Part shown: positions 1 to 64,000 of the stretch, piece by piece
Layout of the letters: each line of letters begins with the position of its first letter
Position numbering within the stretch: the first letter of the stretch is position 1
Source: Gammaproteobacteria bacterium RIFOXYD12_FULL_61_37
GTDB taxonomy: Bacteria > Pseudomonadota > Gammaproteobacteria > Chromatiales > Chromatiaceae
Direction of reading: 5' to 3'
DNA: 64,000 nucleotides
NCBI GenBank assembly: GCA_001801995.1
Contig: MGZB01000028.1
Coordinates: 1 to 64,000, forward strand
Translations under genes and position numbers: made by a program
Notes under the pieces: generated by a model
Told to the model about the DNA's origin: nothing
The model's input: only the letters and a program-made list of their open reading frames with translations
Databases searched by the model: none

Positions 1-61
1 ACCGTGGCACCGCCGGGAAACCAGGCGGCAACAGAGAACACAAACTTCGGCCTAAACGGGG

Positions 62-2884
62 GTGAGGCACCGGTTTACTCTCCGGCTCAATCTGACCGCT
101 GGCGTCCCCCAGCACGGCCAGTTGATCAAAAACCCCGACGGCAGCTATCTCTACAGCCCCGATGCCAACTGGAACGGCGTGGACAGCTTCAGCTACAAGG
201 TCAATGACGGCGAACTCGACTCCAACCTCGCCAGAGTCACCCTGACCATCATCCCGGTGAACGACGCCCCGGTGGCCCGTGACGACGCCTTCACCCTGGA
301 TGAAGACCGGGTCATCCACCTCGACCTCCTGGCCAACGACGGCGATGTCGAGGGCGATGCCCTGCGCCTCATCCTCCTGAGCCAGCCGGCCCACGGCAGC
401 CTGACCCTGAACCCCGACAACAGCCTCGACTACCGGCCCCAGGCCCAGTGGAGCGGGGAAGATGGCTTCAGCTACCGGATCAACGACGGGGAACTCGACT
501 CCCCGGAGGCCCAGGTCCGCCTCATCGTCAACCCCGTCGCCGATGCCCCGCTGCTGATCATCGATGAAGCCACAGGCCCCAGCCGCGAGATCTTCCGCAC
601 CGGCTGGGAGAGCGTCCCCAATCGCAACCGCACCTCCACCCTGGTGCCAGAGAAGACCCTCGACGGCTGGACCCGCATCACCCGTCCCGACCCGAGCTGT
701 GGCGGCGCCAACGGCTTCGAGATCTGGAGCAGCGGCGACCGCATGCACAATGCCCAGAACAAACTCCAGACCGTCCAGGCCGCCCCCGGCAACGGCAACA
801 ACTGGCTCGAACTCAACGACGCCAGGGGCGAAGGCCACCAGACCCTCGCCATCGAACGCCAGATCGAGACCCTCGCCGGTGCCACCTATACCCTCAGCCT
901 CGACCTCGCCGGACGCCTGGGCTACGGCGCCGATACCACCCGGATCGGCATCACCCTCGATGGCCTGCGCATCGGCGGGGATGAGAGCACCAGCCCCCCG
1001 GACGCCCTCGACTGGCGCACCCGCAGCTTCCAGTTCACCGGTTCCGGCGGTACCCAGACCCTGCGCATCGCCACCGAGGCGACCCACCGCGACAAGAACG
1101 GCCGGGGCATGATGCTCGACGACATCCGCCTGACCGAGACTTGGCCGGCCAACACCGGCTTCGAGGACAGCGCCATCCGCCTCTCGGCCCTCAGCGCCGC
1201 GCTCGTCGACAGGGACGGTTCCGAGGTATTGACCCTGGCCATCGAGGCCATCCCCCCCGGCGCCACCCTGAGCGACGGCAGCCACCGCTTCACCGCCACC
1301 CCGGACCAAACCCGCACCGACATCAGCGGCTGGAACCTCGGCAACCTCAGCCTCACTCCGCCCCCGGACTTCAACGGACGATTCAGCCTCCAGATCATCG
1401 CCACCGCCACCGAGCAGGCCAATCAGGCCCAGGCCAGCACCACCGCCGAACTCCCGCTGAACGTCCTGCCGGTGAACGATGCCCCCCTGGCCCGCGATGC
1501 CCGCTTCACCCTGGACCAAGACGGCAAGCTCATCATCGACTTCAGCCCCCTGGTCAGCGACGTGGACGGCGATCCCCTGAGCCTGACCCTGACAAAACCC
1601 AAACACGGCAGCCTCAGCCGCAACGCCGACGGCACCTATACCTACACACCCAAACGCGGCTACAGCGGAACAGACGGCTTCGGCTACAGCGTCACCGACG
1701 GCAGACTGAGCGCCAGCGCCACCCTCGAACTGCGCATCCTCCCCGTCAACCATCCCCCCGTCTGGTGCAGCACCCCGCCCGGACGGGTCGAACTGCAACC
1801 GGTCACTATCGACGACTTCGCCTACAGGGATGTAGGTGAGGGGCGTGAGCTGGGAGCGGCAAGCTTCTTCCAGGCCGGCGGAACGGCAGGCACCTCCGCC
1901 CGGCTGACCTTCGACTGGCTCTACCGCGAGGCCGCCTACAACAACGAGATCGGCCTCTACCGGGTCGATGACGCCAGCGGACGCATCGGCAGCCTCAAGC
2001 CGGGGGACAAGGGCTACGCCGCCGCAGCCCTTGCTATCGAACGCGCCATCGTCCTCTTCCAGAGCGGCAGGGGCCAAGGCGCCAAGACGGATATTGCCTT
2101 GCCGGCTGGCCAGTATCTCGGCTACTACCTGATCCAGAACGCCAGCAGCGCCCAATGGCGGAACAAGAACCCTGCCAATCGCTCCGGCCAAGGACCGCTC
2201 GCCTTCTTCTCGGCACCCGCCGCCAATCCCGACAAGATCGATCACCTGCACGCCACCTGGCAGGGCAACGGGCTCCGGCTGGCCTGGGAAGACCAGACCG
2301 GGGGCGGCGATCGGGACTTCGACGACGCCATCATCGGCGCCCAAGGACTCGTCCAGAGCTTCCAGCCCTTCGTCTATCAGGCCAAGGCCAGCGACAAGGA
2401 CGGCGACAAGCTCGGTTACCGCCTGCTGGAAGGACCAGCAGGGGCGCGCATCGACGCCATCACCGGCCGGCTCACCTGGGATAAACCCCAGCCCGGCCGC
2501 CAGGGCTTCCGTATCGAAGTGACCGATGGCAAAGGCGGTACGGCCGAACAGCAGTTCAGCATCGACTTCCGCGCCCCGCAGGATCAAGGCCACTGCGACG
2601 GCAAGAGCGCCAGCATCCAGATCCAGGCCCAGCCGTCCCGGCAGGAGGACCGGCAGCCGGACGGCGACGGCCGTTACATCCTCATCAACCCGAGCCAGTC
2701 CCGAGGCCAGAAACAGGCGCCAAATGGAACCGAAGGAAAGGTGGACTGGAACGGCACCGCCCCTGCCAGCCTCTGCCAGACCCCCGTCAGGACCGACGCC
2801 TGGCTGGCCGATCTTTTGTGCCCCAGCCCCCAGGAAAAGGGCCTGGCCGAGTTGACCGGGTTGGTGGTGAGGATGAAGGGGTGA
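62..2884 (+). CDS. Large cadherin-like / DUF4114 surface protein, N-terminally incomplete
   Basis: Probable secreted or surface-anchored adhesin-type protein of at least 940 residues. Seen: cadherin/VCBS-like repeats with the PVNDAP linker at about residues 1-75, 75-165, 365-475 and 473-568. Between them is a galactose-binding-like jelly-roll segment (about 177-360). A DUF4114-like domain at about 596-765 ends in an Asp/Gly-rich stretch (GGGDRDFDDAI), and a last Ig-like repeat lies at about 768-840. DVEGD and DVDGD motifs suggest calcium binding. The first repeat begins abruptly: the only upstream start is GTG 62, an in-frame stop lies at 53-55, and no signal peptide is visible, so the front of the gene is frameshifted, deleted or misassembled. 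No RTX tail or sortase-type anchor is seen. The adaptor, M50 and SecA-like genes downstream suggest a dedicated export route. Function as an adhesin is inferred. Confidence 0.7.
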   Translation: MRHRFTLRLNLTAGVPQHGQLIKNPDGSYLYSPDANWNGVDSFSYKVNDGELDSNLARVTLTIIPVNDAPVARDDAFTLDEDRVIHLDLLANDGDVEGDALRLILLSQPAHGSLTLNPDNSLDYRPQAQWSGEDGFSYRINDGELDSPEAQVRLIVNPVADAPLLIIDEATGPSREIFRTGWESVPNRNRTSTLVPEKTLDGWTRITRPDPSCGGANGFEIWSSGDRMHNAQNKLQTVQAAPGNGNNWLELNDARGEGHQTLAIERQIETLAGATYTLSLDLAGRLGYGADTTRIGITLDGLRIGGDESTSPPDALDWRTRSFQFTGSGGTQTLRIATEATHRDKNGRGMMLDDIRLTETWPANTGFEDSAIRLSALSAALVDRDGSEVLTLAIEAIPPGATLSDGSHRFTATPDQTRTDISGWNLGNLSLTPPPDFNGRFSLQIIATATEQANQAQASTTAELPLNVLPVNDAPLARDARFTLDQDGKLIIDFSPLVSDVDGDPLSLTLTKPKHGSLSRNADGTYTYTPKRGYSGTDGFGYSVTDGRLSASATLELRILPVNHPPVWCSTPPGRVELQPVTIDDFAYRDVGEGRELGAASFFQAGGTAGTSARLTFDWLYREAAYNNEIGLYRVDDASGRIGSLKPGDKGYAAAALAIERAIVLFQSGRGQGAKTDIALPAGQYLGYYLIQNASSAQWRNKNPANRSGQGPLAFFSAPAANPDKIDHLHATWQGNGLRLAWEDQTGGGDRDFDDAIIGAQGLVQSFQPFVYQAKASDKDGDKLGYRLLEGPAGARIDAITGRLTWDKPQPGRQGFRIEVTDGKGGTAEQQFSIDFRAPQDQGHCDGKSASIQIQAQPSRQEDRQPDGDGRYILINPSQSRGQKQAPNGTEGKVDWNGTAPASLCQTPVRTDAWLADLLCPSPQEKGLAELTGLVVRMKG

Positions 2885-2941
2885 GGCGCTTCTATGCGCT
2901 AAACTGCAATCAATATCCCCGAGAGGAAGGAGCTAAACATT

Positions 2942-3139
2942 ATGTCTATGGTAATCAACGCCGCAGTGCCAGACCGTTTATGGCAACAAGCACAGGCCAT
3001 GGTGGAGCAGGGCTGGGTCAGCGATATGGAATCCTTGATCGCGGAATCATTGCGCCGTTACATCGACTCCCATCAGGAAGTCATTACGGAGCAATTCATT
3101 CGGAGCGACATCGACTGGGGCCTCCATGGGAGCGACTAA
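2942..3139 (+). CDS. Ribbon-helix-helix type antitoxin
   Basis: A 65-residue protein whose N-terminal 45 residues fit a ribbon-helix-helix DNA-binding fold (short strand VINAAVPDRL, then two helices with SDMESLIAESLRRYI). Its acidic, Trp-containing tail fits a toxin-neutralising segment. A clear AAGGAG ribosome site at about 2925-2930 supports ATG 2942; an ORF in another frame overlaps but has no such support. It overlaps the next gene by 14 nt, the usual arrangement of a toxin-antitoxin pair, with the antitoxin probably repressing its own promoter. The exact antitoxin family was not identified. Confidence 0.75.
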   Translation: MSMVINAAVPDRLWQQAQAMVEQGWVSDMESLIAESLRRYIDSHQEVITEQFIRSDIDWGLHGSD

Positions 3140-3644
3140 TGGGCAGGATTCGCTTGTCGTCATCGCCGATGCCGGGCCATTGATCCATCTGGATGAGCTT
3201 GCTGCGCTTGATCTGTTAGGTGACTACCGGCAAGTGCTGGTACCTGACGCCGTTTGGCGTGAAGTGGAACGCCATCGCCCGGAAGCCCTGCAATCATCCC
3301 GCATTTGTCTGTCCCGGCAGCCGTTACAGGATACCGCCGGGCTTGCCGATGCGCTGACAGCAATGTACACACTGCATGCGGGCGAACGGGAGGCGTTGGC
3401 GTTATGTTTGGCTCAACCGAAGAGTCTGTTGCTGACGGATGACACCGCAGCCCGAATGGCGGCGAGTGTTTCCGGTATCGATGCACACGGCACGGTGGGC
3501 CTTCTGATCCGGGCCGTGCGTCGTCGATTGCGCAGCAAAGAAGAAGTTCTTCGTCTGCTGGCTGATATTCCACGGCGCAGTACGCTGCATATTCGCCCCT
3601 CTTTTCTGGCGGACATCATTCGGGAAGTCGACGAAAGTGCCTGA
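3126..3644 (+). CDS. PIN-like (DUF3368-type) toxin
   Basis: A 172-residue protein with a PIN-like fold: the strand VVIADAGPLIHL carries the first acidic residue, a conserved Glu follows in VWREVERH, and LLTDDTAAR supplies the later acidic pair. This pattern fits the DUF3368 group of predicted ribonuclease toxins. It follows a ribbon-helix-helix antitoxin with a 14-nt overlap. Its stop codon overlaps the start of the next gene as TGATG (3642-3646), which suggests translational coupling to the HlyD-type adaptor and is unusual for a toxin gene. RNase activity is family inference. Confidence 0.75.
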   Translation: MGATNGQDSLVVIADAGPLIHLDELAALDLLGDYRQVLVPDAVWREVERHRPEALQSSRICLSRQPLQDTAGLADALTAMYTLHAGEREALALCLAQPKSLLLTDDTAARMAASVSGIDAHGTVGLLIRAVRRRLRSKEEVLRLLADIPRRSTLHIRPSFLADIIREVDESA

Positions 3645-5474
3645 TGGAGTGCCGCAGCATTCACAATAAATATGCCTGGGACGCATTTGTCGCCGCCCGG
3701 ACAGCGGAGGATCGCTGTCGCAATTGGCTGGCGCTGGTGTGTGGTCGAGTTGCAGGGGTTCAGGCCGGGGCTGTGTTAGTGGCAAGCCAGGAGGTGCATA
3801 CCTATGTGCCCCTGGCGGTGTGGCCGGAGGCCATGGCGGAAATGGGGCGGCTCGCGGAGGTGGTGGAGGAATCCCTGCGCGAGCAACGAGCCCTGGTGCG
3901 GGCCTCTTCCCGTAGCGGCAGCGAGATCTATCACCTTGCCTACCCGCTCCAGCCGGATCAGCGAATCGAAGCCGTTGTGGCCCTGGAGGTCGCCTGTTCC
4001 CGTGAGGCGGTGGATCTGGCACTGAAGGAGATCCACTGGGGGAGTGCCTGGCTGATCACTCTGTTGGCGGGGCGCCAACTGGAAGAGGCCAATCGCGGCA
4101 AGGACCGCTTGGCTTCGGTACTTGAGACGATGGCGGTCGGCCCTGCGCCACGGCAAGATGCAACAGGCTATGTTCGAGCTGGTGAGTGCCCTGAGAGGAA
4201 GATTTTCCTGCACACGGGTGGCCATCGGCCTCGTGAGTCATGCCGAGGTCAGCCTGCTGGCCATCTCGGATGCGGCAACCTTCGAAAAACGGACTGCCCT
4301 GGCCAAGGCCTATGTGGCTGCGATGCACGAAGCCCATGATCTGTATCGGGTGCTGCAATCCACGGCCGCACCCGTCGGCGCCGAGGGGGACAGGGTAGCA
4401 ACACCGAAACATGATGCCTTGAGAAACCTGTCCGGCGCCGGCGTCGCCCTTTCCCAACCGCTGATGATCTCGGCGCAATGCGTGGGCATTGTCACCCTGG
4501 AGCGGGAGTCGGAACCCTTCTCGGCCGATGACCGGGTTTGGCTGGATGCCTTTTCCGCCCTGTTCGCCCCCGTCATCGAACAGCGCCGAAGGGCGGAGCG
4601 AGGAGCCGTTGGGCGTCTGAACGACGATGTGCGGGGTCTGCTGGAGAAATTCTTTGGCCCGAGGCACCTGGTGTGGAAGGTATCCGCAACGCTGGTTCTG
4701 CTGCTGACCCTGCTGATGGTGGCGCTACCCTTCGAGTATCGCGTCACCGCCAGGACGGTCATCGAGGGAGAGGTGCAGCGGGTCGCGGCGGCACCGTTCG
4801 AGGGCTTTATCGGCGCGGCTTTCGTGCGCGCCGGGGACAGCGTCACCGCCGGCCAGCCCTTGGCCCAGCTCGATGATCGCGAGTTGCGCATCGAACAGGC
4901 GCGCTGGGATAGCGAGCGCAGGCAGTTCGAGAATAAATTGCGGGAGGCCATGGCTGGCCACGATCTGACGGCGGTGCAGGTGGTCGGGGCACAGCTTGCA
5001 CAGGCCGAGGCCCAGCTCGATCTGGTGACGGGGAAGATCGAGCGTGCCCATCTGACAGCCCCTTTCGATGGCATCGTCGTTTCGGGGGATCTGAGCCAGA
5101 GGATTGGGGCGCCGGTGCAACTGGGCGAGAAGCTGTTCGAGATCGCCCCCCTGCAAAGCTACCGCATCATCCTGCAGGTGGATGAGCGCGAGATCCGTCA
5201 TGTTCAGATGGGCCAGGAGGGCGACTTGGTCATCACGGGCATTGCCGGAGAGCCGATGCCGTTCCGGGCATCCAAGGTGACCCCGGTGGCGATGGCGCAG
5301 GATGGCAGGAACTTTTTCCGGGTGGAAGCGGACCTGATGGACGCTTCACCGCGCTTGAGACCGGGAATGGAAGGGGTGGGCAAGATCAGGGTGGGCAGCC
5401 GGTCACTCTGGTGGATCTTCACCCATTCATTCTCGGACTGGCTGATCCTGAAACTCTGGACCTGGTTACCCTGA
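3644..5474 (+). pseudogene. GAF-HlyD family periplasmic adaptor, split by a 1-base frameshift
   Basis: One gene in two frames. The first part (3644 to about 4138, residues about 1-165) is a GAF-like sensor region; the second (about 4140-5474) continues the GAF region. A membrane segment follows (around VSATLVLLLTLLMVAL), then a HlyD-like half with barrel-sandwich and beta-barrel segments (VIEGEVQRVAAAPFEGFI, TAPFDGIVVSG). Removing one G near 4139 joins LETMAV to ALRHGKMQQAMFELVSAL without a gap. Proteins with this layout sit beside M50-type membrane proteins, as here. The role would be a membrane-fusion adaptor in export, with the GAF part possibly cytoplasmic. ATG 3644 overlaps the toxin stop codon. 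Either the gene is decayed or the sequence has an error; the rest shows no decay, which favours an error or a recent mutation. Confidence 0.7.
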
Positions 5475-5486
5475 GAGGTTGCCGAA

Positions 5487-7634
5487 GTGGCGCGTACTCT
5501 ATTCAGTCCCTCCTGGCATAGCGTGGCCGACCTGCGTCCGCGCCTGTTGCCACAGGCCCGGATTTGCCGTCACCTCTATCGCGGCCAGGTCTGGTATCTG
5601 GTCCAGGACCAGACGGGGGGCCGTTATCACCGCCTGACCCCGGCGGCTTATGCGTTGGTGCTGGAAATGGACGGCTCGCGGACTGTGCGAAGCCTGTGGG
5701 AACGCGCCAATACCAGCGGATTGGGGGATGCCTGTACCCAAACCGAGATGGTGGATCTGCTTATCCAACTGCACGCCGCCGACCTGCTTCAGGTAGACGC
5801 AACCCCCGACTCGGTGGCTCTGTTCGATCGCTACCAGAAGAAACGGCGCGCGACCCTGAAGCAATGGGTATTGAACCCCATGAGCCTGAAATTGCCTCTG
5901 GTCGATCCCGATGCGTTCTTGATGCGTTGGTCACCGTATCTGGCCTGGTGTTTCGGTCGTGTCGGGGCAGCGGTCTGGCTGTTGGTCGTGCTGCCCGCGA
6001 TGCTCCTGGCCGCGCAGCATTGGCAAGAGTTGACCAACAATCTCTCAGACCAGGTGCTCTCCTCCAGCAATCTTATCGTGATGGCGTTGGTCTATCCCCT
6101 GGTCAAGCTGCTGCACGAACTGGGGCACGGCTTTGCAACCCGTGTCTGGGGCGGCGCCGTACATGAAATGGGGCTGATGTTCCTCGTGTTCGCCCCGGTT
6201 CCCTATGTCGATGCCTCGTCTTCCGCGGCCTTTCCTTCCAAATCACAGCGGGCCATCGTGGCGGCGGCGGGGATGCTCGTGGAGCTTTTCCTCGCCGCCC
6301 TGGCCCTGTATGTCTGGCTCCTGGCTGAACCCGGGGTGGTGAGGGCCATCGCCTTCAATATCATGGTGGTGGCCGGGGTCTCGACCTTGGTCATCAATGG
6401 CAATCCGCTGCTTCGCTACGACGGTTATTACATACTGAGTGACCTGATCGAGATGCCCAATCTGGCGCAGCGCGGACAGAAGTATCTGGCCTATCTGTGG
6501 GATCGCTACCTGTTCGGCGTCCATGACCTGGAGCCGCTGCGGGAAACGCCCGCCGAAAAACCCTGGTTGCTTTTCTATACGCCGCTGGCCTGGTGTTACC
6601 GTGTGTTCATCACGATCACCATCATCCTCTTCGTGGCGGGGGAGTTCTTCATCTTCGGGGTGCTGATAGCGCTGTGGGGGCTGTTCACGCTGTTGGGGAT
6701 GCCGCTGTGGAAGGCGTATCGTCACGTGACGAGAAGCCCCCTATTGCAGCGCCGGCGGGCGCGGGCCATCCGTATCTCCCAGGGGATTTTGGCCGGGATA
6801 CTGATCATTGCCTTTGGGGCGCCGGTACCGCTCTATACCTTCGCGCAGGGGGTGGTCTGGTTGCCGGACGAGTCGCTGGTGCGGGCGGGGGAGGGCGGTT
6901 TCTTCGTGCGCTGGCTGGTCCAGCCGGGCGAGGCTGTCCGGAAGGGGACGCCGCTGTTATTGCTGGAAGACAGGGCATTGACGGCCGAGGTGACGGTCGC
7001 CCGTGCCCGCGTGGCGGAGACGGAGGCGAAATATCGCGCGGAGCAGTTTCTCGATCCGGTGAAGGCGGCCCTGTCGCGGGAGCAGTTGGAACGGGAAAGG
7101 GTCATTTTGCGCAAGACCGAGGAACGTGCCGGAAGGTTGCTGGGCCATGCCGAGACGGATGGCGTACTGATTGCCCCCCAGTCGCAGGACATGCCTGGCC
7201 GGTATTTCAAGAAGGGGGAGCTGATTGCCTATGTCCTGGAAAAACAGGCACTGATCGCCCGCGTCGTGGTGCCGCAGGGCGATATCGATCTGGTGCGGAA
7301 CCGTTACCGTTCGGCCGAGTTCCGTGCTGCGGACTGGATTGCCCAGGCCCATGTCGCCGACGTGGTCAGGCAAGCGGTTGGGGGAGTGGACGAACTGCCG
7401 ACTGCGGCCCTGGGTATCCAGGGGGGCGGGGAGATTCCAACATTGCCGGGCGATTCGAACGGTGTCAAAACGATGGAGCGCGTGTTCACGGTCGATTTGG
7501 CGCTGCCCGCCACTCCACCCCAATCCGCTTTCGGCAAAAGGGCCCTTGTCCGCTTCGACCATGGCTTCGAGCCCCTGGCCTGGCAGGGCATGCGCCGGCT
7601 GCGACAGCTCTTTTTGAGCCGCTTCGGTGTTTGA
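5487..7634 (+). CDS. M50-type (site-2 protease-like) membrane protein with PqqD-like and biotinyl-lipoyl-like parts
   Basis: A 715-residue polytopic membrane protein. The N-terminal about 100 residues resemble a PqqD-like segment (GQVWYLVQDQTGGRYHRLT). The membrane core carries the zinc-protease motif HELGH at residues 210-214 and the partner motif LLRYDGYY with Asp about 312, as in S2P/M50 metallopeptidases. After further helices, residues about 470-715 form an adaptor-like region with barrel-sandwich hairpins and a coiled coil. It starts at GTG 5487, 12 nt after the adaptor gene, and overlaps the SecA-like gene by 8 nt. Related proteins are often annotated as HlyD-family or peptidase M50 proteins next to GAF-HlyD genes. 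The role is probably an export-complex component; whether it cleaves a substrate is unknown. Confidence 0.75.
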   Translation: MARTLFSPSWHSVADLRPRLLPQARICRHLYRGQVWYLVQDQTGGRYHRLTPAAYALVLEMDGSRTVRSLWERANTSGLGDACTQTEMVDLLIQLHAADLLQVDATPDSVALFDRYQKKRRATLKQWVLNPMSLKLPLVDPDAFLMRWSPYLAWCFGRVGAAVWLLVVLPAMLLAAQHWQELTNNLSDQVLSSSNLIVMALVYPLVKLLHELGHGFATRVWGGAVHEMGLMFLVFAPVPYVDASSSAAFPSKSQRAIVAAAGMLVELFLAALALYVWLLAEPGVVRAIAFNIMVVAGVSTLVINGNPLLRYDGYYILSDLIEMPNLAQRGQKYLAYLWDRYLFGVHDLEPLRETPAEKPWLLFYTPLAWCYRVFITITIILFVAGEFFIFGVLIALWGLFTLLGMPLWKAYRHVTRSPLLQRRRARAIRISQGILAGILIIAFGAPVPLYTFAQGVVWLPDESLVRAGEGGFFVRWLVQPGEAVRKGTPLLLLEDRALTAEVTVARARVAETEAKYRAEQFLDPVKAALSREQLERERVILRKTEERAGRLLGHAETDGVLIAPQSQDMPGRYFKKGELIAYVLEKQALIARVVVPQGDIDLVRNRYRSAEFRAADWIAQAHVADVVRQAVGGVDELPTAALGIQGGGEIPTLPGDSNGVKTMERVFTVDLALPATPPQSAFGKRALVRFDHGFEPLAWQGMRRLRQLFLSRFGV

Positions 7635-9615
7635 TGTGCGCGCACTGCTGGTGGGGCGGGGCATCGAGGTGGGCGATGGCGCCTATTTCGAGCGCATCGA
7701 CCCGTCGGCCAGCGCCATCGAAGAGAGGTTGCGGGGCATTCTGGCACGGTTTTCATTGGGGCGTGCCAAACCTTCGAGCCGGTTTGTCAGGCGGGTCAAT
7801 GCCTTGGAGGAGGGCCTCTGGGCGCAGAACGACGACGGGCTTCGGCAAGAAATGCGTTCGGTAACGGCACAAATGCGACGAGAGGGGTTCCGCGACGACC
7901 TTCTGCCGGCAGCATTTGCGATTGTTCGCGAGGCGGCGCGTCGTACCCTCGGCATGCGCCACCACGATGTGCAATTGCTGGCAGGTTATGCGTTGCTGAA
8001 AGGGAAGGTCGCCGAGATGGCAACAGGGGAGGGAAAGACGTTGGCGGCAACCCTGGGCGTCTGTACGGCGGTAGCGACAGGGGCCTCGGTGCATGTGGTT
8101 ACGGTAAACGACTATCTGGCCGAGCGCGATGCCGGACAGAATGCGCCACTTTTCCAGTTCTTCGGCCAAACCCTCGGCGTGGTGAAACAGGGCATGCCGG
8201 TCGAGGAGCGGCGGACACAGTATGAAAGCGATGTGGTTTATGTCTCGAACAAGGAACTGGCGTTCGATTACCTGAAGGACATCATCGCCCTGGGAGGGAC
8301 AGTGACGGCGCAGGTGAAATTGCGTCGGCTGCAACGATCCAGCCGACCGGCGACATCCATTCTGCGGGGGCTGCATGTGGCGATAGTCGATGAGGCGGAC
8401 AGCGTGCTGATCGACGAGGCCAGGACCCCCTTGATCATCTCCGAGACCCTGCCGGATGATCTGGGAGAGGCTGTCTATCGGCAAGCGATTTCGATCGCAC
8501 AGGGGTTGCGGCAGCAGGCTGATTTTGCGATCGCCAAGGATCGCGATGTCTGGCTGACCGAGGCAGGGGCGTCCAATGTACTGGGACTGTCCGTGAATCT
8601 CGGCAATATTTGGAAGTCGGCATTGTGGCGAAAAGAACTCGTTCAGAAAGCCCTGTCCGCGCTGCATGCCTTCCATCGCGACCGGCACTACATCGTCGTC
8701 GACGACAAGGTGCAAATCGTTGATGAGTTCACCGGCCGCGTCATGCCGGACCGGACCTGGGAGCGGGGACTGCATCAGATGATCGAGGCCAAGGAGGGTT
8801 GTGAAATCTCCGGACAACGCAAGACCCTGGCGCAGATTACCTATCAGCGCTTCTTCGGCCGCTACCTGCTATTGGCCGGTATGACCGGGACCGCCAAGGA
8901 GGTCGCCCCAGAGTTGAAGCGGGTGTATGACCTGTCCGTTGTCGGTATCCCTACCCATAAACCCAGGCGCCGGATTCGTCTTGCCGACCGCCTGCTTGGA
9001 ACCTCTGTGGTGCGTTGGAAGGAGGTGGCGCATCGCGTCGTCGAGATTGCCGGACAGGGGCGACCCGTACTGATCGGAACCCGTTCGGTGGAAGCGTCTG
9101 AAGCACTCAGTCGGCTGCTGGAGGAGCAGGGGGTCCCGCACAGCGTCTTGAATGCCCGTCAGGACAGGGAAGAGGCCGAGACCATCGCCGATGCCGGCCA
9201 AGCTGGAAGAATCACCGTCGCCACCAACATGGCAGGTCGCGGCACGGATATCAAACTGTCGCCGGAAGTGGCCGAACGCGGCGGTCTGCATGTGATTCTG
9301 ACGGAATTCCATGAGAGTTCTCGTATTGATAGACAACTGTTTGGGCGATCCGCCCGCCAGGGTGATCCGGGCACGGTGGAGGCGATCATCAGCATGGAAG
9401 ATGAAATCTTCTCCCGTTATGTGCCAATTCTCAGCAGGATCTCTCGACCCTATTTGCTCAAAGGCGGGTTCCCGAGCCGTTTGCTGCTCAAGGGCTTGGT
9501 TGCCTATGCCCAGCACAAGGCCGAACGGAACAACCGCCGTATTCGTCTGGACAGCCTCCAACGGGACCGCAAATGGCTGTCGGCCCTGGGGTTTGTTGGG
9601 GTTTCGAGGAAATAA
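7627..9615 (+). CDS. SecA-like accessory translocase ATPase (short SecA paralogue)
   Basis: A 662-residue SecA-family motor, shorter than housekeeping SecA (roughly 830-900 residues). Seen: Walker A ATGEGKT at residues 132-138, the DEAD-type box VDEADSVLIDEARTPLIIS, the preprotein-crosslinking region, DEFTGR, AGMTGTA, and the second motor domain with NMAGRGTDIKLS and GRSARQGDPG. The C-terminal zinc tail that binds SecB and lipids is missing and the C-terminal helical region is shortened. GTG 7627 overlaps the M50 gene; GTG 7636 is an alternative. The placement suggests a substrate-dedicated second SecA for the neighbouring surface protein, by analogy with accessory Sec systems; this is inference. 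Confidence 0.85.
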   Translation: MFDVRALLVGRGIEVGDGAYFERIDPSASAIEERLRGILARFSLGRAKPSSRFVRRVNALEEGLWAQNDDGLRQEMRSVTAQMRREGFRDDLLPAAFAIVREAARRTLGMRHHDVQLLAGYALLKGKVAEMATGEGKTLAATLGVCTAVATGASVHVVTVNDYLAERDAGQNAPLFQFFGQTLGVVKQGMPVEERRTQYESDVVYVSNKELAFDYLKDIIALGGTVTAQVKLRRLQRSSRPATSILRGLHVAIVDEADSVLIDEARTPLIISETLPDDLGEAVYRQAISIAQGLRQQADFAIAKDRDVWLTEAGASNVLGLSVNLGNIWKSALWRKELVQKALSALHAFHRDRHYIVVDDKVQIVDEFTGRVMPDRTWERGLHQMIEAKEGCEISGQRKTLAQITYQRFFGRYLLLAGMTGTAKEVAPELKRVYDLSVVGIPTHKPRRRIRLADRLLGTSVVRWKEVAHRVVEIAGQGRPVLIGTRSVEASEALSRLLEEQGVPHSVLNARQDREEAETIADAGQAGRITVATNMAGRGTDIKLSPEVAERGGLHVILTEFHESSRIDRQLFGRSARQGDPGTVEAIISMEDEIFSRYVPILSRISRPYLLKGGFPSRLLLKGLVAYAQHKAERNNRRIRLDSLQRDRKWLSALGFVGVSRK

Positions 9616-9620
9616 CGGCA

Positions 9621-9725
9621 AGGAAGAGAAAAGAGGTTGTCGAAGCGATTGTTATTCGCCACGAGCCTGCGCATCTGGTCAGGCGAATCTACAACATTCC
9701 GGAACGCACGGTATTTGATTGGTGA
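9621..9725 (+). pseudogene. Possible transposase N-terminal remnant (helix-turn-helix)
   Basis: Right after the SecA-like stop, a 34-codon reading frame with no start codon ends at TGA 9723. It encodes a helix-turn-helix-like string (RHEPAHLVRRIYNIPERTV then FDW) resembling the first helices of IS630- or IS481-type transposases. Only this fragment is present and no terminal repeats were found. It may be an old insertion-sequence end or coincidence. The rest of the 300-base gap to mazF holds only the terminator described separately. Confidence 0.3.
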
Positions 9726-9822
9726 AGTAACAGCGGCTGCCCAATAGCGGCGTGTAGCGGTCGACGCTTGGGCGAAACCGCCGCAACTCGGGGGATTGTA
9801 CCCGAGCGGGCCACAGAAACGG

Positions 9823-9852
9823 AAAAACCCCGGAGCTATTTGCTGCGGGGCT
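9823..9852 (-). terminator. Rho-independent terminator after mazF
   Basis: Read on the minus strand: a CCCCG/CGGGG stem around an approximately 15-nt loop followed by TTTTT, 64 nt past the mazF stop codon. It fits an intrinsic terminator for the mazEF operon. Confidence 0.6.
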
Positions 9853-9915
9853 TCATCGTGAAATTCATTCTCCGGCAATCACGGGCGATCGTCAACTACT
9901 ATTCAGCGCCGGATT

Positions 9916-10263
9916 TCAGCCGAACAGGATGGCCTCGATCCTGGCCTCTACATCCTCCATGATCATGGAGGGGACGGACTCCTTGAACTTCGCTTTGCGA
10001 ATTCGCCAATCCAGCGATTTCAACTGGTGGCAGTGGACGGCGCCCTGGGTATCCGTACCGGAGCCCATCAGCGTTACCACGATTCCGTATGTCCGTGCGC
10101 ACTCGGCACCGCCTTGCGAGATAGAGCAAATCATCGCCAGTCCACGGTTGTTGAAAGCCTTGCGGCTGACGACCAGCCCGTAATGCGGTCCTTTCATTTC
10201 CTGGCCGGAGGCCGGGTCGAATTGCAAATGGACAATATCGCCTCGCTCTGGCGTATAGGCCAT
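9916..10263 (-). CDS. mazF: MazF/PemK-type mRNA endonuclease toxin
   Basis: A 115-residue toxin of the MazF/PemK fold: the N-terminal strand PERGDIVHLQFDP with the loop that enters the active site, GPHYGLVVSRKAFN, then MICSISQGG and a Gln-rich turn. The family cleaves mRNA at short sequence motifs and is blocked by the cognate AbrB-fold antitoxin. The start lies one base after the stop codon of mazE, so the two are one transcript. A terminator follows. Confidence 0.85.
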   Translation of the reverse strand: MAYTPERGDIVHLQFDPASGQEMKGPHYGLVVSRKAFNNRGLAMICSISQGGAECARTYGIVVTLMGSGTDTQGAVHCHQLKSLDWRIRKAKFKESVPSMIMEDVEARIEAILFG

Positions 10264-10509
10264 CTAGAGCGCTTCCTTGCCCGCCGGTTGCATGGTATCC
10301 CAGCCTTCAACGCGGGGCATTTCATCGGGCATCTCGGCCAACAGCTCATCCAGTTTGTAGCGGCGTACTCGCGGCGCGCTTATCGTCATGCGCGCACCTT
10401 CCAGCAGGAGATCGACCTGAGAGCCTTCGTGAAGACCGTTTTGTTCCACGAAGGGCTTGGGAATCGTCATGACCAGGGAGCCCCCGGCGCGTCTCAAAGT
10501 TTGTTGCAT
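10264..10509 (-). CDS. mazE: MazE-type AbrB-fold antitoxin
   Basis: An 81-residue protein with an N-terminal SpoVT/AbrB swapped-hairpin DNA-binding domain (LRRAGGSLVMTIPKPFVEQNGL, GSQVDLLLEGARMTIS). Its acidic C-terminal tail (ELLAEMPDEMPRVEGWD) would thread into the toxin. It is directly upstream of mazF with no gap. An inverted repeat just before its start codon is a likely autoregulatory operator. Confidence 0.85.
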   Translation of the reverse strand: MQQTLRRAGGSLVMTIPKPFVEQNGLHEGSQVDLLLEGARMTISAPRVRRYKLDELLAEMPDEMPRVEGWDTMQPAGKEAL

Positions 10510-10525
10510 GGCTGCTTCCAGAATC

Positions 10526-10544
10526 AGAATCTCTTGCCGATTCT
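10526..10544. promoter_or_regulatory. Probable MazE operator (inverted repeat)
   Basis: AGAATC, 7-nt spacer, GATTCT, centred about 26 nt upstream of the mazE start codon. A perfect 6-bp inverted repeat here fits autorepression by an AbrB-fold antitoxin. No binding data. Confidence 0.4.
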
Positions 10545-10560
10545 AGGATGCCGTGAAATC

Positions 10561-10970
10561 CTACGCAAGTAGGACTTTTGCGCCATGGTCGGCAGAGAGA
10601 TCCATGAAGCGCGCCAGAAACTCCCGCCTTGCCCCCCATGCCGGTAACGGTGCGATACGTTGCGGCAACGCCATGCCGACGGCTACCGCTTTTCCAAAAA
10701 GATCCCGCTGCTCGGTGGCCAGCAGCAAGAGATCGGCCCGCTTGACCTCGGGCGAAAGTTCGGCAGGGAAGCCAAAGTGCACCAACACGACCGCCTCCAC
10801 CCGTTTCTCCAGAGCCATGTAGTCGGGCAGCAGATCCTCAGCGGCTTCACCACGTCACCCAAAAACGCTTCGCTGGCATCGTAAAGAAGTTCTGCCAGCG
10901 CATGCTCCGGCGGCACGGCATGCGAGACCAGTACCGAATGTTGCGCCACTAAAGGAGGATCTAGGCGCAT
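10561..10970 (-). pseudogene. HD-domain phosphohydrolase, truncated and frameshifted
   Basis: Remnant of an HD-superfamily metal-dependent phosphohydrolase. The 5' part encodes [19 protein letters not shown] then [18 protein letters not shown], where the usual His-Asp pair of the HD motif reads YD. The frame then breaks near 10837 and resumes as [16 protein letters not shown], ending with [19 protein letters not shown]. Adding one base restores a continuous protein. The N-terminal about 50 residues expected in the family are not recognisable and an HD histidine is replaced, so the gene looks dead rather than mis-sequenced. It sits upstream of mazEF in the same orientation. Confidence 0.65.
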
Positions 10971-10984
10971 AAGCACCCCTGCCC

Positions 10985-11021
10985 GGCTCAACACCCTCCC
11001 TGAAGATGGAGGTCTTGAGCC
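10985..11021. repeat. Imperfect hairpin in the gap before tRNA-Leu
   Basis: GGCTCAA pairs with TTGAGCC and CCTCC with GGAGG around a short loop. No T-tract follows on either strand. The surrounding 10971-11170 gap shows nothing else recognisable. Confidence 0.35.
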
Positions 11022-11170
11022 GATAGAATCTGAATTAAAGGGCAGATATCAGAGGCAAAAAATAAGGAACTTGCGGGGCAGGGCTGCGGCAGATTCCACC
11101 TTGAGGTGAAACACTGCCGCACCATTTTTGCACCACATCCCGTGCGAAGCCTTGATTATATTAGATAATT

Positions 11171-11258
<88 letters not shown>

Positions 11259-11284
11259 GAGAGGGCGTATCTGAAGAAGCGCGA

Positions 11285-11313
11285 ACTATACAAGGACAAA
11301 AGGGACTCGTCAA
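11285..11313 (-). promoter_or_regulatory. Sigma-70 promoter of tRNA-Leu
   Basis: On the minus strand TTGACG, 17-nt spacer, TATAGT, 28 nt upstream of the tRNA 5' end. The -10 is followed by GC-rich TCGCGC, the discriminator type associated with stringent control of stable RNA genes. Confidence 0.7.
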
Positions 11314-11353
11314 CGTACAATGACGCTTCTTTTTCATACAAAGTAGTTCATTC

Positions 11354-13633
11354 GTGTCCCAAGAAAAACGCAGCGACGGTGCCATGGAGCGGGACCCCTT
11401 CCGCCTCCGCGAGGCACGCAAATACGAAAACCCCATCCCCAGCCGCGAATTCATCATGCAGGTGCTCGAAGAGGCCGGCAAGCCCCAGTCCTTCGATGAA
11501 ATTGCCCACACCCTCGAACTGGCCGGAGAAGGGCAGTTGGATGGTCTCAGCCGCCGTCTCAAGGCCATGGAGCGCGACGGCCAGTTGTTGTGCAACCGGC
11601 GCGGCGGTTTTTGCCGGGTCAATCGACAGGATCTGACCGCCGGGCGGGTATTGGCCCATCCCGACGGCTTTGGTTTCCTGCGCCCGGATGAGGGCGGCGA
11701 GGACATGTTCCTGTCGGCCAAACAGATGCGTTCCCTGATGCACAACGACCGGGTGCTGGTCCGGGTCGATGGCGTCGATCGCCGGGGCCGGCGCGAGGCA
11801 GCGGTGGTGGAGGTGCTGGAGCGCAACACCCATAAACTGGTGGGACGCATCCATATCGAGGCGGGTCTGGGCTTCGTGGTGCCGGACAACAAGCGCCTGC
11901 ATCAGGATGTGGTCATCCCGGAAGAACACATCAACGGAGCGGTCCACGGCCAGATGGTGACGGTCGAGATCCTGGAGCAGCCAACCAAGTACAGCCAACC
12001 CATCGGCCGGATTACCGATGTGCTGGGCGACCACATGGCCCCCGGCATGGAGATCGACGTGTCGATCCATTCCCACGGCATTCCCGTGGACTGGCCCGAG
12101 GCGGTGATCGACGAGACTGCGGGACTGGGCGAAGAGGTGCCGGAGGCGGCCAAGCTGGGCCGAGAGGATCTGCGCCATTTGCCGCTGGTGACCATCGACG
12201 GCGAGGATGCCCGCGACTTCGACGATGCCGTCTACTGCGAACCCTCGCCCCGAGGCTGGCGCCTGCTGGTCTGCATCGCCGACGTTTCCGCCTATGTATC
12301 GCCCGGTTCCGCCCTGGACCGCGAGGCGATCAACCGGGGCAATTCGGTCTATTTCCCCGACCGGGTCATCCCCATGCTGCCGGAGGCGCTTTCCAACGGC
12401 CTCTGCTCCATCAACCCCCAGGTCGATCGCCTCTGCATGTGTTGCGAGATGGTGATCGACACCGAGGGCAAGATGATCCGCTCCCGCTTTTACGAAGCGG
12501 TGATGCGTTCCCATGCGCGGCTCACCTACAACCAGGTGGCGGCCATGCTGGTGGATGGGGATGGCGCGCTTTGTGCCAAATACGCCGAGCTGCTGCCCCA
12601 TCTGCACGACCTCTACAGCCTTTACCAGACCCTCAATATCTCCCGGCGCCAGCGCGGGGCCATCGACTTCGATACGGTGGAGACCCGCTTCCTCTTCAAT
12701 GCCGAGAAGAAGGTCGAGCGCGTGGTGCCGGTGCAGCGCAACGATGCCCACAAGATCATCGAGGAATGCATGCTCTGCGCCAACGTGGCGGCGGCGCGGC
12801 TGTTCCAGCGCCAGAAGCTGCCTATGCTCTACCGGGTCCACGATGAGCCTTCGGAAGAAAAACTCACCGATCTGCGCGAATTCCTCGGTGAGCTGGGGCT
12901 CCGGCTGCCGGGTAAGAAGAAGGCCAAGGCCGGTGATTACGCCGCCTTCCTGAACGAGATCCGGGAACGGCCCGATTTTCACCTGATCCAGACCGTGCTG
13001 CTGCGCTCCCTCTCCCAGGCGGTCTACAGCCCCGAGAACCTGGGTCACTTCGGTCTGGCCTATCCGGCCTACACCCACTTCACCTCGCCGATCCGCCGCT
13101 ACCCGGACCTGCTGGTCCATCGCGGCATCAAACATCTGGTGAAGGGCGGAACGGCAGAGGACTTCGACTATTCGGCCGCCGATCTGCAATCCCTTGGCGA
13201 ACTCTGTTCCACCACCGAGCGCCGTGCCGACGACGCCACCCGCGACGTGGAGGACTGGCTCAAGTGCGAGTTCATGCTCGACAAGGTGGGCGAGGTCTTC
13301 AACGGCATCATCAGCGGCGTCAACTCCTTCGGCCTGTTCGTGGAGTTGGAAGAGATCTACATCACCGGCCTGGTGCATGTCACCTCCCTCGACCGTGATT
13401 TCTACCACTTCGACCCCATCGGCCACCGCCTGAGCGGTGAGCGCAGCGGCGAGGTCTTCCGCCTGGGCGACCCGCTGACCGTGCAGGTGGCGGCGGTCAA
13501 CCTGGACGACCGCAAGATCGACTTCGTCCTGCCCGGCACGGAGAAGCGCGAGAAACGCAAGGGCCGGCGTGAAGACGAGGGTAAGGATGCCGAAAAGGGC
13601 AAGGCTAAAGGCAAAAAGAAAGGAAGGCGCTGA
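11354..13633 (+). CDS. rnr: Ribonuclease R (3'-5' exoribonuclease)
   Basis: A 759-residue RNase II-superfamily enzyme that degrades structured RNA, including rRNA fragments and stalled mRNA. Seen in order: an N-terminal winged-helix segment (about residues 25-85), two cold-shock domains (about 90-250), the RNB catalytic domain with IDGEDARDFDDAV whose aspartates bind magnesium, an S1 domain near residues 640-725 (VGEVFNGIISGVNSFGLFV), and a Lys/Arg-rich tail. Length and order match RNase R rather than RNase II. It starts at GTG 11354. Its stop codon overlaps the rlmB start (TGATG), so the pair is translationally coupled, as in many gammaproteobacteria. Confidence 0.95.
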   Translation: MSQEKRSDGAMERDPFRLREARKYENPIPSREFIMQVLEEAGKPQSFDEIAHTLELAGEGQLDGLSRRLKAMERDGQLLCNRRGGFCRVNRQDLTAGRVLAHPDGFGFLRPDEGGEDMFLSAKQMRSLMHNDRVLVRVDGVDRRGRREAAVVEVLERNTHKLVGRIHIEAGLGFVVPDNKRLHQDVVIPEEHINGAVHGQMVTVEILEQPTKYSQPIGRITDVLGDHMAPGMEIDVSIHSHGIPVDWPEAVIDETAGLGEEVPEAAKLGREDLRHLPLVTIDGEDARDFDDAVYCEPSPRGWRLLVCIADVSAYVSPGSALDREAINRGNSVYFPDRVIPMLPEALSNGLCSINPQVDRLCMCCEMVIDTEGKMIRSRFYEAVMRSHARLTYNQVAAMLVDGDGALCAKYAELLPHLHDLYSLYQTLNISRRQRGAIDFDTVETRFLFNAEKKVERVVPVQRNDAHKIIEECMLCANVAAARLFQRQKLPMLYRVHDEPSEEKLTDLREFLGELGLRLPGKKKAKAGDYAAFLNEIRERPDFHLIQTVLLRSLSQAVYSPENLGHFGLAYPAYTHFTSPIRRYPDLLVHRGIKHLVKGGTAEDFDYSAADLQSLGELCSTTERRADDATRDVEDWLKCEFMLDKVGEVFNGIISGVNSFGLFVELEEIYITGLVHVTSLDRDFYHFDPIGHRLSGERSGEVFRLGDPLTVQVAAVNLDDRKIDFVLPGTEKREKRKGRREDEGKDAEKGKAKGKKKGRR

Positions 13634-14370
13634 TGGCATCCCGGTTCATCGGCGGACTGCACAGCGTGCGCGCCGCCCTCAAGCATCCTGGCAAGGTCAA
13701 GATGCTCTGGATCGACGGCGAGCGCCACGACCGCCGTCTGCGCGAACTGATCGATGCCGCCCGCTCGGTCGGCATCAGACCCAGCCCGGTTCCCAAAGAG
13801 GAACTGGAACGGCTGTTGCCGGATACCAACCACCAGGGTGCCGTGGCCGAAATCGAAGGCGCCGCCGCCGGTGATGAACATGGGCTCGAACAGATTCTGG
13901 GCAATCTGTCGGAACCCGCTTTTCTGCTGGTGCTCGACGGCGTCCAGGACCCCCACAACCTGGGCGCCTGCCTGCGTAGCGCCGACGGCGCCGGAGTCCA
14001 CGCCGTCATCGCCCCCCGCGACAAATCGGTGGGCCTGACCCCGGTGGCCGCCAAGGTCGCCAGCGGCGCCGCCGACAACGTCCCCTTCATCCAGGTCACC
14101 AACCTGGCCCGCGCCCTGAAACGGTTGGCCGATGAGCACGGCATCTGGATCGTCGGTCTGGCCGGCGAGGCCGAGACCAGCCTCTACGATACCGACCTCA
14201 AAGGCCCCCTCGCCCTGGTCATGGGCGGTGAAGGGGAGGGCATGCGCCGCCTCACCCGCGAACACTGCGACCGCCTCGCCTCCCTCCCCATGAAAGGCAG
14301 CGTCGAAAGCCTCAACGTCTCCGTTGCTACGGGTATCGCCCTGTTCGAGGCGGTAAGGCAGCGGGGATAA
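13633..14370 (+). CDS. rlmB: 23S rRNA (guanosine-2251-2'-O)-methyltransferase RlmB
   Basis: A 245-residue SPOUT/TrmH-family RNA methyltransferase. The N-terminal substrate-binding domain ([15 protein letters not shown]) is followed by the knotted catalytic domain with motif 1 [16 protein letters not shown], motif 2 [10 protein letters not shown] and motif 3 [18 protein letters not shown], which form the SAM knot. RlmB modifies G2251 in the ribosomal P-loop. The start overlaps the rnr stop codon by one base. Confidence 0.95.
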
Positions 14371-14405
14371 GTGCCCGCCCTATTTCGGTGTACAATCCCA
14401 GGCCG

Positions 14406-15035
14406 ATGAAAAGAACGCGCGTGAAGATCTGCGGCATTACCCGGCCCGAGGACGCCCTGGCGGCGGTGTCGGCGGGGGCGGATGCCATCGGGCTGGTGTT
14501 TTATCCGCCGAGCCCCCGTTGCGTTTCGGTAGAGCAGGCGGAGGCGATCGTCAAACAATTGCCGCCCTTTGTGTCGGTGGTCGGACTCTTCGTCAACGCG
14601 GAACGGGGGGAGATCGAAGAGACGGTGCGCCGGGTCCCTCTGGACCTGATCCAGTTCCACGGCAATGAGTGTCCCGACTATTGCGCCGGATTCGACTGGC
14701 CCTATATCAAGGCGATTCGAGTGAGGGCGGATACGGACCTTCTAGCCGAGCGGGCAAGATACTCCGGCGCGCGCGCCCTGCTGCTGGACACCCACCGGCC
14801 TGGCGTGCCGGGCGGTACGGGCGAAAGTTTCGATTGGTCATTGATCCCGCCGGCCCTGGCCGGCGAGGTCGTTTTGGCGGGGGGGCTGGACGCGGACAAC
14901 ATCGAGTCCGCCATCCGCCAGGTGCGCCCCTATGCCGTCGATGTGAGCGGCGGCGTGGAGGCGGCAAAAGGCATCAAGGACCCGGACAAGATCCGGGCAT
15001 TCATGAGAGGAGTCCGACGGGCGGATGAGCAGTGA
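14406..15035 (+). CDS. trpF: Phosphoribosylanthranilate isomerase
   Basis: A 209-residue TIM-barrel enzyme converting phosphoribosylanthranilate to CdRP in tryptophan synthesis. Seen: [11 protein letters not shown] with the catalytic Cys, [29 protein letters not shown] with the catalytic Asp, and [16 protein letters not shown] for phosphate binding. I chose ATG 14406 over an upstream GTG at 14388 because family proteins begin a few residues before KICG. A TACAAT -10-like box at 14391-14396 would leave almost no leader and is weak. It overlaps trpB by 11 nt. Confidence 0.93.
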
Positions 15036-16236
15036 GAAAATAATCGGTCGCTATCCCGATGCCAGGGGCCATTTCGGCCCCTACGGCGGGATGTTCGTCT
15101 CCGAGACCCTGATGGCGCCGCTGGAAGAGCTGCGCCAGGCCTACGAGCGCTATACCCAGGACCCGGAATTCCAGCGGGAGCTGGACCTGGACCTGCAACA
15201 CTACGTGGGCCGCCCCTCGCCCATCTACCATGCCGAGCGCTGGAGCCGTGAGCTGGGAGGGGCGCAGATCTACCTGAAGCGTGAGGACCTGAATCACACC
15301 GGCGCCCACAAGGTCAACAACACCATCGGCCAGGCCCTGCTGGCCAAGCGCATGGGCAAGACCCGCATCATCGCCGAGACCGGGGCCGGTCAGCACGGGG
15401 TGGCCACGGCCACCGTCGCCGCCCGCCTGGGGCTGGAGTGCGTGGTCTACATGGGCGAGGTGGACGTGGCTCGTCAAGAGGCCAACGTCTATCGCATGAA
15501 GCTGCTGGGTGCGCGGGTGGTGCCGGTCAGTTCCGGTTCCCGGACGCTGAAGGATGCCCTCAACGAGGCCATGCGCGACTGGGTAACCAACGTCGATAAC
15601 ACCTTCTACATCATCGGCACTGTGGCGGGGCCGCACCCCTATCCGGCCATGGTGCGGGATTTCCAATCCATCATCGGACGCGAGGCGCGGGAGCAGATCC
15701 AGGCCCAGGCCGGACGGCTGCCCGATGCCCTGATCGCCTGCGTCGGCGGCGGTTCCAACGCCATCGGCCTCTTCTATCCCTTCCTGGACGATGCGGGTGT
15801 GGCCATCTACGGCGTCGAGGCAGCGGGGGATGGCATCGAGACCGGCCATCACGCGGCCACTCTCTGCGCCGGGCGGCCCGGCGTGCTGCACGGTAACCGC
15901 ACCTATCTGATCGAGGATGACAACGGCCAGATCATCGAGACCCATTCCATCTCCGCCGGGCTCGATTACCCCGGTGTCGGGCCGGAACACGCCTGGCTCA
16001 AGGACAGCGGCCGCGCCACCTACGTCCCCATCACCGACAACGAGGCATTGGGTGCCTTCCACGCCCTGACCCGCATCGAGGGCATCATCCCGGCCCTGGA
16101 GTCGAGCCACGCCCTGGCCTATGCCGCCAAGCTGGCCCCGACCCTGGGCAAGGACAAGGTCCTGCTGGTCAACCTCTCCGGCCGGGGGGACAAGGACATG
16201 CACACCGTGGCCGCAAGGGAGGGGATCAAGCTATGA
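15025..16236 (+). CDS. trpB: Tryptophan synthase beta subunit
   Basis: A 403-residue PLP enzyme joining indole and serine to make tryptophan. Seen: [14 protein letters not shown] at the N terminus, the PLP-lysine motif [39 protein letters not shown] binding the PLP phosphate, and [10 protein letters not shown] near the end. Its length is normal. It overlaps trpF, and trpA follows after a 129-nt gap holding a palindromic repeat. Confidence 0.96.
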
Positions 16237-16254
16237 GCCTAAATACCCCGTTTG

Positions 16255-16349
16255 AACCGCAAAGAGCGCAAAGTGCGCAAAGAAATACAATAACCTGCCT
16301 CTTTTTGCCGTCCACGTTTTCCTTGGCGTTCTTTGCGTCCTTTGCGGTT
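16255..16349. repeat. Long inverted repeat (AACCGCAAAG family) between trpB and trpA
   Basis: Left arm 16255-16285 begins AACCGCAAAGAGCGCAAAG. The right arm, 16317-16349, reads AACCGCAAAGGACGCAAAG on the other strand. The arms pair over about 30 bp with few mismatches around a loop of about 30 nt. It looks like a dispersed palindromic or MITE-like element in the operon and may affect trpBA mRNA stability. Confidence 0.7.
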
Positions 16350-16365
16350 AAAAAGGTGTTTTAGG

Positions 16366-17181
16366 ATGAGTCGTATTCAGCAGCGTTTCGAGAAACTGGC
16401 GGGGCAGGGGCGCACCGCGCTGATCCCCTACATCACCGCCGGCGATCCCCATCCCGATCTCACGGTCGGACTGATGCATACCTTGGTCGAGGCCGGGGCC
16501 GATATTCTGGAGTTGGGCGTACCCTTCTCCGATCCCATGGCCGACGGCCCGGTGATCCAGAAGGCCACCGAACGCGCCCTGGTCCATGGCGTCAGCCTGC
16601 GAGATTGCCTGGGGATGGTGCGTGAATTCCGTGAGCGGGACGCGGAGACCCCGGTGGTGCTCATGGGCTATCTGAATCCGGTGGAGGTCATGGGTTACAC
16701 GGCCTTCGCTGCCGAGGCCGCCGCTGCTGGTGTCGATGGTGTCCTGACAGTGGACATGCCACCGGAGGAATCCGAAGATCTGGTGGCGGCCCTGAAGGGC
16801 AAAGGGCTCGACCCCATCTACCTGCTGGCCCCCACGAGTGATGCCGGGCGCATCGAGCGCATCTGTAACCTGGCCTCGGGCTTTGTGTACTATGTCTCCA
16901 TCAAGGGTGTGACCGGGGCGGCCCATTTCGATCTGGAGCCGGTGCGGGCCAAGCTGGCCGAGATCAGGTCCCATACCCGCCTGCCGGTGGGCGTGGGCTT
17001 TGGCATCAAGGACGCCGAAACGGCCGGTGCCGTGGCGAGCGTCGCCGATGCCGTGGTCGTGGGCAGTGCCATCGTCTCCCGTATCGCAACCCTGGCGGAT
17101 GACCCGGTGGCCCTGACCGGGGAGCTGCGCGCCTTCGTCGCCTCCCTGCGGGCGGCGATGGATAAAGAGAGGCTTGAGTAA
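16366..17181 (+). CDS. trpA: Tryptophan synthase alpha subunit
   Basis: A 271-residue TIM-barrel protein cleaving indole-3-glycerol phosphate and channelling indole to TrpB. Seen: [13 protein letters not shown], the catalytic Glu in [17 protein letters not shown], the catalytic Asp in [23 protein letters not shown], the phosphate-binding loop VGFGIKD, and [11 protein letters not shown] 16366 is chosen because an in-frame upstream start at 16333 lies in the repeat and adds non-family residues. Another palindromic element follows the stop codon. Confidence 0.95.
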
Positions 17182-17188
17182 CCATTTT

Positions 17189-17317
17189 GTAGGTTGGGTT
17201 AGGCGGTATTTCCGCCGTAACCCAACAGGCTTATCGGCCCCTGTTGGGTTACGGCGCGCACCAGCCTTACCGGAATCCCTATCGCCTTTGGATTTGCGCG
17301 CCTAACCCAACCTACAG
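17189..17317. repeat. Nested inverted repeat (TGTAGGTTGGGTTAGGC family) between trpA and accD
   Basis: The outer arms TGTAGGTTGGGTTAGGC and its complement sit at both ends. Inside, CGCCGTAACCCAACAGG pairs perfectly with CCTGTTGGGTTACGGCG. The 129-bp element fills almost the whole gap and resembles short non-autonomous mobile elements. Confidence 0.75.
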
Positions 17318-17339
17318 CTAAACAACAGGTTAAGAAACA

Positions 17340-18239
17340 ATGAGCTGGTTTGAAAAATTGATGCCGAGCCGCATCCGTACCGACGGCGCGGTCAAGAAAG
17401 GGGTGCCAGAGGGGCTCTGGACCAAGTGCCCCAAGTGCGAGGCGATCCTCTATCGCGCCGAGATGGAGCGCAACCAGGACGTTTGCCCCAAGTGCGGCCA
17501 TCACAATCGCATCGGCGCCCGGCGGCGGCTTGATCTCTTTCTGGACGCCGATTCCCGCGTGGAGATCGGGTCCGGTCTGGAACCGGCCGATCCACTCAAG
17601 TTCCGCGACAGCCAGAAGTACCGCGACCGCATCACCCAGGCCCAGCGGGCGACCAACGAGAAGGACGCCATGGTGGTCATGGCAGGCAAGCTGAAGGGGC
17701 TGCCCACGGTCGTCGCCGCCTTTGAATTCTCCTTCATGGGGGGCTCCATGGGCTCCGTGGTGGGCGAGCGCTTCGTGCGCGGCGTCAATCATGCCCTGGA
17801 GAACAATACCCCCCTGGTCTGCTTCTCCGCCTCCGGCGGCGCCCGCATGCAGGAATCCCTCTTCTCCCTGATGCAGATGGCCAAGACCAGCGCGGCCCTC
17901 GGACGCATGCGCCAGCGCGGGCTGCCTTTCATCTCGGTGATGACTGATCCCACCATGGGTGGTGTCTCCGCCAGCCTGGCCATGCTGGGCGATGTGAACG
18001 TGGCCGAGCCCGATGCACTGATCGGCTTCGCCGGTCCCCGCGTCATCGAACAGACCGTGCGCGAGAAGCTACCGGAAGGCTTCCAGCGTAGCGAGTTCCT
18101 GCTGGACCACGGCGCCATCGACATGATCATCGACCGCCGCCAGATGCGTGACCGCCTATCCAACCTGCTGGCCATGATGACCCAGGTTGCGCCTCCTACG
18201 GCGCCAGAACATCCCCGTTCGTCGCAGGCCCGTTCCTGA
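17340..18239 (+). CDS. accD: Acetyl-CoA carboxylase carboxyltransferase beta subunit
   Basis: A 299-residue subunit that, with AccA, transfers the carboxyl group from biotin to acetyl-CoA in fatty acid synthesis. Seen: an N-terminal zinc ribbon with Cys30, Cys33, Cys49 and Cys52, then the crotonase-fold domain with [42 protein letters not shown] and [10 protein letters not shown]. The stop codon overlaps the folC start if the CTG start of folC is accepted. The trpA-accD-folC order is a gammaproteobacterial signature. Confidence 0.96.
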
Positions 18240-19504
18240 ATCATTCTCTGGCCGAGTGGCTGGCCTGGCTCGAAGGGCTTCACCCCTCGGCCATCGAGCT
18301 GGGGCTGGAGCGGGTAGGGGCGGTGTGGCGCCGGCTCCATCCGGGGCCTGTGTCCTTCAAGGTCATCACCGTCGGCGGCACCAACGGCAAGGGCTCCAGT
18401 GTGGCGATGCTGGAGGCCATCTACCGGGCCGCCGGTTTCCGGGCCTGCGCCTATGTCTCGCCCCACATCCAGCGATTCAACGAACGCATCCGCCTCGACG
18501 GCCAGGAGGCGCCTGACGATCTCATCGTCGAGGCGCTGGAGGCGGTGGAGCGGCAGAGGGGCGATGTTTCCCTCACCTACTTCGAATTCACCACCCTGGC
18601 CGCGCTCCATCTCTTTTCCCAGCACCGGCCCGATGTGGCGATCCTGGAGGTGGGCCTGGGCGGGCGCCTGGACGCGGTCAATCTCCTCGACGCCGATGTG
18701 GTCCTGATCACGTCCATTGCCTTTGATCACATGGACTGGCTGGGCCATGACTTGAACCAGATCGCCCGCGAGAAGGCGGGGATCATGCGCGCGGGCCGGC
18801 CCTGCGTATTCAACGGCGAGCAACCGGTCCCGGGATTGGTCGAGGCGGCGCGGGAGCGGGGCGCCAATTTGTTGATCAGGGGGCGGGACTATCAGTGGCA
18901 GGCGGAGGATGAGGGCTGGTCCTGGCGCATGGGCGAGCGTTGCCTCTCCGGCCTGCCGCTTCCCCGGCTGCGCGGCCGGCATCAGTTACACAATGCCGCC
19001 GCCGTGCTGGCCGTGGTCGAGTCCCTGCGGATGGCATTGCCCCTGGGCCGCGACGCGGTGCGCGAGGGCCTGCTGACCGCCTATCAGCCCTGCCGCTTTC
19101 AGGTGATACCCGGCGATGTTACCCATGTGCTCGACGTGGCCCACAACCCCGAGGCCGCCGCCGTCTTCGCCGCTACCCTGGCCGATATGCCCTGTGAGGG
19201 CCGGACCCTTGCCGTCTTCGGCATCCTCGGCGACAAGGATGCAGTCGGTGTCGTCGCGCCGTTGTTGGGCGTGGTCGATCACTGGTGCGTCGCTGCACCG
19301 GATACGGCTCGCGCATTGGCGGCCGATGCCTTGGTCGAAGTGCTCGACAGCGCCGGCGCACGGGCGGTTTCGAGCCACAGGAACATTGGCCAAGCCTACG
19401 GGTACGCCGCCGAAATAGCCCAGGATAGCGACAGAATCGTCATCTTTGGCTCCTTCTATACCGTCGCGGCGGTATTGGGCTTGATGAAGCCTAGACAGCT
19501 TTAA
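18236..19504 (+). CDS. folC: Dihydrofolate/folylpolyglutamate synthase FolC, probable CTG start
   Basis: A Mur-ligase-family enzyme that makes dihydrofolate and adds glutamates to folates. Seen: [16 protein letters not shown] (P-loop), [39 protein letters not shown] and DVAHNPEAA in the C-terminal domain. The first conventional start (GTG 18323) would remove about 29 residues. The frame is open upstream and reads [19 protein letters not shown], the usual FolC N terminus, directly after CTG 18236, which overlaps the accD stop as CTGA. No ATG, GTG or TTG lies between. I therefore place the start at CTG, giving about 422 residues. Either a rare start codon or an A-to-C sequence error explains it. 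Confidence 0.88.
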
Positions 19505-19589
19505 GATGTTGTGACATAGAACTATCCGGTAAACTTCCGTAGCCGTATCTTGTCGCATTAACCCTGATGGGCCAGATAGTGATTGCTTG

Positions 19590-20780
19590 ATGGACGCATT
19601 CGAATACGGACACCTTGAGGCCGCTCAGCCATCTCTGTCTTTTCGCTGGGGCGAGTTAAGTAATGGTTGCGATTTGAAGGGGGCATCTCTATATCCACTA
19701 AAGTGCGTTGATTTATTCGCCGGCGCTGGTGGCCTGTCTCTGGCCGCCGTAAAGGCGAGAATTCAGGTTGTGGCCGCTGTTGAGTTTGATAAGCATGCAT
19801 GCGCAACCTATCGTGCCAACTTGATCGATTCTTCCGAATACTCCGATACGAAACCTGAACTCTACTCCCTGGATATTCTCGATCTTCCTCCGGAAAAATT
19901 AAGAAAAGCGCATTTCCCCGGTGGAAACACTTGCGATGTCGTCCTCGGTGGTCCCCCTTGCCAAGGGTTTTCCGTGCATCGCATCAATAGCTCTGGTGTC
20001 GGTGATCCACGCAATAAGCTGATTTTGCGTTACTTTGACTTCGTCCGCTGTCTCAGCCCGAAAATATTTTTGATGGAAAATGTTCCCGGATTGCTTTGGC
20101 CCCGCCATCGCGACTTCCTGGAAGCTTTTCTCCGCCAGAGTGAAGAAGCCGGTTACCGTATCATCGGCCCGTACCCTTTGGATGCCAGGGATTATGGTGT
20201 TCCCCAGCGGCGCAAACGTGTTTTCGTCCTAGGGATCCGCCAAGATGTCCTCTTCGACGATTCTGTCTGGCCGCCTCAACAGACTCATGGGGACGCTAAG
20301 GCTCGGCAGCGGGATTCCTCACTGAAACCCTGGGCCACGGCATCGGCAATATTCGCGGTTCCGGCACCTGATTGCGACGAAAACAACCGTCACATGAACC
20401 ACTCGCCTGAACTGACAAAAATCTTTCAGGCTACACCACCCAATGGAGGCAGCCGCCACCAATCGGGACGAGTCCTGCCCTGCCATGATGGTCATGACGG
20501 CCACAGCGATGTTTACGGAAGGATAAACCCCAATCAGCCTGGACCGACCATGACCACTGCTTGCGTTAATCCGTCTAAAGGGCGGTTTGTCCACCCCACC
20601 GAGCCCCACGGCATCACCGTACGTCAAGCTGCGCGTTTTCAGACTTTTCCCGATAATTTCGTGTTCAAGGGGGGGCTGATGGCCGCAGCTAAACAAATCG
20701 GAAATGCGGTTCCGGTCCGGCTTGGCGAAATCCTGTTGAGGGCCGTATCCCACGGACTTGGGATTGGTCCTGATGCGTAG
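19590..20780 (+). CDS. DNA cytosine-5 methyltransferase (Dcm type) of a four-gene cassette
   Basis: A 396-residue C5 methyltransferase. Seen in order: motif I CVDLFAGAGGLSLAA, motif IV GGPPCQGFSVHR with the catalytic Cys, motif VI FLMENVPGLL, motif VIII QRRKRVFVLG, a target-recognition stretch (about residues 230-300), PGPTMTT, and motif X AKQIGNAVPVRLGE. The N-terminal about 40 residues are extra. I use ATG 19590 rather than TTG 19587. Base use is clearly lower in GC than in folC, suggesting transfer. The vsr gene three genes downstream fits repair of T:G mismatches from deaminated methylcytosine. No classic restriction endonuclease gene is adjacent. The target sequence cannot be told. Confidence 0.9.
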   Translation: MDAFEYGHLEAAQPSLSFRWGELSNGCDLKGASLYPLKCVDLFAGAGGLSLAAVKARIQVVAAVEFDKHACATYRANLIDSSEYSDTKPELYSLDILDLPPEKLRKAHFPGGNTCDVVLGGPPCQGFSVHRINSSGVGDPRNKLILRYFDFVRCLSPKIFLMENVPGLLWPRHRDFLEAFLRQSEEAGYRIIGPYPLDARDYGVPQRRKRVFVLGIRQDVLFDDSVWPPQQTHGDAKARQRDSSLKPWATASAIFAVPAPDCDENNRHMNHSPELTKIFQATPPNGGSRHQSGRVLPCHDGHDGHSDVYGRINPNQPGPTMTTACVNPSKGRFVHPTEPHGITVRQAARFQTFPDNFVFKGGLMAAAKQIGNAVPVRLGEILLRAVSHGLGIGPDA

Positions 20781-20797
20781 CCGCAAAGGAGCGACCT

Positions 20798-23767
20798 ATG
20801 GTTGAAGCGGTTTCCTTTCGTACCCGCGCCCGCACCATCGACCACCTGGGGCGCGAGCAGATCGCCGACTGCCCGACTGCGATCTCCGAGTTATGGAAGA
20901 ACGCCTACGACGCCTACGCCACCAAGGTGGGATTGCACATCTACGACGGCGCCTTACCTGTGGCGGCCCTGGTGGATGATGGCCACGGCATGGACCGCAG
21001 CGAATTCATCGAAAAGTGGCTGGTGGTCGGCACTGAGTCCAAGGCGAGCGGAGGAGAGGTCGTCCCGGACGACCGCAACGGTCTCCCACTGCGACCCAAG
21101 CAGGGGCAAAAGGGCATCGGTCGCCTCTCCTCCGCCTTCCTTGGTCCACTCCTGCTGGTGGTTTCCAAGCGCCGCAACCGTCCCTTCACTGCCGCCCTCA
21201 TCGACTGGCGCCTGTTCGAAAACCCCTTCATCTATCTTCAGGACATCGAGATCCCGGTGGTCGAGTTCGAGACCAAGGAACAGCTCTTCGCCCACCTCCC
21301 CGGCATGTTTGAAGAGCTGCGCGGCAACCTGCGCGGCAACGGCAAGGATGCCGGGCGCGACGCACGCATCGCCGCCGCCTGGACCGGGTTCGACGCACTG
21401 GAGGCCGAGGAGGGCAAACCATCCACCCGCACCTCGATGGAGCGGGTGATGGATGACGTGACCTTCGAGCCCCGTCACCTGGATCAATGGCCCCTGTGGC
21501 GTGGGGAGAAGGAGCACGGCACGGCCCTGCTCATCGCCGACATCGTGTTCGATTTGGAAGCGCAGTTGCCGAGCCGATTGCATCCCGAAGATAAGGAAGC
21601 GGCGAAACAGTCCACTGATCGATTGCGTCAAACCCTTTCCAACTTCACCGATCCCTATGTCGATGCTGAAGAGCCCGCTGAAGGATATGGTGCGGAAGCC
21701 TTTGAGTATTCGGTGGTCGCATGGGACGGGGTGTTGCGGCAATTCGTGATCTCCGGTCAACGGGAGTTTGACTATCGGAATCTGGAGGACCTGGAGCATG
21801 TCGTGGATGGTCGTGTCGACGAAGAGGGAGTGTTTTTTGGGCGAATCAAGGCATTCGGGCGGTGGTTGGAGCAAGAGATTCGCATTGTGCCGACTGGGGC
21901 GGTCTCCCTGCGATCAAGCTCCAAGGTCGGGCCATTTCACTTACGACTGGGCTCCTTTCAACAGGTTCCTAGTTCGTCGTCGCATCCGCCGGATATCCAC
22001 CGCAAATTACTGGAACAAGCCGAGAAATACGCAGGCGTTATGGTTTATCGCAATGGACTTCGGGTGATGCCGTATGGGCGGGAGGACAATGATTTCTTCG
22101 AAATTGAAAAGCGACGCACTCAACATGCTGGGCGCAATTTTTGGTCGAACAGGCGGACTTTTGGGCGCATAGGGCTTACCAGAAAAGATAACCCAAACCT
22201 GAAAGATAAGGCCGGACGCGAAGGGATCATCGACAATAAGGCGGCAAAGAACTTTCGCGATTTGGTTATTAATATACTTAGAAAAACGGGTTCCGATTAT
22301 TTCGGTACCGACTCGGATCTCCAAAAGCAATACCTGCCCGAAATCCAGGCCAACCGCGCCAGAGAAAAAGCTGAGGAAGAGCGTAATCGCCAGCGCGCCG
22401 TAAAACGCAAGCGTTTCCGCACCAACTTGCGCCGCCTCGCCCCCGAGCTGGACGCGCTGCTCGGCGAGTTGGATGCACTGGCAGAGCGGATCAAAACCGC
22501 CGACTTGGCCTACGAAGCAGAGATCATGGGCCTGCGTACCCAATTGAAGGAGTTGAAGGATCGTTCCAAAGAATTTGCCCTGGGCGAGGCCCCGCGTACC
22601 CTCGGCTCGCTGGAGGAGGAGTACGCCCAATACCGCTTCAACCAACGGCGGGCGGCAGAGCGGCTGGGCTCTCTGGAGCAGTCCCTGAATGCCGCACTGG
22701 AAGCGGTGAATCCCCGCGCGCCCCGCGACCTTGCCTACGCCGACCTCAGCAGCCACGCGGCCTATCTGCAACACAGACTGAAACGTTGGCTGAAGGAGAG
22801 CCGTGAACTACTCGATGCCGAACAGAGGCGCATCGGCGGGCTCTACGAGGAACGCAGCAAATGCTATCACGCTCGCACACTCCCCTTGCTCGACGACATC
22901 GAACAGGAGCGACTTCCCTTGGCCGAAGCCATGGAGCGGTTGGCCGTGGAGCGGGAGAAGGCGGACCTGGAAAACGCCGACACTTTCGAACCGTATATCG
23001 CTGCTCTGCGCAGTCTGCAAGAAAACATCGACCTCGCCACCCTTGCCGACCACGGTATGGATGCCGTGGACGAGATGCGCGAGGAGCTGGATCGACTGCA
23101 TTCCCTGGCGCAGCTCGGCATCACCGTCGAGATCATTGGCCACGAGATCGAGGGATTGGAGCTGACCATCAGCGAGGGGTTGAACGAATTGCCCGAGGCC
23201 GCCCGGCAATCGCCGAGCTTCGCCGCCATCAAGACCGCCCACGAGGCCCTGGCGGATCGCCTGCGTTTTCTCTCGCCTCTCAAACTTTCCGGTCCCAAGT
23301 TCCGCACTTGGCTCGGCGGGGACGAAATCCTGCGGTACGTGCAGCGCTTCTTCGGCGACTCCCTAGCAAAGGGTGGCATCACCCTGGAGGCCACCGAGCG
23401 ATTCCTCCGCTTTTCAGTCTACGATCAACCCTCGCGGCTCTATCCGGTCTTTCTCAATCTCATCCACAACGCAGCCTACTGGGTTCGTCAGGCACGCACA
23501 GGAGAGCATCGCATCTTGCTTGACGTAGTGGAGGGCCGCGTAGTGATCGCCGACGACGGCCCCAGCGTGGACGAACAGGACCGCAAGCACCTATTCACCC
23601 TGTTTTTTACCCGCAAGGTGCGAGGCGGTCGCGGGGTCGGGCTATATCTGTGTCGCGCCAACCTCGCTGCAGGTGGGCATACCATCGAATACGCAACGAA
23701 GGACCCGTTCAAGGTTCTGACGGGAGCCAATTTCATCATCGACTTCAGGGGAGCGAAGTATGAGTGA
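20798..23767 (+). CDS. Dual GHKL protein: N-terminal GHL/MORC-like ATPase plus C-terminal histidine kinase-like module
   Basis: A 989-residue protein with two Bergerat-fold ATP sites. The first has Glu31, Asn35 and Asp38 in AISELWKNAYDAY, then DDGHGM at 60-65 and GQKGIGR at 103-109, as in Hsp90/MutL/MORC ATPases. The middle (about 520-760) is charged and largely coiled coil. The second has a possible phosphoacceptor His782 in IIGHEIEGLE, an N box around Asn891 in FLNLIHNAAYWV, DDGPS from Asp919, LFTLFFTRK, and a GRGVGL box near 944-949, as in sensor histidine kinases. No membrane segment or sensor domain is seen, so it is cytoplasmic. AAGGAG precedes ATG 20798, and the stop overlaps the receiver gene. 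The likely role is an ATP-driven DNA-acting or switching component of a defence system that passes phosphate to the next protein. This is inference. Confidence 0.75.
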   Translation: MVEAVSFRTRARTIDHLGREQIADCPTAISELWKNAYDAYATKVGLHIYDGALPVAALVDDGHGMDRSEFIEKWLVVGTESKASGGEVVPDDRNGLPLRPKQGQKGIGRLSSAFLGPLLLVVSKRRNRPFTAALIDWRLFENPFIYLQDIEIPVVEFETKEQLFAHLPGMFEELRGNLRGNGKDAGRDARIAAAWTGFDALEAEEGKPSTRTSMERVMDDVTFEPRHLDQWPLWRGEKEHGTALLIADIVFDLEAQLPSRLHPEDKEAAKQSTDRLRQTLSNFTDPYVDAEEPAEGYGAEAFEYSVVAWDGVLRQFVISGQREFDYRNLEDLEHVVDGRVDEEGVFFGRIKAFGRWLEQEIRIVPTGAVSLRSSSKVGPFHLRLGSFQQVPSSSSHPPDIHRKLLEQAEKYAGVMVYRNGLRVMPYGREDNDFFEIEKRRTQHAGRNFWSNRRTFGRIGLTRKDNPNLKDKAGREGIIDNKAAKNFRDLVINILRKTGSDYFGTDSDLQKQYLPEIQANRAREKAEEERNRQRAVKRKRFRTNLRRLAPELDALLGELDALAERIKTADLAYEAEIMGLRTQLKELKDRSKEFALGEAPRTLGSLEEEYAQYRFNQRRAAERLGSLEQSLNAALEAVNPRAPRDLAYADLSSHAAYLQHRLKRWLKESRELLDAEQRRIGGLYEERSKCYHARTLPLLDDIEQERLPLAEAMERLAVEREKADLENADTFEPYIAALRSLQENIDLATLADHGMDAVDEMREELDRLHSLAQLGITVEIIGHEIEGLELTISEGLNELPEAARQSPSFAAIKTAHEALADRLRFLSPLKLSGPKFRTWLGGDEILRYVQRFFGDSLAKGGITLEATERFLRFSVYDQPSRLYPVFLNLIHNAAYWVRQARTGEHRILLDVVEGRVVIADDGPSVDEQDRKHLFTLFFTRKVRGGRGVGLYLCRANLAAGGHTIEYATKDPFKVLTGANFIIDFRGAKYE

Positions 23768-25616
23768 AGGATTAGTCGAAAGGTCTTCGGACTACGGACA
23801 GTTGATCGAAGAGGTATTCATCGATCCGATTCGCACGGTGGTTGTGGTGGACGATGACTATCCCACTTTGGATGCCCTGTTGGATAAGGAGTTGGGGACT
23901 TCGCAAGCACCGTGGGATAAGGCGGATACGCAACGGGCGCGCGAAATCATGCAGTTCTGTCATGGCAGGGAGCGTCCCTGGTTGGTGGAAATCCATGACG
24001 GGCGTTTGCCGTCGTTGACGGCCGAGGCGACGGCGGCCACCCACCTGCATCACTCCGATCTGATGATCCTGGATTATCATTTGGATAAACAGCATCCCAG
24101 CGACGGAGGAAAGGCCATTGAGATACTCCGGAGCCTCGCCGGAAACGACCACTTCAATTTGGTCATCGTGTACACCAAGGGAAACGAAGAGCAGGGCGGT
24201 GATATTTCCCGCGTCGTTCAGGAGATCGCCGTGGGCCTCTGCACCGCCGACACACGATTTGTGATGGGCGAGCAAGGAGCGAAGCGGATAAATGAACTGT
24301 TGGATGAATGGGAAGACGAACGCGAGAGTATACGAAGTGAATTGATGGAGTGGATCGGGGACGCAACCTTTGTCAAGGCGCGTGGCATTGAAGATCGCAA
24401 CGACCGGTGGCAATCGATTTGCTCTTGGCCGGAGTTGGACGGTTTAAAAGCGCTGTTGGAATCGGCTCCGCCATCGGTCAAGGCAAAGAAGCTGGAGTTC
24501 AAACTCGCTCTGAAATGGGCATTTGATCGGAAGCAGGCCGAACTTACTGCAATCTCGAAGCTATCGCAATGCGACTACGGGAATGTGGACTTTGACAGCA
24601 GGCCGGACGGAACTAATTGGATTCGGACGGATCGACTGTTCGTTACCGTGGTGAGCAAGGAGCACCAGCCGGACTCGCTGCCCTCGCGATTGCTGACAGC
24701 TCTCCAATCCTGGGATCCCGAGCCGCATCGCCTGCTGATGTCGAAGATGCGTGCGGAGCTCGACGAGCGGGGCGTCTTGGCGGAAGGCAAGGTTCTCGAT
24801 AAACGCCTGTTGCAGGCCGGATGGCTTGGGGAGCTTCTTGTCGCCGACCCGGATCGACGGACTTGGAACATCCACAACGCCATCGGTCGTCATTGGGAGG
24901 GGCTTGGCGATGCGATCAGGGCCGACGTCACCGATTTTGCGGATCGCCTGGCTTCTCATCTGATGGGTGCCGGTCCAGACGGCGCCATATCCCGCTGGTA
25001 CGGCTCACCCATCGCTTCGTACGTGGCCTGCCACCTCAATCGGCATGCGTGCAGTAAGCCGGTAGAGGGTGTGCATCTGACTACGGGGCATGTGCTGCAA
25101 ATTGAATCGAACTTGAAGGCGGAACAATACTGGCTTTGTATGTCCCCAGCATGCGATCTCGTGCCGGGACAAAAGAAATGGGGGAAGGGCAACTTTACTC
25201 CGTTCGCCGCCGTGTCGCTTACCGAAGCGAGGAGCTGCGCGGATACTTTGTCGGATGCTGCGGACGGTAACAATCTATTTCTCGAAATCGGCGGTGTGTT
25301 GCGATGTTTTCGCTTCGTCCAGCCGCCCAAAACTCAAGATGGGCGAATAATCGCTGCTCATCCAAAATGGGAACAAATGTTTGCCGCCGACATGGGGAAA
25401 TTCGGGTCGATAAACAAATCACTAAGCATCGCCCGCACGTCCGGTAATGGCGATGAGCTGGGCTTCAATACATGTGCCGCAATCGTCGTGGCCCAGCTTC
25501 GTTACGAGTACGCCATCAACCTGCTGCATCGCTTCGGGAGCACCCTTTCGAGGGTGGGTCTGGATTTCGTCGGAATGACTGCAACCCCTGCGGGCAATGG
25601 ACAAACTCACCCCTGA
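23760..25616 (+). CDS. Divergent receiver-domain protein with a large uncharacterised C-terminal region
   Basis: A 618-residue protein. The N-terminal about 160 residues form a response-regulator receiver: the acidic cluster Asp31-Asp33 in VVVVDDDYP, phosphoacceptor candidate Asp105 in LMILDYHLD, and Thr139-Lys140 in VIVYTKG. A long insert (about 40-95) separates the first strand from the phosphorylation strand, so it is a divergent receiver. Residues about 160-618 match nothing I recognise; they include Cys-containing YWLCMSPACDLVPGQ and a Trp-rich segment. The start overlaps the ATPase gene by 8 nt and the end overlaps vsr by 20 nt. The upstream protein carries a histidine kinase-like module, so this is probably its phosphorelay partner and perhaps the effector of the cassette. 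Confidence 0.7.
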   Translation: MSEGLVERSSDYGQLIEEVFIDPIRTVVVVDDDYPTLDALLDKELGTSQAPWDKADTQRAREIMQFCHGRERPWLVEIHDGRLPSLTAEATAATHLHHSDLMILDYHLDKQHPSDGGKAIEILRSLAGNDHFNLVIVYTKGNEEQGGDISRVVQEIAVGLCTADTRFVMGEQGAKRINELLDEWEDERESIRSELMEWIGDATFVKARGIEDRNDRWQSICSWPELDGLKALLESAPPSVKAKKLEFKLALKWAFDRKQAELTAISKLSQCDYGNVDFDSRPDGTNWIRTDRLFVTVVSKEHQPDSLPSRLLTALQSWDPEPHRLLMSKMRAELDERGVLAEGKVLDKRLLQAGWLGELLVADPDRRTWNIHNAIGRHWEGLGDAIRADVTDFADRLASHLMGAGPDGAISRWYGSPIASYVACHLNRHACSKPVEGVHLTTGHVLQIESNLKAEQYWLCMSPACDLVPGQKKWGKGNFTPFAAVSLTEARSCADTLSDAADGNNLFLEIGGVLRCFRFVQPPKTQDGRIIAAHPKWEQMFAADMGKFGSINKSLSIARTSGNGDELGFNTCAAIVVAQLRYEYAINLLHRFGSTLSRVGLDFVGMTATPAGNGQTHP

Positions 25617-26001
25617 ACGCCGCTCGGCAGTGATGTCTCGGGTGAAGGGACGGAACACAGCACCTGAAATCAAAGTCCGGCGGGCACTGCACTCCATGGG
25701 CTATCGCTTTCGGTTACATCGAGAGGATTTACCAGGCAAGCCTGATATCGTTCTTCCGAAATATCGCCTCTGCATCTTTGTGCATGGCTGCTATTGGCAT
25801 CAACATCTGGGTTGTAAGCGAGCTACCTTCCCGAAATCAAACAAAGAGTTCTGGATAAATAAATTTATGCAGAACAAAACAAGGGATGAAGTCGCTACCT
25901 CGTCTCTTGTTGATTTAGGCTGGAAGGTGTGTGTGATCTGGGAATGCCAAACTAAGGCCTCCTGTGAACTGTCGAATGCGATTGAACAGTGTTTCGTATA
26001 G
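25597..26001 (+). CDS. vsr: Very short patch repair endonuclease (Vsr)
   Basis: A 134-residue Vsr-family nuclease that nicks 5' of the T in T:G mismatches arising from deaminated 5-methylcytosine. Seen: MSRVKGRNTAPEIKVRRAL, the catalytic region YRFRLHREDLPGKPDIVLPKY with the metal-binding Asp, FVHGCYWHQH with zinc and active-site residues, and KVCVIWECQ. The start overlaps the receiver gene by 20 nt, so it is the last gene of the cassette. GC content is low compared with flanking genes. It contains a near-palindrome at 25878-25911. Confidence 0.92.
   Translation: MDKLTPERRSAVMSRVKGRNTAPEIKVRRALHSMGYRFRLHREDLPGKPDIVLPKYRLCIFVHGCYWHQHLGCKRATFPKSNKEFWINKFMQNKTRDEVATSSLVDLGWKVCVIWECQTKASCELSNAIEQCFV
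25878..25911. repeat. Near-palindrome inside vsr encoding the same peptide on both strands
   Basis: Starting at AACAAGGGATGAAG and ending CTCTTGTT, this 34-nt stretch is an imperfect palindrome. Many of its mismatches are at third positions, so both strands read RDEVATSSLV in one frame. It may be chance or a transcript hairpin; the plus-strand reading belongs to Vsr. Confidence 0.5.
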
Positions 26002-26136
26002 CTTTGCATGGAGAGAAAGCAGAGAGGTTGCCGCTTTATTGATGCCAGTTCGGATGCAGTAACGGCATTGATATTGTCTCCGATGCGGTTGAACTGGATT
26101 TTTGGGATAAAATGCTACGATGAAACCGGAGCGGGA

Positions 26137-26787
26137 ATGGACGAACAGTTAAAAAAACGCCTAGTCGGTGCTGCGGTGCTGGCATCCTTGATGGTGATCT
26201 TTCTCCCCCTGTTGCTGGAGACGGAGTCTCCGTTGGACAAGGGTTTGCCGGGCAAGGTTGTGCCGCAGAGCCCCTATGCGGGCAAGGATTTCGATGCCAA
26301 GGTTCTGCCCCTGCCGAGCGAAGCGCCCCAGCCGAAGGAGGTTCCCGCTCCACCCTCGCAGCCGAAACCCAGTGGCATCGATACGGCCTTCAACGCGCCG
26401 ATTGCCCAGGATCTTCCCGTCACACCGCCCGTGGCGGGCCGGGTGGAAGCGGTGGCCCAGGCCAAAGCGCCATCCGAGAAGGTCGAGCAAGAGCCCGTTG
26501 AGGAGAAGGATGCCGCCGTCACGTCCGAAGTCCGTGACGGACTCAGTGCCTGGGCTATTCAGGTGGCCAGTTTTCCCGACCGGGAAAAGGCGGATCTCCT
26601 GGTTCAGGAGCTTCGTGGCATGAAATACTCCGCGTTTTCCCTGGAAGCGGTCGTTGCCGGCCGTGCCTGGTACAGAGTCAGAATCGGACCCGTGGCCGAC
26701 AAGGCGCGCGCGGAACAGATCCTGTCGCAAGTGCGCGGCGCCATGGCAGGCAAGGGATTGGAACCACGTATTGTTAGATTTCCATGA
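26137..26787 (+). CDS. SPOR-domain inner-membrane protein (DedD-like)
   Basis: A 216-residue protein: short cytoplasmic start MDEQLKKRLVG, one membrane helix (AAVLASLMVIFLPLLL), a Pro-rich periplasmic linker, and a C-terminal SPOR domain (AWAIQVASFPDREKADLLVQ ... YRVRIGPVADKARAEQIL) that binds denuded septal peptidoglycan. This fits DedD, which sits after folC in gammaproteobacteria. ATG 26137 is chosen because the upstream in-frame extension is not family-like. The cassette separates it from folC, so it needs its own promoter; only a weak TGCTACGAT box at 26113 is visible. Its stop overlaps the next start as ATGA. Confidence 0.88.
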   Translation: MDEQLKKRLVGAAVLASLMVIFLPLLLETESPLDKGLPGKVVPQSPYAGKDFDAKVLPLPSEAPQPKEVPAPPSQPKPSGIDTAFNAPIAQDLPVTPPVAGRVEAVAQAKAPSEKVEQEPVEEKDAAVTSEVRDGLSAWAIQVASFPDREKADLLVQELRGMKYSAFSLEAVVAGRAWYRVRIGPVADKARAEQILSQVRGAMAGKGLEPRIVRFP

Positions 26788-27725
26788 GCCCCATGTTGTC
26801 TGAAATTCAATTCATCCCGAACCTCTCCGGTCCACCCGTCTGCTCCTGTGCAGGGAAACGCCTGATATCCCTGTTCGCGCTGTTTCTGCTGACTGGCGTC
26901 TTCTCCCCGGTATCCCTGGCGGCTCCCGAAGCCAAAGGGACATGGGAGTGCCGTTCGGGAGGGGCCGGGGGCTGGGATTGCAGTTGGACCGGTCCCGGCC
27001 AGCCGCCTGAGCCGGAGCACGTCAACAATAAGGGGAAGGCCAGCGGCGAGCCGCCTGCCTCAAGCGACGCCTCCGAAGCGGCAAGTCCCGCGCCCGAAGC
27101 GGCTCAGACCCCGGCCCCGGTGGAGAACAAGGGTCCTGCCATCTCCCCCATCGAGGAGCCCCGCCGGGTGGAACCGGAGAAAACCGGTTCCAGCACTCTG
27201 CCCGAGATAGAGCCGGATCTGACCCCGTCGGATGTGGCGGCCAAGGCGGAGGAGAAGTCCGGCACGGCTCCGGCGAAGGCGGATGACGCCGCACCGGATG
27301 AGGCGTCCAAGGAAAAGAAGAAGCCAGGCGCCCTGGGCCGGTTCAAGAATTGGATAGGGTTGGGTGGCGGAGAAAAGCCGTCACCGGAAAAGCCATCCGG
27401 ACAGCCGTCGAATCCGGAGCCCCAGGACAAGTCACCGGCCATTGAAGCAGCCAAGCCGGTGCCGCAACCGGACAGCGCCGGGGAACAAAAAGATGCCCCG
27501 GTGGCCGCGCCGAAGCCCGAAGAGAAAAAACCCCTGCCCACCTCAAAGGATATTGCGCCGGACATCGGGGTGAAGGACGATCCGCCGAAGGGAGTCGAGC
27601 CAGCGGCCGCCGAGGAACCGGTCGAGAAGGAAAAGAAAAAGTCCCCATCCCTCCTCGGCAGGATGGGGAGCTGGATCGGGCTGGGCGGCGGCAAGTCATC
27701 CGAGACACCGGGGGAGAAAAGATAA
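26784..27725 (+). CDS. Low-complexity Pro/Glu/Lys-rich exported protein with a repeated WIGLGGG motif
   Basis: A 313-residue protein of unknown function. A hydrophobic segment at about residues 27-46 (LISLFALFLLTGVF) looks like a signal sequence or membrane anchor. A short Trp/Cys-containing module follows (GTWECRSGGAGGWDCSW). The rest is Pro, Ala, Glu and Lys rich and probably disordered, except for two copies of a basic-amphipathic motif near residues 183-198 (LGRFKNWIGLGGG) and 290-305 (LGRMGSWIGLGGG), each preceded by a Lys run. It starts within the SPOR gene's stop codon, so the two are coupled. The motif pair may contact membrane or cell wall; that is speculation. Confidence 0.7.
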   Translation: MSPMLSEIQFIPNLSGPPVCSCAGKRLISLFALFLLTGVFSPVSLAAPEAKGTWECRSGGAGGWDCSWTGPGQPPEPEHVNNKGKASGEPPASSDASEAASPAPEAAQTPAPVENKGPAISPIEEPRRVEPEKTGSSTLPEIEPDLTPSDVAAKAEEKSGTAPAKADDAAPDEASKEKKKPGALGRFKNWIGLGGGEKPSPEKPSGQPSNPEPQDKSPAIEAAKPVPQPDSAGEQKDAPVAAPKPEEKKPLPTSKDIAPDIGVKDDPPKGVEPAAAEEPVEKEKKKSPSLLGRMGSWIGLGGGKSSETPGEKR

Positions 27726-27758
27726 AGGCTTGAGGAAGAGCTACTTTTCCTCAAGCCT
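27726..27758. terminator. Strong hairpin terminator after the SPOR operon
   Basis: AGGCTTGAGGAA pairs perfectly with TTCCTCAAGCCT around a 9-nt loop, directly after the stop codon. The following bases are C-rich and then CTTTTTCTCC, so termination on the plus strand is likely though the T-tract is displaced. Confidence 0.6.
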
Positions 27759-27832
27759 GCCCCCCACGCTTTTTCTCCTTCCGGAAACAATTTTGTGCTT
27801 TCGCCCCTTATGGGATAATCGCGCCTTCCGCA

Positions 27833-27855
27833 CAAATCTGCCGGGAGCAGATTTG
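27833..27855 (+). promoter_or_regulatory. Perfect 9-bp hairpin in the cvpA-purF leader
   Basis: CAAATCTGC, 5-nt loop, GCAGATTTG. It lies 77 nt upstream of cvpA and downstream of a -10-like GATAAT at 27814-27819 (with TTGTGC about 15 nt earlier), so it could form in the leader RNA. No known riboswitch fold is recognisable. Confidence 0.35.
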
Positions 27856-27931
27856 GACGCCGGTACGGCGCCCGTAGGGTTGAAAACAGGGACGTTTTTC
27901 ATCAATTCCTTCGTCCCGCAAAGGGGGCTTT

Positions 27932-28465
27932 ATGACACTGACCTGGCCTGACTACGTCATTATCGGGATCATCCTTGTTTCGACCCTGATCAGCCTGGTC
28001 AGAGGCTTCGTCCGGGAGGCCCTTTCGCTCGCCTTCCTGGTGATCGCCTTCTGGATCGCGAAGATGTTTTTCCACGAGTTTTCCGGGCACCTGACGCCAT
28101 GGATCGAGGTCCCCTCCCTGCGCATGGGGGCCGCTTTTTTCCTCATCTTCGTTGTCGTCTGGATACTCGGCGGACTTCTGACCTTCCTCGTCGCCCAGCT
28201 CATCGACGCCACCGGCCTCAGCGGCACCGATCGCGTCATCGGCATGATGTTTGGTTTCGCGCGCGGGGTCTTGCTGGTCGCCGCGCTCGTCATGCTGGCG
28301 GGACTGACCCCATTCCCCAACGATCCCTGGTGGCGCGAGTCGCGGCTGGTCGGCGAATTCCGCGGCGTCGCCGAATGGCTGCGGAGCCTTCTGCCCGATG
28401 ACCTCGCCCAGCGGGTGCAACCCGGCGCGGCCCCAACCAACGCCCAAAAGCCTGCGGGAGGCTAA
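27932..28465 (+). CDS. cvpA: CvpA family membrane protein
   Basis: A 177-residue inner-membrane protein with four hydrophobic segments (DYVIIGIILVSTLISLVRG, a helix at about 30-45, FFLIFVVVWILGGLLTFLV, and GVLLVAALVMLAGL). CvpA is needed for colicin V production and linked to envelope homeostasis; its molecular role is not settled. It begins the pair with purF, which starts 6 nt after its stop, the conserved gammaproteobacterial arrangement. Confidence 0.93.
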   Translation: MTLTWPDYVIIGIILVSTLISLVRGFVREALSLAFLVIAFWIAKMFFHEFSGHLTPWIEVPSLRMGAAFFLIFVVVWILGGLLTFLVAQLIDATGLSGTDRVIGMMFGFARGVLLVAALVMLAGLTPFPNDPWWRESRLVGEFRGVAEWLRSLLPDDLAQRVQPGAAPTNAQKPAGG

Positions 28466-28471
28466 GCTGAT

Positions 28472-29986
28472 ATGTGCGGTATTGTCGGTATCCTGGGACG
28501 CTCCTCCGTCAACCAGTCCCTCTACGACGCCCTGCTGGTATTGCAGCACCGGGGCCAGGATGCCGCCGGCATCGTGACCTGCGAGGGCAATCGGCTGCAT
28601 CTGCGCAAGGACAACGGGCTGGCGCGCGATGTCTTCAATACCCACCACATGCTCGACCTGCGGGGTAACATGGGGATAGCCCATGTGCGCTACCCGACCG
28701 CCGGTTGCGCTTCATCGGCCGAGGCCCAGCCTTTTTACGTCAACTCCCCGTTCGGCATCACCCTGGCCCACAACGGCAACCTGACCAACGCCGATCAGTT
28801 GAAGGATGACCTCTTCCGCGAGGACTTCCGCCACATCAACACCGACTCCGATTCCGAGATCCTGCTCAACGTCTTCGCCCACGAGCTTCAGCAGAGGGCC
28901 AAACTGAGCGTGGATGAAAACGACATCTTCGACGCCATGAGCGGGGTCTACCGCCGCTGCCGGGGTGGCTACGCGGCGGTCGCCATGATTCCCGGCCACG
29001 GCATACTGGGCTTCCGCGACCCCTTCGGCATCCGCCCCATCGTCTTCGGCAAACGGGAGACGGAGCGGGGGGTGGAATACATGATCGCCTCGGAGAGCGT
29101 GGCCCTGAATCCTCTGGGCTTTGACCTGGTCCGGGACATCCTGCCCGGAGAGGTGATCTATATCGACCTGGATGGCCGCTTGCACAGCCGGGTTTGCGCC
29201 GAGAAGGTGTTGCTGTCGCCCTGCATCTTCGAATTTGTCTATTTCGCCCGGCCCGATTCCATCATCGACGAAATCTTCGTCCACAAAGCCCGTTCCCGCA
29301 TGGGCAAGAAGCTGGCGCACAAGATCGAGCGCGAGTGGAGCCAGCACGATATCGACGTGGTGATCCCCATCCCCGACACCAGCCGCACCGCTGCCCTGAC
29401 CCTGGCTAACACCCTGGGGGTTCAATACACCGAAGGCTTCATCAAAAACCGTTACATAGGCCGCACCTTCATCATGCCGGGGCAGAAGGTACGCAGGAAA
29501 TCGGTGCGGCAGAAGCTCAATCCCATCGACATGGAGTTCAAGGGCAAGAACGTCCTGCTGGTGGATGACTCCATCGTGCGCGGCACCACCTCCCAGCAGA
29601 TCGTGCAGATGGCGCGGGAGGCCGGCGCCCGCAAGGTTTTCTTCGCCTCCGCCGCACCGCCGGTCCGTTTCCCCAATGTCTATGGCATCGATATGCCCGC
29701 CGCCACCGAACTGGTGGCCCATGGCCGCAGCGAGGAGGAGGTCGGCCGTATCATTGGGGCCGACCGGATGATCTACCAGGACCTGGGTGACCTGATCCTG
29801 GCCTGTCAGAAGAAGGGCAAGACCAAGGTGGACCGCTTCGATGCCTCGGTATTCGATGGCGACTACGTCACCGGCGACGTGACCGCCGCCTATCTGGGCG
29901 CCCTGGAGGCCAACCGCAACGACGGCGCCAAGTCGGCCCGTGAACACTCCGCGGCATCCGTTATCGAGATTCATAATCAGACTTGA
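28472..29986 (+). CDS. purF: Amidophosphoribosyltransferase
   Basis: A 504-residue enzyme for the first committed step of purine synthesis (PRPP plus glutamine to phosphoribosylamine). Seen: nucleophile Cys2 exposed after Met removal (MCGIVGILG), [30 protein letters not shown] and SDSEILL in the glutaminase domain, and the PRPP-binding loop [12 protein letters not shown] in the transferase domain. The ribosome site GGGAGG precedes it. It forms an operon with cvpA. Confidence 0.96.
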
Positions 29987-30015
29987 GTAGGGGCGGGTTT
30001 CAAACCCGCCCCTAC
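29987..30015. repeat. Perfect GTAGGGGCGGGTTT palindrome between purF and metZ
   Basis: GTAGGGGCGGGTTT, one base, AAACCCGCCCCTAC. It follows the purF stop codon directly. It could terminate or stabilise the purF transcript but lacks a T-tract. It resembles dispersed repetitive palindromes; a partial relative (GTAGGGGCG) lies near 55429. Confidence 0.6.
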
Positions 30016-30055
30016 GGCCTTCCTCAAGCCTCAAGCCCAACAACAGGAGTAAGCC

Positions 30056-31237
30056 ATGAATGACGAAATGCTGGACTGGGGCGTGGCCACCCGCGCAATC
30101 CGGGTAGGACAGCACAGGACCGGGGAAGGGGAGCACAGCGAGGCGATCTTTCCCACCTCCAGCTACGTCTTCGCCAGCGCGGCGGAGGCGGCAGCCCGTT
30201 TCGCCGGCACAATTCCCGGCAACATCTATTCCCGCTTCACCAACCCCACCGTGCGCGCCTTCGAGGAGCGTCTGGCCGCCATGGAAGGCGGCGAGTCCTG
30301 CGTGGCCTCAGCCTCCGGCATGTCCGCCATCCTTTCCATGTGCATGGGCCTGCTGAAAACGGGTGACCATATCGTCGCCTCGCGCAGCATTTTCGGCACC
30401 ACGGTCATTCTTTTTACCAAATACATGGCCCGCTTCGGGATCGAGACCAGTTTTGTCGATCTGACCGACCCCGCAGCCTGGGAGGCGGCCATCCGGCCCA
30501 ATACCAAACTGCTGTTCCTGGAGACCCCCTCCAATCCCCTGACCGAAGTGGCCGACATCCGGCAACTGGCGGACCTGGCCCATGACCATGGCGCCTGGCT
30601 GGCGGTGGACAACTGCTTCTGCACCCCGGCCCTGCAACGCCCCCTGGAACTGGGGGCGGATCTGGTGATCCACTCCGCCACCAAATACCTTGATGGCCAG
30701 GGTCGATGCGTGGGCGGTGCGGTCGTTGGTGGCGCCAAACTGGTGGGCGAGGAGGTCTTCGGCGTATTGCGCACCTGCGGGCCGACCATGAGCCCCTTCA
30801 ACGCCTGGGTCTTTCTCAAGGGACTGGAAACCCTCGCCATCCGCATGCGCGCCCACTGCGAAAGCGCCGCCAAACTGGCGGTCTGGCTGGAGCATCACCC
30901 CCAAGTGGAACGGGTCTACCACCCCAGCCTGGCCTCCCATGGCCAGTACGAGCTGGCCGCGCGCCAGCAGTCCGGCGCGGGCGGCGTCCTCTCCTTCGAC
31001 GTGAAGGGGGGCAAAGAGGCCGCCTGGCGGGTCATAGATTCGACTCGGCTACTCTCCATCACCGCCAACCTGGGCGACGCCAAATCCACCATCACTCATC
31101 CCGCCACCACCACCCACGGCCGCTTGAGCCTCGAAGAACGCGCCACCGCCGGCATCGGTGACGGCCTGATCCGCGTCTCGGTCGGGCTGGAGGATTTCGA
31201 GGATATCCGCAAGGATCTGGAGCGGGGGCTGGGGTGA
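30056..31237 (+). CDS. metZ: O-succinylhomoserine sulfhydrylase
   Basis: A 393-residue Cys/Met-metabolism PLP enzyme that makes homocysteine directly from O-succinylhomoserine and sulfide. Seen: IYSRFTNPTVRAFEERLAAMEGG, SGMSAI, FLETPSNPLTEV, the PLP-lysine motif HSATKYLDGQGR, and LGDAKSTITHPATTTH. The position after cvpA-purF is the usual place of metZ, which separates it from metB and metC paralogues. AGGAG sits about 7 nt upstream of ATG 30056. Confidence 0.92.
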   Translation: MNDEMLDWGVATRAIRVGQHRTGEGEHSEAIFPTSSYVFASAAEAAARFAGTIPGNIYSRFTNPTVRAFEERLAAMEGGESCVASASGMSAILSMCMGLLKTGDHIVASRSIFGTTVILFTKYMARFGIETSFVDLTDPAAWEAAIRPNTKLLFLETPSNPLTEVADIRQLADLAHDHGAWLAVDNCFCTPALQRPLELGADLVIHSATKYLDGQGRCVGGAVVGGAKLVGEEVFGVLRTCGPTMSPFNAWVFLKGLETLAIRMRAHCESAAKLAVWLEHHPQVERVYHPSLASHGQYELAARQQSGAGGVLSFDVKGGKEAAWRVIDSTRLLSITANLGDAKSTITHPATTTHGRLSLEERATAGIGDGLIRVSVGLEDFEDIRKDLERGLG

Positions 31238-31356
31238 TGGTCAGGGGGCCTGTTCCGTCAATAAGGCCACTACCGGCACGCGCATGCCTTCCCCGTACCT
31301 TGCGCTTCTTCGCTTCACCCATCTTGCCTATCCTCTACACCGGATGGCAGCTTAAA

Positions 31357-31620
31357 TTACTGTCTGGAATATGGGGTCCACTTTAGAAAGCGTGAAACGC
31401 AGGCACCTCGCCACGCTGTCCCGGCCCCCAGCATCATGGTGAGCATGTGGTAAGCGAGGAAGGCAAACTGGTACTTGCCGTGCGTGTGGTTCGTCTCGAA
31501 AGCGTCCCACAGGAACTCGATGTATTCCTGCTCCTTCGGGGTATTGTCCCAAGGGATACCGTCCCTGCGGGACATAAAGGAAAGCGGCAGGTAGTCGGCG
31601 AGTTCGGCGGCTTCTTCCAT
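31357..31620 (-). pseudogene. Truncated accessory gene at the end of the Type I R-M operon
   Basis: An 87-codon frame. The first about 55 residues (MEEAAELADYLPLSF ... EYIEFLWDAFETNHTHGKYQ, FAFLAYHMLTM) resemble the start of a longer conserved hypothetical protein I associate with restriction loci. After YHMLTM the reading becomes unrelated and Arg-rich and soon ends, so the C-terminal part has been cut off near 31435. It follows the PIN gene by 16 nt. The bases from 31238 to 31356, between this remnant and metZ, show no gene. Confidence 0.45.
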
Positions 31621-31636
31621 CGTGATGGGCTGACCA

Positions 31637-32053
31637 TCACCCGACTTCGACCGTAATCACATCCAGAGACGTAATCCCCTCAAAGTCCCTCGCGTTATGC
31701 GTCACAAGTGGAGCAGCGTGACGGGTGGCGCAAGCGGCAATCCAAGCGTCGTTTGGGGCGATGGGTCGCCCGTTGCGCCTTCGCTCCGCCATCAGACGCC
31801 CGTAACAGCGGGCGATCTCATGGTCGTAAGGAATCACCACGAAATTGCGCAAGGTTGTTTCGAGTTTCTTCCGCTTCTCTTCGCCCCAATTATTGTTCTC
31901 CGCGCCGAAGTACATCTCGCCCACGGTGATGAAAGAAATGGCGAGCAACTTTCCTTGAACATGCGGTACATATGCTTCTGCCAGCGGACCGCCCTTCATC
32001 AGGTAGGAAACGATGTTCGTGTCGAGGATGGTCTTGGCGTTGCTCACAATCAC
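31637..32053 (-). CDS. PIN-domain (VapC-type) ribonuclease
   Basis: A 138-residue PIN protein: TILDTNIVSYLMKG with the first catalytic Asp, the Glu in FITVGEMYFGAEN, APNDAWIAACA with the third acid, and THNARDFEGI with the fourth. All four acidic positions are present, so it is predicted active. It starts at GTG 32053, overlapping the stop of the 327-aa gene. No recognisable VapB antitoxin is adjacent, so either the 327-aa protein neutralises it or it acts as an effector of the restriction operon. Confidence 0.8.
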   Translation of the reverse strand: MIVSNAKTILDTNIVSYLMKGGPLAEAYVPHVQGKLLAISFITVGEMYFGAENNNWGEEKRKKLETTLRNFVVIPYDHEIARCYGRLMAERRRNGRPIAPNDAWIAACATRHAAPLVTHNARDFEGITSLDVITVEVG

Positions 32054-33033
32054 CTCCCGCTTTCCGCGTGCGAATGCCTCAGATCATCAACCTCCCGCTC
32101 GAAGCCGTCGCCTATCTCACCCGGCCAGGTGCCGAAGAGCGCCCTTACATCGGCCATCGGTCGTACGTTCTGCGCCTGCGCCAGTTCATCCAGCGTCGGG
32201 GATTCCCAGAAGCTTCGCGAAATTGGGGTGCCTTGCGGGAGTAGATCGGCAGCCTCGCCCTCTCGATCATCCAGTCGCTCGATGTCGTGAATCTTGATGC
32301 TGGCGATCTTGCCCGTCAGAGGGTCTTCCTTCGCTTCGCCCACGATGCGAACGTAGCGCAGAATGTCATCCAGCACTTCATCCCTTTGCTCCTCGTCAAA
32401 GAGGCAAAGCACCGGTTCCCCGGCAGACGGGTGCACGCGGCAGCGCGTGCCGTGTTCCTTGAAATCAGCCATCAGCAAGCGGCCTTCGATGGTGCGGATG
32501 TTGGTCTGCGGTCCCTTGATGCGCTCCTGAATACGCGCAAAGCCTTCAGGCGTGAGATTCGTCGTCAGTGGGGTATCTCTGTGGTTCAGGGTGAAATAGA
32601 TGCTTGTGACTCCCTTGCTGAAGAGCGTCCCTGCATCGCGCCATGCCATCAGAACACCCGTGTCATAGCCCGGCGGAAGTGCGTCGTCCGACGCCTGCAC
32701 AGCGGTCAATCCGTCCAGTGCCTTCTCCAGAATATCGAGACCCATGTCCATGCCTGGCAATGCCGCATCGGTCTGTCTGCGCTCGAAGCCCAGCACAGCC
32801 GCCGGGCTGCCATGCGTCAACAACACCAGGTCGAGCGCGATTTCTTCCTTGATACCGCGCGGTTGCGGCCCACGGCGCAGACTTTCGGCCTCCCCGGTAA
32901 GAACACGCCCGGTCCGCTGTAGCGCCTTGTTCATATTGACCAGGAAAGTCAGCAAATGGGTGACAGGAATTCTGCCCGGCCCAACGGCCTCGCCATTGAA
33001 GCGAATCTTCAGCAAGGGATCATCTTCTTTCAT
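32050..33033 (-). CDS. Conserved hypothetical protein of the Type I R-M operon
   Basis: A 327-residue protein I cannot assign. It begins MKEDDPLLKIRFNGEAVG and has mixed alpha/beta character, no membrane segment, and no nuclease or ATPase motif that I can see. It overlaps hsdM-hsdS at its start (ATGA) and the PIN gene at its end, so it is translated as part of the same operon. The position between a restriction specificity gene and a PIN toxin suggests an accessory or antitoxin-like role; this is inference from context only. Confidence 0.65.
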   Translation of the reverse strand: MKEDDPLLKIRFNGEAVGPGRIPVTHLLTFLVNMNKALQRTGRVLTGEAESLRRGPQPRGIKEEIALDLVLLTHGSPAAVLGFERRQTDAALPGMDMGLDILEKALDGLTAVQASDDALPPGYDTGVLMAWRDAGTLFSKGVTSIYFTLNHRDTPLTTNLTPEGFARIQERIKGPQTNIRTIEGRLLMADFKEHGTRCRVHPSAGEPVLCLFDEEQRDEVLDDILRYVRIVGEAKEDPLTGKIASIKIHDIERLDDREGEAADLLPQGTPISRSFWESPTLDELAQAQNVRPMADVRALFGTWPGEIGDGFEREVDDLRHSHAESGR

Positions 33034-35678
33034 GATTCTGCCTCCGTCTGATCTACAGATATTGCTTGTTCGGCCACGCCAGCCGATACCGCCTCATTGT
33101 CGCCCCAAACGCGGGCGAGGGTGGCCTGGATCTTTTGCTCGAAGCGGGTGATCAGTTCGCGGTTGGCGGCCACCAGCGCTTGCTCGGCTTCGATCTCGGC
33201 CACGATGGCTTGCTGGGTGGCGAGGGGCGGAAGGGGAAACGTAATCGCGCTCAAATCATCTGTGTTGATCTTCAGCGTGCCATGCGCTGCGGTTTCGAGA
33301 ATCTTCCGAAACTGAGGCCATTCTTGTTTCAGCATCACCCTGAGAAACGTTGCATTGACCGACGAGTGAGGCTTCATCGCCTTCACGTCCTGGTTGAAGG
33401 CGCATGGCTTCGCGAGTTCACAGATGGGCACGCCGTTCGCGAGGCCCATACCTCTGACAAGAATTAGCAGCGAGCCGACCAGCGCGATCTGCGTGGCGCT
33501 CTCTTTGACGGCGGCTTCTGAAACGTGAGTCGAAGCATCAGACAAGACATCAGACTTCATGTCCTTCGCGGAAATCCACGGGATGTCGCCAATCCAATAT
33601 GACTCAATGGCCTTTGATGGCGTTCCGCCGCTGCTGTAGCTGACGACGTTACCCAACTCCACCATTGGCCAGTCGGGGTGGATGGGGATGTGGGGGCGGT
33701 AGTGGTCGAGGACGGCGCGGGCGCCGTTGATGACTTTCTGGTAGCCCTCGATCTCCGCCACGATCTCCTTCTGCACGCCCAGTGGCGGCAGGGGGATTTG
33801 GAGTTCGCAGAACTTCGACTTGGAGATTTCTGCGAACGTCCCGCCTGTTGCCCACGCTTGCATCGTCGGCACGAGCTTGGCGAGCGCTAGAGCCACGAAC
33901 TCCGGCACTGCTCGCGCCGAATCTTCGATCACGACGTTCTTGAAGCCTTGATTCGTAGCAATGGGGACACGGTTGATCGCTATGCGGCCAATGGTTGCAC
34001 GAGTCGAGACCACGACCGAATTTGGCGGGATCATCTTCGCGGAAGACTCGCGCAAGCCTTTGTCGGAAATCGTCCGTTTCGTTGCGGTGATTTCAGAGAT
34101 GAAGTCGGTCGCTGGAAGGTCAACAAGCGTCGCCCAAGGAATGCCGCCGCCCCAATATTCCTCAACGTCGGACTTGGGCGTGCCGCCGCTTTCAACCCGA
34201 AACAGAGTCTGTTCGCCGAGAAAGACCAGCGGGAAGGAATGATTCGAGGCAGCGCCCTCCCGATACCGCTCTCCACTGAGGTTGTAATCGCCATTCGCGG
34301 CGATCTTGTCCTTCGGCACGATCTGGGCGGTGGACGTGAGGGCGAGGACGGACTCGGTGGTCGCTTTGGAGCGGAGGGCGTGAAGGTACGCGGCGAGTTC
34401 AACCTGCACTTGCGGCAGGTCGTTCTTCTCGATGGCGCGGCGCTGGGCGCCGAGGCCGTAGCCGTCGTTCTCGACTTTGAAGAAGGCGATGGTGTCGGCC
34501 GCCTTGGCGAGGGATTTGTCGAGGATGAGGATGCTGGTCTTCACCCCGGAGTAGGGATTGAAACAGCCCGCCGGCAGCGACACCACGGCGACGAGGGAGT
34601 TCTCCACGAGCATCTTGCGCAGCGCTTTGTAGGCGGTCTGGCTCTGGAAGATGATGCCTTCGGGGACGATGATGGCGGCGCGGCCGGTGGGCGTGAGGTG
34701 CTCGGCCATGTAGTCCACGAACAGGACTTCGCTACGCTTGGCCTGGATTCCGAAGCGCTTGTGCGGCTTGATGCCGCCTTTCGGCGACATGAAGGGCGGG
34801 TTGGCGAGGATGACGTCGGCGAATTCGTTCCAGCGCTCTTCGGAGGTGAGGGTGTCGTACTCGTAGATGTGCGGATCGGTGAAGCCGTGCAGGTAGAGGT
34901 TCACCAGCGACAGGCGGACCATGTCGGGCGAGATGTCGTAGCCCTTGAAGTTTTTGGCGAGGCGGCCCTTGTCGTCGGGGGTGAGCAGGTCACCGGCGCG
35001 GTGTGCGGCGGCCCCCTCTCCCCGGCCCTCTGATGAAGCCTCTACCCTTCGGTATCCCGCGAGGGGCGAGGGAGATGAAGAGTTGCTGCGCAGGATGTGC
35101 TTGTAGGCGGAGATGAGGAAGCCGGCGGTGCCGCAGGCGGGGTCGAGGATGGTTTCGTGTTTCTGCGGGGCGAGGACTTCGACCATGAAATCGATGATGT
35201 GGCGCGGGGTGCGGAACTGGCCGGCATCCCCCTGACTGCCGAGGACGCTGAGCAGATACTCGAAGGCGTCGCCGAGGCGTTCGCTGTGGTCGTAGCTGAA
35301 CTCGTCGATGATCTTGAGAAAGGCCTTGAGCGTTTCCGGGTCGCGGTAAGGCAGGTAGGCGTTCTTGAAAATGTCGCGGAAGAGCGGCGGGATGCCGGGG
35401 TTTTCGGGCATCTTGGCAATGCCTTCGCCGTAGAGGCCGATCATCTCGTGGCCGCCGAGCGAGGGGGCCATGAGCTTGGCCCAGCCGTAGCGGGTGTAGT
35501 CGCCGGTGAAGAACTTGCGCTTGCCGCCAAGTTCCTCGCTCTCGGCGTCCATGTCGTCCATGAACTTGTAGATGAGGGCGATGGTGATCTGCTCGACCTG
35601 GGATTTGGGGTCGGGGACTTTGCCGACGAGGATGTCGCGGGCGGTGTCGATGCGGCGTTTGGTGTCGGTGTCGAGCAT
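33030..35678 (-). CDS. Fused Type I DNA methyltransferase and specificity protein (HsdM-HsdS)
   Basis: An 882-residue fusion. The N-terminal about 450 residues are an adenine-N6 methyltransferase: ILDPACGTAGFLISA for SAM binding and DVILANPPFMSPKGG as the catalytic NPPF box. Two target-recognition domains follow, each starting with the HsdS signature (GEQTLFRVESGGTPKS; LGNVVSYSSGGTPSK) and ending in a coiled-coil spacer (LPPLGVQKEIVAEIEGYQK; PPLATQQAIVAEIEAEQA). The start is ATG 35678 (MLDTDTKRR), overlapping the KilA-N stop as TAATG; an in-frame upstream extension to 35888 is only the frame shadowing that gene. A palindromic repeat is inserted in frame in the methyltransferase part. Two recognition domains predict a bipartite target. 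Confidence 0.9.
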   Translation of the reverse strand: MLDTDTKRRIDTARDILVGKVPDPKSQVEQITIALIYKFMDDMDAESEELGGKRKFFTGDYTRYGWAKLMAPSLGGHEMIGLYGEGIAKMPENPGIPPLFRDIFKNAYLPYRDPETLKAFLKIIDEFSYDHSERLGDAFEYLLSVLGSQGDAGQFRTPRHIIDFMVEVLAPQKHETILDPACGTAGFLISAYKHILRSNSSSPSPLAGYRRVEASSEGRGEGAAAHRAGDLLTPDDKGRLAKNFKGYDISPDMVRLSLVNLYLHGFTDPHIYEYDTLTSEERWNEFADVILANPPFMSPKGGIKPHKRFGIQAKRSEVLFVDYMAEHLTPTGRAAIIVPEGIIFQSQTAYKALRKMLVENSLVAVVSLPAGCFNPYSGVKTSILILDKSLAKAADTIAFFKVENDGYGLGAQRRAIEKNDLPQVQVELAAYLHALRSKATTESVLALTSTAQIVPKDKIAANGDYNLSGERYREGAASNHSFPLVFLGEQTLFRVESGGTPKSDVEEYWGGGIPWATLVDLPATDFISEITATKRTISDKGLRESSAKMIPPNSVVVSTRATIGRIAINRVPIATNQGFKNVVIEDSARAVPEFVALALAKLVPTMQAWATGGTFAEISKSKFCELQIPLPPLGVQKEIVAEIEGYQKVINGARAVLDHYRPHIPIHPDWPMVELGNVVSYSSGGTPSKAIESYWIGDIPWISAKDMKSDVLSDASTHVSEAAVKESATQIALVGSLLILVRGMGLANGVPICELAKPCAFNQDVKAMKPHSSVNATFLRVMLKQEWPQFRKILETAAHGTLKINTDDLSAITFPLPPLATQQAIVAEIEAEQALVAANRELITRFEQKIQATLARVWGDNEAVSAGVAEQAISVDQTEAES
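35011..35076. repeat. In-frame palindromic repeat inside hsdM
   Basis: Arms CCCTCTCCCCGGCCCTC and GAGGGGCGAGGGAG flank a short centre. The translated insert (SSSPSPLAGYRRVEASSEGR and a few more residues) falls between HILRSN and DDKGRLAKNFKGYDIS, where the family has no such segment. Confidence 0.6.
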
Positions 35679-36498
35679 TACTTGAGTCTTTTCATGGCCG
35701 CGCTGGTCATCAGCGAGTGCATCTGGGTGATGGCGATCTGGTTGAGCCGGATCAGGCGCTCCGGCTGTGGCATACCCTGGCGAACAAGAACCGCGTTGAG
35801 CGATTCCAGGTTGCTCAGCACAACCAGTTGTTCGAGGGTTGCCTGGTCGCGCACATTGCCCTTTGCCTTGGGGTACCGGTCGCGCCACTCTCTGGCGGTA
35901 TGCCCGAAAAGCGCAACGTTGAGCAAGTCGGCCTCGCTCGCGTAAACGGTCGAGGCCTGCGCACGCGTGATCTCAACCGGGACGAGGGTCTCCCGAATGG
36001 CATCTGTGTGGATGCTGTAATTGACCTTGGCAAGGGTGCGCTGGAGGTTCCATTCCAGCGGAGACGGCTGATTTCGTCGTCCTTGAGGCGCTGGAATTCC
36101 TTTATGAGGTAGACTTTGAATTCAGCGCTGATCCACATGCCGAATTCAAAGGCAATGTCCTTGTGTGCGTAGGTGCCGCCGTACCTGCCTGTGGTGGCTC
36201 GCAGGCCGAGCGCATTGGTTTTCGCGGTCCAGTCTTTGACGCTGATCCTGTAGCTGTTCAGCCCGGCCTGACTTTTAATTATGTCGAATTCGCCATAATT
36301 AAAATCAGGGTTATGGACGCGCTCCCATATTCCCAAGAACTCCACGGTGTTGCGATTTCTCAACCAATCGCCAATAAAAAAGTCGCCCTCCTTTGCCTTG
36401 AGCATGTCGGTCAATGAAATGTAGTCTTCATCATTCCGGGACAGCACCGTGATGGATGTTCCCAGAACATCGAAGGACAATTTCTTTTCTTTGCTCAT
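35678..36498 (-). pseudogene. KilA-N / RhuM-like gene with a 1-base frameshift
   Basis: The first about 145 codons encode a KilA-N-type domain (ISLTDMLKAKEGDFFIGDWLRNRNT..., YGGTYAHKDIAFEFGMWISAEFKVYLIKEFQRLKDDEISRL) common in phage and restriction loci. At about 36058 the frame shifts: restoring one base turns SRLRWNG into SRLRLEWNLQRTLAKVNYSIH and continues to MTSAAMKRLK at 35681. The full product would be about 273 residues. It starts 8 nt after hsdR and its stop overlaps hsdM. Either a true mutation or a sequence error; the downstream frame is well preserved, so decay is recent if real. Confidence 0.7.
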
Positions 36499-36506
36499 GA
36501 TTGCTC

Positions 36507-39047
36507 CTAAGCGGCGAACTGATTCAAGGACACGTAATCCTTGACGTACTCGGGGACGAGCGTGCGGTAGCGCTGGGGCACGGCTCTGAAATCATGGGTG
36601 CTGAAATACGGGTTGGTCGCCAGATCGGTGAACTGCCGGCTGTCGATGATGTCGCGCACGCGGTTGCTGGTGACGTAGGCCTTGAAGTAGGTCTTGATGG
36701 CCGGGATGGCCGAGGGCGGCTCGGGTACGCGGTCGGCGACGAACTTGGAGAACTCTTCTTCCAGCAGCTCATCCTTGGACTTGAAGCGCGGGATGAGGCC
36801 GAAGACCTTTTCCAGGATTTCGCGCAGGGTCAGGCGGCGGTCCACGGCGGCGGCCTTGCGCAGTTTGTCGAGGCTGTAGTACTCCTCGGGCTTGTCGAAG
36901 ACCTCGCGGTTCACGTAGTCGATGACGCGGTCCCATTGCCCGGCTTCAACAGCGGCGGCGACGGTGTCATCGGCGCGGATGACGTCTTCAAACTTCTCGA
37001 AAAACATGCGGTCGATCTTCATGCCTTCGGCCGTGATCTCCTCGACCCGCATCGAAGCCAGGATGTCGGCGCCGAGGTGCTCGTAGGTGCCGCCCACGAC
37101 CACCGGGCCTTCGCCGCCCCCATTCTCGCCTTCCTTGCCCTTGGGCGGTGGCAGCTTCAGCACTTCGTCGTAGTTGAACTCTTCCTCGAAGTATTCGCAG
37201 TTGGCGAAGAAGTCGAACAGCTTGAAGGCGGCTTTGATGGGCCGCTGTACGCCTTCCTTGAGGGTGTCGTCGAACAGCAGATCGCGGAAGTCGTGCTTGC
37301 GGGTGCCGCGCCCCTTTATCTGGATGAAGTCGGTGGGCAAGAAGATCGGGCGGAAAAGGCCGATGTTGAGGATGTCGGTGCAGTCGTAGCCGGTGGTCAT
37401 CATGCCGACGGTGACGCAGATGCGCGCCTTGCTGGTCTTGTAGGTGGGGATGAAGTTGCCGGAGCCGAGGAGATTGTTGTTGGCGAAGTTGATGGTGAAC
37501 TGCTGGGCGTCGGGCACCTGTGAGGTGACCTGAACCGCGAAGTCCGACTGGTACTTGGCCGGAAACATGCGGTCGGCCATCTGGTTGAGGATCTGCGTCA
37601 GCTTGGCGGCGTGGTTCTGGCTGACGGCGAAGACGATAGCCTTGCCGATTTCGCCGCTGACCGGGTCACGCAGGGCGTTTTCCAGAAGCGTCTTGCACAG
37701 AATCTGGTTGGTGGTGTCAGCGAAGAATCGCTTCTCGAACTCGCGCTGCTTGAAGGCCTGTTGCTGATCCTCGCCGGTGTCATCGGTGAACGAGATGACG
37801 AAGCCCTCTTCGGAAAGCAAGGTGGTGGTGACCTCGGTGCGGGCGTCCACCACGGTCGGGTTGATCAGGAAGCCCTCCTTCACGCCATCGAGCAGGGAGT
37901 AGCGGAAGGTCGGCTGGCTGTTCTCGCAGCCGAAGGTGCGGTAAGTGTCGAGCAGCAGGCGGCGTTCGGCCTCGCGTGGGTCGCGGGTGCCCGATTTTGA
38001 GCTGTCGAACCGGCGCAGGTAATCGCGCGGCGTGGCGGTGAGGCCCAGTTTGTAGCCGATGAAGTAGTCGAACACGGCGCGGGCGTTGCCGCCGATGGAG
38101 CGGTGCGCTTCGTCGGAGATGACGAGATCGAAGTCGGTCGGCGAGAACAGCTTCTGGTATTTGTTGTTGAACAGCAGGGACTGCACGGTGGTGACGACAA
38201 TCTCGGCGCGTTGCCAGTCGTCCCGGTTCTCCTTGTAGATCACGGTCTGATAGTCGGCCGAAAGCACCGCAGAGAAGGACTTTTTGGCCTGGTCCTCCAG
38301 CTCAAGCCGATCCACGAGGAACAGTACGCGGCGCACATTGCCCGAACGGAGAAACAACTTGATCACGGCGGCGGCGGTGAGGGTCTTGCCAGTGCCGGTG
38401 GCCATCTCGAACAGGAAACGGTCTTTGCCATCGCCGACGGCGGTCTGAAGGCTGTGGATGGCCTTTAGCTGGTAGGGCCGGAGAAAGCGCAGCTTGTTGG
38501 CCTGGATGTAGCCGGGGCGTTCCGCTTCGTTTTGCCAGGCGACTTCGGATACGTAGTGCGGGCGCTGGGTGCGAACGATGTAATCCTCGCCTACCTGCTC
38601 TTCGATCAGTCGCAGCGGATTCGGCGTGACCTTCTGGTAACCGGTGACCGAGATTGGAGTCGGAAACGAGGTGATGACGTAGGGGCTGCCGCGTTCAAGG
38701 TCCCAGAAGTAGTGCAGGTTGCCATTGGAAAGAATGACGAAGCGGCAGTTCTGGGACTTGGCGTATTTGCGCGCCTGCTCTTTGCCGACGAGCGGATTTT
38801 TGTCTTCGGCTTTGGCTTCGAGAACAAGCAGCGGAAAGCCTTTGGCATCGAGCAGGAGAAAGTCGACGAAGCCTCTTGTGCTTTTTTCGAAGTTGGTGCC
38901 GAGCGCGTCCAGGTCGGTCGACTTGATCGTGACACCGGGTTCGAGGCGAATGTTCGCAGGCGCGTCGCCTTCGCGGAAGAAACGCCAGCCGGCCGCTTCG
39001 AGCAGCTTGTTGATCTTGATGCGGGCGGTGGCTTCTTTATCGGACAT
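36507..39047 (-). CDS. hsdR: Type I restriction endonuclease subunit R
   Basis: An 846-residue translocating nuclease. Seen: the N-terminal nuclease with Asp/Glu-x-Lys in VDFLLLDAKGFPLLVLEAKAEDK, the superfamily 2 motor with Walker A EMATGTGKTLTAAAV, DEAH box LVISDEAHRS, LTATP, and motif VI IQIKGRGTRK, and a C-terminal helical region of EcoEI-like type. It forms the ATP-driven translocation and cleavage subunit of the complex with the fused HsdM-HsdS. It leads the operon, followed 8 nt later by the KilA-N gene. Confidence 0.93.
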   Translation of the reverse strand: MSDKEATARIKINKLLEAAGWRFFREGDAPANIRLEPGVTIKSTDLDALGTNFEKSTRGFVDFLLLDAKGFPLLVLEAKAEDKNPLVGKEQARKYAKSQNCRFVILSNGNLHYFWDLERGSPYVITSFPTPISVTGYQKVTPNPLRLIEEQVGEDYIVRTQRPHYVSEVAWQNEAERPGYIQANKLRFLRPYQLKAIHSLQTAVGDGKDRFLFEMATGTGKTLTAAAVIKLFLRSGNVRRVLFLVDRLELEDQAKKSFSAVLSADYQTVIYKENRDDWQRAEIVVTTVQSLLFNNKYQKLFSPTDFDLVISDEAHRSIGGNARAVFDYFIGYKLGLTATPRDYLRRFDSSKSGTRDPREAERRLLLDTYRTFGCENSQPTFRYSLLDGVKEGFLINPTVVDARTEVTTTLLSEEGFVISFTDDTGEDQQQAFKQREFEKRFFADTTNQILCKTLLENALRDPVSGEIGKAIVFAVSQNHAAKLTQILNQMADRMFPAKYQSDFAVQVTSQVPDAQQFTINFANNNLLGSGNFIPTYKTSKARICVTVGMMTTGYDCTDILNIGLFRPIFLPTDFIQIKGRGTRKHDFRDLLFDDTLKEGVQRPIKAAFKLFDFFANCEYFEEEFNYDEVLKLPPPKGKEGENGGGEGPVVVGGTYEHLGADILASMRVEEITAEGMKIDRMFFEKFEDVIRADDTVAAAVEAGQWDRVIDYVNREVFDKPEEYYSLDKLRKAAAVDRRLTLREILEKVFGLIPRFKSKDELLEEEFSKFVADRVPEPPSAIPAIKTYFKAYVTSNRVRDIIDSRQFTDLATNPYFSTHDFRAVPQRYRTLVPEYVKDYVSLNQFAA

Positions 39048-39332
39048 TCAGGGCGCTGTTCCAGCGAGGGTGGTTTTGCGGCATCAATGGCCACCATGGG
39101 GGGCGATCTTCATCTGTCCCCTGCCTACGACAGGTGTCAGACCCCTTAAAATATGATGCCGTACTCCTTGAGTTCCCATATCCCTCTCAACAGAATGGCG
39201 AATTGCAAAGTTGGAGCCTGGACGGTATTCAGGGCGTTGACCAATCCCGAATATTGCCACCAACACCTGTGTCCATTGTAAGTTCACTTGTCGAGAAGCT
39301 GGCAGATTTCTATAGACGTTCAGAAGTTCCCT
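39048..39332. other. Low-GC gap between hsdR and queG
   Basis: A stretch of 285 bp, AT-richer than both neighbours from about 39140. It holds short frames on both strands (plus from 39134, starting MSDPLKYDAVLLEFPYP; minus to 39287) but neither matches a family I know and the plus one runs into queG antisense. It is probably island-edge sequence. No terminal repeats were found. Confidence 0.35.
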
Positions 39333-40391
39333 CTAATTTGTCTGCCGCGCAAGCGCCCAAGCGACGTGTTCCCGCACCAGTTCTGACGGGTCTTCGGTGC
39401 GCTCAAGCAGGGCTGTTCTGGTCTGTTCCGACTTGGGGGCATTTCCCAGCGCCACGGCAATATTGCGCAGCCAGCGTTGATGGCCGATGCGGCGAATGGG
39501 TGAGCCTTCCAGTCTTTGCAGAAATTCCGTTTCGTTCCAGCCGAAAAGGTCGATCAGTCCGGCTCTGTCCAGTCCCTGACGCGGGTGGAAGTCTCTTTCT
39601 CCGGTCGGGCGGGCGAAGCGGTTCCAGGGGCAGATCAGTTGGCAGTCGTCGCAGCCGTAGATGCGGTTGCCCAGCAAAGGGCGCAATTCCAGCGGGATGG
39701 GACCGGGGAGTTCGATGCTGAGATAGGAGATGCAGCGCCGGGCGTCCAGCTCGAAGGGCGCGACGATGGCGCGGGTGGGGCAGATGTCCATGCAGGCGGT
39801 GCAGCGGCCGCAGTGGGGCAGGGCAGGGGAGTCGGGCGGGAGCGGTAGGCTGGTATAGAGTTCGCCGAGGAAGAACCAGGAGCCGGCCTTGGGGTTGATG
39901 AGGTTGGTGTGCTTGCCGATCCAGCCGAGCCCGGCCTTTTGCGCCAGGGCTTTTTCCAGTACGGGGGCGGAGTCGGAGAAGGCGCGATAGCCGAAGGGTC
40001 CGATCTCGGCCTGGATGCGTTCGGCCAGGCGTTGCAGCCGGTCGCGCATGAGTTTGTGGTAGTCGCGGCCCTGGGCGTAGCGGGAGATGAAGGCGCGAAC
40101 CGGGTCTGCGAGGGTTTTTGTGGATCGACTGGCGGGGGGGAGGTAGTCCAGGCGGACGGAGATGACGCTGAGGGTGCCGGGGACCAGTTCCGCCGGGCGG
40201 CTGCGTTTGAGGCCATGGCGGGCCATATATTCCATCTCGCCGTGGCGGCCCTCGTTCAGCCAGGCCTGGAGGAATCCCTCCTCCCGACTCAGATCGATGC
40301 CGGCGATGCCTGCTTGCTGGAAGCCCAACTCCACCGCCCAGTGCTTGATTTGAAGCGCCAGGCGGTGGAAGTCGGGGCTTCCCCCTTCCAC
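39333..40391 (-). CDS. queG: Epoxyqueuosine reductase
   Basis: A 352-residue cobalamin-dependent iron-sulfur enzyme making queuosine from epoxyqueuosine in tRNA wobble position 34. Seen: an N-terminal DUF1730-type region (YARGRDYHKLMRDRL is close to the family's usual string), GWIGKHTNLINPKAGSWFFLGE, two 4Fe-4S clusters from CGRCTACMDICPT and CDDCQLICPWNRF, and a C-terminal HEAT-like segment ending in LARQ. Length is normal. It begins a run of minus-strand genes toward yciB. Confidence 0.93.
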   Translation of the reverse strand: MEGGSPDFHRLALQIKHWAVELGFQQAGIAGIDLSREEGFLQAWLNEGRHGEMEYMARHGLKRSRPAELVPGTLSVISVRLDYLPPASRSTKTLADPVRAFISRYAQGRDYHKLMRDRLQRLAERIQAEIGPFGYRAFSDSAPVLEKALAQKAGLGWIGKHTNLINPKAGSWFFLGELYTSLPLPPDSPALPHCGRCTACMDICPTRAIVAPFELDARRCISYLSIELPGPIPLELRPLLGNRIYGCDDCQLICPWNRFARPTGERDFHPRQGLDRAGLIDLFGWNETEFLQRLEGSPIRRIGHQRWLRNIAVALGNAPKSEQTRTALLERTEDPSELVREHVAWALARQTN

Positions 40392-40403
40392 CGGGTGGGG
40401 TCC

Positions 40404-41201
40404 TTATTCTGGAAGGTTGACGGACTTGATCTCGGCCTTTTTCCGCAGATCGACGATGTAGTCCTGCACGGCCTTCTGGCGCAACAGGGCCATCAGTTCC
40501 GGCTTGGCCTCTTCGAAGCTGCGCGGGGGTGTGTCGCGGCTCTCTTCCATCTTGATCAGGTGCCAGCCGAACTGGGTCTGAACGGGCTTGGCGGAGAGTT
40601 CGCCTTTCTTCATGGCCTGTACGGCATCGCCGAAGGGCTTCACCATCCGGTCGGCGCTGAACCAGCCGAGATCGCCGCCCTGCTGGCCGGTCGAGTCGAG
40701 GGAGTGTTTCTTGGCCAGGGCCGCAAAATCACCACCCTTGTTCAGTTCGGCCAGGATGTCGGTGGCTTCCTTTTCGGTCTTGACCAGGATGTGGCTGGCC
40801 TTGAATTCCTTGGTCGCGCTGGCGAATTTCTCCTTGTAGAGGGCCTGCATGGCCGGCTCTTCGATCTTGGCCCCCTTCAACTTCTCTTGCAGCGCGGCGT
40901 TGGCCAGGTAGCTGATGCGTTCCATTTCGAGCGCGGCGGCGTGATCCTTGTCCTGATCGAGTTTGTTGTTGGTGGCTTCCTGGCTGAGAAGGATCATGTT
41001 GACCATCTCGTTGATCAGGCGCTGCTTATCCTCCTCGGAGGGCGCCTTGCCGGGCTGGAGGCGCTGCGTCATGAGGTGGCGGAGCATCTGTTGGCTGACC
41101 GGCTTGCCGTTGACGCTGATGGAGTTGGGCTTGGCTTCCTCAGCCGCGAACGCGGTCAGGGTCAGGGCGCTCAAGGCCAGGGAAATCATGAGTTTTTTCA
41201 T
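40404..41201 (-). CDS. Parvulin-type periplasmic peptidyl-prolyl isomerase
   Basis: A 265-residue PpiC/PrsA-like protein. A signal peptide starts at ATG 41201 (MKKLMISLALSALTLTAFA), which decides the start over the longer frame from 41306. A SurA-N-like helical chaperone part follows (about 30-130), then one rotamase domain (KASHILVKTEKEATDILAEL, GGDLGWFSADRMVKPFG, QTQFGWHLIKMEESR). It folds or escorts exported proteins in the periplasm. It lies 13 nt after yciI. Confidence 0.88.
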   Translation of the reverse strand: MKKLMISLALSALTLTAFAAEEAKPNSISVNGKPVSQQMLRHLMTQRLQPGKAPSEEDKQRLINEMVNMILLSQEATNNKLDQDKDHAAALEMERISYLANAALQEKLKGAKIEEPAMQALYKEKFASATKEFKASHILVKTEKEATDILAELNKGGDFAALAKKHSLDSTGQQGGDLGWFSADRMVKPFGDAVQAMKKGELSAKPVQTQFGWHLIKMEESRDTPPRSFEEAKPELMALLRQKAVQDYIVDLRKKAEIKSVNLPE

Positions 41202-41214
41202 TTTTGGTCCTGTT

Positions 41215-41514
41215 TTAGGGTAGTACTTTCTTGAAAGGGGTGACGTGGACATGGGCAAAGACGCCGGAGGTGACGTAGGGGTCCTCGTTGGCCCAGGCCT
41301 TGGCATTCTCCAGATCCTTGAACTCGGCCAGGATCAGGCTGCCGGTGAAGCCGGCGGGACCGGGGTCCTCGCAGTCGATGGCGGGCAGTGGCCCCGCCAG
41401 CAACAGACGGCCCTCGGCCTTGAGCTGTTCGAGGCGTTTTAGGTGGTTCGGACGGGCCTTGAGTCTGGCCTCCAGGCTGTCCTCCCGGTCTTCTCCAATG
41501 ATGGCGTAATACAT
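41215..41514 (-). CDS. yciI: YciI family protein
   Basis: A 99-residue protein of the YciI ferredoxin-like fold: [29 protein letters not shown] with the conserved His, [30 protein letters not shown]. Its biochemical role is unknown. It sits directly after yciB with no gap, the same pairing as in Escherichia coli. Confidence 0.9.
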
Positions 41515-42060
41515 TTACTTCTCCTCGCTGGGGACTTCCTTGATGTGACGGGCCATGTAGAACGACTGGGCGATCAGGAAGGCGAAGGTCAGTCCCAGAA
41601 GGCCGAAGAGCTTGAAGTTGACCCAGGTCTCCTCGTCGAAGTTGTAGGCGACGTAGAGGTTGATGCTGCCGACGCTGAGGAAGAAGAGCGCCCAGGCCAG
41701 GTTCAGTTGACGCCAGACCGGGGCCGGCAGTTCAACGGCATGGGACATCATCCGCTCCGTCAGCACTTTTCCGCCGAACAGGGGGCTTAGCAGGAAGGCG
41801 AAACCGAACAGCCAGTTGACGAGGGTCGGCTTCCATTTGATGAAGGTCGGGTCCTGAAAGGCCAGCGTCAGGCCACCCAGCACCACCAGCATGACCAGGG
41901 TGACGAGGTGCATCTTTTCCAGCTTCCCATGCTTGACCCAGTGCCAGAGGGTTTGCGCCAGGGCCGCGACCATGGCGGCGGCAGTGGCGGCAAAGATGCC
42001 ATAGGCCTTGTAGAAGGCGAAAAAAAGGAGGATGGGGAAAAAGGCCGCGAGGAGTTGCAT
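41515..42060 (-). CDS. yciB: Septation protein A / YciB inner-membrane protein
   Basis: A 181-residue protein with five predicted membrane helices (LLAAFFPILLFFAFYKAYGIF through LFGLLGLTFAFLIAQSFYMARH) and the family sequence PTFIKWKPTLVNWLFG. YciB is linked to cell envelope synthesis and septation. It is coupled to yciI. Confidence 0.93.
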   Translation of the reverse strand: MQLLAAFFPILLFFAFYKAYGIFAATAAAMVAALAQTLWHWVKHGKLEKMHLVTLVMLVVLGGLTLAFQDPTFIKWKPTLVNWLFGFAFLLSPLFGGKVLTERMMSHAVELPAPVWRQLNLAWALFFLSVGSINLYVAYNFDEETWVNFKLFGLLGLTFAFLIAQSFYMARHIKEVPSEEK

Positions 42061-42091
42061 GGTCTTACTTCAATGGTCAGGAGGTCAGGGG

Positions 42092-42877
42092 TTAGTGCAG
42101 TAATTTCTTGACGCCCCATTCATTGTAATAGCGTTCGACGATGGCGCGCACATGGGATGGATAGGCGAGAAGCTCCATTTGTTCCGTAGCCTCGCAAAAA
42201 AAGTCGGAGGCACCCAGGGGGAGCTGTTCCACCAATTCCTTATAAGCAGCTTCGATAAGCTCAGGGATCGTGCTGCGGGTGGCAATAATACCGCGATTGA
42301 ACAGCATCATCGCCCAGGGCGCGCCATCGGTATGCTGCTCCGGGTCCTGGATCAGGATGGGGCTGACGGCATGCAGGATCTCGCTGCTCTGGCTGAAGAG
42401 CCCTTCCAGCTCTTCCGGGTGCGACAGACGGTTGGCGGTCCGGGCCAGAGCGTTGACGACCGGCCCCAACTCCTCGATCTCGCCGTCGTTGCGCGCCAGC
42501 CACAGGGCCAGGGGGAAGGCCAGATCGCCAAAGGACTGGTGGGAGGGGTAATTGATCGAGCCGGTGTCGATCTCCAGTGAATCCAGTAGGCTCAGGCCAT
42601 AATTGCCGAGTTCATTCAGTTCGCCTTCGCCGATGGGATCGAGGCGAGGGGCGCGGGATAAGGAGGTCCCGGTGGCGCCTTCGCCGATGGGATGGACGCC
42701 GGTCTCGTGGGCATAGAGCATCTCCAGCAGATTGACCAGGGTCTCGATGATCACCGCCGGGGAATTGCCGCTCTCCGGATCGGGATTGCCGTTCTCGTCC
42801 CAAAAACGGGAGAAGTCATCGATCAGATTCCCCAGTGCCTCGATGATGCGATTGATGTCCGCCGGTGTCTCTTCCAT
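42092..42877 (-). CDS. Conserved hypothetical soluble protein
   Basis: A 261-residue acidic, helix-rich protein without membrane segments or catalytic motifs I recognise. It contains an internal duplication-like pair HPIGEG and DPIGEG. ATG 42877 is preceded by GAAG at a reasonable distance; ATG 42913 has only a distant G-run, so the start is not certain. It lies 31 nt upstream of yciB in the same direction and may be co-transcribed. No function is proposed. Confidence 0.6.
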   Translation of the reverse strand: MEETPADINRIIEALGNLIDDFSRFWDENGNPDPESGNSPAVIIETLVNLLEMLYAHETGVHPIGEGATGTSLSRAPRLDPIGEGELNELGNYGLSLLDSLEIDTGSINYPSHQSFGDLAFPLALWLARNDGEIEELGPVVNALARTANRLSHPEELEGLFSQSSEILHAVSPILIQDPEQHTDGAPWAMMLFNRGIIATRSTIPELIEAAYKELVEQLPLGASDFFCEATEQMELLAYPSHVRAIVERYYNEWGVKKLLH

Positions 42878-42963
42878 AGGGATAGCTTCGGTTGCTCGGT
42901 GGTAGGGGTGCATGGTTCCAGAACGCCCCCATGGCGTCAATGCCGCCGGGCTGAAAGAGGAGA

Positions 42964-43776
42964 CTAACCCGGATCGGTGATGTCGGCGATGTTGAGGCCC
43001 AGCACGGGGCGGCGGGTCTGTCGCTTCAATCTGGCCAGGAAGCGGGCGAGGTCTTCCTCGACTACGCGATTCACCTGCCCCGGCCGGGCATGCCTGACCA
43101 ATAGACTGCCGGCGCGGGGGATCAGCAGGGCTTGGTGGCTGATGTGGACGGGGACCCCGGACGAGCCCCGGCGTACCACGGACAACACGGCCACCTCCTG
43201 GATTTGGAGGGCGATCCTGGGAAAGACGCCGAGCGGGACATAAGGCAGTTCTATGCGTTTGGCAGGGACCGCCGAGGCTGGAAGGTGCGGCAAGAACCTC
43301 TTGTTGCGGGCTGCCCAGATGGAGGGGCTCATGGCGACGGGGAGAAGGATTGTCTCGCCGGGGGCGGTTTCACGGGTAATGTCGCGCAGGACACCTGTTT
43401 CCGATAGCTCGCTCAGCCATTGAAACTCCGGCAAGTGGCGGCGGCGGCTGAAATCGGGTATGCCGTCCCGGTAGCGGATGCGTAGTATTTCGGCCTTGGG
43501 GTCGGCCGGATTGCGGGCAAGGGCGATGAGGGTTTCGATGTAGGTGGTGCAGTCGAAGGCATCAAAGCGGATCAAGGGATCGGCGTCCGGCCCGCCGGCC
43601 TCGCCCAGGGGGGAGAGCCGATAGCCCTTGCCGACGAAGCGGCGGGAGTCATGCAGCAGACGTTGTTCAAAAGGGGAAGGAACCACGCTTGCGCCATCAC
43701 CGTTCGCAAAAAGGGCTTCCGGACGGGAGAAGGTCAGGGCAAGGAGTAATCCGGCGAATCGATGGAAATTGACCAT
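42964..43776 (-). CDS. DUF1460 family exported protein (amidase-like)
   Basis: A 270-residue protein of the DUF1460 family, thought to have an NlpC/P60-like papain fold acting on cell wall peptides. Seen: the signal-like start MVNFHRFAGLLLALTFS at ATG 43776 (a TTG at 43788 is the alternative), the Cys motif FDAFDCTTYIETLIALAR, and HISHQALLI with the likely active-site His. It is divergent from the LysR regulator gene with a 141-nt gap between the start codons. Confidence 0.8.
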   Translation of the reverse strand: MVNFHRFAGLLLALTFSRPEALFANGDGASVVPSPFEQRLLHDSRRFVGKGYRLSPLGEAGGPDADPLIRFDAFDCTTYIETLIALARNPADPKAEILRIRYRDGIPDFSRRRHLPEFQWLSELSETGVLRDITRETAPGETILLPVAMSPSIWAARNKRFLPHLPASAVPAKRIELPYVPLGVFPRIALQIQEVAVLSVVRRGSSGVPVHISHQALLIPRAGSLLVRHARPGQVNRVVEEDLARFLARLKRQTRRPVLGLNIADITDPG

Positions 43777-43860
43777 GGTGATCCACAATGAGACGCATCA
43801 GAAATCGATGGGTGGGCAAATTACTATTGAATTTTTTAATATCTCTTATGGGGGAATCCA

Positions 43861-43884
43861 ATAGTCAAAACTCTATGGTATAAA
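43861..43884 (+). promoter_or_regulatory. LysR-type operator overlapping an extended -10 promoter
   Basis: ATAG, 8-nt spacer, CTAT at 43861-43876 resembles a LysR-family operator. TATAAA at 43879-43884 is preceded by TGG, giving an extended -10. The overlap would allow autorepression of the regulator gene starting at 43918. Confidence 0.4.
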
Positions 43885-43917
43885 TGAAGCTTATTGTAGA
43901 TCAGGGGGGACTTTGCC

Positions 43918-44826
43918 ATGGCAGACAGGCGATTGCAGGTATTTCATACCGTTGCGCGTCTCTTGAGTTTCACCAAGGCGGCGGAGTCGCTGCACATGAC
44001 GCAACCGGCGGTAACCTTTCAGGTACGCCAGTTGGAAGAGCATTTCAACACCCGTCTCTTCGACCGCACCCATAACCGCATCAGCCTCACCGAGGCGGGC
44101 GAGGTGGTCTATCGCTATGCCGACCAGATCTTCGAACTCTATTCCCAGATGGAAAATGCCATCCGCGACATCACCGGGGATATCCGGGGCGTGGTCACCA
44201 TCGGCGCCAGCACCACCATTGCGGAATACATGCTTCCCTCCCTGCTGGGCGACTTCAAGTCCAAGTACCAGGACGTGGCCATCCACCTGAAGGTCTCCAA
44301 CAGCGAGGGGATCGTCGCCATGGTGGAGAATAACATCATCGACCTCGGTGTGGTGGAGTCCCCGGTCAGCAACAAAAACCTGGTGGTGGAGGCCTGCCGC
44401 GAGGACAACTTGGTGGCCATCCTGCCCCAGGGCCATCCCCTGGCGTCCGCCGAGAAGGTCTCCTTCAAGGAGCTGTTACAATATCCCTTCATCTGCCGCG
44501 AGGAGGGTTCCGGCACCCGTGAAGTGATTATGGACTATATCAACCGCTTCGATGCCTGTGACATGCATATGAAGGTGGCCATGGAGCTGGGCAGCCCGGA
44601 AGCGGTCAAGGGCGCGGTAGAGGCAGGCATGGGTGTTTCCGTCATGTCCGAATCGACCATACAGAAGGAGTTGAAGCTGGGCAGCCTGATTGCGATTCCC
44701 CTTGATCCTCCCCTGAAACGCCCCTTCCTCTTCGTGCATCAGAAGCAGAAATTCCGGTTGCGGGTGATGGAGGAGCTGCTCGAATTCGCTCGGGGTTACT
44801 GCCAAGTCAAGAACGGAAAGAAATAA
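43918..44826 (+). CDS. LysR family transcriptional regulator
   Basis: A 302-residue LysR regulator. The winged helix-turn-helix is at the N terminus (LQVFHTVARLLSFTKAAESL, TQPAVTFQVRQLEEHFNTRLFDR), and the substrate-binding domain has GVVTIGASTTIAEYMLP and the usual two-lobed pattern. The DNA-binding part resembles the CysL/CbbR group, but the ligand cannot be told. An operator-like repeat precedes it. A G-rich ribosome site lies at about 43902. The next gene starts 3 nt after its stop codon. Confidence 0.9.
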   Translation: MADRRLQVFHTVARLLSFTKAAESLHMTQPAVTFQVRQLEEHFNTRLFDRTHNRISLTEAGEVVYRYADQIFELYSQMENAIRDITGDIRGVVTIGASTTIAEYMLPSLLGDFKSKYQDVAIHLKVSNSEGIVAMVENNIIDLGVVESPVSNKNLVVEACREDNLVAILPQGHPLASAEKVSFKELLQYPFICREEGSGTREVIMDYINRFDACDMHMKVAMELGSPEAVKGAVEAGMGVSVMSESTIQKELKLGSLIAIPLDPPLKRPFLFVHQKQKFRLRVMEELLEFARGYCQVKNGKK

Positions 44827-44829
44827 TCC

Positions 44830-45216
44830 ATGTTCCCCGTGGCCCAAGAACTCTCCGGTCCCCAACGGCGGCTGCTGAAACTCTTCCGGGGATTGGACGG
44901 ATCGGATCAGGCCAGCCTGATGGCATTCGCCGAGTTCCTGGCGAGCCGTGGCAAGGGGGGCTCTGCGGGACTGGGTCCTGAACCCCTGCACGAGCCCAGG
45001 GAGATCCCGCGCCCGGAACAGGAGAGCGTGGTGGCCGCCATCAGACGGCTTTCGGAGACCTTCTTCATGCTGGAGCGGGGGCGGATGCTGAACGAGACAT
45101 CGATCCTGATGTCCTCCCATATCCTGCAGGGCCGTCAGGCCCCGGACGTCATCGACGATCTGGAGTCCCTGTTCCAGCGTCATTACCATCAGTATCGAAT
45201 AAGACTTGAGACTTGA
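44830..45216 (+). CDS. Small conserved hypothetical protein, operon partner of the LysR regulator
   Basis: A 128-residue helical soluble protein: LSGPQRRLLKLFRGLDGSD and LMAFAEFLASRG suggest a CARD- or death-fold-like helical bundle, but this is weak. The C-terminal half holds an Arg/Glu-rich helix. It lies 3 nt after the LysR gene, so it is co-transcribed. Function unknown. Confidence 0.7.
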   Translation: MFPVAQELSGPQRRLLKLFRGLDGSDQASLMAFAEFLASRGKGGSAGLGPEPLHEPREIPRPEQESVVAAIRRLSETFFMLERGRMLNETSILMSSHILQGRQAPDVIDDLESLFQRHYHQYRIRLET

Positions 45217-45251
45217 GGCCGAAGGCATGGAGATGCAACGCGGCACAGCCT

Positions 45252-47606
45252 TTAGCCTTCAGCCTTACTCCCCCCCGGTTTCATGTGAGCGATTCGTGTC
45301 CAATCCGGTGACATGACGGGGTTTTCTTCCTGGGGGAAGAGGCAAAGCTTGATATTCAGCCTGTCCAGGTTGTGCCCAACGATGGCGACCGCCTTGTTGT
45401 CGGCCTTTTCCAGCAAGGGATAGGAAGCAGCGACGTAGTCGGGTTGCAGCGCCTTGGCGATCTTGAAATGGGTGGGACTGCCGTGGAAATTGGTGAAGCA
45501 GATGGTCGCGCCCAGGTGACGCAGGGACTTCATCAGGGAGTGGGTGTTTTTCAGCTCCTGCGCCACATCGGAAAACCGGAACGAGAGGATCAGGCCCGTT
45601 CCCACCAGTTGCATCTTGCGCAACCGCTCCCGTAGCCAGAGGGCACTCTCGGGATGCAGCAGCATGTTTTGCGACATGGGAACGATGACAATGGCCTCCC
45701 CGCCGTCGAAACGGCCTTCGGCGATGCGTTCGAGGGCGTGCCGGAGGCTGTAGTTGTCGATGCTGGAGAGCAGGGTCTCGTTCTGGATACGGCTCAGCAG
45801 GCTATGCACCAGGTAGAAATCGCGGCCGTCGGGTGATTTAAGCCGCACCCGCATGAGGGCGATGTCTCCCTTCGTGTCCCTGACCCGCAGGGGAAGAAAA
45901 TCGAGCAAGAATTCATCACCATCCAGGGCGCTCTGGAGTAGTTGCTCCTTCAGAATCTCCGCCGCCAGGCGGATATCGCTGTCAGCGAGCCGGTTGCTGT
46001 CGGTCAGGCCCGACTCGCTTGCCTCGAACACGGCCTCGGAAATGAGGTGGACGGCGTCGGAAGAGTCCTTGTCCAGTTGCGAGATGCCGATCTTGGCCTT
46101 TAACAGGGTGGGGCTGCTTTGATCCCCGTAATGCGCCGTGTCGATCAGCGCGATCAGCAACTGGGACAGGGTCTTGCCCGTGCGGGAGCCCAGGCGGGAG
46201 ACCAGGATGCCGAAGCTGTTGCCCTCCAGCCGCGCCGGGATATCTTGGGAATGGCTGTTGTCGCTGATGATATTGGCCACCTCGGCCATGATCAGCTCCC
46301 GCTGGGGCAGTTCGCCGAAGCTGATGTTCTCGTGGGGGGTCTCCAGTTGAATATGCAGCAGGGCGTCGAACTCATTACTCTCGCCCGCCTTGAGGATAGC
46401 GTTGACCTCCTTGATGAACGAGGCCTGATCCATCATCCCGGTGGAAGGGTCCAGCATGGGGCCGGTGATCTCGCGGGGGAACTTACTGCGCAGGGCGCGC
46501 GCGCGCTGGATGCGGTTGGTGACCGTGTTGATCAGGTGATGGGGGCGGATCGGTTTGGTGAGAAAGTCGTCCCCGCCGGCGCTCAGGGCATCGATTTTCT
46601 TGTCTGTGTCCTGTTCGCCCGAGAGATAGACGATGGGTGTGGTGACCAGGCGATCGTCCTCGCGCATGATGGTGGTGAGCTCCTTGCCGCTCACATCCGG
46701 CATGTAGAGATCCATGAGGATCAGATCGGGTTCGAAATCCTGCAAGACACGCACCGCCATCAAAGGCTTGGTGAGGGCGATGACCTCCATGCCGGCCTTG
46801 CGCAAAATGGCGGCGGCGTAATCCGCCTGGGTCGGGTCGTCCTCAACGATCAGGATGCGGAAATGGAGGTTCTGGGTCTGGATCAGGCTGACGATCTTAT
46901 TCGCCAGGTAGTCCGCCTTCACCGGCAGGGAGAGATAGGCGCTGGCGCCAGCCCTTAGCGCCAGGAGGTGGTGTTCGACGTTGTCGGAGCGTCCGATGAA
47001 GATGATCGGGGATTTCAGCTCCGGCCTGTTCAGCGAGTCCTTGATCTCCGGCATCGCCTGGGTGAGCTGGGGCAAAAGGCCGATGTCGATGACCACGGCA
47101 TCCGGTATCTGCGCCGCTATCTTGCCGGCCAGGGTGTTGGGATTGGCGATGGCGATCAGCCGGTAGCCCCGTTTGGCCAGTTCCTCTTCCAATTCGGCGG
47201 GTAGCAGGCCCTCGGTGTTCGTGACCAGATAGAGGGTGCGGCTCGCCTCCCGTGGGACGGAGGAAGAGTTTTTCGCCCGCTGCTGTTCGTCCCTCAGTTG
47301 CCGCAAGAGCTTGTCGAGTTCCTTCGACTGGGCGTCGTTGAGGTAGGAGGCCTCGCCAAGGGTGTCGAAGAAGGTCGAGAGGGCATAGAGGGCCTCGCTC
47401 AGGGTGCCCAGCTCATGGCGGGCCGCGGTCGCGGAGAGATCCTGGGTATAACTTTTCAGCTTGCGGACGCTGTCCGGATTCAGCTTGCCGCGCACCCCCA
47501 CGCGGAGGTAATTCTCGATCAGCGCCAGGCGAGTGGAAAAATGGTTGATGAACGCCTGTTTCGCGTCCGACAGCAAAGAGTCATTTCCTACGGGGATGTC
47601 GGTCAT
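45252..47606 (-). CDS. Response regulator with two receivers and degenerate GGDEF and EAL domains
   Basis: A 784-residue cytoplasmic protein. The N-terminal helical part (about 1-120) could be Hpt-like. A first, degenerate receiver (about 122-240) is followed by a canonical receiver (about 247-375) with IVEDDPTQ, LILMDLYMPDVSG and FLTKPI. A GGDEF-like domain follows where RLEGNSFGIL stands in place of RxGGDEF, and an EAL-like domain where IALMRVRLKS stands at the EAL position. Both are predicted catalytically dead and may bind cyclic di-GMP or other partners. It is encoded 135 nt after the hybrid kinase gene in the same direction, and the two probably form a pathway. Confidence 0.8.
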   Translation of the reverse strand: MTDIPVGNDSLLSDAKQAFINHFSTRLALIENYLRVGVRGKLNPDSVRKLKSYTQDLSATAARHELGTLSEALYALSTFFDTLGEASYLNDAQSKELDKLLRQLRDEQQRAKNSSSVPREASRTLYLVTNTEGLLPAELEEELAKRGYRLIAIANPNTLAGKIAAQIPDAVVIDIGLLPQLTQAMPEIKDSLNRPELKSPIIFIGRSDNVEHHLLALRAGASAYLSLPVKADYLANKIVSLIQTQNLHFRILIVEDDPTQADYAAAILRKAGMEVIALTKPLMAVRVLQDFEPDLILMDLYMPDVSGKELTTIMREDDRLVTTPIVYLSGEQDTDKKIDALSAGGDDFLTKPIRPHHLINTVTNRIQRARALRSKFPREITGPMLDPSTGMMDQASFIKEVNAILKAGESNEFDALLHIQLETPHENISFGELPQRELIMAEVANIISDNSHSQDIPARLEGNSFGILVSRLGSRTGKTLSQLLIALIDTAHYGDQSSPTLLKAKIGISQLDKDSSDAVHLISEAVFEASESGLTDSNRLADSDIRLAAEILKEQLLQSALDGDEFLLDFLPLRVRDTKGDIALMRVRLKSPDGRDFYLVHSLLSRIQNETLLSSIDNYSLRHALERIAEGRFDGGEAIVIVPMSQNMLLHPESALWLRERLRKMQLVGTGLILSFRFSDVAQELKNTHSLMKSLRHLGATICFTNFHGSPTHFKIAKALQPDYVAASYPLLEKADNKAVAIVGHNLDRLNIKLCLFPQEENPVMSPDWTRIAHMKPGGSKAEG

Positions 47607-47741
47607 TTTTTGGGGCGCGGAGTGTGATGCCTGTTTCTATATCAGTTGATTATAGTGAATTCTTGAGGAAAGGATGTAACTTGAATTCTGTCTGTGCCCA
47701 ACGAGGCAGTCCAGCACGGCGTGCGGCGTATCGTGACAATA

Positions 47742-50552
47742 TTACTTGCTGGCCTTGGCAAGGTCGGACAATGCCTTCATGGCGGGCGGCAGGGCCTGGT
47801 TGAGGAGCTGAAAGGCCTTCTTCGCGGTATCGCTGTCGTTCAGGCGGGCCGCCATCTCGATCGTCTTGGCCGCTGCCGATACCTTCATGGCGCCTACGTT
47901 GGCGCTGCTTGACTTGATGGAATGGGCGGGGTTGACCATGCCCGCGATGTCGTCGGCCACAGCCGCGTTGCGGAGCTGGGTGTACAGGGGCGGGACATTG
48001 GTGATGTAGGATTCGAGCAGGAGTCTGAACTCGCCCTCCATCACCTCTTTCAGTTCGTTGATGATGCTCATGTCGATGATTGGGTCTTCCGTCGCGTCGC
48101 TCATACTGAAATTGTCCTCTTTCGCCGTTGGATGGGTGGGATTGGGGGGTATTGTAGGCTGCTTTTCCCTCGGTTTGATCCATTTCGACATCATGTCGAA
48201 CAGGGCATCCCGGTTGACCGGCTTGGCCAGATAATCGTCCATGCCGGAGCTGATGCATTTCTCCCGGTCCCCGGCCATGGCATTGGCCGTCATGGCGATG
48301 ATGGGTATCCGGTCGAGCCGGTTCTCCCGCTCTCTGGCCCGAATCGCGCCGGTCGCCTCGTAACCGTCCATGTTCGGCATGCGGCAATCCATAAGCACCA
48401 GGCCGTATTCCTTCCGCCCGGCGCGCTCCAGCGCCTGCACCCCATCCACCGCCTCGTCGACCGAGAGGCCGATCCGTTCCAGCAGACGGCGCGCCACGGC
48501 GCGATTGACATCGTTGTCCTCCACCAGCAGCACGGTGCCCTCCAGGCGGGTCTGCACCTGCGTCTGCTCCTGTTTCGGCGGAGAGAGGAGGGGACGGGAA
48601 TCCTCGCTCCGGTCGAGGATGTCCTGCTCTAGGATGGGCGTGATGCTGTCGGCATTGGCCAGGATTTGCGACTCGCGGCGATCCTCCTCCTCCCGCACGT
48701 CGAGCAGACGGCGCATGCTCTGCTGAAGCTGGGGTGCGCGCAGCGGCCGGGTGAGGACCTCATTGGCGCCCAATTCCAGCAAGGACTCGCCCTCCGCCGG
48801 GTCGGCGACCAGGGCGATGGTGACGATGGGCAGTAGACGCGGGGCACGCCTCAATTCACCCATAAGGTTCTTGCAGGCGCCGCCGAGGCGGGACTGGTCG
48901 AAGATCAGCAGATCCGGGACCCAGGAATCGCCGAGCCCCGCTGCCGAGTTCAGCGCCGACAGGGCCTCCGGGACATCACCGGCCCGGCTGAAGGAGACGC
49001 CCCAGCCGCTCAAATGGCCGCTGATCTCCTTGTAATCGCGTTCGTCGAAGCCTACCAGCAAGGCCCTGACCGCCTCCAGGCTCTCGCGCCCCGCCGGCAC
49101 CTGGTCCAGGGGGCGGCGCATGGGAATCAGGAACCAGAAAACGGACCCCTTGCCGGCCTTGGAACGCACGCCGATCTGACCGCCCATGATATTCACCAGG
49201 CGCTTGCAGATGGCCAGCCCCAGCCCCGTGCCGCCGTATTTGCGGGTGGTGGAGGCGTCGGCCTGGGTAAAGGAGCTGAACAGCCGGCGGACCGTTTCCG
49301 GGTCCATCCCCATGCCTGTGTCGCGCACCACGAACAACACATCCACCTCCCGGCGACCGGCGCGGTGCGGCGTGACCTCCACCAAGATTTGACCCTTCTC
49401 CGTGAATTTGACCGCGTTGCTGACCAGGTTGGTGAGGATCTGACGCAGGCGCAGGGGGTCGCCGCGCAGGGATTCGGGGATTTGGGGGGAAATTCTGTAC
49501 CCCAGCCGGATCTGGCGCTTCTCCGCCATGTTGCCCATGAGGCCGGTGACCGACTCGATCACCCCTTTGATCGAGATCTCGACCTGCTCCAGCTCCAATT
49601 TGCCTGCCTCGATCTTGGAGAAGTCGAGGATGTCGTTGATGATCCTCAGCAAATGGCGCGAGGAGTTCTGGGCCGTATTGACCAGTTGCCGCTGCTCCTT
49701 GTTCAACGGCGTCCCCCCCAGCATCTCCAGCAACGGCAGGATACCGTTCAAGGGGGTCCGGATTTCGTGGCTCATGATCGCCAGAAACTCGTTCTTCTTC
49801 ACATCCGCCGCTTGCGCCGCCTGCTTGGCGTTGACCAGTGAATCCTCCAGCGCCTTGCGGTCCGCCTCCGTGTCCTGAAGCTGCTGATGGAGGGTATCGT
49901 TGCCCTCCCGCAAATCGTCATTCTCGCTCCACAACAGCCCGAGTTCGCCATCGAGCCGCGTCAGCCGGGAGGCAAGGCCGGACAGGCCAAGGACAGCGAA
50001 GGCTCCCGTCGCGGCAAAGAGGACCAGCAGGGAGAGGGTTTCGCCGGAAGGGCGCGCCGCGCCCGCGCCCGTCATCAACAGACCGCCGAAGAGGGCCATG
50101 GCGAAAAGGAGCAGATGCAGCCCGAGGGGCGAGAAATGGAGGGCATAAACGAAGAGGGCCAGGAGGGCGGGGAGTAGAAGGGGTTGCCCGCCCGTGGCGG
50201 ACTGCAAGGCGGAGGATACCAGGACACCCCAGATCAGCCCGCTGCCGAGAGCGGAGAAGGCGAGGGCGAGGCCCCAGCCCATGATCTCGCTCGCCGGATT
50301 CCTGTGGACCGTCCAGGCAAGCCCCAGCGACAACTGATAGAAAACGAGAAGTATCAAAGGGAGCGTCAACGGCGAATCCGTCAACCCGCCCGGCCGGAGC
50401 GAAAGGATCAGGTGGAGAAAGGCAAAGACGGCCCCGGCAACGGCGGCCAAGGCAGCAGCCTCCATCGCCAGACGCACCTTGGCGCCCGCGAGGGGCTGAC
50501 GCAGCCGCTCGCGCGTCTCGCTCAGGTTATCCATTCTCCGCTCAGCGCTCAT
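47742..50552 (-). CDS. BarA-like hybrid sensor histidine kinase
   Basis: A 936-residue tripartite kinase. Several membrane helices occupy the N terminus (about 28-195). A coiled-coil linker follows, then HisKA with phosphoacceptor His262 in [13 protein letters not shown], a HATPase with [18 protein letters not shown] and GGTGLGLAI, a degenerate receiver (about 510-640), a canonical receiver with Asp722 in [16 protein letters not shown], and a C-terminal Hpt with His877 in [14 protein letters not shown]. The order matches BarA/TorS-type phosphorelays. The membrane part is larger than in BarA and is probably the sensor. Confidence 0.9.
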
Positions 50553-50684
50553 TCCCGCATGCCGTTCTATTGCAAATTCCGTTCAAGGACAATAGCAGGT
50601 TGGAGACAAAAACCGATAGCTGTCGAGATTTTGACCTTGCCGAGTCTGGGCGCCGGGTTTTGTCGGCCTGACCGGCGGCTTTTT

Positions 50685-52082
50685 TTACAACGCCTCGCTG
50701 GCAAAATCGGCCAGCCGGGAGCGCTCGCCGCGCAGGAGGGTAATGTGGCCGCCGTGGGACCAGTTTTTGAAGCGGTCCACCACATAGGTGAGGCCGGAGG
50801 TGGTTTCGGTCAGGTAGGGGGTGTCGATCTGGCCGATGTTGCCGAGGCAGACGATCTTGGTGCCGGGTCCGGCGCGGGTGATGAGGGTCTTCATCTGCTT
50901 GGGCGTCAGGTTCTGGGCCTCGTCCAGGATGATGTACTTGTTGAGGAAGGTGCGCCCGCGCATGAAGTTGAGGGAACGGATACGGATGCGGTTCTTGATG
51001 AGGTCGTCGGTGGCCGCGCGGCCCCAGGCGCCGCCCTCGGGCTTGGTCAGGACCTCCAGGTTGTCCATCAGCGCTCCCATCCAGGGGGTCATCTTCTCCT
51101 CCTCGGTGCCGGGGAGGAAGCCTATGTCCTCACCCACGGGCACGGTGACGCGGGTCATGATGATCTCGCGGTAGAGGTTCTTCTCCAGCACCTGGGTCAG
51201 GCCCGCCGCCAGGGTCAGCAGGGTCTTGCCGGTGCCCGCCGTTCCCAGCAGGGTGACGAAGTCCAGCTCCGGGTCCATGAGCATGTTGAGGGCGATGTTC
51301 TGCTCGCGGTTGCGGGCGGTGATGCCCCAGATGGCGTGTTTCTGGCTGCGGTAGTCGGTCAGCAGCTCGATGACCGCGCCGTTCTCGCCGACCTCGCGCA
51401 CGATGGCCTCGAAACCGCTGCCGTCCTCCATGTAGACGCACTGGTTGGGATACCAGATGCTGATATCGGGGCCGGAGACCCGGTAGAAGGTGCGGCCAGA
51501 CTCTTTCCAGGAGTCGATGTCCTTGCTGTGACGGTCCCAGAAATCGGCCGGCAGTTCGCTCTTGCCCTGGTAGAGCAGGTTGACGTCGTCCAGGACCTGA
51601 TCGGTGTAATAGTCCTCCACGCGCAGGCCGAGCACGGCGGCCTTGATGCGCATGTTGATGTCCTTGGACACCAGGATGACCGTCCGGTCCTTGTATTCCA
51701 GCCGCAAGGCCATGGCCGTGCCCAGGATGGTGTTGTCCGGGGTATTGCCGGGCAGGGAATCGGGCAGGACATGGGGCAGGTTGCGGGTCTGGAAGAAGAT
51801 GCGGCCGCGCTCGCGCTTGTCGTTCTCGCGAATGCCGTTGGTGGGCATGGGCAGCAGCAGGCCTTGGTCGATCTGCTCCTTGTCGGCGCCGGACATCAGC
51901 TCGTCCAGGAAGCGGTTGACCTGCCGCACGTTGCGGGCGGTCTCCGACATCCCCTTCTTACCCCGGTCCAGTTCCTCCAGCACCACCATGGGCAGGAAGA
52001 TGTCGTGCTCCTGGAAACGGAACAGGCAGGACGGATCATGCATCAGGACATTGGTGTCGAGGATGAAAAGCTTTTTGCTCAT
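50685..52082 (-). CDS. PhoH family protein with N-terminal PIN domain
   Basis: A 465-residue protein: an N-terminal PIN nuclease domain (LFILDTNVLMHDP, with further acids later), then a PhoH ATPase with Walker A LLGTAGTGKTLLTLAA and Walker B IILDEAQNLTPKQMK. PIN-PhoH fusions are thought to be RNA helicase-nucleases. ATG 52082 is used; the frame runs further upstream but reads through a GC-rich, non-family stretch. It lies after bcp in a gcvR-bcp-phoH unit. Confidence 0.9.
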   Translation of the reverse strand: MSKKLFILDTNVLMHDPSCLFRFQEHDIFLPMVVLEELDRGKKGMSETARNVRQVNRFLDELMSGADKEQIDQGLLLPMPTNGIRENDKRERGRIFFQTRNLPHVLPDSLPGNTPDNTILGTAMALRLEYKDRTVILVSKDINMRIKAAVLGLRVEDYYTDQVLDDVNLLYQGKSELPADFWDRHSKDIDSWKESGRTFYRVSGPDISIWYPNQCVYMEDGSGFEAIVREVGENGAVIELLTDYRSQKHAIWGITARNREQNIALNMLMDPELDFVTLLGTAGTGKTLLTLAAGLTQVLEKNLYREIIMTRVTVPVGEDIGFLPGTEEEKMTPWMGALMDNLEVLTKPEGGAWGRAATDDLIKNRIRIRSLNFMRGRTFLNKYIILDEAQNLTPKQMKTLITRAGPGTKIVCLGNIGQIDTPYLTETTSGLTYVVDRFKNWSHGGHITLLRGERSRLADFASEAL

Positions 52083-52116
52083 GGGGATTCCGGGGCGGGT
52101 TGTCGGATTGGGTTGG

Positions 52117-52590
52117 TCAGGCATCGAGGGCGCGGACGGCGGCCAGGACCTCCGCCACATGGCCGGCGACCTGCACCTTGCGCCATTCCCGGCGCAGGAT
52201 GCCGTCCCGGTCGATGAGGAAGGTGCTGCGTTCGATGCCGAGTGACTCTTTGCCGTAGAGTTTTTTCAGCTTGATGACATCGAAGCATTGGCAGAGGGTT
52301 TCGTCCTGATCGGAGACCAGATCGAAGGGGAATTCCTGCTTCGCCTTGAAGTTCTCCTGGGCCTTGAGCCCGTCGCGCGAGGCCCCAAGGAGCCCCGCGC
52401 CCGCAGCAATAAAGTCGCCCATGGCGGCGCCGAAGTCCCTGCCTTCAAGGGTGCAACCGGGGGTGCTCGCCTTGGGGTAGAAATAGAGCACCAGGTGTCG
52501 GCCGCGATAGTCACCGAGCCTGACCTTGCGGCCGCCGGTGATCAGAAGTTCCAGGTCAGGTACGACCTGTCCGATAGTTGCCTGGGTCAT
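52117..52590 (-). CDS. bcp: Thiol peroxidase of the Bcp (PrxQ) type
   Basis: A 157-residue peroxiredoxin reducing hydrogen and organic peroxides with thioredoxin. Seen: YFYPKASTPGCTLEGRDF with the peroxidatic Cys, later DQDETLCQCFDVI, and RSTFLIDRDGILRREW. The usual second Thr after the active-site Cys is present as Leu (GCTLE rather than GCTTE), a minor family variant. The start is 30 nt after gcvR. Confidence 0.92.
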   Translation of the reverse strand: MTQATIGQVVPDLELLITGGRKVRLGDYRGRHLVLYFYPKASTPGCTLEGRDFGAAMGDFIAAGAGLLGASRDGLKAQENFKAKQEFPFDLVSDQDETLCQCFDVIKLKKLYGKESLGIERSTFLIDRDGILRREWRKVQVAGHVAEVLAAVRALDA

Positions 52591-52620
52591 GACTTTGTCT
52601 CCTGGAAATGCGCCGGTCTT

Positions 52621-53160
52621 TCAGCGCTTGATGGGTTCTAATACACCGTCCAGATTCAGCGAGTCGCAAAAATCCATGAACTCGTCCCGCAGGGTGGCGA
52701 TATGGACATCGCCGGGCACGCCGATGGTGATATGCACGGAAAACATCTGGGAGCCGGTATGGGCAGCGGGGTAGCTGGTGGTGATCAGATCTTCGATGTT
52801 GATGTTGCGCTGGGAGAAAAAATTGGCCAGGTGATGGACGATGCCGGGGTGGTCCAGACAGACCACTTCCACCAGGTAAGGCATTACCGGTTGTCCCGTT
52901 TGCCGTTCCTCGGTGCGGCGGGAGATGACGGTCAGCCCCAGCGAGTTTTGCAGATCAGGCAGGCAGTTTTCCAGCTTCGCCAGCGTGTTCCAATTGCCTT
53001 CCACCAGCATGAGGATGGCGAATTCACCGCCCAGGACCGTCATGCGGCTATCGACGATGTTGCAGTCGTGGTCGAAGATGACCTTGGTCAGTCTGTCGAC
53101 GATTCCCGGACGGTCATTGCCGAGGGCGGACAGCACGAGAAGGTTGTTTTTTGGAGGCAT
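52621..53160 (-). CDS. gcvR: Glycine cleavage system regulator GcvR (two ACT domains)
   Basis: A 179-residue regulator with two ACT domains (LVLSALGNDRPGIVDRLTKVI; LVEVVCLDHPGIVHHLANFF), matching GcvR. In Escherichia coli GcvR binds GcvA to repress gcvTHP when glycine is low. Whether GcvA exists here is outside the window. Its order with bcp is conserved. Confidence 0.88.
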   Translation of the reverse strand: MPPKNNLLVLSALGNDRPGIVDRLTKVIFDHDCNIVDSRMTVLGGEFAILMLVEGNWNTLAKLENCLPDLQNSLGLTVISRRTEERQTGQPVMPYLVEVVCLDHPGIVHHLANFFSQRNINIEDLITTSYPAAHTGSQMFSVHITIGVPGDVHIATLRDEFMDFCDSLNLDGVLEPIKR

Positions 53161-53290
53161 CTGCGTAGACCCTGTATTCAGCTCAAGGAATGGTAAGAGC
53201 GGGTCAGTTTATCCGCCGTGCCCCGCTTTGGGTAGGTACTTTATCCCTTCCTCGATAGCTGGAGCTTGGCGGCTCCGGTAGACTTGACCC

Positions 53291-55414
53291 ATGGAACACG
53301 CCCACCACATCCTCCGCGAGGTTTACGGTTACGACGAATTCCGCCATTCCCAGGCGGGGGCGATCGAGACCCTGCTGGCGGGCGGGGATGCCTTGGTGCT
53401 CATGCCCACCGGCGGCGGCAAGTCGCTCTGTTATCAGATCCCGGCCCTGATCCGGCCCGGCACCGGCATAGTGATTTCCCCCCTGATCGCCCTGATGCAG
53501 GATCAGGTGGCTGCCCTGGCCCAACTGGGCATCCGCGCCGCCTACATCAACTCCAGCCAGGACTATGCCGAACGCCAGTGGGTGGAGCAGGCGCTGCTGA
53601 ACGGGGAGCTGGATCTGCTCTATGTGGCCCCGGAGCGGCTGCTGAACGAGGCCATGCTCGATCTGCTGGACCGGGTCCCCCTGGCCCTGTTCGCCATCGA
53701 CGAGGCCCATTGCGTCTCCCAGTGGGGCCATGACTTCCGCAAGGACTACCAGCGGCTGCGGGTGCTGCACGAGCGTTATCCCCGAACCCCCCGCATCGCC
53801 CTGACCGCCACGGCCGATGTCCGTACCCGCCAGGAGATTATCGAGCAGCTCGATCTGCACCGGGCCGGGCTCTACCTCGACAGCTTCGACCGCCCCAACA
53901 TCCGTTACGCCGTGGCCGAGTCTTACAGCCCCATGGAGCAGTTGTGGCGTTTCCTGCAACGGGAACACCCCGGCCACGCCGGCATCGTCTATTGCCTGTC
54001 GCGCAAACGGGTGGAACAGGTCGCCGCCTGGCTGAGCGCCAAGGGTCGTCATGCCTTGCCCTATCACGCGGGCCTGCCGGACGAGACCCGGCGGCAGAAC
54101 CAGGAGACCTTCCTGCGGGAGGAAGCGGTCGTCATCGTCGCCACCATCGCCTTCGGTATGGGTATAGACAAACCCGACGTGCGCTTCGTCGCCCATCTCA
54201 ACATGCCCAAGAGTGTGGAGGCCTATTACCAGGAGACCGGCCGCGCCGGTCGCGACGGCCAGCCCGCCGACGCCTGGATGGCCTATTCCCTACAGGACGT
54301 AATCCAGTTGCGGCAAATGATGCTGGACGGGGAGGGCGAGGACTGGTTCAAACGCATCGTCTCCCACAAGCTGGAGGCCATGCTCGGCTACTGCGAGATG
54401 ACCAGTTGCCGCCGCCAGACCCTGCTGGCCTATTTCGGCGAGATCCAGCACCGGCCCTGCGGCAATTGCGACAACTGCCTCTCACCGCCCCAGACCTGGG
54501 ACGCCACCGAGTCGGCACAGAAGGCCCTCTCCTGCGTCTACCGCACCGGTCAGCGCTTCGGTGTCAACTACCTGATCGATGTCCTGCTCGGCAAGGCGGA
54601 TGAACGCATTCGCCGCAACCGGCATGACCAGGTCAGTACCTTCGGCATCGGCAAGGAACTGGATGGGGACCAGTGGCGCGGGCTCTTCCGCCGGTTGATC
54701 GCCACCGGCCATCTGGGGATCGACCCCGACGGCCATGGGGCACTGCAACTCAGCGATACCAGCCGACCCTTGCTGCGCGGGGAGGAGCGCCTGACCATGC
54801 CCAAACGGGTCAAGGAGGAAAAGCCCGCAAAGGGTCAGAAGAAGGAGGCCTCCGGCCAGGCGAGGGCGGTCGATCAACCCCTGTTCGAGGCCCTGCGGGC
54901 CAGGCGCACCGAACTGGCGCGGGAGCAGGGTGTTCCCCCTTATGTGATCTTCCACGACAGCGTGTTGCAGGATCTGGCACGACGCCGTCCGGGGGACCGG
55001 AAGACCATGGCGCTTATCAGTGGTGTCGGCGGCGGCAAGCTGGAACGCTACGGCGACAGCTTCATGCAGGTCATCCGCCAGCACCCCCTGCCCGGATTAC
55101 TCGATAACAGCCTGAGCGACACCATCAACGCCACACTGGCGCTCCATTTGCAGGGGCTGGATGCCCAAGCCATCGCGGTGCGTCGGGAACTCAGTCTCAA
55201 TACCGTGCATGGCCATTTCGCGGAGGCCATCGCGGCAGGCCTGCTGGAGGTGCGGCAGGTCTTGACCATCGCGGAAGAGGACTACCGCGCCATTGTCGAG
55301 GCCATCGGGCATCTCTCCGCCTGCGAAGAAGGCCGCCTGAAACCCCTGTTCGATTTCTTCGAGGGGGCCTACAGCTATGGGGTGCTGCGCTGCGTGGCGG
55401 CGGAGGTCTGTTAA
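53291..55414 (+). CDS. recQ: ATP-dependent DNA helicase RecQ
   Basis: A 707-residue 3'-5' helicase. Seen: FRHSQAGAIETLLAGGD, Walker A MPTGGGKSLCYQIPA, DEAH box FAIDEAHCVSQWGHDFR, LTATAD, the second motor domain with YYQETGRAGRDG, a zinc site formed by CRRQTLLAYFGE and CGNCDNCL, an RQC winged helix, and an HRDC domain near residues 535-610. A further helix-turn-helix (HTH_40-like) tail fits the longer RecQ form. It functions in recombination repair and fork restart. It is divergent from gcvR. Confidence 0.94.
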   Translation: MEHAHHILREVYGYDEFRHSQAGAIETLLAGGDALVLMPTGGGKSLCYQIPALIRPGTGIVISPLIALMQDQVAALAQLGIRAAYINSSQDYAERQWVEQALLNGELDLLYVAPERLLNEAMLDLLDRVPLALFAIDEAHCVSQWGHDFRKDYQRLRVLHERYPRTPRIALTATADVRTRQEIIEQLDLHRAGLYLDSFDRPNIRYAVAESYSPMEQLWRFLQREHPGHAGIVYCLSRKRVEQVAAWLSAKGRHALPYHAGLPDETRRQNQETFLREEAVVIVATIAFGMGIDKPDVRFVAHLNMPKSVEAYYQETGRAGRDGQPADAWMAYSLQDVIQLRQMMLDGEGEDWFKRIVSHKLEAMLGYCEMTSCRRQTLLAYFGEIQHRPCGNCDNCLSPPQTWDATESAQKALSCVYRTGQRFGVNYLIDVLLGKADERIRRNRHDQVSTFGIGKELDGDQWRGLFRRLIATGHLGIDPDGHGALQLSDTSRPLLRGEERLTMPKRVKEEKPAKGQKKEASGQARAVDQPLFEALRARRTELAREQGVPPYVIFHDSVLQDLARRRPGDRKTMALISGVGGGKLERYGDSFMQVIRQHPLPGLLDNSLSDTINATLALHLQGLDAQAIAVRRELSLNTVHGHFAEAIAAGLLEVRQVLTIAEEDYRAIVEAIGHLSACEEGRLKPLFDFFEGAYSYGVLRCVAAEVC

Positions 55415-55459
55415 GTTGAGCCTGTAGGGGCGAATAAATTCAAATTACGGTCACAAATT

Positions 55460-55499
55460 CCGGCGTAGGGATGCCCGTTGCCGGGCACATCTACGCCGG
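55460..55499. repeat. Hairpin (CCGGCGTAG palindrome) downstream of recQ
   Basis: CCGGCGTAG at the left pairs with CTACGCCGG at the right, with further pairing inside (GCCCG/CGGGC). It lies in the 354-base gap after recQ. A REP-like element or a terminator lacking a T-tract are both possible. Confidence 0.5.
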
Positions 55500-55581
55500 A
55501 TACCAGGTTTGCGGAACAGGTTGAGATGATTATCGGGCGTCGAATAGAAACTCGCGGACCGGGGCGACCTGTAAGAGATGC

Positions 55582-55644
55582 AAAAGGGGCGTAAAATAAA
55601 TCTGTCCCCTTTTCCGCCGTCCCCTTTTCCGCCGTTTTCCGCCT
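55582..55644. repeat. Short tandem repeat and AAAAGGGG/CCCCTTTT inverted repeat
   Basis: AAAAGGGG at 55582 pairs with CCCCTTTT at 55606. From 55604 the unit GTCCCCTTTTCCGCC occurs twice, followed by GTTTTCCGCC. The AAATCTGTCCCCTTTT string is reminiscent of REP-type sequences that accompany IS200-like transposases. Nothing else was recognised in this gap up to 55768. Confidence 0.5.
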
Positions 55645-55768
55645 TTATCTTGCTGCGGTGGCAGGACATGATCGGGGATGTTCTGGGTTGGTGAATGGCC
55701 AGCAAGTAGGTCTGTGGATGAGGATTTGCAGGCTATAATCCCAGAATCTATCAACAAGGGTGTCAGGG

Positions 55769-57034
55769 ATGCCTTCAAACGCTGCCAGCTCGCAGAACCA
55801 TAAGCACCGAATCCAGCCTTTCTGGAACCGGGTTCCCGACTTTTTCCTCTATGTGCTGAGTCCGACGCCCCTGATCCTCTGCGTCGTCTTCGGCGCCCTG
55901 ACTGCGCTGCTGCCCTTTTGGCCGGTTTATCTGCTGCTCTTTGCCCTGATGACGAAGTATGCCTTCGAGGCTCTGATCCGCACCTCGGAAGGGGACCTGG
56001 ACCCGCCGGGACTGGCCGCCGATGTCTTCAACGAGAATTTCGGCCTGGTGTTCAAGCAACTGGCGATCTATCTCATCACGGGCGCGATCATCCTCTCCCT
56101 GGTCTTGAAAGGGATGCTTGTTCCCGCCAAGGCCATGGGCATTGCCTTTCTCTTTCTGCTGCCCGCCATGACCATGGTGCTGGCCTCCACCAGCAGCCTC
56201 CTGTCCGCCATCAACCCCATCATGCTCATCGGCATGGTGACGCGCGTCGGCTGGTCCTATCTCGGGCTCTACGGCCTGTTGCTGGTGGTCTATATGGCGG
56301 AGTCAAACGCCCAGGGGTTTCTGCTCAGCCGGGTGGGGCCTCAAGCGATCTTTCCCCTCTACAACGCAGTGAACTTCCTCTTTTCGGTGCTGGCCTACCA
56401 CATGATGGGCTATCTGCTCTATCAGCATCATGAAGCGCTGGGCATCTCGCAACGGATCTTCGAAAGCGAATCCCATGACCCCACGGGGGGGAAGCTGGAG
56501 CAGTTCCACGCCTTTATGGAAAAGGGCATGACGGAGGCCGCCAAGGCGGAACTGATCGGCCGCGTCAGGGACGAGCCGGTCAACGCCGAGCTGAGGCGCA
56601 AGCTGTCCGCCTTCCTCATGGTCCATGGCACGGAAGACGACAAGGTCAAGTTCGCGCGCTACATCATCCCGATCCTGGTGGAGAACGGTCAGGCCAACGA
56701 GGCCGGCAGACTCTATACGGATCTGGCCGCCGGCAGTGCCGGTTTCGCCTTGGGGCGGGCCGATCATTACCTGGCCTTGATCCGGGCGCTGAACACCATG
56801 GGGCAGGGCAAGGCCGCCTTCGCCCTGGCCAAGAACATCCACAAGCGCTTTCCCAAGGAAACCGAGGTGGCGGACATCTACATCGAGATGGCCCAACTCG
56901 TCAGCCACAAATTCAGCCGGGACGATCTGGCCCTACAGATGCTGGGCTTCGTGCTCAAGAACTACCCCCGGCACCCCCGCTGCGGCGAGGCGGAACAGTT
57001 GGCGCAGACCATCAAGCGTTTGGCTTCGACCTGA
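55769..57034 (+). CDS. Membrane protein with cytoplasmic TPR-like tail
   Basis: A 421-residue protein. About six hydrophobic segments occupy residues about 30-220 (FFLYVLSPTPLILCVVFGAL, LAIYLITGAIILSLVL, SYLGLYGLLLVVYMA and others), resembling DUF4013-like membrane parts. A helical-repeat tail follows (about 245-421), consistent with TPR-like pairs. ATG 55769 follows AAGGG at 8 nt; GTG 55760 is less likely. It is convergent with the J-domain gene. Function unknown; the tail suggests a scaffold. Confidence 0.75.
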   Translation: MPSNAASSQNHKHRIQPFWNRVPDFFLYVLSPTPLILCVVFGALTALLPFWPVYLLLFALMTKYAFEALIRTSEGDLDPPGLAADVFNENFGLVFKQLAIYLITGAIILSLVLKGMLVPAKAMGIAFLFLLPAMTMVLASTSSLLSAINPIMLIGMVTRVGWSYLGLYGLLLVVYMAESNAQGFLLSRVGPQAIFPLYNAVNFLFSVLAYHMMGYLLYQHHEALGISQRIFESESHDPTGGKLEQFHAFMEKGMTEAAKAELIGRVRDEPVNAELRRKLSAFLMVHGTEDDKVKFARYIIPILVENGQANEAGRLYTDLAAGSAGFALGRADHYLALIRALNTMGQGKAAFALAKNIHKRFPKETEVADIYIEMAQLVSHKFSRDDLALQMLGFVLKNYPRHPRCGEAEQLAQTIKRLAST

Positions 57035-57043
57035 AGGTATTTT

Positions 57044-57067
57044 CACAGCCTCTCAGCTTAGGCTGTG
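57044..57067. repeat. Inverted repeat between convergent genes
   Basis: CACAGCCT, 8-nt loop, AGGCTGTG between the two convergent stop codons. There is no T-tract on either strand, so terminator function is uncertain. Confidence 0.45.
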
Positions 57068-58201
57068 TCAAAACTTCAAGTCACCCAGAAAGTCGTCGAA
57101 GTCATCCATGCCCCTGTCCATGCGGTAATTCTTGAGCCAGGCCTTGAGGTGCTTCACATCCTTGAAGCGGTTGAGGTCATGTTTGATCTGGTTGATTTCG
57201 AGCCGCAACCCGTCGAGATCCCTCTTGAACCTACTGATGGCCCGCTGGGGCGTGAGCTGTTCGAAGGGCATTAACTGCAAGTTCATTTTGAGGGTCATCT
57301 CGACCTCCTGGACCTCGTCCTGGAGCTGGTCCAGTTGGCCCTGCAAGACGCGGTTGAAGTGTTTCAGGCGGTCCTCGGCGATGTTGTTGATATGCGCCTG
57401 GTCGATCTGCTCCACCGCCAGTTGCAGCTCCAGCAGTTGCAGCAGGTCCTTTTTCTTGTAGGCGACCGTCACCCGCTGCATCAACTCCGTCTTGCGTTTG
57501 TGTTCCTCCGGGTCCTGCTCGCGGTCGGGATGCAGGGCTGTGGTCAGTTGCCGGTAAACGGCCCTGATCGCCTTGCCGGCGTCTTCCTCGGCGGCCTTCA
57601 GTTCGGCCTCTTTCTTGAGCTGCTTGGCGGTCTTTTTGCGCTTGCCGCGCCGTTCCTCGTGTTGCTGCCGCTGGGCCTCGATCCGCTCCCGCAGGCGTTC
57701 CGCCATCAGCTCGGGATTCTCCAGGTCGATTTCCTCGTCGTCCATGTCGATGCCCAGGCTGCCCTTGAGTATGGATTTCATTACATCGTTCGAGAAGTCG
57801 CCTATTTCCTGGGATTCCGTATCGAAATCGGCCTCGCTGTATTTGTTGTAGAGGGGCTTCAGCTCCTCCATGCCGTGCTGGTTGATCAGATCGGCGCAGG
57901 TGTCGAGAATCAAGTGGGCCATCTTCTCCCGCTGTTTGGCGGTGAAGCCCTTGACGGCGTACTGCTCGTCCAGCAGCTGGGCCAACTCGGCCCGATAGCC
58001 GCTATAGGTTTTGAGCAATGGCTCAAGTTTCTCGGCCGACAGCTTCTGCAAATAGGGGATGGTCTCCTGCCAAACGGCCAGAAGCTGCTTCTGCTGGTCG
58101 ATCTTCTTGATCAGGCTGTTGAACTTCTTTTGCGCGGGGGAGAGCTTCGCCAGTTTGGCTTCTCCCTCAATGCGGACGATATTGCTGTCGGGTTTGAGCA
58201 T
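57068..58201 (-). CDS. J-domain containing coiled-coil protein
   Basis: A 377-residue, highly charged protein. The HPD motif at residues 224-226 in LTTALHPDREQDPEE lies in a J-domain-like helix pair (AIRAVYRQLTTAL; KTELMQRVTVAYKKKDLLQLLELQL), so it should stimulate DnaK-type ATPase. The J domain is internal, flanked by long coiled-coil regions, unlike DnaJ; no Gly/Phe or zinc region is present. The substrate is unknown. The start ATG 58201 has no clear ribosome site. It is divergent from the GGDEF/EAL sensor gene with a 157-nt gap and nothing recognisable in it. Confidence 0.75.
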   Translation of the reverse strand: MLKPDSNIVRIEGEAKLAKLSPAQKKFNSLIKKIDQQKQLLAVWQETIPYLQKLSAEKLEPLLKTYSGYRAELAQLLDEQYAVKGFTAKQREKMAHLILDTCADLINQHGMEELKPLYNKYSEADFDTESQEIGDFSNDVMKSILKGSLGIDMDDEEIDLENPELMAERLRERIEAQRQQHEERRGKRKKTAKQLKKEAELKAAEEDAGKAIRAVYRQLTTALHPDREQDPEEHKRKTELMQRVTVAYKKKDLLQLLELQLAVEQIDQAHINNIAEDRLKHFNRVLQGQLDQLQDEVQEVEMTLKMNLQLMPFEQLTPQRAISRFKRDLDGLRLEINQIKHDLNRFKDVKHLKAWLKNYRMDRGMDDFDDFLGDLKF

Positions 58202-58358
58202 GGCGGCCGGACCTGTGTTTGAGGTTGGACCATTTTATCCATCCCTCTCCGGTCCCACCGGAAAATTTGGGCATACCAGGACAAAATGCCCGGCTAACGG
58301 AAGAGGCGTTTTTTGCTAGGCTTAACAGGGCAGGCTCGCAGGCCTGGAATTCACTGGC

Positions 58359-61300
58359 ATGAGAGAAATGACCCACAGCCGCGCCACCCGCATCTTTCTT
58401 CCCCTGTTGGCCCTGGCCACGCTCCTGGCTGTCGTCGGTTTCGCCTTTCACCTCTACTGGGGGGAGGAACAGCGCCTGGAACGCGAGATCGCCCAGCACC
58501 ACCGGGAGATCGAGGTCTTCCACCGCGCCCTGCTCCAGGGCCGGGCCGATAAGCTGGGGGCGGCGCTGAAGGCCATCCTGCTCGACCCCCGCCTGCCCAA
58601 GCCCTTCCGCGCGGGGGACCGCGCAACCCTGTTTGCCCTGTCCGCGCCCCTGTTCGAGCAGTTGCACAAGGACTTCGGGGTTACGCATTTCTATTTCCTG
58701 GGGCCGGACCGGGTCAATCTGCTGCGGGTCCACCAGCCGGAGCGGTTCGGCGATCGCATCGACCGCTTTACCGCCATCCAGTCCCAATCGAGCGGAGGTA
58801 TCGCCAGCGGCGTCGAACTGGGGCCGCTGGGAACCCTGACCCTTCGCATCGTGGCCCCCTTGCACGACGAGAAGGGACTGGTCGGTTACCTGGAACTGGG
58901 CGAGGAGGTCGAGGATCTGCTCGCCCAGATCGCCAGGGCCTTTAGCGGCGAGGATTATCTGTTGCTCGACAAGGGGTTTCTGAAGCCAGAGGGCTTCGCC
59001 GACGGCATGAAGATGCTGGGACGGCAAGCGGCCTGGGACCGTTTCCCCGGTTTCGTGGTGGCAAGCCACTCCGATTCGGCCCTTGCGCCCGAGGCGGCCG
59101 GGTTGCTGGCTGGGCTGCCGCCCAAGGATATCCCGTCATACCAGGACATCCACCGGGATGGACGCTTCCTGGGGCTACATCTCTTTACCCTGACTGATGC
59201 CGGTGGCCGCGCCGTCGGTCGCCATGTCCTGATCACCGATCTGACGGCGCGTCATGCCCTCATCCGGGATGTCCTTTTCCGCGAGGGGCTGCTGGTGCTG
59301 GTCTTGGCCGTCACCGCCATCGGCGCCTTTTTCTGGCTGCTCAAACGGCGCGAGCGGGAGTTGGCCGGGAGTTACGCCCGGTTGGAATCGGCCCACCGGG
59401 AGCAGTCGGTCATTACCGGGCTGTTGCGTATCGGTCAGGGCGAGACCGGATTGAAAGGGCAGCTCGAAGCGGCCATCGAGCTGCTGACCGGCATCCCCTG
59501 GCTGGCGGTCGAGTCCAAGGGGGCCATCTTCCTCGTCGATAAGGGCGACGCCTTGCGCCTGATGGCCCAAAGCAACCTGCCCGCCGAGCTGCAAACCCGG
59601 TGCGGACTGGTGCCCTTCGGCCATTGCCTCTGTGGCCGGGCGGCAGTGGAGCGCCGCATCGTTCATGCGGGCCACCTGGACGGGCGCCATGAAATTCACT
59701 ATCCCGGCATGCCCGACCATGGTCACTACTGTATTCCCCTGCTGTCCGGCAAGCGCCTGCTCGGGGTCCTGACCCTCTATGTGGAAGCGGGGCACCGGCT
59801 GGCGGAGGCGGAAACGGGTTTTCTCGATTCCCTGGCCCATACCCTGGCAGCCCTCATCGAACACGGCCGCGCCGAAGAGCGGCTGCGCCACGCCAACCGG
59901 GCGCTCCGTCTCATCAGCGATTGCAACATGGCCCTGGTTCGCGCCCAGGAAGAGGGCGCGCTGTTGCAACGGATCTGCGACATTCTGGCCGGTCCCGACG
60001 GCTACCGGCTGGCCTGGGTGGGTTTCAAGGAATGGGACGAGGAACGCAACGTGCGCCCGGTGGCGCGCGCCGGGGAGAGGAGCGACTATCTGGACGAGGT
60101 CTGTATCCACTGGAGCGAGGACGCCTATGGTCAGGGACCCACCGGCAAGGCGATCCGGTCTGGTCAATCCCAGGTCATGCATCACATCGACACCGATCCG
60201 GCCTTCGCCCCCTGGCGCGAACAGGCACTCAAGCGAGGCTATCGCTCTAGTCTGGCGCTACCTTTGCTGGTCGAGGGCGAGGTCATAGGCGCGCTCCATT
60301 TCTACGCTGGTGAACCGGATGCCTTCGACGAGGAGGAGGTGTGGTTGCTGCAAGAGCTGGCCGATGACCTGGCCTACGGCATCCGTCATCTGCGGGGCGA
60401 GCAGGCCCGCCGTCAGGCCGAGGAGCGTTTGCGCCTGTTGAATCAGGCCGTGGAATCGGCGCAAAACGGCATTCTGCTGACCGATGCCCGCGAGGGGCAG
60501 CAACCCATCATCTACGCCAACCGGGCCTTCGAGGGAATCACCGGCTACAGTGCCGCCGAGGCGCTGGGACGCAACCCCGCCTTCCTGGCGGGCAGGGACC
60601 GGCAGCAACCCGACCTGGAACAGATCCGGGCCGCCGTGCGCGAAGGCCGCGAGGGCGGCGCCACCCTGCGCAACTACCGCAAGGATGGCAGCCTCTTCTG
60701 GAACCATCTGCACGTCGCCCCGGTGCTGGACGGGAATGGGGCGGTCAGCCACTTCGTGGGCGTCATCGACGATGTCACCCAGGAACGGCGCTATCTGGAG
60801 GAACTGGAGCACCAGGCCACCCACGACGAACTCACCGGCCTCTGCAACCGCAACCTGCTGCGCGACCGTCTCGGCCAGGCCATCGCTATGGCCGAGCGCG
60901 GCGGCCACCCTATGGGCGTGCTGTTTCTGGACCTGGACCGCTTCAAGCTGGTCAACGACAGCCTGGGCCACGCCGTGGGCGACGAACTGCTCAAGTCCGT
61001 GGCGAAGCGCCTGCTGGGCTGCATCCGCGAGGTCGATACCCTGGCCCGGCACGGCGGCGACGAATTCGTGCTGGTCCTGCCGCAACTGGAGTCGCCCGAG
61101 ACCTGCGCCATCTGCGCCCAGCGCCTGCTGGCCGTCACCGGCGAGGCACTGAAGATCGGTGGAGAGGAACTGCGCATCACCCTCAGCATAGGCATCGCCA
61201 CCTATCCCCGCGATGGTTGCGACGCCGACAGCCTGCTGAAGAATGCCGACGCGGCCATGTTCCGCGCCAAGAACGACCGCAGCGGCTTCCGCTTCTTTAC

Positions 61301-62111
61301 CGAAGACCTCGGCATCCAGGCCCAGGAACGCCTGCGCCTGGAGCGGGATCTGCGCCGGGCGCTGGAAGACGGCGAGCTGCTGCTCCACTACCAGCCCCAG
61401 GCCGAGATGGAGAGCGGGCGCATCATCGGCATCGAGGCCCTAGTGCGCTGGCGTCACCCCCAGGAGGGCCTGATCCCGCCCATCCGCTTTATTCCCCTGG
61501 CCGAGGAGACCGGGCTGATCCTGCCCCTGGGCGAATGGGTCCTGCGCGAGGCCTGCCGTCAGGCGGCCGCCTGGCGGGACGCGGGACTGCCGCCGATCAC
61601 CATGGCCGTCAACCTCTCCGTCCATCAGATCGAGCACAGCGATCTCCCGGCGACGATCAAGGAGATACTGCTGGAGACAGGACTGGATGCCGGGCGGCTG
61701 GACCTGGAGATTACAGAGAGCCTGTTCATGGAACGGCAAGGCGTCATGGAACGGCGGATGGGCGAATTGAAGGCGCTCGGCTGCCAGCTCTCCCTGGACG
61801 ACTTCGGCACCGGCTACTCCAGCCTCAGCGCCCTCAAGCGCTTTGCCTTCGACAAGCTCAAGATCGACCGTTCCTTCGTCATCGACCTGCTCGATGATCC
61901 GGGCGATGCCGCCATCGCCCAGGCCATCATAGCCATGGCCCAGACCCTGGGCCTCAAAGTCATCGCCGAGGGGGTCGAGACCGCTGAGCAATACCAGTGG
62001 CTGGCTGGGCACGGTTGCGACGAGATGCAAGGCTACTACCTCAGCCGTCCCCTGCCGGCGGAGGAGCTGGAGAAGCTGTTGCGCACGCCGGGTTTCCATC
62101 GCGATGCCTGA
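58359..62111 (+). CDS. Multi-domain cyclic-di-GMP sensor: double Cache, GAF, GAF, PAS, GGDEF, EAL
   Basis: A 1250-residue membrane protein. Two membrane helices (about 12-32 and 310-328) flank a periplasmic double-Cache-like sensor. Cytoplasmic GAF domains follow (about 345-505, containing [14 protein letters not shown], and about 525-670), then PAS (about 685-810) with GEGG-type residues, GGDEF (about 815-985) with intact [11 protein letters not shown], and EAL (about 990-1240) with [21 protein letters not shown] and KIDRSFV. Both catalytic signatures are intact, so it could make and degrade cyclic di-GMP. It may respond to a small ligand outside the cell and to redox or other signals through GAF and PAS. 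ATG 58359 is used; ATG 58368 is also possible. Confidence 0.9.
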
Positions 62112-62237
62112 TCCGGCTTTACCGTTATCTTTAAGGACGATATATCAGCCATAACTCATGATATGGTGGCTTGAATCATCCATTCATCCACCTTCGATCT
62201 GGTTGCAACCGCCTCACAATCTCAGAAGGAAATCCCC

Positions 62238-63239
62238 ATGGCCTTTCGTCCACCTGTCATACCGCCGTCGCACCTGGGTGGCTTGCCGCCAGGCTTGAAC
62301 GGCCTCCTGTTGCCGGGACTGGGCGGCCTTGCGCTCATCATCGCCGTCTGGTCGTCCTGGTACACCGTCCCCAGCGACTCCATCGCCGTGCTGCAACGCT
62401 TCGGCAAATTCCAGACCGAGACCCAGCCGGGGCTGCATTTCAAGATCCCGCTGGGCGTCGATACCGTCACCGTTCTGCCCGTCAAGCGCCAGTTGAAGCA
62501 GGAATTCGGCTTTGCCACCGAAGGGGCGACCAATCCCGATCAATCTTCCGAGTCGCCCGGAGAGGAAGCCCCCATGGTCACGGGCGATCTGAATGCCGCG
62601 CTGGTGGAGTGGGTGGTGCAGTACCGCATCTCCGAGCCGGTCAATTACCTGTTTGCGATACGCGCCCCCGGCACGACCCTGCGTGATCTGTCCGAATCGG
62701 TGATGCGCGAGGCGGTCGGCGACCGTACCGTGGATGAGGTCATCACCATCGGGCGGCAGGAGATCGAGACCGAGGCGCTGGTCAAGATGCAGCGGCTCGC
62801 CGCCCGCTACAACATGGGCATCAGCGTCGATCAGGTGCAGTTGAAGAACATCAACCCGCCCGCCCCGGTGCAGGGTTCCTTCAATGAGGTCAATCAGGCG
62901 CAGCAGGAGAAGGAGAAGCTGATCAACGAGGCCCGCCGCGACTACAACAAGTTCATCCCGCTGGCCGAGGGCGAAAAGGATCAGCGCATCCGCGAGGCCG
63001 AAGGCTACCGCCTCAAACGCATCAACGAGGCCGAGGGCGATGTGTCGCGCTTCAATGCCGTGCTGGCGCAATACCTCAAGGCCCCCGAAGTCACCCGTCG
63101 GCGCCTCTATCTGGAGACCCTGCGGGATGTCCTGCCCGCCGTCGGCAACAAGGTGATCGTGGATGAAGGCATGAAGGGCATCCTGCCCCTGTTGAACCTC
63201 GACAAAAAGCAGCCGCAAGCAGAGAGGGCCGCGCCATGA
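62238..63239 (+). CDS. hflK: FtsH modulator HflK
   Basis: A 333-residue SPFH/band-7 protein. A short N-terminal segment with one membrane helix (LGGLALIIAVWSSWYTVPS) precedes the SPFH domain (SIAVLQRFGKFQTETQPGLHFKIPLGVDTV; VEWVVQYRISEPVNYLF) and a coiled coil (QAQQEKEKLINEARRDYNKFIPLAEG). The Gly-rich N-terminal extension of E. coli HflK is reduced. With HflC it forms the cage around the FtsH protease. AAGGA precedes ATG 62238. Its stop overlaps the hflC start as ATGA. Confidence 0.93.
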   Translation: MAFRPPVIPPSHLGGLPPGLNGLLLPGLGGLALIIAVWSSWYTVPSDSIAVLQRFGKFQTETQPGLHFKIPLGVDTVTVLPVKRQLKQEFGFATEGATNPDQSSESPGEEAPMVTGDLNAALVEWVVQYRISEPVNYLFAIRAPGTTLRDLSESVMREAVGDRTVDEVITIGRQEIETEALVKMQRLAARYNMGISVDQVQLKNINPPAPVQGSFNEVNQAQQEKEKLINEARRDYNKFIPLAEGEKDQRIREAEGYRLKRINEAEGDVSRFNAVLAQYLKAPEVTRRRLYLETLRDVLPAVGNKVIVDEGMKGILPLLNLDKKQPQAERAAP

Positions 63240-64000
63240 AGCATTTATTCCTGATCCTTCTTGCCCTGGCAGCCGTCCTGTTGCTCAACGGTTTCTACAC
63301 CGTCGGCGAGGCCCAGCAGGTCATCCTCACCCAATTCGGCAAACCGGTTGGTGAGCCCGTCACGGAGGCGGGCCTCAAGCTGAAAATGCCCTTCATCCAG
63401 ACCGTCAACCGCATCGACAAGCGTGTGCTGGAGTGGGACGGCAGTCCCTCCGACATGCCGACCAAGGACAAGCTCTACATCTCGGTCGATCTCTTCGCCC
63501 GCTGGCGCATCACCGACCCGCTGCCCTATTTTCTGCGGTTGCGGGACGAACGTAGCGCCCAGTCGCGGCTGGACGACATCCTGGGCAGCGAGACCCGCAA
63601 CGCCGTCGCCAAGCACGAGCTGATCGAAATCATCCGCACCACCAAGGATCGCAAGCCCCTGCAAGACGCCACCCTGGCCACCACCGACAGCAACAACAAA
63701 GTCGGCACGCTGGTCCCGATTCATAAGGGCCGCGAGCAGGTCGAGCGGGAAATCTTTGCCGCTGCCGCCGAGAAGGTCAAAGTGTTCGGGCTCGAACTGC
63801 TCGACATTCGCTTCAAGCGCATCAACTACAACAGCAGCGTACAGCCGAAGATCTACGACCGCATGATCAGCGAACGCCGCCAGATCGCCGAACGCTTCCG
63901 CTCGGAGGGCAACGGCGAGGCGGCGCGTATCCGGGGCAACATGACCCGCGATCTGGACAAAATTCAGTCGGAGGCCTACCGCAAGGTGGAAGAGACGCGG
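63236..64000 (+). CDS. hflC: FtsH modulator HflC (cut by window end)
   Basis: The first 255 codons of an SPFH protein starting MKHLFLILLALAAVLLLNGFYTVGE, with a membrane anchor followed by the band-7 domain (QVILTQFGKPVGEPVTEAGLKLKMPF; DKLYISVDLFARWRITDP) and an expanding helical tail (ERRQIAERFRSEGNGEAARIRG). It pairs with HflK in the membrane-anchored complex that regulates FtsH. The start overlaps hflK by 4 nt. Confidence 0.95.
   Translation, partial: MKHLFLILLALAAVLLLNGFYTVGEAQQVILTQFGKPVGEPVTEAGLKLKMPFIQTVNRIDKRVLEWDGSPSDMPTKDKLYISVDLFARWRITDPLPYFLRLRDERSAQSRLDDILGSETRNAVAKHELIEIIRTTKDRKPLQDATLATTDSNNKVGTLVPIHKGREQVEREIFAAAAEKVKVFGLELLDIRFKRINYNSSVQPKIYDRMISERRQIAERFRSEGNGEAARIRGNMTRDLDKIQSEAYRKVEETR

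Follow-up and report, generated by a model that had tools for sequence, protein, structure and literature searches.

The accD-folC junction

The window analysed here is a stretch of 64,000 nucleotides from contig MGZB01000028.1 of Gammaproteobacteria bacterium RIFOXYD12_FULL_61_37, whose genome is referred to as G000. Its plus strand carries the gene row trpF, trpB, trpA, accD and folC. The features at the junction of the last two genes are as follows.

17340..18239, plus strand: accD, acetyl-CoA carboxylase carboxyltransferase beta subunit (TIGR00515, 447 bits)
18237-18239, plus strand: end of accD, stop codon TGA after the last sense codon TCC (Ser)
18236..19504, plus strand: folC, bifunctional dihydrofolate/folylpolyglutamate synthase, 422 codons from CTG to stop (profiles and 1w78 alignment)
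18236..18238, plus strand: proposed folC start codon CTG, seven codons before a conserved Trp and recurring in relatives
18236..18239, plus strand: CTGA, four-base overlap of the accD stop with the proposed folC start (from the sequence)
18226..18228, plus strand: AGG, weak Shine-Dalgarno-like triplet 7 bases 5' of the CTG (from the sequence)
18239..18322, plus strand: conserved FolC N-terminal block, lost if the start is GTG 18323 (relatives and 1w78)
18152..18235, plus strand: folC frame open within accD upstream of the CTG, without ATG, GTG or TTG and without a slippery heptamer in the accD frame
18323..18325, plus strand: GTG, first conventional start codon of the folC frame and rival start (from the sequence)

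The folC frame lies one base back from that of accD, and bases 18236-18239 read C-TGA. Following a TGA, this frame stays open over the 28 codons upstream of the CTG (18152-18235), and no ATG, GTG or TTG occurs in it from 18152 to 18322; the next one is GTG 18323, 29 codons past the CTG. The original prediction, made from this sequence, had described a CTG overlapping the accD stop codon and no conventional folC start before GTG 18323. Both statements are exact, and the open frame upstream is likewise devoid of a conventional start.

The folC product is a full-length match to bifunctional FolC above the curated cut-offs. It scores 406.4 bits against PRK10846 (cut-off 360) and 311.9 bits against TIGR01499 (cut-off 162.65), and E. 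coli FolC (1w78) aligns over query residues 5-420 with an E value of 1.4e-96. It is the single FolC match in the genome, so the gene is single-copy. Profiles anchor the N terminus of 16 window genes; 15 of these begin with a conventional codon close to where one is expected. The exception is folC: no conventional start is compatible with its conserved N terminus. The junction thus has the geometry of a stop/start overlap, with shared bases and the downstream frame shifted by minus one, but its start codon is CTG and not a conventional one. It is a variant of the ATGA-type four-base overlap, and judging from this geometry it would work like that type.

Placing the FolC N terminus

The position of the folC start relative to the conserved Trp is well defined in the family. 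A conventional start lies 5-14 codons before the Trp in 138 of the 150 best-scoring family loci listed, out of 204 genomes with a match, and none lies there in the other 12. The CTG of the window stands at minus seven, a position occupied by ATG or GTG in G061, G065, G066 and G067; start codons are found at minus seven in loci L101, L109, L132 and L152. The block that follows, W-L-x-W-L/Q-E..., is present in relatives, and residue 13 of 1w78 aligns to residue 5 of the window's FolC. Between G000 and G001, the only other species of the genus, 20 of the 26 residues of this block are identical, as are 300 of the 388 in the rest of the protein; the nucleotide differences within the block fall at codon position 3 in 10 cases, position 1 in 8 and position 2 in 1. 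By this comparison, the constraint on the N-terminal block equals that on the remainder of FolC. Because the distance from Trp to start is fixed in the family and the codons after the CTG are constrained, the start should lie near the CTG. Overlaps of accD and folC in the family read ATGA in three loci (L016, L042, L067) and GTGA in five (L050, L058, L096, L107, L132), so CTGA stands at a place that is used for a start codon elsewhere.

The original prediction had proposed comparing this codon with relatives, where an ATG would count against a CTG start. The answer is mixed: eight codons before the Trp, 75 of 155 family loci listed have ATG (GTG in 15, TTG in 6), with the CTG of G000 one codon further on at minus seven, whereas within the genus the only other species has no ATG there and no overlap. 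At the aligned start of accD, the 155 listed loci have ATG in 108 cases, GTG in 8 and Lys in 15, with 24 unreadable and CTG in none. The 15 with Lys are longer N-terminal forms, most of them with a Met a few residues upstream.

Translation from GTG 18323 would yield a FolC without its first 29 codons. This is the first conventional start in the frame, the stretch upstream of it has a Shine-Dalgarno-like duplex energy of -7.0 kcal/mol, equalled or exceeded by only 9 of 140 conventional folC starts, and the TIGR01499 profile aligns only from FolC residue 29 on. Such a start would nevertheless remove a block that is conserved in relatives, aligned to 1w78 and as constrained as the rest of the protein, which makes it very improbable as the start of the main product. 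Since its Shine-Dalgarno-like stretch is the stronger one, GTG 18323 may still give rise to a shorter second product. The stretch upstream of CTG 18236 is average (-2.6 kcal/mol, with 74 of the 140 conventional starts equal or stronger), and we therefore rejected Shine-Dalgarno strength as a feature that singles out this codon.

Another unconventional codon might serve instead, either the in-frame CTG 18248, four codons downstream, or the distant upstream ATC 18158; alternatively, terminating ribosomes might restart at no fixed codon. Two distant relatives described below (G490, G494) do lack both a conventional start and an in-phase CTGA, ATC and ATT being the only candidates. However, CTG 18248 has no Shine-Dalgarno-like stretch (+0.4 kcal/mol) and no contact with the accD stop, and ATC 18158 would add 26 residues that are absent in that frame from every relative. 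We consider this family of alternatives improbable. As predicted originally, folC very probably starts at CTG 18236, a reading supported by the conserved block after the CTG and by its recurrence in related genomes.

A separate case is the folC of G006 (L077), which has no start codon near the conserved N terminus; an ATG lies nearby in another frame, as if displaced by a one-base change or an error.

Missing starts and CTGA overlaps in relatives

Among the listed loci, CTGA ends 111 of the 215 located accD genes; where the folC frame continues open through the accD stop, CTGA is in phase with folC in 37 of 92. On its own the overlap is weak evidence, as an in-phase CTGA is frequent by chance. 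The suggestion that CTGA hints at coupling with accD thus fares poorly when the tetranucleotide is taken alone, in-phase CTGA being present in 33 of 88 listed loci that have a conventional start. It gains from the genes in which such a start is missing. Only four of 239 listed loci (150 from the family and 89 from the class, the latter being the best-scoring 89 of 261) lack a conventional folC start altogether (G000, G029, G291, G436); L100, truncated by a contig edge, would make a fifth and was set aside. All four have the in-phase CTGA, against the 33 of 88 (one-sided Fisher p 0.024, in a test chosen after seeing the data). The comparison is not significant (7/13 against 30/79, p 0.22) when the criterion is loosened, so that a locus need only lack a conventional start within 15 codons. 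Selection on the C before TGA could not be read from its frequency and was rejected on that ground: C precedes TGA in 21 of 26 ends out of phase and in 37 of 50 in phase. In G029 (L021), the in-phase CTGA lies 14 codons before the Trp, and an ATT nine codons before it, with a strong Shine-Dalgarno-like stretch (-7.1 kcal/mol), is an alternative start.

The congener G001 counts against the proposed start: its accD and folC do not overlap, and CTGA is thus not fixed in the genus. In G001, accD stops some 54 codons short of the folC Trp, and inverted repeats lie between the genes. The candidate starts are an ATG 45 codons before the Trp, inside the repeat element, and an ATC 14 codons before it with a strong Shine-Dalgarno-like stretch upstream (-9.3 kcal/mol). 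The repeat element at this locus (L002) has a fold z-score of -6.2 and matches 44 times in G001 and 18 times in G000 (E up to 0.001). In the window itself, an 18-base perfect inverted repeat (17188-17205/17299-17316) lies between trpA and accD and encloses a 17-base inverted repeat (17213-17229/17240-17256); the arrangement is REP-like.

G291 and G436 were followed up because of their missing start, and the proportions found around G291 are therefore figures for that group and not rates for the class. The relatives of G291 comprise 57 genomes, 51 of which have a usable FolC N terminus (G489, G493, G497, G541, G545 and G546 were left out for want of one, as was a second FolC-like gene of G496). 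Of these 51 folC genes, 27 carry CTGA in phase and are free of conventional starts within 40 codons. These 27 genes span 13 of the 23 genera and six families, and in 19 of them, including 11 species of genus g245, the CTG is at minus eight exactly, where the start usually lies. The remaining 24 comprise all four species of genus g294, with GTGA at minus 13 where the related genus g311 has CTGA at minus 12; three genes that combine CTGA with a TTG or GTG at minus 14 (G530 among them reaches a contig edge); 12 with a conventional start and no in-phase overlap; and five with neither conventional start nor overlap (G485, G490, G494, G498, G549). G485, G498 and G549 have a CTG at minus eight without overlap. 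These five genes indicate that coupling is not the whole story and that an odd start needs no overlap. In G494 (L270) and G490 (L271), no ATG, GTG, TTG or CTG precedes the Trp, ATC and ATT are the only candidates, and the upstream stop in the folC frame is 15 and 19 codons away, respectively. Odd starts are no general habit of the group, since all 46 accD starts that could be placed are conventional (ATG 42, GTG 3, upstream ATG 1; 5 of 51 unplaced).

The genus of G436 has the in-phase CTGA in all three of its species; a conventional start is missing from G436 and G510, and a GTG stands at minus ten in G320. A CTG without overlap occurs in G050, at a site that is ATG in four of its congeners (G049, G052, G053, G056); the only other conventional codons of G050 are a TTG 53 codons before the Trp and one that lies 3 before it. 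G051 shares this CTG and has a TTG two codons upstream. In both genomes accD ends well upstream of the CTG, and a pattern search of 210 genomes for this form returned G050 and G051 alone.

We placed these genes on a quick FastTree tree of 122 FolC proteins, for which the sequence was used only from the Trp onward, which keeps out the columns of the trait itself. Five named FolC proteins (L031-L035) were also placed, and the four listed fall outside the G291 group. Thirty-six of the 122 rows lack a conventional start within 40 codons. This label requires 15 changes, of which at least 11 are forced by well-supported branches, bearing in mind that three changes can equal one gain and two losses; 500 label shuffles gave a mean of 31.1 changes and none as low as 15. 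G000 with G001, G050, G029, the genus of G436 and the G291 group are separate in the tree. On this tree, folC genes without a conventional start would need several origins.

The persistence of the C itself can be followed at the last base of the final accD codon. In 24 of the 27 CTGA genes an A there would be silent and would turn CTGA into ATGA, and the C is kept. Across the 11 species of g245 the codon is ATC in some and CTC in others, and its last base is C throughout; of the comparable accD columns, those invariant for C number 1 of 54 if only four-fold columns are taken and 3 of 72 if Ile is added. As the 11 species are related, this wobble test is suggestive only. A comparison of folC-frame identity before and after the CTG in g245 (0.64, 0.72, 0.74) gave no separation, accD being coding upstream, and was discarded. 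Over long times, then, the CTG appears to have been tolerated at the least, and it may have been kept.

These recurrences bear on the possibility that base 18236 is really an A or a G. One base decides the matter, C18236 is the third base of the accD Ser codon where A or G would be silent, and a single sequence of this species was read. The genome is, however, 100% complete with 0.28% contamination, C before TGA is the common end of accD, and the arrangement recurs in separately sequenced genomes, including that of G291, where it lies in a single contig. A sequencing or assembly error is highly improbable, and the CTGA start of folC, recurring as it does in many distant relatives, gives the impression of a genuine feature of long standing and not of an error.

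Still less credible is a minus-one frameshift that would produce an AccD-FolC fusion, or a silent folC. The folC frame does extend 28 open codons into accD, and a slippery heptamer is found in the overlap of 3 of the 27 related CTGA genes; between 18152 and 18239 of the window there is none in the accD frame, and frameshifting was rejected. A silent gene is at odds with folC being single-copy and constrained, and the FolC product is normally essential.

Probable termination-reinitiation and its known counterparts

Our preferred reading, to which we give a probability of about two in three, is that folC is started at CTG 18236 by termination-reinitiation from accD. A ribosome finishing accD would stand within a base of the CTG, and some of the terminating ribosomes would restart there with initiator tRNA. 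CUG pairs poorly with the initiator anticodon and de novo initiation alone should be weak, a handicap for which the arrival of terminating ribosomes would compensate. FolC would then be made as a low, fixed share of AccD. We infer that the CTG is decoded by initiator tRNA and that the ribosomes come from reinitiation and not from independent initiation.

If CTG 18236 is the start, coupling to accD is likely. The competing view is that ribosomes initiate independently at CTG 18236 and that the overlap is a coincidence, accD usually ending in CTGA. The frequency of CTGA, both at accD ends and in phase with folC genes that have conventional starts, speaks for it, as do the CTG codons of G050 and G051, with accD ended well upstream, and those of G485, G498 and G549, with no overlap. 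On the other hand, all four of the startless listed loci have the overlap, and the overlap is kept across 13 genera. The stretch upstream of the CTG equals or surpasses in strength the median of conventional folC starts (-2.9 kcal/mol) in only 7 of the 27 distant-group CTGA genes; such mostly weak Shine-Dalgarno-like stretches would suit a poor start codon badly, and they fit reinitiation. We therefore regard independent initiation as unlikely, and the idea of coupling, weak on the tetranucleotide alone, is strengthened by the 4 of 4 startless loci and the 27 of 51 distant-group genes that carry CTGA.

The proposed termination-reinitiation at CTG 18236 has close counterparts in the ATGA and GTGA overlaps treated in the main text of PMC6728339 and PMC10666635, which have the same geometry, with shared bases and the downstream frame one base back, and which differ in their start codon, that of the window's folC being CTG. 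In the E. coli and Haloferax pairs covered there, reinitiation drops sharply with distance. CTG does not occur in the main text of either paper, nor CTGA in that of PMC10666635. The accD-folC pairs of related bacteria have the same gene order and the same FolC N terminus, with ATG, GTG or TTG as start.

Weak start codons in real genes are known from infC of E. coli (ATT) and sigR of Streptomyces (GTC), as described in excerpts of PMC5472188. Starts of this type are under IF3 control, and by analogy the folC CTG would be expected to be IF3-sensitive. The differences are that the codon there is ATT/ATC or GTC and infC is autoregulated, whereas the folC start lies on the stop of the upstream gene. 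According to excerpts of PMC11497404, CUG has been placed in the P site with initiator tRNA in vitro, in complexes that are less stable than those with AUG, GUG or UUG and that are steadied by IF2, which recognises formyl-Met. That system is engineered and uses a variant tRNA, and folC is a natural gene. The same excerpts put the starts in 69 genomes at 82% AUG, 14% GUG and 4% UUG, and in 36 groups of close genomes a change from AUG to CUG was inferred in 2 of 61,358 AUG starts (excerpts of PMC5622118). Our searches of the open-licence PMC literature turned up neither a description of a conserved folC start at CTG or CTGA nor a paper joining folC, accD and the start codon.

A more speculative thought is that the weak CTG is a kept regulatory device, through which folC translation senses the one-carbon supply in a feedback loop between folate and initiation. 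A CUG start would need well-formylated initiator tRNA held by IF2, and the folates made by FolC would supply the formyl group; the loop would have been kept across an order-level group and reached independently elsewhere. The fidelity of initiation is affected by one-carbon metabolism (excerpts of PMC7949028), and a folate enzyme with a fidelity-sensitive start could, speculatively, form such a loop. We hold it to be improbable.

The usual sets of start codons omit CTG. If folC keeps it across 13 genera, the gene would offer a natural test case for a ribosome at a stop codon using a start that is otherwise shunned. With start prediction limited to ATG, GTG and TTG, proteins of this kind would come out tens of residues too short (here 29) or the overlap would go unseen; CTGA pairs would also drop out of surveys that recognise coupled genes by ATGA and GTGA.

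The rest of the window holds several other features. Its only tRNA gene (11171-11257, minus strand) encodes a tRNA-Leu with anticodon CAG, an elongator reading CUG. A VapC-like toxin lies at 31640-32083 (minus strand); its best profiles, below cut-off, are those of the tRNA(fMet)-specific endonuclease VapC, and if that reading holds it would target initiator tRNA. Directly 3' of folC, at 19587-23767, are a DNA cytosine methyltransferase of the dcm family and a large protein that partially matches restriction enzymes of the BbrUII/HgiDII type, below cut-off. Type I restriction-like methyltransferase/specificity and HsdR-like proteins are found at 33033-39047 (minus strand), with partial matches, below cut-off, to the MAD2 and EcoAI families. 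Finally, a row at 56-9615 comprises a Tandem-95 repeat protein, an efflux-type adaptor, an HExxH metalloprotease-like protein and a short SecA-like protein, the last an open frame of 665 aa that scores under every SecA cut-off.
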